From: Gemmatimonadota bacterium
GTDB lineage: Bacteria > Gemmatimonadota > Gemmatimonadetes > Gemmatimonadales > GWC2-71-9
DNA: 33,748 nt
NCBI GenBank assembly: GCA_003222055.1
Contig: QHUT01000083.1
Location: 1-33,748 of the forward strand
Direction: 5' to 3'
Below are positions 1 through 33,748 of this stretch, in pieces. The notes beneath the pieces are model-generated. The model was not told the DNA's origin, searched no databases, and was given only the letters and a program-made list of their open reading frames with translations. The position numbers and the translations under genes are program-made. The stretch's first letter is position 1. Each line of letters starts with the position of its first letter.

Positions 1-1808
1 TCGATCGCCTGGCACTGCTCGACGCGTTGTTGCCGGTCTACGCCGACGTGGTGTCGCGTCTGGCCGAGGCGGGCGCCACGTGGGTACAACTCGACGAGCC
101 CTGCCTCGCCCTCGACCGCACCCCGGCCGAGCGTGAAGCGTTCGCGCGAGCGTATCGCTTCCTGGCCGACCAGGCGCCCAAGGTCAAGCTCCTGGTCGCG
201 ACGTATTTCGGTGCGCTGGACGACAACCTGGCGACGGCGCTGGAGCTGCCGGTGGCCGGCCTGCACGTGGACGCCGTGCGCACCGGGGAGCGGTTGGCGT
301 CGCTGATCCAGGCCTGGCCGGCGGGCGGGGGGCGGGAAGGCAAAGTCCTGTCGCTTGGCGTGATCGACGGGCGCAACATCTGGAAGGCCGACCTCGCCGC
401 GGCGCTGCGCCGGCTGGAGGACGCGCTGGAGCGCGCCGGCGCCGCCCAGCTGTGGGTGGCCCCGTCGTGCTCGCTGCTGCACGTCCCGATCGATCTCGAG
501 CTCGAGCGGCGGCTCGACAGCGAGCTCAAGGCCTGGCTCGCGTTTGCAAAGCAGAAACTGGTGGAGGTGGCGACGCTGGCGCGGGCGTTGCGCGACGGAC
601 GGGAGTCCGCCGCGGCGGCGCTCGAGACGAACGCGCGCGTGCTCGCGGGACGACGCATCTCCCGGCGCATCCACAACCCGGCGGTGAAGCAACGGGCGCG
701 AGGCGTGACGGAGCACGACATGCGGCGCGTGTCGCCGTTCGCCGAGCGTCGTCGCAAGCAGCTGCGACTGCCGCTCTTCCCCACGACGACCATCGGGTCG
801 TTCCCCCAGACGGCCGAAGTCCGCGCCGCGCGCAAGCAGCTGCACGACGGCAAGCTGACGGCGCCCGAGTACGATGCCTTCATCGCGGAGCAGATCACGC
901 GCACCTTGAAGCTCCAGGAAGAGCTGGGGCTGGACGTGCTGGTGCACGGCGAGTTCGAGCGCAACGACATGGTAGAGTACTTCGGCGAGCAGCTCGAGGG
1001 ATTCGCCTTCACGGAGCACGGCTGGGTGCAGTCGTACGGCACGCGGTACGTGAAGCCGCCCGTCATCTACGGCGACGTATCCCGTCCCCGGGCCATGACC
1101 GTGCGGTGGAGCACATTCGCGCAGTCCAAGACGGCGCGCCCGGTGAAGGGCATGCTGACCGGCCCGGTGACGATCCTGCAGTGGTCGTTCGTGCGCGACG
1201 ATCAGCCCCGCGCCGAGACCGCGAAGCAGCTGGCGCTGGCGATCCGCGACGAGGTGAGGGACCTTGAGGCGGCCGGGATCCGCGTGATCCAGATCGACGA
1301 GCCGGCGCTGCGCGAAGGCCTGCCGCTGCGGCGCGCGGATTGGCCGGCGTATCTCGAGTGGGCGGTGAACGCGTTCCGGCTCGCCACCGCGGGCGTGTCG
1401 GACGCCACCCAGATCCACACCCACATGTGCTACAGCGAGTTCAACGACGTGATCCGGGTGATCGAGAAGATGGACGCCGACGTGATCTCGATCGAAAACG
1501 CACGCTCGGGGTCGGAGCTGCTCGAGGGGCTCAAGGAATACCGCTATCCGAACGAGGTCGGGCCGGGCGTCTACGACATCCATTCGCCCCGCGTGCCGAG
1601 CACGGCGGAGATCGTGCAGGCACTGAAGCGCATGCAGGAGGTGCTCGACGACCGCCAGATCTGGGTCAATCCCGACTGCGGCCTCAAGACGCGCGGCTGG
1701 CAGGAGACGCTGGCGGCGCTGCGCAACCTGGTGCACGCGGCGCGCCAGATGCGGCCGGTGCCGACCCCCGGGCTCGCGCCCGGGGTCAGTGGTGTCCCCC
1801 GCGATTAG
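1..1808 (+). CDS. metE: Cobalamin-independent methionine synthase MetE, 5' end missing
   Basis: MetE transfers a methyl group from 5-methyltetrahydropteroyl-triglutamate to homocysteine, the last step of methionine synthesis, in the cytosol without B12. The frame is open from base 3, so the gene starts before the window; about 601 of the family's roughly 760 residues are present. Visible are the end of the N-terminal barrel and the whole C-terminal catalytic barrel, starting near the [13 protein letters not shown] motif (about 770-810). The zinc ligands expected for the family can be seen: His and Cys of HMC at 1422-1430, and the Cys of CGLKTRGW at 1677-1679. The last residues ([15 protein letters not shown]) form a low-complexity tail encoded by a GC hairpin and are probably not part of the fold. 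An Nfu gene follows after 18 bases. Identification is secure. Confidence 0.96.
1763..1787. repeat. GC-rich hairpin in the metE tail
   Basis: The arms GACCCCCGGGC (1763-1773) and GCCCGGGGTC (1778-1787) pair over 10 bases with one bulge and a TCGC loop. The hairpin lies inside the last codons of metE, about 20 bases before its stop. No T-tract follows, so an intrinsic terminator is doubtful; it looks more like an inserted palindromic element that became coding. Confidence 0.5.
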
Positions 1809-1826
1809 CGGGGTTATGTTTGTGGT

Positions 1827-2441
1827 ATGAACCCCGCCGAAATCCGGATCACCGCCGAGCCGATCGACACCGGGCGCTGCAAGTTCGTCGTGAGCGAGCC
1901 GGTGCACGCCGGCGGCGCGCGGCGGTTCGCGTCGCCCGACGAGGCGAGTGGCTCCCCGCTCGCCGAGGCGATCTTCGCGCTTCCGGGCGCGGACGTGGCC
2001 GAGGTGATCGTCTCCGGGAACCTGGTGACGGTCGTGAAGCGCAGCCCGGTGCCGTGGCAGACGGTGGGGAAAGCGGTGGGTGAGGCCATCCGGGCCGCCC
2101 TGGCGGGAGCGGGCCCGGCCGTGGTGCCCAAGCCGGCCGCGGCCGCGACGCCCGGCACGGACGACGACGCGCTGTACGAACGCGTCGCCGACCTGTTCGA
2201 GAGCCAGGTGAATCCCATGGTCGCGCGGCACGGCGGCCGGGTCGAGCTGATTGACGTGCAGGACGCCGTCGTGATGGTCCGCATGGCGGGCGGGTGCCAG
2301 GGATGCGGCATGGCCGACGTCACGCTGCGCCAGGGGATCGAGGCGATGCTGCAGCAGCACGTCCCCGATGTGAAAGGCGTCGTCGACATCACCGATCACG
2401 CCGCCGGCTCGAACCCGTACTTCGCGGCGGCTAAGAAGTAG
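1827..2441 (+). CDS. Nfu-type iron-sulfur cluster carrier
   Basis: This 204-residue protein probably carries or delivers Fe-S clusters to apo-proteins. Residues 1-95 resemble the Nfu/NifU N-terminal scaffold domain. After a Pro/Ala linker (about 96-115), residues 118-190 match the NifU C-terminal domain with its cluster-binding pair Cys157-x2-Cys160 in the motif GGCQGCGMADVTLR. This two-domain order is that of Nfu proteins; the degenerate A-type domain of E. coli NfuA was not recognised. The ATG at 1827 is the first start after metE; no strong ribosome site is visible. The TAG stop lies in a palindromic repeat shared with the next gene's start. Several Fe-S proteins downstream (ferredoxin, radical SAM, Rieske) are plausible clients, but that is inference. 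Confidence 0.9.
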   Translation: MNPAEIRITAEPIDTGRCKFVVSEPVHAGGARRFASPDEASGSPLAEAIFALPGADVAEVIVSGNLVTVVKRSPVPWQTVGKAVGEAIRAALAGAGPAVVPKPAAAATPGTDDDALYERVADLFESQVNPMVARHGGRVELIDVQDAVVMVRMAGGCQGCGMADVTLRQGIEAMLQQHVPDVKGVVDITDHAAGSNPYFAAAKK

Positions 2442-2465
2442 GGGCGCGGCATGCTGCGCCCTTCC
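2438..2465. repeat. Palindromic repeat, copy 1, spanning a stop and a start codon
   Basis: A 28-base near-palindrome centred on GCATGC. It matches the element at 25882-25909 at 25 of 28 positions. Its left arm contains the TAG stop of the Nfu gene (2439-2441) and its centre contains the ATG start of the ATP-grasp gene (2451-2453). In RNA it would form a hairpin over the start codon. Confidence 0.75.
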
Positions 2466-3746
2466 ACACACAGGCTCCTCCTCCTCCTCCCCACGGCGAC
2501 CTACCGCACGGCCGCGTTCGTCGAGGCCGCGCGCCGGCTGGGGGTCGGCCTCACCGTCGCCTCCGAGCGCCCCAGCACGTTCCAGCACGCGAATCCCGGC
2601 GGCCTCGTCACCCTCGACCTGTCCGATCCGGACCGTGCCGCTGCGCAAGCACGGGCGTTCGCGCGCGAGCATCCGCTGCAGGGGGTGGTCGGCGTAGACG
2701 ACGACACGGCGGTCGTGGCCGCCGCGATCGCCGGCGCGCTCGGCCTGCGGGGCAACGACGTCGCCGCGGCCCGCGCGGCACGCGACAAGCACGAGCAGCG
2801 GACATCGCTTGCCGCCGCGGGCGTGGCCGTGCCCCATTTCCGGCTGGTCCGCGTGGACGAAGATCCCCGGCGGCTGGCCGCGGGCGTGCCCTACCCGTGC
2901 GTGCTCAAGCCGCTGCGCCTGGCCGCCAGTCGCGGCGTGATTCGCGCGGACACTCCGGAAGGGTTCGTGGCGGCGTTCGAGCGGGTGAAGAGAATTCTCG
3001 AGCAGGCGGGATGCGAGAAGCGGGATGAGGCAAGCGTCGAGTGGCACGCATACCGCTCGATCCTCGTCGAGGACTTCGTTCCTGGCCGCGAGGTTGCGCT
3101 CGAGGGGCTGCTCGTCGCCGGCGAGCTTCGGGTGCTGGCGTTGTTCGACAAGCCCGACCCGCTCGACGGCCCGTACTTCGAGGAGACGATCTATGTCACC
3201 CCATCACGTCTCCCGGCGGACGAGCAGCGCGCGGTCGCCGCGTGCGCGGAACGGGCGGCTGCGGCGCTCGGGCTCCGGGAAGGACCGGTGCACGCCGAGC
3301 TGCGGGTGAACGGAAGCGGTCCCTGGCTGATCGAGCTCGCGGCTCGGCCGATCGGGGGGCAGTGCAGCGGGGCGTTGAGATTCGAAATCCGGGAAACGGG
3401 AAAGGGGAAAGAGGAAACGTTGTCCCTCGAGGAGATCGTCATCCGGCATGCCCTGGGAATGAACCTACCCGCGCTCGAGCGCGAACCACAGGCGTCCGGC
3501 GTGATGATGATCCCGGTGCCGGGCGCGGGCGTGTTACGGGAAGTGAGGGGGTTGGATCAAGCTCGGGGCCAACCGCTGGTCGAGGAGATCATCATCACCG
3601 CGCATCCGGGGCAGGAGCTCGTGCCGTGGCCCGAGGGTGCCCGCTATCCCGGATTCATCTTCGCACGCGGGCGCACGCCTGAGGCGGTGGAGGCCGCGCT
3701 GCGCGCCGCGCACCGCCAGCTGCAGTTCGTGATCGCTTCCGACTAG
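2451..3746 (+). CDS. ATP-grasp ligase with L-amino-acid-ligase-like C-terminus
   Basis: This 431-residue protein probably forms an amide or peptide bond with ATP through an acyl-phosphate intermediate; the substrate is unknown. Residues about 5-105 form the pre-ATP-grasp domain (PTATYRTAAFVEAARRLG). Residues about 110-325 form the ATP-grasp fold: a nucleotide-binding Lys in VLKPLRLAASRGV, FVPGREVALEG, and Mg-binding acidic/Asn residues around ELRVNGSGPWLIELAARP. The tail from about residue 345 (GVMMIPVPGAG... to the end) resembles the LAL_C2 domain of L-amino-acid ligases. A lysine/glutamate-rich insert near residues 314-323 is encoded by a purine microsatellite (3391-3419). The ATG is embedded in the 2438-2465 palindrome with no clear ribosome site. 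The stop overlaps the stop of the convergent methyltransferase (CTAG, 3743-3746). Confidence 0.82.
   Translation: MLRPSTHRLLLLLPTATYRTAAFVEAARRLGVGLTVASERPSTFQHANPGGLVTLDLSDPDRAAAQARAFAREHPLQGVVGVDDDTAVVAAAIAGALGLRGNDVAAARAARDKHEQRTSLAAAGVAVPHFRLVRVDEDPRRLAAGVPYPCVLKPLRLAASRGVIRADTPEGFVAAFERVKRILEQAGCEKRDEASVEWHAYRSILVEDFVPGREVALEGLLVAGELRVLALFDKPDPLDGPYFEETIYVTPSRLPADEQRAVAACAERAAAALGLREGPVHAELRVNGSGPWLIELAARPIGGQCSGALRFEIRETGKGKEETLSLEEIVIRHALGMNLPALEREPQASGVMMIPVPGAGVLREVRGLDQARGQPLVEEIIITAHPGQELVPWPEGARYPGFIFARGRTPEAVEAALRAAHRQLQFVIASD
3391..3419. repeat. Purine microsatellite (GGGAAA-like units) inside the ligase gene
   Basis: About five imperfect units of the GGGAAAC / GGGAAAG type in a row. 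They encode a short charged stretch (RETGKGKEETL) between the ATP-grasp core and the SLEE...RHALG helix. Base use is strikingly unlike the flanking GC-rich codons, suggesting an in-frame insertion. Confidence 0.65.
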
Positions 3747-4564
3747 GCCGCCGTCGCCACGCACTCCAGCCAGTTGCGCGGCACGTGGTCCATGCCCGTC
3801 TCGTCGATCGTGCGGCGGAGCCCTTCGTTCAACGCGCTCGAACCTTCCTCGAGCGGGACCCCCGGAAGCGCGCCCTCGATGAACAACGAGAAGCGCCCGA
3901 TGTCTTCGAGCGCCTCGGGGGTCATCTCGATGCGCACCAGGTCGACCGCGGGGCGCGTAAAGCCGGCCTGAACGCACAACTCGCCGTATTCCTCGGCCGA
4001 GAGGAACTGCCGCGCGACCGCGTGGGCCTTGTGCTGGACCTCGAGCCCGCGCTCCCGCAGCACCTGCACCGCGCGTACCACCCAGCGGCGCCAGAATCCC
4101 GCCGTGCCATCGACGTACGCGCCGTTGAAGAAGGTCGTGTTGAACGCGAACACGCCGTCCTGTTTCAGCACCTTGCGGATCTCCGCGAGCACCTGCGGTT
4201 TGTCGGGAACGAGGTGGATGGCGTTCAGGAACACGACGGCGTCGGCCGACGAGACGAGACGCGACGCCCACTCGGCGCTGCCTTCGATGAACTCGACGAC
4301 CTTGGAGTGGATGGCGGCTCGGGCCTTGGACAGCGCTGATGCGGATGGATCGATCCCGATGACCTTGGCATTGCGCGCGTCATCCAGCCGCTCCAAGATC
4401 AGCTTCGTGACGGCTCCGGGACCGCAGCCCAGATCGACGATCTTGCGCCGACCGGGGCAGATCACCCGCTCGACGATCCAGCGATTGACCTCGGTGAAAA
4501 ACGGGTGCCGGGTGAACGCCTCGAAGGAAAAGCGTTCGTCGCCGCCCTCTTCGTGAGCTGCCAT
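3743..4564 (-). CDS. Class I SAM-dependent methyltransferase
   Basis: This 273-residue cytosolic protein has the class I methyltransferase fold. Motif I (VDLGCGPGAVTKLIL, about residues 43-57) binds SAM, and IGIDPSASALSKAR follows as the acidic-loop region. ADAVVFLNAIHLVPDKP corresponds to motif IV, followed by a DGVFAFNTTFF strand. The substrate cannot be told from sequence. The start ATG has a purine-rich ribosome site (GGGAGGGG) just upstream. It is transcribed toward the ATP-grasp gene, whose stop codon it overlaps, and away from the ECF sigma gene, with 119 bases between the divergent starts. Confidence 0.85.
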   Translation of the reverse strand: MAAHEEGGDERFSFEAFTRHPFFTEVNRWIVERVICPGRRKIVDLGCGPGAVTKLILERLDDARNAKVIGIDPSASALSKARAAIHSKVVEFIEGSAEWASRLVSSADAVVFLNAIHLVPDKPQVLAEIRKVLKQDGVFAFNTTFFNGAYVDGTAGFWRRWVVRAVQVLRERGLEVQHKAHAVARQFLSAEEYGELCVQAGFTRPAVDLVRIEMTPEALEDIGRFSLFIEGALPGVPLEEGSSALNEGLRRTIDETGMDHVPRNWLECVATAA

Positions 4565-4683
4565 GGGCCCCTCCCCGCTCTCAGACTTGTGAATCGCGGC
4601 CGCACCGCGTCGATTCCCGTCGTTCCAAGATACATCCTTGGGGCTGGCTTCGCGCCCATGCGCGATCTACTGTAGGCATCTAA

Positions 4684-5283
4684 GTGACCCCGCCACGACG
4701 TCTCAGTCAAGAGGAAGAACGCTCTCTGGTGCGGCGCCTCAAGGCGCGGGACGAGCACGCGCTGCAAGAGTTATACGACGCGCTCGCACCCTGGGTCCTC
4801 GGCCTCGCCTATCGCATCCTGCACGACGAAGACGCGGCCGAAGAAGTCGTCGGTGATGTCTTCGTGAAAGTGTGGCGTCACGTCCACAAGCACGATCCGA
4901 GTCGCGGTCCGCTGGTGCCCTGGATCCTGTCCATCGCGCGTAACCGGGCGCTCGACGAACTGCGGCGGCGCCAGCGGTGGTGGCGCAAAGCGGACCGGTG
5001 GGGGCGTGCGCAGGGGGCGGGGGCGGGAGAGGAAGTCGCGAACCCGGGGCCGCACGAAGCCGCCGTCCCCGGGTGGCCGCTGCACCGCGAGGTGCACGCC
5101 GCGCTCGCGACGCTGCCGGACGATCTGCGGCGCGTGGTGACGCTCGCGTATTTCGAGGGGCTGTCGCACAGTCAGATCGCGCGCCGCCTGCAGCAGCCGT
5201 TGGGTACGGTCAAGACGCGGCTGCGGGCCGCGCATCACAAGCTGGCGGACCAGCTGGCGCATCTCAAGGATTGGCTCGAATGA
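4684..5283 (+). CDS. ECF-family RNA polymerase sigma factor
   Basis: This 199-residue protein directs RNA polymerase to a specific promoter set. Region 2 spans about residues 24-95 (ALQELYDALAPWVLGLAYRI, then DAAEEVVGDVFVKVWRH and the Arg-rich DELRRRQRW). A Gly/Pro-rich linker follows, then region 4 (about 138-190), with the helix-turn-helix LSHSQIARRLQQPLGTVKTRL. The pairing with an RskA-type anti-sigma gene that overlaps its stop by 4 bases (ATGA) indicates an ECF of the SigK kind. The GTG start at 4684 is chosen because the protein then begins just before the first helix; no Shine-Dalgarno sequence is visible, so a short or absent leader is possible. The inducing signal is unknown. Confidence 0.92.
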   Translation: MTPPRRLSQEEERSLVRRLKARDEHALQELYDALAPWVLGLAYRILHDEDAAEEVVGDVFVKVWRHVHKHDPSRGPLVPWILSIARNRALDELRRRQRWWRKADRWGRAQGAGAGEEVANPGPHEAAVPGWPLHREVHAALATLPDDLRRVVTLAYFEGLSHSQIARRLQQPLGTVKTRLRAAHHKLADQLAHLKDWLE

Positions 5284-5864
5284 CGGACTGGTTGGGGATG
5301 TCGGTGCCTCCGCGAACGCCGCGCCCCGAGCTCAAGGGGCGGGTGCTGGCGCGCGCTCTGGCGCGCGGGCGGCGCTGGCCGCTCGCGCTGGCGGCGGCGC
5401 TCGTGGTGGTGGCGGGAGGAGTGGGGAGTGCGTGGTGGGCGTACCGCCAGATCGACGCGCTCGGGGCGGAGCGCGATCGGCTCGCGGCGCGCGTCGCAGC
5501 CCTCGAGGACACGGTCTCGAGTTTCATCCACGACCCCGCGACGCGACTCATCCAGGTCTCCGTCTCCACCGGCGGCCGTGTCGGGTCGGTGACGATTTTC
5601 GCCGACAGCACGCGGCACCGCTGGCTGGTGCGCTGCGACGGCCTGGCCCCGAACGCCCGGGACCAGGCCTACCAGCTGTGGTTCGTCACCGACAAGGGGA
5701 TGCAGCCCGCGGCCCTGATGGCGATGGATCGGGACCAGCCCATGGTGATGGGGTTGCCGCTGCCGCAGGCGGGGGAGCGCGTGATGGGAGCGGCGATGAG
5801 CATCGAGCCGCGGGCCGGCTCGGCGAGTCCGAGCGGGCCGATCGTCTTCCGCGTGGAGCTTTAG
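5280..5864 (+). CDS. Membrane-anchored anti-sigma factor, RskA-like
   Basis: This 194-residue protein probably holds the upstream sigma factor inactive at the inner membrane. Residues 1-33 are a short basic cytoplasmic segment, 34-54 a single membrane span, 56-80 a coiled coil (DALGAERDRLAARVAALED), and 85-194 a periplasmic domain typical of the anti-sigma-K family (AYQLWFVTDKGMQPAALM). The usual N-terminal zinc-binding anti-sigma domain is missing, and the cytoplasmic part is unusually short for sigma binding. The ATG overlaps the sigma stop (ATGA), so the two are translationally coupled. Its stop overlaps the stop of convergent greA (TTAG, 5861-5864). Confidence 0.82.
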   Translation: MTDWLGMSVPPRTPRPELKGRVLARALARGRRWPLALAAALVVVAGGVGSAWWAYRQIDALGAERDRLAARVAALEDTVSSFIHDPATRLIQVSVSTGGRVGSVTIFADSTRHRWLVRCDGLAPNARDQAYQLWFVTDKGMQPAALMAMDRDQPMVMGLPLPQAGERVMGAAMSIEPRAGSASPSGPIVFRVEL

Positions 5865-6355
5865 GGTCGCTTCCCCGCCAGGTCGTGCACGGTCTCGAGC
5901 TCCACGACCTTGAAGCGCCGCTGCCCCATGGGAAGGGCGGTGGTCACCGACTGTCCGACCTTGGCGCCCAGCAGCGCCTTGCCGAGGGGGGAAGCCATCG
6001 ACACCGGCGTTTCGTCTCCGTCGTCGTCACCCTCGATGAACTCGCCCAGGGTGAGCGCGTACGTCTCGCGCTGCTTGGTGTCGACGTCCTGCACCGTCAC
6101 GCGGGAGCCGAACCCCACGCGGTCGCGCGGGATGTCGGACTCCTGGACGCTCGAGAGCTTCGAGAGGCGCAGGCGCAAGTGGCTCAAACGCGAGGTCACG
6201 AACTGCTGGCGCTCCAGCGCCGCCTTGTATTCGGAATTCTCGCGCAGGTCGCCGTGCGCGCGCGCCCGCTCGATCTCCTTCGGCAGCACGAAGTTGATCT
6301 CGTGATTCAGGCGCTCGACCTCGGCCTGGAGGCGGCTCTTCAGCTCGTCGATCAT
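5861..6355 (-). CDS. greA: Transcript cleavage factor GreA
   Basis: GreA inserts into the secondary channel of RNA polymerase and restores backtracked complexes by stimulating transcript cleavage. The 164-residue product fits the family length (about 158). The N-terminal coiled coil (1-75) contains the tip signature ARAHGDLRENSEYKAA, whose acidic residues drive cleavage. The C-terminal FKBP-like domain includes GSRVTVQDVDTKQRETYAL and SPLGKALLGAKVGQ. The start at 6355 gives the canonical N-terminus MIDELKSRLQAEVERL; upstream reading would run into the inverted repeat at 6358-6453, which fills nearly all of the space to the divergent Mrp-like gene. Confidence 0.94.
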   Translation of the reverse strand: MIDELKSRLQAEVERLNHEINFVLPKEIERARAHGDLRENSEYKAALERQQFVTSRLSHLRLRLSKLSSVQESDIPRDRVGFGSRVTVQDVDTKQRETYALTLGEFIEGDDDGDETPVSMASPLGKALLGAKVGQSVTTALPMGQRRFKVVELETVHDLAGKRP

Positions 6356-6357
6356 GG

Positions 6358-6453
6358 ATGCGAAAAATAGCGTTGTACGACGCCACGACGCTACGTTCCA
6401 CGAACCCCCTTGCAACGTGGCGTCCTGGCGTCGTACGACGCATTTTTCCGCAT
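6358..6453. repeat. Long inverted repeat filling the greA/mrp divergent intergenic region
   Basis: Two arms of about 42 bases (6358-6399 and 6412-6453) are inverted copies with about four mismatches and two one-base gaps; the loop is about 12 bases. Each arm reads outward toward a start codon and contains a comparable promoter-like pair: TGCAAC-N17-TACGAC toward mrp (6411-6439) and TGGAAC-N17-TACAAC toward greA. It could extrude as a cruciform or act as a symmetrical divergent promoter/operator. Confidence 0.85.
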
Positions 6454-7246
6454 GCCCCTCAACATCCGCACCTATCACGAGCTGACCGAGCCGGATCGCT
6501 CCGGGCTCCCGGGCCAGATCGCGGCCCAGCGGCGTCGGGTGGCGGCGCGGCTCGCGGGCGTGGGGCGGGTAGTCGCCCTGATGAGCGGCAAGGGGGGCGT
6601 GGGGAAGAGCTTCGCCACCGCGGGCCTCGCCCGGGCGCTGGCGCGCGGGGGTTGGGCCGCGGGGGTGCTCGACGCCGATTTCAACGGACCGACCATCCCC
6701 GCACTCCTCCGCATCCCCGTCACAGGTTGCACGTTGCACGAGAACGGCGTCGAACCCCCGGTCAGTCCGGAGGGCGTGCGCTGCTTCTCGATGGCGCTGC
6801 TGCTCCAGGACGGCCGCCCGCTGGGGTTCCGGGGGCCGGAGGCCGAGAGTCACGTGTGGCGGGAGACGCTCGAGGCCGCGGCGCTGCGGGAGTTCCTGGC
6901 CGATGTGGCCTGGGGCGCGCTCGATCGGTTGCTGGTCGACCTGCCGCCGGGGATCCAGCGGTTCCAGGAGCTCGCCGAGCTGTTGCCGGCGCCACCGGCC
7001 GTGCTCACCGTGACGATTCCCACGACGGAATCGCGCGATGCGGTGCGGCGCGCGATGCAGTTCGCCCGGGAGCGCGGCGCGGAGCTGCTCGGCGTGGTGG
7101 AGAACATGGTGGACGGTCCGTTCACCGGAGACGCGGGCGAGGCCCTGGCGCGCGAATTCGGGGTGCCACTACTCGCGCGGATCCCGTGGCACCCGACGCA
7201 GGACGTGTGGGATGAGGTGGCGCGAAGAATGGAAGGCGTCGCATGA
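6452..7246 (+). CDS. Mrp/NBP35-like P-loop ATPase without the usual Cys pair
   Basis: The 264-residue protein belongs to the ParA/MinD-like Mrp ATPases, which carry Fe-S clusters. The deviant Walker A motif SGKGGVGKS is at residues 45-53, the DADFNGPTIP loop follows, and LLVDLPPGIQ forms Walker B. The C-terminal CPxC cluster-binding motif of typical Mrp proteins, expected just after GVVENM, is absent (GVVENMVDGPFTGDAG), and there is no N-terminal MIP18/DUF59 domain. Cluster transfer is therefore uncertain; another ATPase role is possible. I chose the ATG at 6452; an in-frame TTG at 6410 lies in the inverted repeat. The respiratory block begins about 100 bases downstream. Confidence 0.82.
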   Translation: MPLNIRTYHELTEPDRSGLPGQIAAQRRRVAARLAGVGRVVALMSGKGGVGKSFATAGLARALARGGWAAGVLDADFNGPTIPALLRIPVTGCTLHENGVEPPVSPEGVRCFSMALLLQDGRPLGFRGPEAESHVWRETLEAAALREFLADVAWGALDRLLVDLPPGIQRFQELAELLPAPPAVLTVTIPTTESRDAVRRAMQFARERGAELLGVVENMVDGPFTGDAGEALAREFGVPLLARIPWHPTQDVWDEVARRMEGVA

Positions 7247-7253
7247 GAGTTCA

Positions 7254-7327
7254 CACGCTGAAGCGTGCGCCCGAGACCGCACTGCCCTTAAGGGCAGCGC
7301 ATCACCGGGCCCAGGCTTCAGCCTGGG
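7254..7327. repeat. Cluster of three hairpins between mrp and the respiratory block
   Basis: Three palindromes in 74 bases: CACGCTGAAGCGTG (7254-7267), the perfect 16-base CTGCCCTTAAGGGCAG (7282-7297), and CCCAGGC/GCCTGGG with a TTCA loop (7310-7316 and 7321-7327). No T-tract follows any of them. This looks like a composite dispersed repeat; it could also weaken read-through from mrp. Confidence 0.7.
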
Positions 7328-7343
7328 AATCACGGGGGCGCGC

Positions 7344-7793
7344 ATGAAGTTTCTTTGCGTCGACTGCGACCGGCAGATGCTGTTCGAGGAGCGTCAACTC
7401 CCCGGGGACGGCACGCTCGCGGCGGCGTTCCGGTGCCCGCAGTGCGGCCGCGCCGTCGGCCTGTTGACGAATCCGATGGAAACGCAGCTCGTGGCGTCGC
7501 TGGGCGTGAAGATCGGCGGGACGACGATCGACCCGCAGCCGCTCGAGACGGTGCGGGGAATGGTCACCACGGGGAGAGACGAAGCCTTCGCGGAGGGGAC
7601 GGGGGACGGGGGACGAGGGACGAGTGTCACCTGGTCGGTCGAGGCGCAGGAGCGCCTGGCCCGCGTGCCCAACTTCGTGCGCGGGATGGTGAAGAAGATC
7701 TACGCCGACTATGCGAGGGACCGCGGCCTCGCGGAGATCACCCCGGCCGTGATGGACACCGCGCGGAGCGAGCTCGGGCTCGAGGGCATGTGA
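7344..7793 (+). CDS. Zinc-ribbon protein with C-terminal PCP_red-like domain
   Basis: The 149-residue protein has an N-terminal zinc ribbon (Cys5-x2-Cys8 and Cys31-x2-Cys34), a middle linker, and a C-terminal PCP_red-like domain (about 97-142) with the pattern W97-x3-A-x2-R-x3-V-P109-x-F. PCP_red is the small domain at the C-terminus of the B subunit of light-independent protochlorophyllide reductase; its stand-alone function is not established. The linker carries a Gly/Asp stretch (GTGDGGRGTS) encoded by a GGGGAC microsatellite. The next gene overlaps by 4 bases (GTGA). Related domains occur in two further proteins of the same cluster, which suggests a shared partner or ligand. The ATG is the first in-frame start giving an intact zinc ribbon. 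Confidence 0.75.
   Translation: MKFLCVDCDRQMLFEERQLPGDGTLAAAFRCPQCGRAVGLLTNPMETQLVASLGVKIGGTTIDPQPLETVRGMVTTGRDEAFAEGTGDGGRGTSVTWSVEAQERLARVPNFVRGMVKKIYADYARDRGLAEITPAVMDTARSELGLEGM
7595..7624. repeat. GGGGAC microsatellite inside the zinc-ribbon/PCP_red gene
   Basis: Four to five imperfect units of GGGGAC / GGGGGAC / GAGGGAC in tandem, read in frame as Gly, Asp, Thr and Arg between the zinc ribbon and the PCP_red-like domain. It resembles the other purine microsatellites of this window. Confidence 0.6.
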
Positions 7794-8038
7794 GCCGGGA
7801 GGAGCGGACAGTCCACGGACTGCGCATCGTGATCGACCGCGAGCAGTGCGTCGGGTTCGGCGACTGTGCGACGGCGGCCCCCGAGGGTTTCAAATTGGAC
7901 ACCGACACGATCGCGACCTTCCTCGAGCCGGAGCGGGTGGAGCGCGAGCGCCTGCTGCGCGCGTGTGACGCCTGTCCGGTGGACGCGATTACCGTGTGGG
8001 ATTCAGAGGGTAAGCAACTGGTGCCCCCGCTTACTTGA
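7790..8038 (+). CDS. Small single-cluster ferredoxin
   Basis: This 82-residue protein is probably an electron carrier for a partner encoded nearby. The cysteine pattern is Cys20-x5-Cys26 (CVGFGDC) and Cys59-x2-Cys62-Pro (CDACPVDAI). The middle cysteine of a classical CxxCxxC motif is replaced by Phe23, as in [3Fe-4S] ferredoxins of the CxGxGxC kind; Cys59 could still complete a 4Fe cluster. The GTG start overlaps the upstream stop (GTGA), so it is co-translated with the PCP_red-like protein. The radical SAM enzyme two genes downstream needs a low-potential electron and is an obvious candidate partner (inference). Confidence 0.82.
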   Translation: MSREERTVHGLRIVIDREQCVGFGDCATAAPEGFKLDTDTIATFLEPERVERERLLRACDACPVDAITVWDSEGKQLVPPLT

Positions 8039-8063
8039 CAGCCTGTCTCGTCGTTCACATACT
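8035..8063 (+). promoter_or_regulatory. Sigma70-like promoter before the stress-protein gene
   Basis: A perfect TTGACA (-35, 8035-8040) is followed by a 17-base spacer and CATACT (-10, 8058-8063, four of six matches). The predicted start near 8070 leaves a short leader with the ribosome site GGGGGAG ahead of the GTG at 8084. The -35 overlaps the ferredoxin stop codon, so genes from 8084 onward may be expressed separately from the two small upstream genes. Confidence 0.55.
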
Positions 8064-8083
8064 CGCCCCGCCCAAAGGGGGAG

Positions 8084-10078
8084 GTGCTGGTGTACCGCGA
8101 GATCTTCGTCCCGGTCGACAACTCGAGTCCTTCGGACTGGGCCGTCGACCGGGCCATCGAGTTGTGCCGTAAGTCCGACGGTCGCATCACCGGAAACCAC
8201 GTCTACGCCGCCCGCCTCCACGATGTCCGCTTTCGTCAGCTCGAAACCGGGCTCCCGGCCCGGTTCCAGACTCCCGACGAGATCAAGAAGCAGCGCAAGA
8301 TCCACGACAAGCTGATCGAAAAAGGCCTGCAGCTGATCGCGGACAGCTTTCTCGACCAGCTGGGGAAGCGGTGCGAGGCGGCCGGCGTGCGTCTGACTCG
8401 CCAGCTCCTGGAAGGCATCAACTACGAAGAGATCGTCAACGAGGTCAACCGCGGCGCCGGCCGGCTCCCCGGGCTGATCGGCTTCGACCCCGACCGCGCG
8501 GCGGGCTACGACGGGGGCGATAAGGCCCGCTCGGACGTAAAGCTGGGTGAGAACGGGCGGCTCATCGCCGAAGACGAGGACAGCGCCGCGCGGCTCGCGG
8601 GCTCGTCGGGCCGCCAGTACGACCTGCTCGCGATCGGAGCGCACGGCCTGGGGCGCCAGCCGTACTCGCAGCTCGGCGGCGTGGTGTCGCGCGTGCTGCG
8701 CGGCATCGAGAAGGACTTGCTGCTGGTGCGCGACGAGCGGCCGTTCGCGGGCGGGCGGTTCCTGGTAGGCGTGGACGGGTCGTCGTACGGCTACCGGGCG
8801 ATGCGCCTCGCGCTCGAGCTGGCCCAGGCGTTCGGCGGGTCGCTGTTCGTGTGCAGCGCGTTCGACGTCGAGTACCACCACGTCGTGTTTCACAACATCA
8901 AGGATGTGCTCTCCTATCAGGCTTCCAAAGTCTTCAAGTTCGAGGAGCAGGAGGAGCTGCACAACAACATCATCGACAAGGGACTCCTGAAGCTGTGCCA
9001 GGCGAACCTGAAGCGCGCCGAGGTGATGGCGCAGGAGTTCCCCGGCGTCCCCCTCACGACCCAGATCCTGATCGGCAAGCCGTTCCAGGTGATCATGCAG
9101 TGGGCCGAGGAGCTCAAGCCGTCGCTGCTGGTGCTGGCGCGGCACGGTGCCCATCGGATCGAAGGCACCGAGCTCGGCAGCCAGGCGGAGAACCTCCTGC
9201 GGCTGGCGCCGTGCAACGTGCTCCTCGCGGGGACGGGCGGGGTCCGGCCGGAAGACATCCCCTGGATCGAGGAAGACGGGGTGGCGGGGCTACCCTGGGC
9301 GCCCGAGGCCGAGGTGCGGATTCTCCGGGTGCCGCCATTCGCGCAGGGGATCGCGCGCCGGGCGGTCGAAGAGTACGTACTCGAGCAGACCCAGGGAGAG
9401 CCTGCGACGGTCACCAACAAATGGCTGGACGAGGCGATCCGGAAGCTCCTTCCCACGCACATGCAGCTCATCATGGGGATCGGCACGGCGGAGGAGATCG
9501 CGTTGGCGGAAGTGAAGGCGCAAGACCAGATGAAGGGCACGAAAGTACAGGGGCATGATTCCGACCCCCAGCCCCTGACCCCTGACGTGGAGGTCCGGTG
9601 TCCGGTGACCGGGGCGATCAGTCGGCGCCCGCGCGTCGCAACCGATCCCGTCGTCTGGACCGAAGAAGCCTGGGCCCGGCTGCAGCTCGTGCCGCTCATC
9701 GCCCGGCCGCTGGCGCGCAACACGGTGGAGCGGTTCGCGCGGGGCCACGACATCTGGCGCGTGACCACGCGCGTAATGGACGAGAACAAGCAGGCGATGA
9801 TCGCGGCCGACGAGTTCGACGTCGACACCATGATGGTCATGTTCCAGGAGCTGCGCGCCAAGCAGATCCGCGCGGAGGCGGAAGGAGGGGGCCGGGACGC
9901 CCTCTCACCCGAGATGCGGGCGTTCATCGAGGAGGCCAAGGCGCAGGGGGTGACGCGCTGCCCGATCCGTGACATCGACGCTCAGATAGGGAAGTGCCCC
10001 GTGGACTTGAAGACCATGAAGCCCGAGGAGGCGAAGGCGGCCATGGAGCGGCTGCTGGCGGAGCAAGCCGGAGACTGA
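8084..10078 (+). CDS. Tandem universal-stress protein fused to two PCP_red-like domains
   Basis: This 664-residue soluble protein contains two universal-stress (Usp) domains: residues about 4-220 (IFVPVDNSSPSDWAVDRAI, with a long insert before DLLAIGAHGLG) and about 224-383 (FLVGVDGSSYGYRAMRLAL... LLVLARHGAH... NVLLAG). The Gly-x2-Gly motifs that mark ATP-binding members are only partly kept. Two PCP_red-like repeats follow, with Trp405 and Trp525 starting the W-x3-A-x2-R-x3-V-P pattern. A Pro-rich insert between them comes from a microsatellite (9550-9586). The C-terminal tail has two isolated cysteines (TRCPIRD, GKCPVD). The GTG start has a good ribosome site. The radical SAM gene begins 1 base after its stop. 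A regulatory or scaffolding role is plausible but unproven. Confidence 0.78.
   Translation: MLVYREIFVPVDNSSPSDWAVDRAIELCRKSDGRITGNHVYAARLHDVRFRQLETGLPARFQTPDEIKKQRKIHDKLIEKGLQLIADSFLDQLGKRCEAAGVRLTRQLLEGINYEEIVNEVNRGAGRLPGLIGFDPDRAAGYDGGDKARSDVKLGENGRLIAEDEDSAARLAGSSGRQYDLLAIGAHGLGRQPYSQLGGVVSRVLRGIEKDLLLVRDERPFAGGRFLVGVDGSSYGYRAMRLALELAQAFGGSLFVCSAFDVEYHHVVFHNIKDVLSYQASKVFKFEEQEELHNNIIDKGLLKLCQANLKRAEVMAQEFPGVPLTTQILIGKPFQVIMQWAEELKPSLLVLARHGAHRIEGTELGSQAENLLRLAPCNVLLAGTGGVRPEDIPWIEEDGVAGLPWAPEAEVRILRVPPFAQGIARRAVEEYVLEQTQGEPATVTNKWLDEAIRKLLPTHMQLIMGIGTAEEIALAEVKAQDQMKGTKVQGHDSDPQPLTPDVEVRCPVTGAISRRPRVATDPVVWTEEAWARLQLVPLIARPLARNTVERFARGHDIWRVTTRVMDENKQAMIAADEFDVDTMMVMFQELRAKQIRAEAEGGGRDALSPEMRAFIEEAKAQGVTRCPIRDIDAQIGKCPVDLKTMKPEEAKAAMERLLAEQAGD
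9550..9586. repeat. C-rich repeat (CCCCTGAC units) inside the stress-protein gene
   Basis: The tract contains GACCCCCAG followed by CCCCTGA twice, preceded by GGGGCATGATTC. It is read in frame as HDSDPQPLTPD between the two PCP_red-like repeats. Composition and position suggest an inserted non-native segment tolerated in a linker. Confidence 0.55.
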
Positions 10079-10079
10079 C

Positions 10080-11357
10080 GTGGATTACGTCCCTCACGTG
10101 GTCGCGTGGAATCTGACCAAGCGCTGCAACCTGGAATGCGCGCACTGCTACATCGCGGCGGGGCCGAGCGAGAGCGCCGCCGCCGAGCTCGACACGGCGG
10201 CGTGCCTCGACATCGTGGACCAGCTGCTCGCCGTCAATCCCGCCCCGCTGCTCATCCTGTCGGGAGGCGAGCCGCTGTTGCGGCGGGATCTGGGCGAGAT
10301 CGCCCACTACGCGTCCGCCAACGGCGCGACGGTCGTGGTCGGGACCAACGGCACGCTGCTCACCGCGGAGCGCATCGCGGCGCTCACGGACGCCGGCGTG
10401 CGGGGGGTCGCGGTCAGCGTGGACTCGCTGCGTCCGTCGTATCACGACAAGTTCCGTCACGGCAGAGGCGCGCTCGCCGAGGTGCAAGGCGCATTGGCGC
10501 GACTGCGCGCGGCGCGGCTCGACTTCATCGTGCAGACGACGGTGACCAAGGGGAACCGCTCCGAGCTCGGAGCCTTGGTGGCGTGGTCGGCGGACGAGGG
10601 GGCCGTCTCGTTCAACTGCTACTTCCTCGTCCCGACCGGCCGTGGCGCGGCGCTCTCGGACCTGACGCCGGCGGACTACGAGGTGGTGCTCGCGGACCTC
10701 GCCCGCTGGGAGCGCGCCTATCGGGGCCGCATGCTGGTGCGGGCGAAATGCGCGCCGCACTTCATGCGGGTGGTGCATCAGACCGACCCCGGGTCGCCGG
10801 TCCTGAACTACGAGACCCGCTGTCCCTGCGGCACGCAGTACTGCCGCATCACGCCGGACGGCAAGGTCACCCCGTGCCCGTACCTGCCCGAGGTGGCCGG
10901 CGATCTCAAGTCGCAGCGCTTCGCCGACGTGTGGCGCTCGTCGCCCCTGTTCCGGCGCCTGCGGGAGGGCCCGCTCGAGGGGAAGTGCGGGGCGTGCGAG
11001 TACCGCGCGCTGTGCGGCGGGTGCCGCGCGCGCGGGTTCGCGCTCGAGGGAGACGTGCTCGCCGCCGATCCGTCGTGCGTGTATCAGCCGACGGGCGACA
11101 TGGCCCCCATCGAGCCGGCCCGCGCGCTGCGCTACGGTGGCGACTTCCAACCGGCGCTCGCGTGGACCCCGGCGGCGCGCGAGCGGGTGGCCCGGATCCC
11201 CTCGTTCGTGCGTGGGGTCGTGATGGAGCGCGTGGAGGCGTGGGCGCGCCGTCAGGGACGCCGTGAGGTGACGCCGGAGCTGCTCGCCGAGGTGCGGAGC
11301 GCCCTGCCGATCGATTTCGCCAAGAAGCGACCGTTCTTCGTGGCCGACGGCCGATGA
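10080..11357 (+). CDS. Radical SAM/SPASM protein with C-terminal PCP_red-like domain
   Basis: The 425-residue protein has the radical SAM cluster motif Cys16-x3-Cys20-x2-Cys23 (CNLECAHC), the GGEPLL SAM-binding strand and the VSVDSL strand of a partial TIM barrel. An auxiliary-cluster (SPASM-type) region follows: CPCGTQYC, VTPCPYLP, CGACEYRALCGGC and a last Cys. This layout resembles haem-pathway enzymes (NirJ, AhbC/AhbD) and peptide-modifying enzymes (PqqE). Residues about 362-408 form a PCP_red-like domain (W362-x3-A-x2-R-x3-I-P-x-F). No peptide substrate gene is visible. Its stop overlaps the start of the bd-like oxidase gene (ATGA). Modification of a tetrapyrrole or of an oxidase subunit is a reasonable guess, not shown. 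Confidence 0.83.
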   Translation: MDYVPHVVAWNLTKRCNLECAHCYIAAGPSESAAAELDTAACLDIVDQLLAVNPAPLLILSGGEPLLRRDLGEIAHYASANGATVVVGTNGTLLTAERIAALTDAGVRGVAVSVDSLRPSYHDKFRHGRGALAEVQGALARLRAARLDFIVQTTVTKGNRSELGALVAWSADEGAVSFNCYFLVPTGRGAALSDLTPADYEVVLADLARWERAYRGRMLVRAKCAPHFMRVVHQTDPGSPVLNYETRCPCGTQYCRITPDGKVTPCPYLPEVAGDLKSQRFADVWRSSPLFRRLREGPLEGKCGACEYRALCGGCRARGFALEGDVLAADPSCVYQPTGDMAPIEPARALRYGGDFQPALAWTPAARERVARIPSFVRGVVMERVEAWARRQGRREVTPELLAEVRSALPIDFAKKRPFFVADGR

Positions 11358-13078
11358 CCGCCGACGTCCTCGTGCTGCTGCAAGCCGCGGCCGACAGCAG
11401 TCACGCCTACGGAGAATTTCCGCTCATCGGCGCCCGCGCCGCGGTGTGGATCGCGGCGGAGGTGCACCTGATGTTCGCCGCGTTCGTGCTGGGCGTCCCG
11501 ATGTTCGCCGTGGTGGCGGAGGCGATCGGCATCTTCGGCAAGGACCAGCGCTACGACCGGCTCGCCAAGGAGTTCACGCGCCTGCTGCTCGTGGCGTACA
11601 GCGCCACGGCGATCTGGGGCGCGGTCCTCGTGTTCATCCTCGCGACGCTGTGGGCGAAGCCATGGTCGTACCTGACCGCCGTCTTCGGTCCGTCGATGTG
11701 GGCGTACGCCGCGCTGTTCTTCTGCGAGTCGTTCACGCTGTACCTCTATTACTACGGCTGGGACCGGTGGAAGTACGGGCGGCCGAAGTGGGGCCACTGG
11801 ACCCTGGGCCTGCTCTTGAACCTGTGGGGCACGATCGTGATGTTCATCGCGAATTCGTGGCTCACCTACATGATGACCCCGCCGCGGGACATCACTCCGA
11901 CCACCGATCCGGCGACGATCAAGCTGTGGCACGCGATCGCCAACGCGACGTGGATGCCGATCAACGTGCACCGACTGATCGCCAACGTGGTGTTCGGCGG
12001 CGCGATCGTCGCCGCGTACGCGAGCTACCGCTTCCTCGCCGCCCAGACCGACGAGGAGCGCGCCCACTACGACTGGATGGGTTACGTCGGCAACTTCATC
12101 GCCATCTCGGCCTTGATCGTGCTGCCGTTCGCCGGCTACTGGCTGGGCCGCGAGATCTACCAGTACGACCAGTCGATGGGCATCACGATGATGGGCGGCT
12201 TCATGAGCTGGCTGTGGGTCATTCAGGCGTTCCTGATCGCCGTGCTGTTCCTCACGGGGAACTATTACCTGTGGATCGGTATGGGTCGCATTCCCGGCGC
12301 GGAGCGGTTCCGGCCCTACACCAAGTACCTCCTGATCGTGCTGGTGCTCGGCGCGATCGTGTGGGGCACACCCCACACGATGATCGCCGACTCGAAGGAG
12401 CTGGCGGCGATGGGCGGCTCGCACCACCCGTTCCTGGGCGCGCTGGGCGTGATGAGCGCCAAGAACACCGCCGTGAACCTGATGATCCTCACGACGTTCC
12501 TGTCGTTCCTCCTGTACCGGCGCGCCAACACACGCCCGGTGGTGCCGTGGGCGAAGGGCGGCACGATGATCCAGGCGGCGATGTTCGCCCTCGCGGCCGG
12601 CGTCGTGCTGTTCTACGGCATCCGCGGCTATTTCGTCGAGGCCATCGTGCGGATCGGCTTCAGCGTGTATCAGGTGCTCGCCGTGCTGGGGTGCATCCTG
12701 TTCGTGACGGTGATCGACGTGCTGATGGGACGCGGTGCGCAGTCGTTGGGCGCGATCCAGTGGGGCAAGATGCCGCCGCGCTCACAGTACGCCCTGTTCG
12801 TCCTCGCGGTCACGTTCACGTGGCTCATGGGGCTCATGGGATTCGCGCGCTCCGGCATCCGCCAGTACTGGCACGTGTGGCAGGTGGTGCAGGATACGAG
12901 CAAGTACGCCGCCACCCCGGCGCTCGGCTACGCGTCCAAGATGATCAGCCTGTGCGTGCTGATCTTCCTCACGCTCGTCGCGTTCGTGTTCTGGCTCGGC
13001 GGCCTGGCGGAGAAGTCCACGTTCGTCGCCCCGGGCGACCGCGAGGGAGGGGGAGGGGGCCGCCATGTGGGCCACTAA
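11354..13078 (+). CDS. bd-superfamily oxidase subunit I-like protein (CydA-like)
   Basis: This 574-residue inner-membrane protein has about 13 predicted spans, against 9 in CydA. His38 (AEVHLMFAAFVLG) in the first span and His206 (NVHRLIANVVFGG) in the fifth match the positions of CydA haem ligands. The GRQPW signature of quinol-oxidising CydA is absent and there is no adjacent cydB. Such proteins belong to bd-superfamily branches outside the classical quinol oxidases. The next three genes encode cytochromes c, and the first overlaps it by 14 bases, suggesting electron supply from haem c rather than quinol (inference). Oxygen reduction is likely but unproven; a different terminal acceptor cannot be excluded. 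Confidence 0.78.
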   Translation: MTADVLVLLQAAADSSHAYGEFPLIGARAAVWIAAEVHLMFAAFVLGVPMFAVVAEAIGIFGKDQRYDRLAKEFTRLLLVAYSATAIWGAVLVFILATLWAKPWSYLTAVFGPSMWAYAALFFCESFTLYLYYYGWDRWKYGRPKWGHWTLGLLLNLWGTIVMFIANSWLTYMMTPPRDITPTTDPATIKLWHAIANATWMPINVHRLIANVVFGGAIVAAYASYRFLAAQTDEERAHYDWMGYVGNFIAISALIVLPFAGYWLGREIYQYDQSMGITMMGGFMSWLWVIQAFLIAVLFLTGNYYLWIGMGRIPGAERFRPYTKYLLIVLVLGAIVWGTPHTMIADSKELAAMGGSHHPFLGALGVMSAKNTAVNLMILTTFLSFLLYRRANTRPVVPWAKGGTMIQAAMFALAAGVVLFYGIRGYFVEAIVRIGFSVYQVLAVLGCILFVTVIDVLMGRGAQSLGAIQWGKMPPRSQYALFVLAVTFTWLMGLMGFARSGIRQYWHVWQVVQDTSKYAATPALGYASKMISLCVLIFLTLVAFVFWLGGLAEKSTFVAPGDREGGGGGRHVGH

Positions 13079-13874
13079 CCTCAAGGTCGTCGGGATCGTG
13101 CTCGGGACCCTGGCGCTCTATACGCTCATCGCCAACAAGATCCCCCAGGTGCAGTCCGAGGTGCCGCAGACCCTCACCCTGGGGGCGAACGTCACGCCCG
13201 AGCAGCTGGTGGCGGCGGGAGAGAAGGTGTTCAACGGCATCGGCGGCTGCACCACCTGCCACGGCCTCGGCACGCGCGCGCCCAATCTCCTCACCGACGA
13301 GAAGGGCACCGGACCGATCGGCGCCCGCTGCGGCAAGCGGGAAGCGGGCAAGAGCTGCAAGCAGTACCTGTACGAATCCCTCGACAATCCGACTGCCTAC
13401 GTGGTGACGGGCTATCAGCCGATCATGCCGGTAATGACCAAACAGCTCTCGCCGGCACAAGTGTGGTCCGTGATCGCGTTCCTCGAATCACAGGGCGGCA
13501 CGGTCGATGTGACCGCTTCGGACATCCCCGCAACCTCCAGCACCTCCACAACCTCGACAACGGCCGGTGGTGGAGGTGGTGGAGGTTCTGGAGGTTTTGC
13601 AGGGGGGAGCGCAGATCCCAAGGCGATCATCCAGGCGGCGGGGTGCCTCGCCTGCCACAAGCTCGACGGTCAGGGACAGGTGATCGCGCCCGATCTCACG
13701 CATGTCGGATCGCGCCGGGACGCGGAATCGATCCGCAAGAAAATCCTGGACCCGGCGTCTTCGATCGCGAAGGGCTACGAAAAGCTCGCCGGAATCATGC
13801 CCAAGACGTTCGGCACCATGATGAACGCCGCGCAGCTCGAAGCCCTGGTGCAATACCTGGGGGCGCACAAATGA
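13065..13874 (+). CDS. Membrane-anchored dihaem cytochrome c
   Basis: The 269-residue protein has an N-terminal uncleaved signal anchor (about 5-22) and two cytochrome c domains in the periplasm. Haem motifs are Cys62-x2-Cys65-His66 (CTTCH) and Cys194-x2-Cys197-His198 (CLACH). Candidate Met axial ligands include MPVM (about 121-124) in domain 1 and IMPKTFGTMM in domain 2. The domains are joined by a Ser/Thr then Gly linker (about 156-182) encoded by an inverted repeat. A strong ribosome site (GGAGGGGG) lies inside the 3' end of the bd-like gene, and the next gene overlaps by ATGA. It probably feeds the bd-like protein. Confidence 0.87.
   Translation: MWATNLKVVGIVLGTLALYTLIANKIPQVQSEVPQTLTLGANVTPEQLVAAGEKVFNGIGGCTTCHGLGTRAPNLLTDEKGTGPIGARCGKREAGKSCKQYLYESLDNPTAYVVTGYQPIMPVMTKQLSPAQVWSVIAFLESQGGTVDVTASDIPATSSTSTTSTTAGGGGGGGSGGFAGGSADPKAIIQAAGCLACHKLDGQGQVIAPDLTHVGSRRDAESIRKKILDPASSIAKGYEKLAGIMPKTFGTMMNAAQLEALVQYLGAHK
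13526..13605. repeat. Inverted repeat encoding the linker of the dihaem cytochrome
   Basis: The left arm (about 13526-13553, CCTCCA-rich) is an imperfect inverted copy of the right arm (about 13566-13605, GGTGGAGG-rich). The two arms encode a Ser/Thr linker followed by a Gly linker. In mRNA it would form a long GC/GU hairpin in the middle of the coding sequence. Confidence 0.6.
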
Positions 13875-14689
13875 CCGCCACGCCCGCCGTGCGGCGCTAC
13901 GCGGCGCACCCGTTCTGGCAGGCGGTGGCGATCATGGTCGGCGCCTACGTCGTGGTCGTATGGGTCGTTCCCTTGCTCCCGGGCAGCGCCATCGTCCCGA
14001 AGAGCGTGGTGCTCCAGTACATGGTCACAGTGCTGGTCGGCGTGCTCATCTACGTGAGCGACAACGAGGAGCGCTGGGCCCGATTCAAGGAGCCGATCGT
14101 GGCCGTGCTGGTCGAGCCGCGGCTCCGCGTCGCGCGGGCGGCGCTCCTGGTGGTGGTCACGGCGCTGGTCGGGCTGATCGCGTACGGGCAGGTGGCCACG
14201 ACCGTCGCCGCCCCGCCCAACCTCCGCTCGATCCACCCGGCTCCACCCGCGGAAATCACCTTCCGGGGCAGGTCGATCACGCTGACGGGCCTCGAGAATC
14301 CGCTGCGCGCGCATCCCGATTCGCTTGCGGTCTATCTGGCGGAGGGCAAGAGCGTCTACTACCGGAACTGTCTGCCCTGTCACGGGGACCACCTCGACGG
14401 CCAGGGGCATTTCGCCTCCGGCTTCAATCCGCTCCCGGCCAACTTCCAGGACAACGGCACCATCGCGCAGCTCACGGAGAGCTTCGTGTTCTGGCGCGTG
14501 GCCAAGGGCGGGCCGGGTCTGCCGCGCGAGGGCACGCCGTGGAACTCGGCGATGCCGAAGTGGGAGGACTTTCTCACGGAGCGCGAGATCTGGGCGGTCA
14601 TCCTCTTCCTCTACGATCAAACCGGGTGGACTCCACGGACCTGGGAAAAAACGGGGGAAGTGGGAAGAGGGAAGGGGGAAGGGTCGTGA
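13871..14689 (+). CDS. Membrane-bound monohaem cytochrome c
   Basis: The 272-residue protein has three likely membrane spans (about 17-38, 47-62 and 88-106), followed by a periplasmic cytochrome c domain with Cys167-x2-Cys170-His171 (CLPCH). The motif MPKWEDFLTEREIWAVILFLY near the end supplies a probable axial Met and the C-terminal helix typical of class I cytochromes c. The last residues (EVGRGKGEGS) are encoded by a purine microsatellite and look added on. It overlaps both neighbours by 4 bases. No wider family is recognised; the position suggests a membrane electron-transfer subunit of the bd-like complex. Confidence 0.83.
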   Translation: MTATPAVRRYAAHPFWQAVAIMVGAYVVVVWVVPLLPGSAIVPKSVVLQYMVTVLVGVLIYVSDNEERWARFKEPIVAVLVEPRLRVARAALLVVVTALVGLIAYGQVATTVAAPPNLRSIHPAPPAEITFRGRSITLTGLENPLRAHPDSLAVYLAEGKSVYYRNCLPCHGDHLDGQGHFASGFNPLPANFQDNGTIAQLTESFVFWRVAKGGPGLPREGTPWNSAMPKWEDFLTEREIWAVILFLYDQTGWTPRTWEKTGEVGRGKGEGS

Positions 14690-14750
14690 TCGGTGCCCTG
14701 CTGGGGCTCGGGATCGTCCTACGCTTCCCTCTTCCCCCTTCCCTCTTCCC
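14662..14750. repeat. Inverted purine/pyrimidine repeat across the junction of two cytochrome genes
   Basis: GGGAAGAGGGAAGGGGGAA (14662-14680) has a perfect 19-base inverted copy at 14732-14750, with about 50 bases between. The left arm encodes the tail of one cytochrome; the loop holds its TGA and the GTG start of the next gene; the right arm encodes part of the next protein's signal peptide (FPLPPSLFP). Confidence 0.8.
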
Positions 14751-16251
14751 GATGCAAGACACCACCCGCGGGAAGACGGTCTACGTGAAATGGTGCGCCG
14801 GTTGCCACGGAGACGGTGGCGCCGGCGACGGCCCGGCCGCCGCGCACATGCTCCCCCGGCCCCGCAACTTCACGGGCGCGCTCTACAAGATCCGCACGAC
14901 GGCCTCCGGCCAGCTGCCGACCGACGCCGATCTGATGCGGGCGATCGACGAAGGCCTGCCCGGGACCGCGATGCCCGCGTGGAAGGGACGGCTCTCGGAC
15001 GGCGAGCGGCGTGACGTGGTGGCCTACATCAAGACCTTCTCGTCGTTCTTCGCGGACACGAGCCAGCACGTGGCGGCGCTCAAGTTCTCGAGCGAGCCGG
15101 GCGGCGCGACCGGCGCGGCGGCGCTCGACACCGGGCGGCAGTTCTACGATTCCATCGGGTGCCGCAAGTGTCACGGCGACCAGGGGCGGGGAGACGGGCC
15201 GTCCGCGCCCACGCTCAAGGACGACGCCGGTTTTCCCATCTTCGCGGCGGACCTGCATCAGAGCTGGCGGTTTCGGGGGGGGGGCAGCGCCGCGGACATC
15301 TATCATCGGCTGCGCACCGGGCTCGACGGGACGCCGATGCCGTGGTTCTCGGACCTGATCGACCAGAAATTCCTGACCGACGAGCAGCTGTGGCGGCTGG
15401 CCCAATACGTGCGCTCGCTCTCGCCGCCGGAAGCGCCCGAGGTGCGCGACGTCATCCATGCGCCGCAAATCACCCGAACGGTGCCGGCCTCGCCGGACGA
15501 CTCAGTGTGGGGGCGGGTGAGCCGCTACTGGTTCCCGCTGGTCGGGCAGGTGGTGCGGAAGGCACGCTGGTTCGCGCCCGCGGTGACAGGCGTGTGGGTG
15601 CAGGCGGTGCACGACGGCCACACCCTGGCGCTACGGGTGAGCTGGGACGACCGCACCCAGAGCCCCGACAGCGCGTGGCTCGGGTTCGAGCAGCGGGTGC
15701 TCGAGACCGTCGCGGGCGACGATTCGGCCCCGCCCAAGGCGGAGCCCTGGCCCGACCAACTGGCGGTGCAGTTTCCCCGCCACATCCCGGATGGCATGGA
15801 GCGGCCCTACTTCCTGATGGGGAGCGAGACCGACCCGGTGTACCAGTGGCGCTGGACGAGCCGGCCGCGCAAGAGCGTGGCGGGCCTAGCCCGGGGCATC
15901 GAGCGGTTCGACACGCTCTCCGGGGCGCCGGCGGGACAGGCGAGCTTCGATCACGGCGAATGGAGGCTGGTATTCACGCGCGCCCTTGCCACGCCCGATA
16001 CCGCCAACGAAGTTCAGCTTGAGGCCGGCCGGGCGATTCCGGTGGCCTTCTTCGGCTGGGACGGCTCCAGCGGGGAACACGGCTCGCGCATGGCCGTGAG
16101 CACCTGGTACTTCCTGGCGCTCGATCGGCCCACGCCGCCGGGCGTGTTCATTTCTCCGGTGCTGGCCATGCTCGTGACGCTGGGGCTGGGACTCGTGGTC
16201 GTCCGGCGGGCCCGGCGGCGCGGTACGGCAGGTGCGGGGAGACGGCGATAG
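14686..16251 (+). CDS. Dihaem cytochrome c with EB_dh-like haem-binding domain
   Basis: The 521-residue protein has a short hydrophobic N-terminus (about 1-22), two cytochrome c domains (Cys37-x2-Cys40-His41 and Cys159-x2-Cys162-His163, with MPAWK and MPWF as probable axial Met sites), and a domain of about 240-480 resembling the haem-b-binding gamma subunit of ethylbenzene/DMSO-type dehydrogenases. A C-terminal anchor span (about 489-508) is followed by Arg-rich residues. This cytochrome plus EB_dh layout is known in respiratory complexes such as nitrite oxidoreductase gamma-type subunits, but no molybdenum catalytic subunit is present here. The GTG at 14686 overlaps the upstream stop and is the only start that keeps the hydrophobic segment. 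It likely brings electrons to the adjacent oxidases. Confidence 0.8.
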   Translation: MIGALLGLGIVLRFPLPPSLFPMQDTTRGKTVYVKWCAGCHGDGGAGDGPAAAHMLPRPRNFTGALYKIRTTASGQLPTDADLMRAIDEGLPGTAMPAWKGRLSDGERRDVVAYIKTFSSFFADTSQHVAALKFSSEPGGATGAAALDTGRQFYDSIGCRKCHGDQGRGDGPSAPTLKDDAGFPIFAADLHQSWRFRGGGSAADIYHRLRTGLDGTPMPWFSDLIDQKFLTDEQLWRLAQYVRSLSPPEAPEVRDVIHAPQITRTVPASPDDSVWGRVSRYWFPLVGQVVRKARWFAPAVTGVWVQAVHDGHTLALRVSWDDRTQSPDSAWLGFEQRVLETVAGDDSAPPKAEPWPDQLAVQFPRHIPDGMERPYFLMGSETDPVYQWRWTSRPRKSVAGLARGIERFDTLSGAPAGQASFDHGEWRLVFTRALATPDTANEVQLEAGRAIPVAFFGWDGSSGEHGSRMAVSTWYFLALDRPTPPGVFISPVLAMLVTLGLGLVVVRRARRRGTAGAGRRR

Positions 16252-16279
16252 CGTGCGGGACTTTCATCGAGGAGGCAGG

Positions 16280-17011
16280 ATGGGGAAGCTCGGAGTGGTG
16301 GCGGCGACGGGAGTCGCGATGCTGACGCTGGCGGGGTGGATGCGCCCGCCGCTCCCCGCCGCGCAGGGCGGCGCGACGATCAGCGGGAAGGTGAAGTTCA
16401 CCGGAGCGAAGCCCGCCATGCCGAAGATCGACATGAGCGAGGAGCCGAAGTGCAAGGCGAAGTACACCGCCGCGCCGCCCACAGACGAGGCCGTGGTGGT
16501 GAACGCGAACGGCACCCTCGACAACGTGTTCGTCTACGTGAAGTCGGGCCTCCCGGCGAGCTACAAGGCGCCCGCGCCCGCCGGGCCGGTGACGCTCGAC
16601 CAGGACGGCTGCCGCTACCATCCGCACGTGTTCGGCATCCTGGTCGGCCAGGCCCTCGCCATCAAGAACTCCGACGGCATCCTGCACAACATCAAGGCGA
16701 AGGGGACCAAGAACCGCCCGTTCAACATCAGCCAACCGACGACCATGACGTCGGAGCGGACCTTCACGGCCCCGGAGGTGATGGTGCCGCTCGAGTGCAA
16801 CGTGCACGGTTGGATGCACGCGTGGCTGGGCGTGTTGCCGCACCCGTTCTTCTCCGTCTCGGGCTCGGACGGCAGCTTCACGATCAAGGGGCTCCCGCCC
16901 GGGACCTACACGGTCGAGGCCTGGCACGAGAAGTACGGCGCGCAGACCGCGACCGTGACGGTGGCGGGGAGCGAGACGAAGACGGCGGACTTCAGCTTCG
17001 CCGCCAAGTGA
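16280..17011 (+). CDS. Periplasmic cupredoxin-like protein with carboxypeptidase-regulatory-like domain
   Basis: This 243-residue exported protein has a signal peptide (about 1-29, ending PAAQG). It carries a plastocyanin-like fold with a full type-1 copper ligand set: His136 (ILHNIKA), Cys173, His176 and Met179 (CNVHGWM). The C-terminal part (about 190-243, GSFTIKGLPPGTYTVEAWH) resembles a carboxypeptidase regulatory-like beta-sandwich. The ATG follows a perfect GGAGG site, which decides this start over an in-frame upstream ATG at 16232. coxB follows after 19 bases. It may shuttle electrons from the upstream cytochromes to the CuA site, or deliver copper; the ligand set favours electron transfer. 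Confidence 0.82.
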   Translation: MGKLGVVAATGVAMLTLAGWMRPPLPAAQGGATISGKVKFTGAKPAMPKIDMSEEPKCKAKYTAAPPTDEAVVVNANGTLDNVFVYVKSGLPASYKAPAPAGPVTLDQDGCRYHPHVFGILVGQALAIKNSDGILHNIKAKGTKNRPFNISQPTTMTSERTFTAPEVMVPLECNVHGWMHAWLGVLPHPFFSVSGSDGSFTIKGLPPGTYTVEAWHEKYGAQTATVTVAGSETKTADFSFAAK

Positions 17012-17030
17012 ACTAACCGAGGAGAGCCCC

Positions 17031-17702
17031 ATGCGCTGGTGGCTGCCGCTCAAAGCTTCGACGTTCACCGGGCCAATCGACGGCCTGTTTCTGGCGATCT
17101 TGATCATCACGGGGATCGCGTTCGTGCTGGTCGAGGTCGGATTGCTCTGGTTCGTCGTGAAGTACCGGCAGCGGCCCGGTCGCAAGGCGTTTTACACGCA
17201 CGGCAGCACCCGCGCGGAAGTGATCTGGACCGTGATCCCCGCGGTGACCATGGTGGCGCTGGGTCTCATCAGCAATCACTACTGGGTCGAGATCAAGGGC
17301 CGCAACAGCATCCCGCCGAACGCTTATCCCATCGGCATCCACGCCAAGCAGTTCGAGTGGCAGGTGACCTACCCCGGCCCTGACGGCAAGCTCGGCACGT
17401 CCGACGACTTCACGGTCCGCAACCAGCTGCACGTGCCGGTGGGCCGACCGATCGTCGTCGCGTTGTCGTCCGAAGACGTCATCCACTCGTTCTACGTGCC
17501 GCAGTTTCGCGTCCGGCAGGATGCCGTCCCCGGGATGGACATCAAGGCCTGGTTCCAGGCGACGGTGCCGGGCACCTATGAGCTGGGCTGCTCGCAGCTC
17601 TGCGGCCTCGGACATTACCGCATGCGGGCGCAGGTGTTCGTGCAGACCCAGGAAGACTACGACGCCTGGATGAAGCAGGCTGCTCAGGAGGCCTCGTCAT
17701 GA
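17031..17702 (+). CDS. coxB: Cytochrome c oxidase subunit II
   Basis: CoxB accepts electrons from cytochrome c or a cupredoxin at a binuclear CuA centre. The 223-residue protein has two membrane spans (about 18-43 and 63-83) and a periplasmic cupredoxin domain with His152, Cys187, Cys191, His195 and Met198 (HSFYVP; CSQLCGLGHYRM). The common Glu between the two Cys is Gln here. There is no fused cytochrome c domain, so this is not a caa3-type fusion. A GAGGAG ribosome site precedes the ATG. It overlaps coxA by 4 bases. Confidence 0.95.
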   Translation: MRWWLPLKASTFTGPIDGLFLAILIITGIAFVLVEVGLLWFVVKYRQRPGRKAFYTHGSTRAEVIWTVIPAVTMVALGLISNHYWVEIKGRNSIPPNAYPIGIHAKQFEWQVTYPGPDGKLGTSDDFTVRNQLHVPVGRPIVVALSSEDVIHSFYVPQFRVRQDAVPGMDIKAWFQATVPGTYELGCSQLCGLGHYRMRAQVFVQTQEDYDAWMKQAAQEASS

Positions 17703-19465
17703 CCACCGTGGCCGCGACGTCCCACCCCGCCCCCGCGCATCACGACGACCGGAGCTTCCTCCGGAAGTACGTGTTTTCGACCGATCACAAGATCATCGGC
17801 ATCCAGTTCTTGTTCGTCAGCCTGTTCTTCCTGCTCGTGGGCGGGCTTTTGGCGATGCAGATGCGCTGGCAACTCGGCTTCCCGGGCAAGCCGATGCCGG
17901 GCGGCGGCGTGCTGCCCGAGACCATGGCGCCGGGCGGCGTTATCCTGCCGGAGTACTACATCCAGCTCCTGACGATGCACGGCACGTTCATGGTGTTCTT
18001 CGCCATCATGCCGCTGCTCGTGGGCGTGTACGCCAACTTCCTGATCCCGCTCAAGATCGGGACGCACGACATGGCGTTCCCGCGTATCAACATGTGGTCG
18101 TTCTGGTCGTTCTTCGCAGCGGGCCTGGTGATGCTGTCGAGCCTGTTCGTGCCCGACGGCGCGGCGCGCGCCGGGTGGACGATGTACGCGCCGCTGTCGG
18201 CGCGGCACGACCTCTCGGGCGCCTCCTTCGGCCAGGAGCTGTGGTCGGTCTCGATCATTCTGGTCGGGCTGTCGTCGATCCTCGGCTCTCTGAACTACAT
18301 CACGACGGTCATCAACAACCGCGCCCCCGGCATGACGTGGTTTCGCCTGCCGCTCTCGGTGTGGTCGCTGTTCATCACCGCCATCCTCGGCCTGCTCGCC
18401 CTGCCCGTGCTTTCCGGCGCGGCGATCATGCTCTTGTTCGACCAGATCATCGGGACGCATTTCTTCGATCCCGCGGCGGGCGGCCAGGCCCTGCTGTGGC
18501 AGCACCTCTTCTGGTTCTTCGGCCATCCCGAGGTCTACATCCTGATCCTGCCGGCGATGGGCATGGTGTCGGATATCATCGCCAACGGCAGCCGCAAGCC
18601 GATCTTCGGCTACCACTCGATGGTGTTCGCGATCGTGGCGATCGCGTTCCTGGGCTGGATCGTGTGGGGCCACCACATGTTCGTGAGCGGCATGAACCCG
18701 ACGCTGGGATCGTCGTTCATGGTGTCGACGCTGGTGATCGCCGTCCCCTCGGCCGTGAAGACGTTCAACTGGATGGGGACGATGTGGCGCGGCAACATCA
18801 AGTTCACGGTGCCGATGCTCAACGCGATCGCGTTCGTCGCGATGTTCGTGATCGGCGGGCTGTCGGGGATCTTCATGGCCGCGACGCCGGTGGACATGCA
18901 AATCCACGACACCTACTTCATCGTGGCCCACCTGCACTACGTGCTGTTCGGCGGCAGCCTGTTCGCGCTGTTCGCCGCGATTCCGTACTGGTATCCCAAG
19001 ATGTTCGGCCGGATGATGAGCGAGCGGTGGGGCAAGGTGCATTTCTGGCTCACATTCGTCTTCTATAATTGCACCTTTTTCCCGATGCACATCACGGGGA
19101 TGGGTGGGGAGATGCGACGGCTGTACGACCCGAACCAGTACACCTTCTTGCAGCCCTACCAGCCGATCAGGGTGTTCATCTCGATCAGCGCGTTCCTGCT
19201 GTTCGCGACGCAGATCATCTTTTTCGTGAACTTCTGGTGGAGCCTGAAGCGGGGCAAGCCGTCCGGGCTCAATCCCTGGCAGGACAACGGCCTGGAGTGG
19301 ACGCTGCCGAGTCCCGCGCCGCACGGCAACTGGGAGCGCGTGCCGACGGTGTATCGGGGGCCGTACGAGTTCAGCTCGCCGCAGGTGCCCGAGGACTACC
19401 TGCCGCAGACCCGCAAGCTGCCGAGCGACCGTGAGCCGGCCGCCGCGTCGGCCGCACGCCACTGA
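17699..19465 (+). CDS. coxA: Cytochrome c oxidase subunit I, A-type haem-copper oxidase
   Basis: CoxA is the proton-pumping catalytic subunit that reduces O2 at the haem a3-CuB site. The 588-residue protein has the usual 12 or more spans. Visible ligands are His94 and His413 (low-spin haem), His411 (haem a3), and His276, His325 and His326 (CuB). Glu278 and Tyr280 in GHPEVY, plus Asp124 (THDMAFPR) and Lys354 (SAVKTFNW), indicate D- and K-type proton channels of the A1 family. The ribosome site CAGGAGG lies inside the coxB end. The order coxB-coxA-coxC-coxD is standard. Confidence 0.97.
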   Translation: MTTVAATSHPAPAHHDDRSFLRKYVFSTDHKIIGIQFLFVSLFFLLVGGLLAMQMRWQLGFPGKPMPGGGVLPETMAPGGVILPEYYIQLLTMHGTFMVFFAIMPLLVGVYANFLIPLKIGTHDMAFPRINMWSFWSFFAAGLVMLSSLFVPDGAARAGWTMYAPLSARHDLSGASFGQELWSVSIILVGLSSILGSLNYITTVINNRAPGMTWFRLPLSVWSLFITAILGLLALPVLSGAAIMLLFDQIIGTHFFDPAAGGQALLWQHLFWFFGHPEVYILILPAMGMVSDIIANGSRKPIFGYHSMVFAIVAIAFLGWIVWGHHMFVSGMNPTLGSSFMVSTLVIAVPSAVKTFNWMGTMWRGNIKFTVPMLNAIAFVAMFVIGGLSGIFMAATPVDMQIHDTYFIVAHLHYVLFGGSLFALFAAIPYWYPKMFGRMMSERWGKVHFWLTFVFYNCTFFPMHITGMGGEMRRLYDPNQYTFLQPYQPIRVFISISAFLLFATQIIFFVNFWWSLKRGKPSGLNPWQDNGLEWTLPSPAPHGNWERVPTVYRGPYEFSSPQVPEDYLPQTRKLPSDREPAAASAARH

Positions 19466-19485
19466 CCGAGGGAGAGGGACGACCG

Positions 19486-20163
<678 letters not shown>

Positions 20164-20177
20164 GGGCCGGGGGGGCC

Positions 20178-20453
20178 ATGGAGACCGCGCACAAGCGTCC
20201 CAACTACGTCCTGATCTGGGTGTACCTGGCGGTCCTCACGGCCGCCGAGCTGGCGCTCGCCTTCGAGCTGCCGATTTCGCGCAACTTGAAGCTGCTGCTG
20301 CTCCTGTTCTTGGCCGTCTGGAAGGCGGCGCTGGTCGGGCTGTTCTTCATGCACCTGAAGTTCGAGCGCTGGAACCTGCGGATCATGGCCATCATCCCCT
20401 TGCCGCTGGCCGTGATCTTCATCCTGGCCGGCATGTCGGAGCACATCTGGTAG
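20178..20453 (+). CDS. coxD: Cytochrome c oxidase subunit IV-like protein
   Basis: The 91-residue protein has three predicted membrane spans and the short prokaryotic subunit IV pattern (AVWKAALVGLFFMHLKFE in the second span). It is a non-catalytic assembly or stability subunit. It follows coxC by 14 bases, and its end overlaps the most probable start of ctaB. Confidence 0.88.
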   Translation: METAHKRPNYVLIWVYLAVLTAAELALAFELPISRNLKLLLLLFLAVWKAALVGLFFMHLKFERWNLRIMAIIPLPLAVIFILAGMSEHIW

Positions 20454-21298
20454 CGTTTCTCGAGCTGACGAAGCCGCGCATCACGCAGCTGGTGGTGCTC
20501 ACGGCCGCGGCCGGGTTCTACCTCGGCTCGAGCGCGGGGGTCGACGTGCGGCTGCTCGTGCACACGCTGATCGGCGTGGCCCTCGTGGCCGCGGGGACCA
20601 ACGCGTTCAACCAGTGGCGCGAGCGCGACGTCGACGCGCGCATGCGGCGCACCCGGGGTCGCCCGCTGCCGTCGGGGCGCGTGACCCCGCGGGCGGCCGC
20701 CGCGTTCGCCGCGGGCATCTCGGTGGCGGGCGTGGGCTATCTCGCGTTCAGTGTGAACCTCCTCACCGCCGGCCTCGCGGCACTCACGCTCGCGAGCTAC
20801 GTGCTGCTCTACACCCCGCTCAAGCGCACCACGACTCTCAATACGCTGATTGGCGCGGTGCCGGGCGCGCTGCCCATTGTGGGCGGATGGACCGCGGCGG
20901 GCGGGGCGCTGGGGCCGGCCGTGGCGGCGCTGTTCTGGATCCTGTTCCTGTGGCAGCTCCCCCATTTCCTCGCGCTCGCGTGGATCTACCGGGAGGACTA
21001 CCGGCGCGGCGGCCTCGCGATGCTGTCGGTCTCGGACGTCGACGGTCGGCACACCGGGCGCATGGTCCTGCTGTACGCGACGGCGCTCGTCCCCGTGAGC
21101 CTGCTGCCCACGCTGCTCGGCGTCACCGGCGGCTTGTATTTCTTCGGAGCGCTGGCGCTGGGGCTCGCGTATGCGGGGGCGTCGGTCGCGATGACGCGAG
21201 CGGCGACCACGGCGCGCGCGTGGCGGCTGTTTATCGTGTCGATCGCGTACCTCCCGGCGCTGCTCACGCTCATGGTGGTGGACAAGGTCGCCGCCTAG
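20447..21298 (+). CDS. ctaB: Protohaem IX farnesyltransferase (haem o synthase), start uncertain
   Basis: CtaB farnesylates haem b to haem o, the precursor of haem a needed by the adjacent A-type oxidase. The protein (about 283 residues) has the UbiA prenyltransferase fold with LTKPRITQLVVLTA at the N-terminus, the Asp-rich motif NAFNQWRERDVDARMRRT plus GRPLPSGR, and the second conserved loop near LPHFLALAWIYREDY. About nine spans are expected. No in-frame ATG, GTG or TTG exists between the conserved N-terminal motif and the shifted frame inside coxD. The CTG at 20447, overlapping the coxD stop, is the best candidate; an assembly error or a frameshifted fusion with coxD are alternatives. ctaA is not in the window. 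Confidence 0.85.
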   Translation: MVAFLELTKPRITQLVVLTAAAGFYLGSSAGVDVRLLVHTLIGVALVAAGTNAFNQWRERDVDARMRRTRGRPLPSGRVTPRAAAAFAAGISVAGVGYLAFSVNLLTAGLAALTLASYVLLYTPLKRTTTLNTLIGAVPGALPIVGGWTAAGGALGPAVAALFWILFLWQLPHFLALAWIYREDYRRGGLAMLSVSDVDGRHTGRMVLLYATALVPVSLLPTLLGVTGGLYFFGALALGLAYAGASVAMTRAATTARAWRLFIVSIAYLPALLTLMVVDKVAA

Positions 21299-21306
21299 GC
21301 ACCGCC

Positions 21307-21495
21307 ATGATTCCCTTCCATCGCCTGCTCATCTCCACCGCGGTCGTGTTCTGCGCGGGCTTCGCGCTGTGGGCGGGGTGGAGCTATCGTGAATCGGGCG
21401 ACGGCGTGACGCTCGTCATGGCCATCGCGTCCGCCGCCGCGGCCGCGGCGCTCAGCTACTACCTGCGCCACCTGAAGCGCTTCCTCGGCCGATGA
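21307..21495 (+). CDS. Small two-span membrane protein
   Basis: This 62-residue protein has two likely membrane spans (about 7-26 and 35-54) and a basic C-terminus (YLRHLKRFLGR). I do not recognise a family. It sits 8 bases after ctaB and overlaps the next small gene by 4 bases (ATGA). Position between ctaB and the haem genes suggests an oxidase accessory or assembly role, but nothing more can be said. Confidence 0.7.
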   Translation: MIPFHRLLISTAVVFCAGFALWAGWSYRESGDGVTLVMAIASAAAAAALSYYLRHLKRFLGR

Positions 21496-21689
21496 CGCTC
21501 GCGGCGCTCTTCCTGCTGCTACACGGGGACGACCCCGCGATCGATCTCGTGTATTTCTGGGCGGCGGTCCTGATCGCCTTGACCCCCGTGCTCATCTTCG
21601 GTGGGCTCGGCGTGTGGATCGTGCGCAAGATGATAAAAGAGCGACGCGAAGAGCAAATGCGGAATGCGGAATTCGGAATGCGGAATTGA
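21492..21689 (+). CDS. Small membrane protein with a repeat-encoded tail
   Basis: This 65-residue protein has a hydrophobic N-terminal segment, one clear membrane span (about 20-44, FWAAVLIALTPVLIFGGLGVW) and a basic, charged tail. The last residues (QMRNAEFGMRN) are encoded by GCGGAAT repeats forming the left arm of the inverted repeat at 21656-21772, so the native end was probably nearer residue 54. It resembles small oxidase-associated (CcoQ-like) proteins only in size and topology. Confidence 0.65.
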   Translation: MTLAALFLLLHGDDPAIDLVYFWAAVLIALTPVLIFGGLGVWIVRKMIKERREEQMRNAEFGMRN

Positions 21690-21772
21690 CCGGACCGGGG
21701 TCGAGGCGGCGGCCCGCGTATGTGATCGAACTAACCCTTCAATTCCGCATTCCGCATTCCGCACTCCGCATT
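21656..21772. repeat. Inverted array of GCGGAAT heptamers
   Basis: The left arm (21656-21689) has four to five GCGGAAT/TCGGAAT units. The right arm (21739-21772) is its inverted copy with about two mismatches over 34 bases; the loop is 49 bases. The left arm encodes the end of a small membrane protein, and the right arm ends about 12 bases before the chdC-Rieske start. A long hairpin could form between the two genes. Confidence 0.85.
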
Positions 21773-21783
21773 AGATTGCCCCC

Positions 21784-22896
21784 ATGACCGCCAAGTCTCC
21801 CGAGCGCCGCCAAGTCGTCCGCTTCGCCTTCTACAAGCTCGACAGCGCGTGGCGCCGGCTCTCGGCCGAGCGGCAGGCGAGCGCCAAGCTCGAGTTCGGC
21901 GAGACGATCGAGAGCTTCGCCGGCCGGCTGTTGCTCCGCCCGTACGGGCTCGTCGGCATCCGCGGCGACTGCGATTTCCTGTTGTGGCAGGTGGCGGAAG
22001 ATCTGGATTCCCTGGTGGCGCTGCAGACCGCACTCAACCGCACGGACCTGGGGGGGTATCTCGCGGTCCCCTACAGCTACCTCGCGATGACGCGGCGCTC
22101 CATCTACGAGTTTCCCGAAGCCCCCGGTGCGGGACAGCCCTCCCGGCTCGTCATCCGGCCGAGCGATGCCCGCTATCTGTTCGTGTACCCGTTCATCAAG
22201 ACGAGGGGCTGGTACATGCTGCCCAAGACGGAGCGGCAGGGCATGATGGACGAGCACGTGCGCATCGGGCGCCAGTACCCGTCGATCCGGCTCAACACGA
22301 CGTATTCGTATGGGCTCGACGATCAGGAGTTCATCGTCGCCTTCGAGGGCGACAACCCCGCCGACTTTCTCGACCTGGTGATGGAGCTGCGCGAGAGCAA
22401 GGCGTCGTCCTATACGCTGCGCGACACGCCGACGTTCACCTGCGTCCAGATGTCGCTGTGGGACATGCTGGACACCCTGGGGGGAGCGGGGTCGGCGCAG
22501 GCGGTGTCGCGCCGGCCCGCCCGGGCGGACGGCTATACGCCGGTGGCGACGCTCGCCGATCTGCCGGCCGGCTCGAGCCGGCGGGTGTACGCGGGCGGTG
22601 ACGCCGTCGCGCTCTTCAACGTGGACGGCACCGTGCACGCCATCGCCAACCGCTGCACCCATGCCCGCGCCAGCCTCTCCGAAGGCACGGTCGATGCGAC
22701 GCGCTGCGCGGTGACGTGCCCGTGGCACGAAGGCGTCTTCTCGCTCGAGACCGGTCAGGTGCTGGGCGGGCCGCCGTCGCTGCCGGTCGCCACCTATCGA
22801 GTGAAGGTCGAGGGCGACACGGTCCTCATCGCTCCCCCCGGTGTGCCCGGTGTGATGGACGCGCGCGAGCCGATTGCCCCCCGCCCTCGCTCCTGA
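21784..22896 (+). CDS. chdC: Coprohaem decarboxylase (HemQ/ChdC) fused to a Rieske domain
   Basis: ChdC performs the last step of the coproporphyrin-dependent pathway, converting coprohaem to haem b. Residues 1-235 match the chlorite-dismutase-like fold: catalytic Tyr135 in YPFIKT, the probable proximal ligand His158 in MMDEHVRIGRQYP, and NTTYSYGLDDQEF. Residues about 250-352 form a Rieske [2Fe-2S] domain with Cys291-x-His293 and Cys312-x2-His315 (CTHA; CPWH), of the small-subunit/ferredoxin type. A fused Rieske domain is unusual for this enzyme; it could supply or sense electrons or oxidant during decarboxylation (inference). hemE overlaps its end by 23 bases. Confidence 0.9.
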   Translation: MTAKSPERRQVVRFAFYKLDSAWRRLSAERQASAKLEFGETIESFAGRLLLRPYGLVGIRGDCDFLLWQVAEDLDSLVALQTALNRTDLGGYLAVPYSYLAMTRRSIYEFPEAPGAGQPSRLVIRPSDARYLFVYPFIKTRGWYMLPKTERQGMMDEHVRIGRQYPSIRLNTTYSYGLDDQEFIVAFEGDNPADFLDLVMELRESKASSYTLRDTPTFTCVQMSLWDMLDTLGGAGSAQAVSRRPARADGYTPVATLADLPAGSSRRVYAGGDAVALFNVDGTVHAIANRCTHARASLSEGTVDATRCAVTCPWHEGVFSLETGQVLGGPPSLPVATYRVKVEGDTVLIAPPGVPGVMDAREPIAPRPRS

Positions 22897-23911
22897 CGAC
22901 AGCCGCTTCCTCAAGGCGTGCCGCTCGGAGCCCACCGATGTGACGCCGGTGTGGTTCATGCGGCAGGCCGGCCGCTACCTGCCGGAATACCGCGCGTTGC
23001 GGCAGAAGCACTCGCTGCTCGAGCTGTGCCACAAGCCTGAGCTCGCGGCCCAGGTCACTTTGCAGCCGATCGAGCGCCTCGGCGTGGACGCGGCGATTCT
23101 GTTCGCCGACATCCTGCTGCCGTTCGAGCCGCTCGGCCTGGGCCTCACGTTTTCCGCGGGCGAGGGCCCGCAGATCACCCGCCCCGTCCGCGAGGCGGGC
23201 CAGGTGCTGGAGCTGCCGCCGGTGGACCCCGCCACCGACCTCGCCTACGTACTGGAGGCGGCGCGGCTCGCGGCGCGAGCACTGCCCCCCCATGTCCCGC
23301 TCATCGGCTTCGCCGGCGCGCCGTTCACTCTGGCGAGCTACGCGATCGAGGGCGGCGCGACGCGCAGCTTCACCCTGACCAAGCGGTTCATGTACTCGGA
23401 GCCGCGCGCGTGGCACCAGCTGCTCGAGCGGCTCGCGGAGCTGGTCGGTGCCTACCTGGCGGCCCAGGCCCGCGCCGGGGCGCGCGCGCTGCAGCTGTTC
23501 GACAGCTGGGTGGGATGTCTCTCCCCGGCCGATTACGCGACCTATGTCTTTCCCCACAGCCAGCGGACGCTCGAGCTGGCGGCCGCGTCGCGTGTGCCGG
23601 TGATCCATTTCGGGACCGATACTGCCGGCCTGCTCGCGGACTTCGCCCGAGCGGGGGGCGACGTGATCGGCGTCGACTGGCGCGTCCCCCTCGACGTCGC
23701 GTGGGAGCGGATCGCTCCGGCGTCCATTCAGGGAAACCTCGATCCCGCGGCGTTGCTCGCCCCTCGCGCGGAGCTCGAGCGCCAGACGCGAGAGGTCCTC
23801 GCCCGCGCGGGCTCGAGGCCCGGACACATCTTCAACCTGGGCCACGGCGTGCTCCCCGAGACGCCGGTCGAGGCGCTGCAGGCCGTGGTGGACTGGGTGC
23901 ATGGCGGCTGA
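22874..23911 (+). CDS. hemE: Uroporphyrinogen III decarboxylase
   Basis: HemE removes four carboxyl groups from uroporphyrinogen III to give coproporphyrinogen III. The 345-residue protein has the signature VWFMRQAGRYLPEYRALR near the N-terminus, LFADILLPFEPLGLG, GFAGAPFTLASYAIEGG, the DSWVGCLSPADY catalytic region and the C-terminal NLGHGVLPETP. The TTG start at 22874 lies inside the end of chdC and is the only start that precedes the conserved N-terminal motif at family distance. It overlaps the next gene by 11 bases. Confidence 0.95.
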   Translation: MPPALAPDDSRFLKACRSEPTDVTPVWFMRQAGRYLPEYRALRQKHSLLELCHKPELAAQVTLQPIERLGVDAAILFADILLPFEPLGLGLTFSAGEGPQITRPVREAGQVLELPPVDPATDLAYVLEAARLAARALPPHVPLIGFAGAPFTLASYAIEGGATRSFTLTKRFMYSEPRAWHQLLERLAELVGAYLAAQARAGARALQLFDSWVGCLSPADYATYVFPHSQRTLELAAASRVPVIHFGTDTAGLLADFARAGGDVIGVDWRVPLDVAWERIAPASIQGNLDPAALLAPRAELERQTREVLARAGSRPGHIFNLGHGVLPETPVEALQAVVDWVHGG

Positions 23912-24821
23912 GGCGGAGTCCATCGCCGTACTCCTCATGGCGTACGGCGGACCGGACAGCCTGGACGACGTCGAGCCCTATCTCCTCGACGTGCGCGGCG
24001 GCCGGCCGGTGAGCCCGGAGTTCGCGGCGGAGATCAAGGCGCGCTACGCCCGGATCGGCGGTCGCTCGCCGATTCGCGAGCTCACGGAGGCGCAGGCGGC
24101 TGGTGTCCAGCGGCTGTTGGGCGACCGCTTCGCCGTGCGCGTCGGCATGCGTCACTGGCATCCCTACATCGCCGACGCCGTCGAGCGGATCGTCGCCGCG
24201 CGCCAGCGACGCCTGGTGGGCATCGTGCTGGCGCCGCACTACTCGTCGATGTCGGTCGGCGCCTACCAGAAGAAGCTGCTCGCCGCCACCGCCGGGCGGC
24301 TCGAGGTCGCGCTGGTACGGAGCTGGGGCGAACACACGAAATTCCTCGCCGCCGTGGCCGGCCGGGTGACGCAGGCGCTGGCGCGGTTCCCGTCTCCCGC
24401 CACCGTGCAGGCGCTCTTCACGGCGCACAGCCTGCCCGAGCGGATCCTGGCAGCCGGTGATCCCTATCCCTCCGAGTTGCGGGCCAGCGCCGCGGCGGTG
24501 GCGCAGCGGGCCGGCCTCACGGCGTGGCACTTCGCCTACCAGAGTGCCGGCGCCACTGCGGAGCCGTGGCTCGGGCCGGAAGCGGGTGCCCTGATGACGG
24601 ACCTCGCCGGCAAGGGCCATCAGGACTTTCTGATCGTTCCGATCGGGTTCCTGTGCGATCACGTCGAGGTGCTCTACGACGTGGACGTCGTGTACCGGGG
24701 GCTCGCCGGGCGCCTGGGCGTGCGTCTCGAACGCACGGCGTCCCTCAACGACGACCCGCTGCTCGTAGCCGCCGTCGCGGAGCTCGCCCACGACGCGGCC
24801 GCCGGCCGGGGATGGCTGTGA
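23901..24821 (+). CDS. cpfC: Ferrochelatase, probably coproporphyrin-type (CpfC)
   Basis: This 306-residue protein inserts iron into a porphyrin. It has the N-terminal LLMAYGGPDSLDD motif, MRHWHPYIADAV (metal-site His region), PHYSSMSVGAY, FTAHSLPERI and PIGFLCDHVEVLYDVD, where the conserved His and Glu lie. Length and context (chdC, hemE, cgoX) favour coproporphyrin III as substrate, giving coprohaem for ChdC; with protoporphyrin it would be classical HemH. The sequence alone does not decide. It overlaps cgoX by 10 bases. Confidence 0.9.
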   Translation: MAAEAESIAVLLMAYGGPDSLDDVEPYLLDVRGGRPVSPEFAAEIKARYARIGGRSPIRELTEAQAAGVQRLLGDRFAVRVGMRHWHPYIADAVERIVAARQRRLVGIVLAPHYSSMSVGAYQKKLLAATAGRLEVALVRSWGEHTKFLAAVAGRVTQALARFPSPATVQALFTAHSLPERILAAGDPYPSELRASAAAVAQRAGLTAWHFAYQSAGATAEPWLGPEAGALMTDLAGKGHQDFLIVPIGFLCDHVEVLYDVDVVYRGLAGRLGVRLERTASLNDDPLLVAAVAELAHDAAAGRGWL

Positions 24822-25885
24822 GCGCCACGGTGGCGGTGGCGGGCGCGGGCCTGGCGGGCCTCTCGGCGGCATGGGAGCTGTCGCGGGCGGGAGCAGACGT
24901 CGTGGTGCTGGACGCCGTGCGGCGGCCCGGCGGGGTGGTGGTGACCGAGCGGCGCGACGGCTTCGTGGTCGAAGGGGGGCCCGATGGATTCCTCGCGGCC
25001 GAGCCGGACATCCAGGAGCTGGCGCGCGACGCCGGTATCGGCGCGCGGCTGGTCGATCAAATCACCAGTGGGTCTTCGTTATGGACCGGGCGGCGGATGG
25101 AGCCCCTGGCCGAGGGACAGGCCGCGGCGCTGCTCGGCATCCAGGGGGTGACGCAGTCCGCGATGGACTGCGGGTTCCGAAGCTTCGCGACGGGCATGGC
25201 GGACCTCGTGGAAGCACTGGTCGCCCGGGTGGGTCCGGCGATCCGACCGGCCCAGGGCGTCACCGGCCTCGCGCCCGCGACCCGCGGCTGGCGACTCTCA
25301 TTGACCGGTGGCTCGACGCTCGAAGCGGAGGCGGTCATCCTCGCGCTGCCGGCGTGGGTGGCGGCGCGACTCGTGGCGGCGGTAGGCATCCCCGTCGCGC
25401 GGCGACTCGATGACGTGATCTACTACCCGACGACGACGGTCTCGCTCGCCTATCGGGGTGAGCAACTCGCGACGCCGCTCGCCGGGACGGGATTCGTGTC
25501 GGCGGGAGAGTGGGCCGGTGTCGTGCGCGCCTGCTCGTACTCGTGGCTCAAGTATCCTGGTCGCGCGCCGGCTGGCCACGCCCTGTTGCGCGCGTTCGTC
25601 GGCCCGGTGGATGGCGACCCCGCCGCGGCCGCTCACGCCGAGCTCGAGAGCATCCTCGGGATCAGCGGGAGGTCCCTGTGGAGTCGCGCGTTCACCTGGC
25701 CGCGGGGGGTGCCGCGCTACAAGTCGGGGCACTCCGAGCACGTGGCCGCGGTGCGCGAGCGCCTATCGCGGTTGCCGCCGCTGGCGATCGCGGGCGCGGG
25801 GTTCGATGGGGCGGGTGTGTCGGCGTGCGTCAAGTCGGGGAGAAAAGCGGCGCGGGAGATTCTGCATCGGCTGAGTCAAGTGTAG
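24812..25885 (+). CDS. cgoX: Short coproporphyrinogen/protoporphyrinogen oxidase (CgoX/HemY-like)
   Basis: This FAD-dependent oxidase should convert coproporphyrinogen III to coproporphyrin III. Residues about 6-35 form the dinucleotide-binding fold (VAGAGLAGLSAAWELSRAG, then VLDA), followed by GGVVVTERRDGFVVEGGPDGFL. The C-terminus has the FAD-contact motif IAGAGFDGAGVSACVKSGRKAA. The product is 357 residues against about 450-470 for the family: roughly 100 residues are missing between PLAEGQ (about residue 100) and FRSFATGMADLVEAL, where part of the substrate-binding and membrane-associating domain lies. The reading frame is kept. Activity is uncertain. The ATG at 24812 overlaps cpfC. The TAG stop is supplied by a palindromic repeat. 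Confidence 0.82.
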   Translation: MAVSATVAVAGAGLAGLSAAWELSRAGADVVVLDAVRRPGGVVVTERRDGFVVEGGPDGFLAAEPDIQELARDAGIGARLVDQITSGSSLWTGRRMEPLAEGQAAALLGIQGVTQSAMDCGFRSFATGMADLVEALVARVGPAIRPAQGVTGLAPATRGWRLSLTGGSTLEAEAVILALPAWVAARLVAAVGIPVARRLDDVIYYPTTTVSLAYRGEQLATPLAGTGFVSAGEWAGVVRACSYSWLKYPGRAPAGHALLRAFVGPVDGDPAAAAHAELESILGISGRSLWSRAFTWPRGVPRYKSGHSEHVAAVRERLSRLPPLAIAGAGFDGAGVSACVKSGRKAAREILHRLSQV

Positions 25886-25909
25886 GGGCGCAGCATGCTG
25901 CGCCCCTAC
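25882..25909. repeat. Perfect 28-base palindrome, copy 2, shared by convergent stop codons
   Basis: GTAGGGGCGCAGCA is followed directly by its exact reverse complement. The left arm gives the TAG stop of cgoX (25883-25885) and the right arm the TAG stop of transketolase on the other strand (25906-25908). It matches the element at 2438-2465 at 25 of 28 positions. It could act as a bidirectional terminator, although no T-tract flanks it. Confidence 0.85.
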
Positions 25910-27942
25910 CTCTCGCGCAGCAGTTCTTTCGCTTTCGCCACGACGCTTTCTACCGTCAACCCCAACTCCTGATATATCCGCTGATACGGCGCTGAGGCCC
26001 CGAACCGCTCGATACCGAGCACCACGCCACGGTCGCCCACCCAGCGGTGCCACGGCTGCGGGCTCGCGGCCTCGACGGCGATGCGCGCCCCTACGCCCGG
26101 CGGGATCACCGCGTCGCGGTACTCTTGTGGCTGCTGGGCGAACAGCTCCATGCACGGCATGCTCACCGCGCGCACCGCGACTCCATCGGCAGTGAGACGC
26201 TCCCAGGCACCCAGCACCACCTCCACCTCCGACCCGCTGCTCATGAGCACCAGCGCGGGCTTGCCGGCCGGTGCGTCCGCCAACACGTACGCGCCCAGTC
26301 TCAACCCGTTGGCGGGGGCGTAGCGAGTGCGGTCGATCACCCCGAGTTTCTGGCGCGTGAGGATGAGCGCCACAGGGCCGCTCTGGTGGCGGATCGCCGT
26401 GCGCCACGCCTCGACCGTCTCCGTCGCATCCGCCGGCCTGATCACCATGACCTCGGGAATGGCGCGCAACGACGCGAGCTGCTCGATGGGCTGATGCGTC
26501 GGACCGTCCTCGCCGAGCCCGATCGAATCGTGGCTGAAAACGTAAATCACCGGGAGTCGGGACAGCGCCGCGAGGCGGATCGGCGGTCGCATGTAATCGG
26601 AGAAGATCAAGAAGGTCGATCCCACGGGCCGCACGCCGCCGTGCAGGGCCAGCCCGTTCATGATCGCGCCCATGGCGTGCTCGCGGATGCCGAAGTGCAC
26701 GTTGCGCGCGCCCCAGCTCCCCGCCGCCACGTCGCCGCCGTTCTTGAACACGAGGTTGGTCGAGCCGGCGAGATCGGCCGACCCACCCACCAGCTCCGGG
26801 AGCTTCGCCGCGAGGGCGTTCAGGACCTTGCCTGACGCGGCGCGCGTGGCCTGCGCGTCCTTGGGCGTGAACTCGGGCAGTCCGTCGTCCCAACCGCCCG
26901 GCAGCCGACCCGCGAGGCGCCGCTCGAGCTCGGTGGCGAGGTCGGGGTGCGCTTTGCGGTAGGCGTCGTACCTCCCCTGCCATTCGGCCTCGAGCCGCCT
27001 TCCTCGCTCTCCGGCGCGGCGCCACTGCGCCAGCGCTTCCTCGGGGACGTGGAACGGCTCCAGGCTGGGCCAGCCGAGGTGCTGCTTGGTGAGCCGGACC
27101 TCCTCCTCGCCGAGCGGCGCGCCGTGGGCCTCCGCCGTGTCCTGCTTGTGGGGGCTGCCGTAGGCGATGTGGGTGCGCACGATCACGAGCGACGGCCGGT
27201 CGGTGACGCGGCGCGCCGCGGCGAGCGCCGCGTCGAGCGCGCCGAGATCGTTGCCGTCCGGCACGCGCTCCACGTGCCAGCCGTAGCTCTCGAACCGCTT
27301 GGCGGCATCCTCCGAGAACGTCAGATCGGTCTTGCCGTCGATCGTGATACGATTGTCGTCGTAGATACCGATCAGGCGGCCCAGCTTCAAATGGCCGGCG
27401 AGCGAGCAGGCCTCGTGCGAAACGCCCTCCATCAGGTCGCCGTCGGACGCGAGGAAGTAGGTGCAGTGATCTACGACGGCGTGGCCCGGGCGGTTGAACA
27501 GCTGCGCGAGGTGGGCCTCCGCGAGTGCCATCCCCACGGCGTTCCCGACGCCCTGACCGAGCGGGCCGGTGGTGGCCTCGACGCCCGGCGTGAGCCCGTG
27601 CTCAGAGTGCCCGGGGGTCCGGCTGCCCCACTGGCGGAACTGCTTGATGTCGTCGAGCGACAGGTCGTAGCCGGTGAGGTACAGCACCGCGTAGAGCAGC
27701 ATGCAGGCGTGCCCCGCCGACAGCACGAAGCGGTCGCGTCCGAACCAGTCCGGGTGGGCGGGGTGATAGCGCAGGTGTCGTTGCCACAACACATACGCGA
27801 GCGGCGCCAGCGCCATGGGAGTGCCGGGGTGGCCGGAGTCGGCCTGTTGCACCGCATCCATGGCGAGGGTGCGGACGGCGTTGATGCAAAGCTGGTCGAG
27901 GGAGCTGCTGCGCGCGGTCGGCGGAGGGGGGAGCGAGGTCAC
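25906..27942 (-). CDS. tkt: Transketolase
   Basis: Transketolase moves two-carbon units between sugar phosphates with thiamine diphosphate, in the pentose phosphate pathway. The 678-residue product has the family length. Visible are the cofactor motif [13 protein letters not shown] with DDNRITIDG, substrate-binding His residues ([24 protein letters not shown]), the central pyrimidine-binding domain ([25 protein letters not shown]) and a C-terminal domain with SSGSEV. The GTG at 27942 overlaps the stop of the upstream 106-residue gene (GTGA), so the two are co-translated. Confidence 0.96.
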
Positions 27943-28259
27943 AACAGGCCCGATTTCGCGGCCTGCCACAGGCTCATGAGTCGATCGAAGCCGTTCACCA
28001 GCAGGTCCACCTGTTGCGGGCTGGGGCTCGCCTTGGCGGCGGTCTTGAGCTCCGCGCAGATCCGGGGCATCTCCTTGCGTCCTTGCTTGGTACCCTCGGC
28101 GGCGATCTGCTCCAGGATGACGACGATCCGCTCCCGCGCCGCCTCGTCCTTGGGGACCTGCCAGAGATAATCCGCGAGCTGCTTGCCCTCGGTGCACAGC
28201 TTGCCGAGGGCGTCGAGCAGGGGCGGCTGCGCGCGGCGCGGTGCGTTGGCATCGCTCAT
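27939..28259 (-). CDS. Small helical protein of unknown function, upstream of transketolase
   Basis: The 106-residue protein is predicted to be entirely helical and soluble ([55 protein letters not shown]). The helix pattern recalls a four-helix histidine-phosphotransfer domain, but the phospho-accepting His is missing, so I make no such call. It overlaps the tkt start by 4 bases, and an extended -10 element lies about 10 bases before its ATG. Co-expression with tkt is likely; its role is unknown. Confidence 0.75.
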
Positions 28260-28268
28260 GGGAGTTCA

Positions 28269-28277
28269 ATTATACCA
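28269..28277 (-). promoter_or_regulatory. Extended -10 promoter for the tkt operon, probably leaderless
   Basis: On the minus strand TGGTATAAT forms a perfect -10 hexamer with a TGN extension. No good -35 is seen at 16-18 bases, as expected for an extended -10 promoter. The start of transcription would be near 28262, only about 3 bases before the ATG at 28259, and no Shine-Dalgarno sequence is present. Confidence 0.55.
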
Positions 28278-28336
28278 GGAAACCGGCGAAACGTGCGGTT
28301 GCCCGAACTTCGAGCTGCCTCTAGCTTGCGGTCTCC

Positions 28337-28966
28337 ATGAACCAGTTGCGCGAGCTGTGGCGGGCCTTCCATCGGTGGGCCAAGGGGTGGGACACGTCCG
28401 TCGCGGTGGCGGTGCTCATCTGGATCGTGCTGCGCTCCTACCTGATCGAGGCGTTCCGGATTCCGTCGGCGAGCATGGAGAACACGCTGCTCGTCGGCGA
28501 CTTTCTGTTCGTCAACAAGGCGATCTACGGCGGCGAGCTGGAGATTCCCGGCACGGGCGTCCGGTTGGTGCGCGTTCCAGGCTACGCCGAGCCCGAGCGT
28601 GGCGGCATCGTCGTGTTCCGCTCGGTCGAGGACTCGACGCCCAACCTGAACATCGTGAAACGGGTGATCGGCGCCAGCGGGGACACCCTGCGGATGGTGC
28701 ACGACACGATGTACCGTAACGGCACGCGGCTCGACGAGCCCTACGCGCTCCATCTCGCCGGCGGCAGCGATGCCGATCCCGCCTTCCGGCTGAAGCAGAT
28801 GCGCGCGTGGCAGCTGCGGTACTACACCGGTCGCGATTCGGCGCACTACCACCCCACGACGCATGACTGGGGTCCGCAAGCCGCTCATCATCTACTTGAG
28901 CGTCGCGACAGACCCGCTGCGGATCCGCTGGAACCGGATGCTCCGCCACCCGAGGTGAGGGCATGA
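28337..28966 (+). pseudogene. lepB: Signal peptidase I, internally deleted and frameshifted
   Basis: Signal peptidase I cleaves signal peptides at the inner membrane. The first 180 residues are normal: a membrane span (about 20-37), catalytic Ser46 in the PSASMENTL box and catalytic Lys108 in VKRVIGASGDTL. After DWGP (28865-28876) the frame reads an unrelated tail. The expected end is found in another frame at 28875-28958, reading KPLIIYLSVATDPLRIRW... and ending in TGA. Box E (GDNRDNSxDSR) is absent in every frame. A deletion of roughly 100 bases that is not a multiple of three explains both facts. The original stop would lie 4 bases before the next gene's ATG, a normal operon spacing. Real mutation and assembly gap are both possible. 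Confidence 0.8.
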
Positions 28967-31104
28967 CCGCGCTGGTTCGTCTCAGCCGGGCTGCGGCGCT
29001 CGCCGCGCTCTGCAGCGCATGGTCAGTTGCGGGGGCGGCCCAGCAGCGCGACACGACCGCGCGTCCGCCGCAGCCGGCGGAGAGTCTGAGGGTCTACACG
29101 CTGCCCCCGGCCGTGGTCTCCGTGACCCGCGCCAACCCGCCCCTCAATCGGATCCCGCAGGCGGTTAAGCTCGTCGACAAGGCCGACATCAGCCGGGCGC
29201 GGCCGACCTGGGGCCTCGATGAGGCGCTCGTGTCGGTCCCCGGCGTGTACGCCGCGAACCGCTACAACTTTTCGCTCGATCAGCGTATCTCGATCCGCGG
29301 CTTCGGGGCGCGCGCGCAGTTCGCCGTGCGGGGGATCAAAGTGCTGGTGGACGGCATCCCCCAAACCCTCCCCGACGGCACGGGGCAGCTCACGAACCTC
29401 GAGCTCGGGGAGAGCGACCGGATCGAGGTGCTGCGCGGCTCGTCCTCGGCGCTGTTCGGCAACGCGACGGGCGGCGTGATCAGCATCTGGACGGACCCGA
29501 CCCCACCCCAGGGCGTGCGGGAAGACACCCGCGTGCTGTTCGGCAGCTTCGATCGGGATCTCGTCCGCAACTGGAGCAAGTGGCAGACGAGCACCGCATT
29601 TCGGCTCGGCGCGGGAAGCGGGATGGTGACCGCTTCGCGCCTGGATTACACGGGGCAACGCCAGCACTCGAACGCCGACCTCCGAAACCTGAACACGCGC
29701 TGGCGCTTTCCGCTCGCCCCCGGCTGGTCGCTCGCGGCCACGGCCGACGTGGGGTGGGACCCGCGCGCCGACAATCCCGGCGCCCTGAACGCGGGCGAGC
29801 TGGCGCTGAACCCGGACTCCGCGGCCCGGGCCAATCTCACTCGCAATGCCGGCAAGGATGTCACCCAGGGGCAGGGCGGTGCGACGCTGCAGCGGGTTTT
29901 CGCGGGCGGAGGGGATGTCACCCTCAGCCTCTACGGCTTCACCCGGCACCTCACGAACCCCCAGACCTTCGCCTACATCAAGCTGCGGCGCTTCGACTAT
30001 GGTGCCCGCGTCAACGTGAGTCGACCATTCACTCTGGGCTCCTTCGCCCCTCGGGTTACGGCCGGGCTCGACGTCCAACGGCAGCGGGATGACCGGTTGA
30101 ACGTCAAGTATGTAGGTACCACGTCCCAGCCGAACGACACCGCTCAGCTCGACCAGCTCGAGCACGTGACCGAGCTGGGGCCGTTCGTGCAGGGCGCGGT
30201 GCGGCTCGCGCCGCACGTGTCAGTCACCGGTGGGTTGCGCTACGACTGGGTGGATTTTCGAGTGAACGATCGGCTCATCACCAGGAGCAATCCCGACGAT
30301 TCGGGTCGCCGCTTGATGCGAGCCGTTTCCGGCACGGTCGGGGCCGCCGTGACGCCGTCGGACGCCGTCACCGTGTATGGCAACGTCGGCACGTCGTTCG
30401 AGACGCCGACCACCACCGAGCTCACCAACCGGCCCGACACCGCGGGCGGATTCAATCCCGATCTGCAACCCCAGAAGGCCACGAACTTCGAGCTTGGGGT
30501 CCGCGGCGACGTGGCTGGACGGCTGAACTATTCTGTGGCGCTGTTCGACGCCGAGGTGCGCGACGAGCTGATCTCGTTCCCCGTACCGGCGGACACGACC
30601 GGCCGCGTGTACTACCAGAACGCCGGGCGATCCCGCCACCGCGGCGTCGAGCTCAGCGCCGACGTCGAGCTCACGCCTGGGGTGAACCTTGTCACGGCGT
30701 GGACCTACTCCGATTTTCGCTATACGCGATACACGCTGGGAGCGCTTGTGCTCGACGGGCGGGCCATTCCCGGCATCCCCCAGCATTGGCTGCACGTGGT
30801 GCTGAAGGGGCACCCGGCGCCGGCGGGCGGCATATGGGCGGAGCTCGAGGAGACTCATTCCTCGGGGTACCTGGTGAGCGATGCGGCCAACACCTCGACG
30901 AGCCCCTGGTGGACGACCAACGTGCGCCTGGGATGGAGTGGGACGGTGGGGAGCGTGCGGCTTAACCCATTCGTGGGCTTCAACAATGTGTTCAACCGGG
31001 CCTATGTCGGGTCGGTGGTTATCAACGCGGCCGCGGGGCGCTATTATGAGCCCGCTCCCGGCCGCAACATGTACGTCGGGTTTTCGCTCGGTGCAGGGGA
31101 ATAG
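28963..31104 (+). CDS. TonB-dependent outer-membrane receptor
   Basis: The 713-residue protein imports a scarce ligand across the outer membrane using TonB energy. It has a signal peptide (about 1-25, AWSVAGAAQ), a plug domain (about 50-170: ISIRGFGARAQFAVRGIKVLVDGIP; RIEVLRGSSSALFGNATGGVI) and a 22-strand barrel (GLRYDWVDFRV; YGNVGTSFETPTTTEL; FNNVFNRAYVGSV) ending in an aromatic-rich strand (MYVGFSLG). Plug and barrel motifs fit iron-complex-type receptors. The gene lies 25 bases upstream of a PQQ-dependent dehydrogenase, so PQQ import, as by E. coli PqqU/YncD, is an attractive alternative to iron-chelate import. A GAGGTGAGG site precedes the ATG. Confidence 0.9.
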   Translation: MTALVRLSRAAALAALCSAWSVAGAAQQRDTTARPPQPAESLRVYTLPPAVVSVTRANPPLNRIPQAVKLVDKADISRARPTWGLDEALVSVPGVYAANRYNFSLDQRISIRGFGARAQFAVRGIKVLVDGIPQTLPDGTGQLTNLELGESDRIEVLRGSSSALFGNATGGVISIWTDPTPPQGVREDTRVLFGSFDRDLVRNWSKWQTSTAFRLGAGSGMVTASRLDYTGQRQHSNADLRNLNTRWRFPLAPGWSLAATADVGWDPRADNPGALNAGELALNPDSAARANLTRNAGKDVTQGQGGATLQRVFAGGGDVTLSLYGFTRHLTNPQTFAYIKLRRFDYGARVNVSRPFTLGSFAPRVTAGLDVQRQRDDRLNVKYVGTTSQPNDTAQLDQLEHVTELGPFVQGAVRLAPHVSVTGGLRYDWVDFRVNDRLITRSNPDDSGRRLMRAVSGTVGAAVTPSDAVTVYGNVGTSFETPTTTELTNRPDTAGGFNPDLQPQKATNFELGVRGDVAGRLNYSVALFDAEVRDELISFPVPADTTGRVYYQNAGRSRHRGVELSADVELTPGVNLVTAWTYSDFRYTRYTLGALVLDGRAIPGIPQHWLHVVLKGHPAPAGGIWAELEETHSSGYLVSDAANTSTSPWWTTNVRLGWSGTVGSVRLNPFVGFNNVFNRAYVGSVVINAAAGRYYEPAPGRNMYVGFSLGAGE

Positions 31105-31129
31105 GCTTCGTCCTTCAACGGAGGTGGGT

Positions 31130-32914
31130 ATGAGGTATCGGGCTCGATGGTCCGCGACGCCACTGGTCGCGGCGCTCGTCGCGGCACCGCTGTGCGGGCA
31201 GGGGTCGGGAGGAGTCTCGAATCCGGGCATCCCTCCCTCGGCCCGCGCGGTGGTGACGACCGCGATGCTGGCGAACGCCGCGGCGAGCGGCGACTGGCTG
31301 ATGTACGGGCACAACTACTGGAACAACCGGTTCTCCCCTCTCAAGACGATCAACACCACGAACGTCAGGCGTCTGGTCGCGCGGGCGGTGTACACCCACG
31401 GCTCGGCCACGCTGGGCAGCTTCGAGACCACACCGATCGTCGTGAACGGGACCATGTACATCACGTCGCCCGCGACACCGAACAACATCGTGCGCGCCTT
31501 CGACCTGCGCACCCAGAAAATGCTGTGGGAGTACACGCACAAGAACGCGCCGGTCGCGACCGCCTGCTGCGGCCCCAACAACCGCGGCGTGGCGGTCTCC
31601 GGCGGCTCCGTGTTCGTGGGCACGCTCGATGACGAGCTCGTGGCGCTCGACGCCGCCACCGGCAAGGAGAAGTGGGCGGTCAAGGCGGGCGACGGGCCCG
31701 AGGCCGGCTACACCGAGACCATGGCGCCGCTGGTGATCGGCGACAACGTGATCATCGGCACGTCCGGCGCGGAGTACGGCATCCGCGGCTACGTGAAGGC
31801 CTTCAACGCCGCGAGCGGCGCCCCGGTCTGGACGTGGTATACGTTGCCTTCACCCGAGGAAGGCGGCTGGTGGGGCCCCTTCTCGAAGACGACGCCCGAG
31901 GGCGACGACCTGAAGCGCGACATCGCGAAGGAGCGGGCCGATTCCGCCAAGTACGCCGACGCTTGGAAGACGGGCGGCGGCTCGGTGTGGATGACGCCCG
32001 CCTACGACGAGGTCTCGAAGACGCTGTTCGTCGCGATCGGCAACCCGTCGCCCGACTTGGACGGCTCGATCCGCCCCGGCGACAACCGCTGGACCGAATC
32101 GGTGGTCGCGATCGACGCGACCAACGGCAAGTTCAAGTGGGGATACCAAGAGGTGCCCCACGACGTGTGGGACCTCGACGCGGTGAGTCCGCCGGTGATC
32201 GCGATGGTGGGCGGGAAGAAGGCCGTGGTGGAGGCGGGCAAGACCGGCTTCGTGTACGTGCTGGACGCCGCCACCGGCAAGCTGATCCGTCGCTCCGCGG
32301 CGTTCGTGCCGCAGCAGAACATGTACAGCCAGCCGACGGCCGACGGCGTGTTCATGCTCCCGGGCGCGAACGGCGGCGAGGAGTGGTCTCCCATCGCGGT
32401 GCATCCGGATCTGGGCTACGCCTATACGGTGGGCCTGCACCAGCCGATGCATTACAAGGTGCATTACGCGCCGTGGGAGAAGGGCCGGTTGTGGCTCGGC
32501 AGCGCCTTCGTCCGCATCCCGGACGCGAAGGGCGGCTACTCGGGTGAGTACGGCAACGTGAACGCGATCGATTTGAACACCGGCAAGATCGCGTGGAGCG
32601 TGAAGACCGAGCTGCCGATGATGGGCGGTGCGACCGCCACGGCGGGCGGCCTGGTGTTCACGGGCGAGGGGAACGGCTGGTTCAAGGCGTACGACGCCAA
32701 GACCGGCGCGGTGCTGTGGCAGTTCAACTGCGGCGCCGGCGCCAACGCGGCGCCCGCGGTGTTCGAGGTGGATGGTGAGGAGTTCGTGGCGGTGGCGGCG
32801 GGAGGCAACTTCCAGATCAGCTATCCGCTCGGCAACTCGCTTCCCCTTCCCACAGGGCGAGTTGCGCCAGGTTGGCCCCAGTCGGCCCAAAACTCCCGTT
32901 GTAGCGGTACCTGA
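31130..32914 (+). CDS. PQQ-dependent alcohol-dehydrogenase-type quinoprotein
   Basis: This 594-residue exported enzyme oxidises an alcohol or sugar substrate in the periplasm using pyrroloquinoline quinone. It has a signal peptide (about 1-23) and an eight-bladed propeller with repeated tryptophan-docking motifs (VVALDAATGKEKW; VVAIDATNGKFKW; AYDAKTGAVLW). The vicinal disulfide Cys146-Cys147 (ACCGPNNRG) stacks on PQQ, and RPGDNRW likely holds the catalytic Asp. HDVWDLDAV is another family motif. There is no fused haem c domain. The last 25 residues (after YPLGNSL) do not look like the family C-terminus and begin at an inverted repeat. The GGAGGT site fixes the ATG at 31130. Substrate and metal cannot be told. 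No PQQ synthesis genes are in the window. Confidence 0.9.
   Translation: MRYRARWSATPLVAALVAAPLCGQGSGGVSNPGIPPSARAVVTTAMLANAAASGDWLMYGHNYWNNRFSPLKTINTTNVRRLVARAVYTHGSATLGSFETTPIVVNGTMYITSPATPNNIVRAFDLRTQKMLWEYTHKNAPVATACCGPNNRGVAVSGGSVFVGTLDDELVALDAATGKEKWAVKAGDGPEAGYTETMAPLVIGDNVIIGTSGAEYGIRGYVKAFNAASGAPVWTWYTLPSPEEGGWWGPFSKTTPEGDDLKRDIAKERADSAKYADAWKTGGGSVWMTPAYDEVSKTLFVAIGNPSPDLDGSIRPGDNRWTESVVAIDATNGKFKWGYQEVPHDVWDLDAVSPPVIAMVGGKKAVVEAGKTGFVYVLDAATGKLIRRSAAFVPQQNMYSQPTADGVFMLPGANGGEEWSPIAVHPDLGYAYTVGLHQPMHYKVHYAPWEKGRLWLGSAFVRIPDAKGGYSGEYGNVNAIDLNTGKIAWSVKTELPMMGGATATAGGLVFTGEGNGWFKAYDAKTGAVLWQFNCGAGANAAPAVFEVDGEEFVAVAAGGNFQISYPLGNSLPLPTGRVAPGWPQSAQNSRCSGT
32832..32865. repeat. Hairpin where the quinoprotein C-terminus diverges
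   Basis: GCAACTCGC (32832-32840) and GCGAGTTGC (32857-32865) pair perfectly over 9 bases with a 16-base loop. The family-like protein sequence ends (GNSL) exactly in the left arm. It may be a terminator-like hairpin read through because the native stop was lost. Confidence 0.5.
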
Positions 32915-33223
32915 GGTCGCAAGGGGCCGAAAACCTGCCCGCTATTGCATTTAGGGGGGGGTCATACCCAATATTTTGCGGGATTCTGGGCCAGGGGCGG
33001 CCGGAAGGTGGGTTTGCCCTTGGGTCCCCCGGGATCACCTCGGACGCCGTCCCTGGCGGCCACTCCTGCGAGCAAGTATAAGGTCTGCGGGAGCGGGGAG
33101 TCGCACTCGAAGAGGAGGTGGGCTCCGCAACTTTCCTTATCAGTTCGGTCATACACAGGCGTAGGTGAGAAGCCAGACGAGCAGGCTACCTAGCAGGCCA
33201 ACTCCCTAAGGAGGGGTTCTCGT
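32915..33223. other. Intergenic stretch of about 310 bases without a convincing gene
   Basis: Short open frames on both strands here have no recognisable protein character. Base composition is more mixed than in the genes. A TATAAG hexamer at 33077-33082 could be a -10 for the downstream porin-like gene, with no good -35. The segment 33085-33206 contains several complementary short blocks and may be a structured 5' leader. The end carries the strong ribosome site AAGGAGG at about 33208-33214. Confidence 0.5.
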
Positions 33224-33748
33224 ATGAAGCGTCTCACGTTGCTGTTGTTGGGTCTCGCGCTCGGCGTCACCGCGACGGCCAGGGCGCAAGGCCTGACGAT
33301 GCAGATGTCGAATGGCTGGGCGTTCTCCTTCTCGGGGAACGTGAATGCGTTCTGGGTATTCTCGAAAGCGACGCAGGGTGGTCCAACCAACTCGAGCGTT
33401 CGCACCGGCCTCTTGCCGTCTTTTGCCACGTTCGAGGCGCGCGGCAAGGAAGCTGGAATGAACCTGGCGGTGCACTTCGGGTTCGCACCACAGATCCAAA
33501 ATGGAAACTTGGTCCCAGGGACAGGCGCCGTGCACGACAACTTCGGGAACGGCACGCAGGCCGGCGCACAGATCGATATGCGTCAGGTGTATCTGACCTT
33601 CGGCGGTCAGTGGGGCCAGATCCTCGCGGGCCGCGAGCTCGCGCTGTTCGGACGCCAGAACATCTTGAATGACCAGACCCTGTTCGGCGTCGGCGCCGTG
33701 GGGGTGGGTGGTGGCGGTGGTGGTGGGACGACGCTGGGCCGGATCGGT
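33224..33748 (+). CDS. Porin-like outer-membrane protein, 3' end cut off
   Basis: The first 175 residues are present; the frame is still open at the window end. A classical signal peptide (about 1-22, LTLLLLGLALGVTATARAQG) is followed by alternating hydrophobic/polar beta strands (FSFSGNVNAFWVF; AGMNLAVHFGFAPQI; DMRQVYLTFGGQWGQILAGR), as in outer-membrane porins of the OprO/DcaP or alpha-proteobacterial type. The stretch RQVYLTFGG...GQILAGRELALFGRQ is the usual porin strand-turn-strand pattern. A Gly run (VGGGGGGGT) lies near the end. A perfect AAGGAGG site sits about 10 bases before the ATG. The solute is unknown; position after a TonB receptor and quinoprotein suggests substrate entry. Confidence 0.82.
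   Translation, partial: MKRLTLLLLGLALGVTATARAQGLTMQMSNGWAFSFSGNVNAFWVFSKATQGGPTNSSVRTGLLPSFATFEARGKEAGMNLAVHFGFAPQIQNGNLVPGTGAVHDNFGNGTQAGAQIDMRQVYLTFGGQWGQILAGRELALFGRQNILNDQTLFGVGAVGVGGGGGGGTTLGRIG

Follow-up and report, generated by a model that had tools for sequence, protein, structure and literature searches.

PCP_red proteins encoded beside a divergent cytochrome bd-like oxidase in Gemmatimonadota suggest an undescribed system for making or delivering oxidase haem

Three proteins carrying PCP_red domains are encoded immediately before a divergent, cytochrome bd-like CydA in the window analysed here (a stretch of 33,748 nucleotides, contig QHUT01000083.1, from a non-phototrophic Gemmatimonadota MAG), and this protein set, together with its OR-N-like CydA, points to a system, so far undescribed, for the synthesis or delivery of oxidase haem. 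The carriers of the set are soil bacteria without photosynthesis, and in two phyla it is nearly always found with this CydA, in most cases next to it. The association is evident in the domains themselves, in operon structure, in co-occurrence across genomes and in linkage to haem genes, and from it we infer the chemistry. Our tentative reading, held at a little under even confidence, is that the PCP_red proteins form an accessory system dedicated to the OR-N-like oxidase, giving it a modified haem or a protected route of haem delivery. The PCP_red domain, the tandem Usp fold and OR-N-like oxidases are each known already. A search of open-licence papers for PCP_red, PF08369 or the gene combination returned nothing relevant, and earlier mention elsewhere is possible.

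PCP_red domains and the proteins that carry them

Four PCP_red domains (PF08369) are distributed over a zinc-ribbon protein (7344..7793; one, C-terminal), a tandem universal stress protein (Usp; 8084..10078, PF00582 113 bits; two) and an AhbD/NirJ2-like radical SAM/SPASM protein (10080..11357, PF04055 and PF13186; one, C-terminal), all on the forward strand, as are the other window genes described below. Against a Pfam cut-off of 32.5 bits for this family, the profile search gave 53.3 bits for the zinc-ribbon protein (residues 97–141), 59.4 bits for the Usp protein over two stretches (best 525–569) and 39.5 bits for the radical SAM protein (residues 362–406), scores at which the matches are not due to chance. 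A search of the whole genome returned exactly four places (7632-7766, 9296-9394, 9656-9790 and 11163-11297) and no PCP_red elsewhere. In that search the second Usp copy scored 42.8 bits, and the first copy (W405), taken alone, scored 30.0 bits over profile positions 1–33, slightly below the cut-off because a three-residue insertion ends the alignment to the profile at position 33; in other genomes the corresponding copy can exceed the cut-off (for example 41.2 bits in G044 and 40.3 bits in G025). With the third predicted helix, which lies past the insertion, this copy extends over 9296..9448. The preliminary description of this DNA had proposed that the four segments are PCP_red-like, and the profile scores agree with it. 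Phototrophy was considered and rejected, none of the four places in this genome lying on a BchB-type protein.

The same description had called for superposing all four segments on the BchB C-terminal domain, whose fold they would share. Direct comparison of structures bears this out for the zinc-ribbon copy, whose model ranks 2kru, the solved PCP_red domain of Chlorobium BchB, first in the PDB (Z 9.4, rmsd 2.2 A, 58 residues), with Asr4154 and ChlB (2ynm) also among the top rows. For the other three the assignment comes from profile score, to which the two Usp copies add a matching order of predicted helices (H407-413, H418-435 and H445-455 in copy 1; H527-533, H541-554 and H562-574 in copy 2) when set beside the zinc-ribbon copy (H99-106, H110-127 and H134-144); the three-helix fold of the radical SAM copy is thus assigned by profile only. 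The full Usp model was compared whole, and PCP matches are therefore absent from its fold lists. In the comparison of zinc-ribbon residues 92–149, the PCP_red entries are followed, at Z 5–6.5, by AAA+ proteins of the RuvB/MCM kind, whose small lid domain is similar in fold.

The pattern W-x3-A-x2-R-x3-[VI]-P, reported earlier at W97, W405, W525 and W362, occurs at these four sites in the window proteins tested, compared with 0.0115 occurrences per residue-shuffled set. BchB does not fit the pattern, having M (2kru) or E (2xdq) at the Arg position, and the Arg therefore marks this branch of PCP_red. The PCP domains of the radical SAM proteins match their own type best in 6 of 6 cases across the three groups of genomes described below, and the profiles gave no clear assignment of Usp PCP copies in other phyla to copy 1 or copy 2. 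It is reasonable to regard PCP_red as a docking or ligand-binding module common to the three proteins.

Residues 1–391 of the Usp protein form a tandem Usp fold in the predicted model, with Rv2623 (3cis) aligned at Z 28 over 280 residues. Rv2623 and UspE share this fold, but the module protein differs from both in having PCP_red domains, from one to several and in some cases accompanied by a zinc ribbon, and long insertions that contain invariant His pairs 28 residues apart in each repeat (H46/H74 and H265/H293), which are kept in two phyla. In the second of these phyla the Usp has three PCP_red domains with a zinc ribbon between them; large Usp-like proteins without matches to the PCP_red motif also occur in third-phylum genomes (L230–L233). 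In the zinc-ribbon protein, the cysteines C5, C8, C31 and C34 are invariant. Two further genes belong to the module: a single 4Fe-4S ferredoxin (7793..8038, start codon uncertain; PF13370 44 bits), conserved in the cluster, and a Mrp/NUBPL-like deviant-Walker P-loop ATPase (6410..7246; PF10609 145 bits), whose position beside the zinc-ribbon gene is conserved. The CxxC expected to bridge a cluster is lacking in the ATPase of the window and its near relatives and kept in those of L038, L041, L042, L045, L046, L050 and L052; it has been lost in the window's genus and retained in several other genera.

The radical SAM protein retains CxxxCxxC (C16, C20 and C23) and the cysteines of a C-terminal SPASM domain. 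It scores 286.8 bits against NirJ2 (TIGR04055) and 286.1 bits against AhbD (TIGR04545; 286.5 bits in the genome search), in each case below a curated cut-off of 500. For the radical SAM-PCP proteins of all three groups these are the nearest families (286–312 bits, far under the cut-offs), and the likeness of radical SAM/SPASM architecture is accompanied by a difference, the additional C-terminal PCP_red; on these scores the protein is most sensibly placed in an undescribed subfamily of its own within the haem-related AhbD/NirJ2 group. AhbD and NirJ alter the propionates of porphyrins or haem (PMC7242693). In the window's genome no plain AhbD scored above the cut-off, and plain haem d1 synthesis was rejected on finding no PF02239 match there. 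A link to haem d1 was likewise set aside: the four strong NirS (cytochrome cd1) matches in relatives do not follow the module, one occurring with it (among G014, G015, G025 and G031) and three without.

The oxidase gene cluster and its occurrence across genomes

Beyond what the preliminary description had recorded, the next gene after the radical SAM gene encodes the divergent CydA (11354..13078; PF01654 71.6 bits), the constant partner of the module in the co-occurrence counts below, and haem genes lie in the same clusters. H38 and H206 of this CydA align with the canonical CydA histidines and are both invariant. A hand alignment of the C-terminal GRQPW region, which automatic alignment does not settle, suggests loss of the Glu ligand of haem b595 (E445 in E. 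coli), the position apparently being Gly here. The protein is probably OR-N-like, a label given here because it is divergent, has cytochrome c genes as neighbours and lacks an adjoining CydB gene. OR-N CydAA' of Nitrospirota, Nitrospinota and Ca. Manganitrophus TO_1 is similar in combining divergent CydA with c-type cytochromes, and a periplasmic cytochrome b in TO_1 is comparable to the EB_dh domain of the window, whereas the window cluster has one CydA, together with cox2-1-3; the portions of these OR-N descriptions available to us make no mention of PCP_red partners (PMC10839748, PMC12342949, PMC9040806). Conservation of OR-N-like bd oxidases is reported for the majority of Nitrospinota and of Nitrospirales genomes (PMC10839748, PMC12342949), and the family is there termed uncharacterized.

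CydA is followed by a di-haem cytochrome c (13065..13874; PF00034, two CxxCH), a membrane mono-haem cytochrome c (13868..14689; PF13442, one CxxCH), a di-haem cytochrome c fused to an ethylbenzene-dehydrogenase-type haem b domain (14767..16251, start uncertain; PF00034 and PF09459, two CxxCH), a carboxypeptidase-regulatory-like protein in a conserved position (16232..17011; PF13620) and cox2, cox1 and cox3 of a haem-copper oxidase (17031..20163; PF00116, PF00115 and PF00510). The order mrp, zinc-ribbon-PCP, ferredoxin, Usp-PCP, radical SAM-PCP, cydA, cytC1, cytC2, cytC-EB, carbreg, cox2, cox1, cox3 is that of Gemmatimonadota and is kept across 80 loci, nearly all from this phylum, with missing genes usually corresponding to contig ends. 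A second phylum has the order Usp-PCP, radical SAM-PCP, mrp, cydA, cytC (L200, L202). Elsewhere in the window's own genome, a canonical CydA (L220, C136) shares one long reading frame (879 aa) with a CydB-like stretch that follows it, so that a cydA-cydB fusion appears likely.

Linkage to haem synthesis recurs in several clusters. After the oxidase cluster of the window, with one gene between, come the coproporphyrin-dependent haem genes hemQ, hemE and hemH (21784..24821; PF06778+PF00355, PF01208 and PF00762), the first of which (21784–22896) encodes a HemQ (chlorite-dismutase family) that ends in a fused Rieske domain at its C terminus. The clusters of other genomes contain hemA, hemE, hemQ and hemH as an insertion (L085), protoporphyrinogen oxidase, hemD, hemE and a class-III aminotransferase read as hemL (L068), hemC (L121) or protoporphyrinogen oxidase (L234, L235), and in L207, where CydA is present on the same contig, the module adjoins a UbiA-type gene, read as ctaB, and cox3. 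Two genes upstream of Usp-PCP in L234, a cluster shared with radical SAM-PCP, protoporphyrinogen oxidase and CydA, there is also a clade III lactonase-type nitrous oxide reductase gene on the reverse strand (L234:11858-13633; NF052460 753 bits, cut-off 700).

The module is close to all-or-none in its distribution. In 60 relatives, of which the close ones are Gemmatimonadetes MAGs, there are mostly four PCP_red matches or none. Among 249 Gemmatimonadota genomes, 60 have both at least three PCP_red matches and this CydA, two have the PCP_red matches only, two CydA only and 185 neither (Fisher p 1e-52); the corresponding counts in the phylum of G061, labelled Candidatus Rokuibacteriota, are 57, 7, 2 and 29 (p 1.5e-15), and in the phylum of G063, labelled Chromatiales, 2 of 398 genomes have Usp-PCP and CydA on one contig (L234 and L235, the former also with radical SAM-PCP). 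Shared ancestry inflates these p-values, and repetition in separate phyla is therefore the stronger argument. The Gemmatimonadota exceptions include G028, whose two PCP_red matches lie on separate contigs, and G357, with a more distant CydA. HemQ is present in 58 of the 62 Gemmatimonadota genomes with at least three PCP_red matches and in 56 of the 187 others (p 8e-20); many genomes have HemQ without the module, compared with few that have CydA without it. The claim that the PCP_red proteins belong to one multi-protein system is strongly supported by the conserved gene order and near all-or-none presence, and the gene-neighbourhood survey found co-occurrence in related genomes; coincidental neighbourhood is ruled out on the same two grounds.

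PCP proteins occur without this CydA in seven second-phylum genomes and two Gemmatimonadota, and in two of these nine a Usp-PCP or radical SAM-PCP gene lies near cox genes (L209, L217). Because of these two loci, and of L207 with its ctaB-like gene and cox3, the PCP module belongs with terminal oxidases, CydA being its most constant partner. Gemmatimonadaceae genomes in which one or two PCP_red matches occur, the best near 1e-19, form a separate class and are interpreted as BchB-containing phototrophs. A Gemmatimonadaceae locus of another kind (L045 in G041) has a Usp of second-phylum type with three PCP domains and lacks such a CydA; it adjoins a PIN-like/AbrB-like gene pair resembling a toxin-antitoxin pair, and this Usp-PCP was likely acquired by horizontal transfer. 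A mobile element was rejected as the source of the module, no homologue of the zinc-ribbon protein being found on plasmids at E 0.01. A related CydA clade (L120:4197-6194, 48 percent in L120; G357) has its own cytochromes and no adjoining PCP genes, and L120 has in addition the usual module-linked copy.

A proposed relay and its rivals

In DPOR, PCP_red lies on the subunit that handles, and reduces, protochlorophyllide, and the module resembles the BchL/BchNB system both in this small domain, found at the C terminus of BchB/ChlB (2kru, 2xdq, 2ynm), and in the combination of a ferredoxin and a P-loop ATPase with a PCP_red protein. It differs in that zinc-ribbon, Usp or radical SAM domains precede PCP_red in the three window proteins, which have no nitrogenase-like (Oxidored_nitro) domain, and in that the genome has no BchB-type match and the ATPase is Mrp/NUBPL, not BchL. 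The DPOR papers found do not give the partners contacted by the BchB C-terminal domain. Asr4154 of Nostoc (2l09, solved by NMR) is similar as a PCP_red outside BchB, but is a single domain from a phototroph, and we know of no operon in which it accompanies both a radical SAM gene and oxidase genes. Following the ferredoxin-BchL-BchNB logic, the ferredoxin of the module would supply electrons and the Mrp-like ATPase would act as an ATP switch. PCP_red may serve on each member of the relay as a tetrapyrrole-holding or partner-docking unit, such that zinc-ribbon-PCP and tandem Usp-PCP, the latter with its nucleotide-binding fold and conserved His pairs, would hold porphyrin or haem and hand it on, the AhbD/NirJ2-like radical SAM-PCP would remodel a tetrapyrrole side chain, and the product would go into the CydA encoded by the next gene. 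Most likely, the OR-N-like oxidase would in this way receive a modified haem or be served by a protected route of haem delivery. To our knowledge, the haem content and maturation of such oxidases have not been established.

Several findings count against this reading: the nine genomes with PCP proteins and without this CydA, the related CydA clade without the module in G357, the sub-threshold scores of the radical SAM protein against both AhbD and NirJ2, and the HemQ route through which, judged from its genes, the window's genome already makes haem b. The co-occurrence could also reflect a role in assembling the whole c/cox cluster. The nearest rival, which we consider doubtful, is an oxygen-independent coproheme decarboxylase: radical SAM-PCP would be a functional AhbD that takes over the step from coproheme to haem b at oxygen levels insufficient for HemQ, with the PCP proteins as coproheme carriers. 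AhbD is one of its two nearest families, hemE, hemQ and hemH adjoin the module, and the enrichment of HemQ in genomes with at least three PCP_red matches is expected if coproheme is the common intermediate. However, the module tracks CydA far more closely than it does HemQ, the protein falls below the AhbD cut-off, and the clusters of L234 and L235 contain protoporphyrinogen oxidase, whose usual branch yields no coproheme; as far as we know, plain AhbD requires no Usp, zinc-ribbon or PCP partners, which also counts against it.

Two further rivals, a complex formed by docking alone and a Usp with a regulatory role, have a lower probability. In the former, which seems unlikely, PCP_red would be a protein-docking tag and nothing else, and the complex of ferredoxin, ATPase, Usp and radical SAM protein would install a non-haem feature in the oxidase, such as a peptide modification or an inserted Fe-S cluster or metal. 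The radical SAM protein does also score with SPASM peptide maturases (e.g. mycofactocin MftC, GeoRSP), Mrp/NUBPL-type ATPases are an Fe-S carrier family, and the PCP fold resembles the AAA+ lid domain as well; yet its scores with these maturases (151 and 142 bits) fall far short of the 287 bits obtained with the nearest families, the interleaved genes concern haem and not peptides, and PCP_red is otherwise known on a tetrapyrrole enzyme. In the regulatory reading, the Usp would be a sensor of ATP, haem or redox state that acts on the oxidase operon or on the haem pathway, with the PCP domains as haem-sensing elements. This would be in keeping with a tandem Usp fold with nucleotide-type motifs and with the equal spacing of its invariant histidines, but a Pfam profile search found no DNA-binding or signalling domain in the module proteins, and the radical SAM, ferredoxin and ATPase partners indicate chemistry, making regulation quite improbable.

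A stronger form of the accessory-system reading, in which the module makes a novel haem or chlorin-type cofactor for OR-N-like oxidases and PCP_red is a portable tetrapyrrole carrier domain, is on the unlikely side; if it is true, a domain of a chlorophyll enzyme has been put to respiratory use by non-phototrophs in three or more lineages. The gene set that tracks such CydA so closely offers a testable handle on how OR-N-like oxidases are made, and would give PCP_red a role beyond chlorophyll synthesis.
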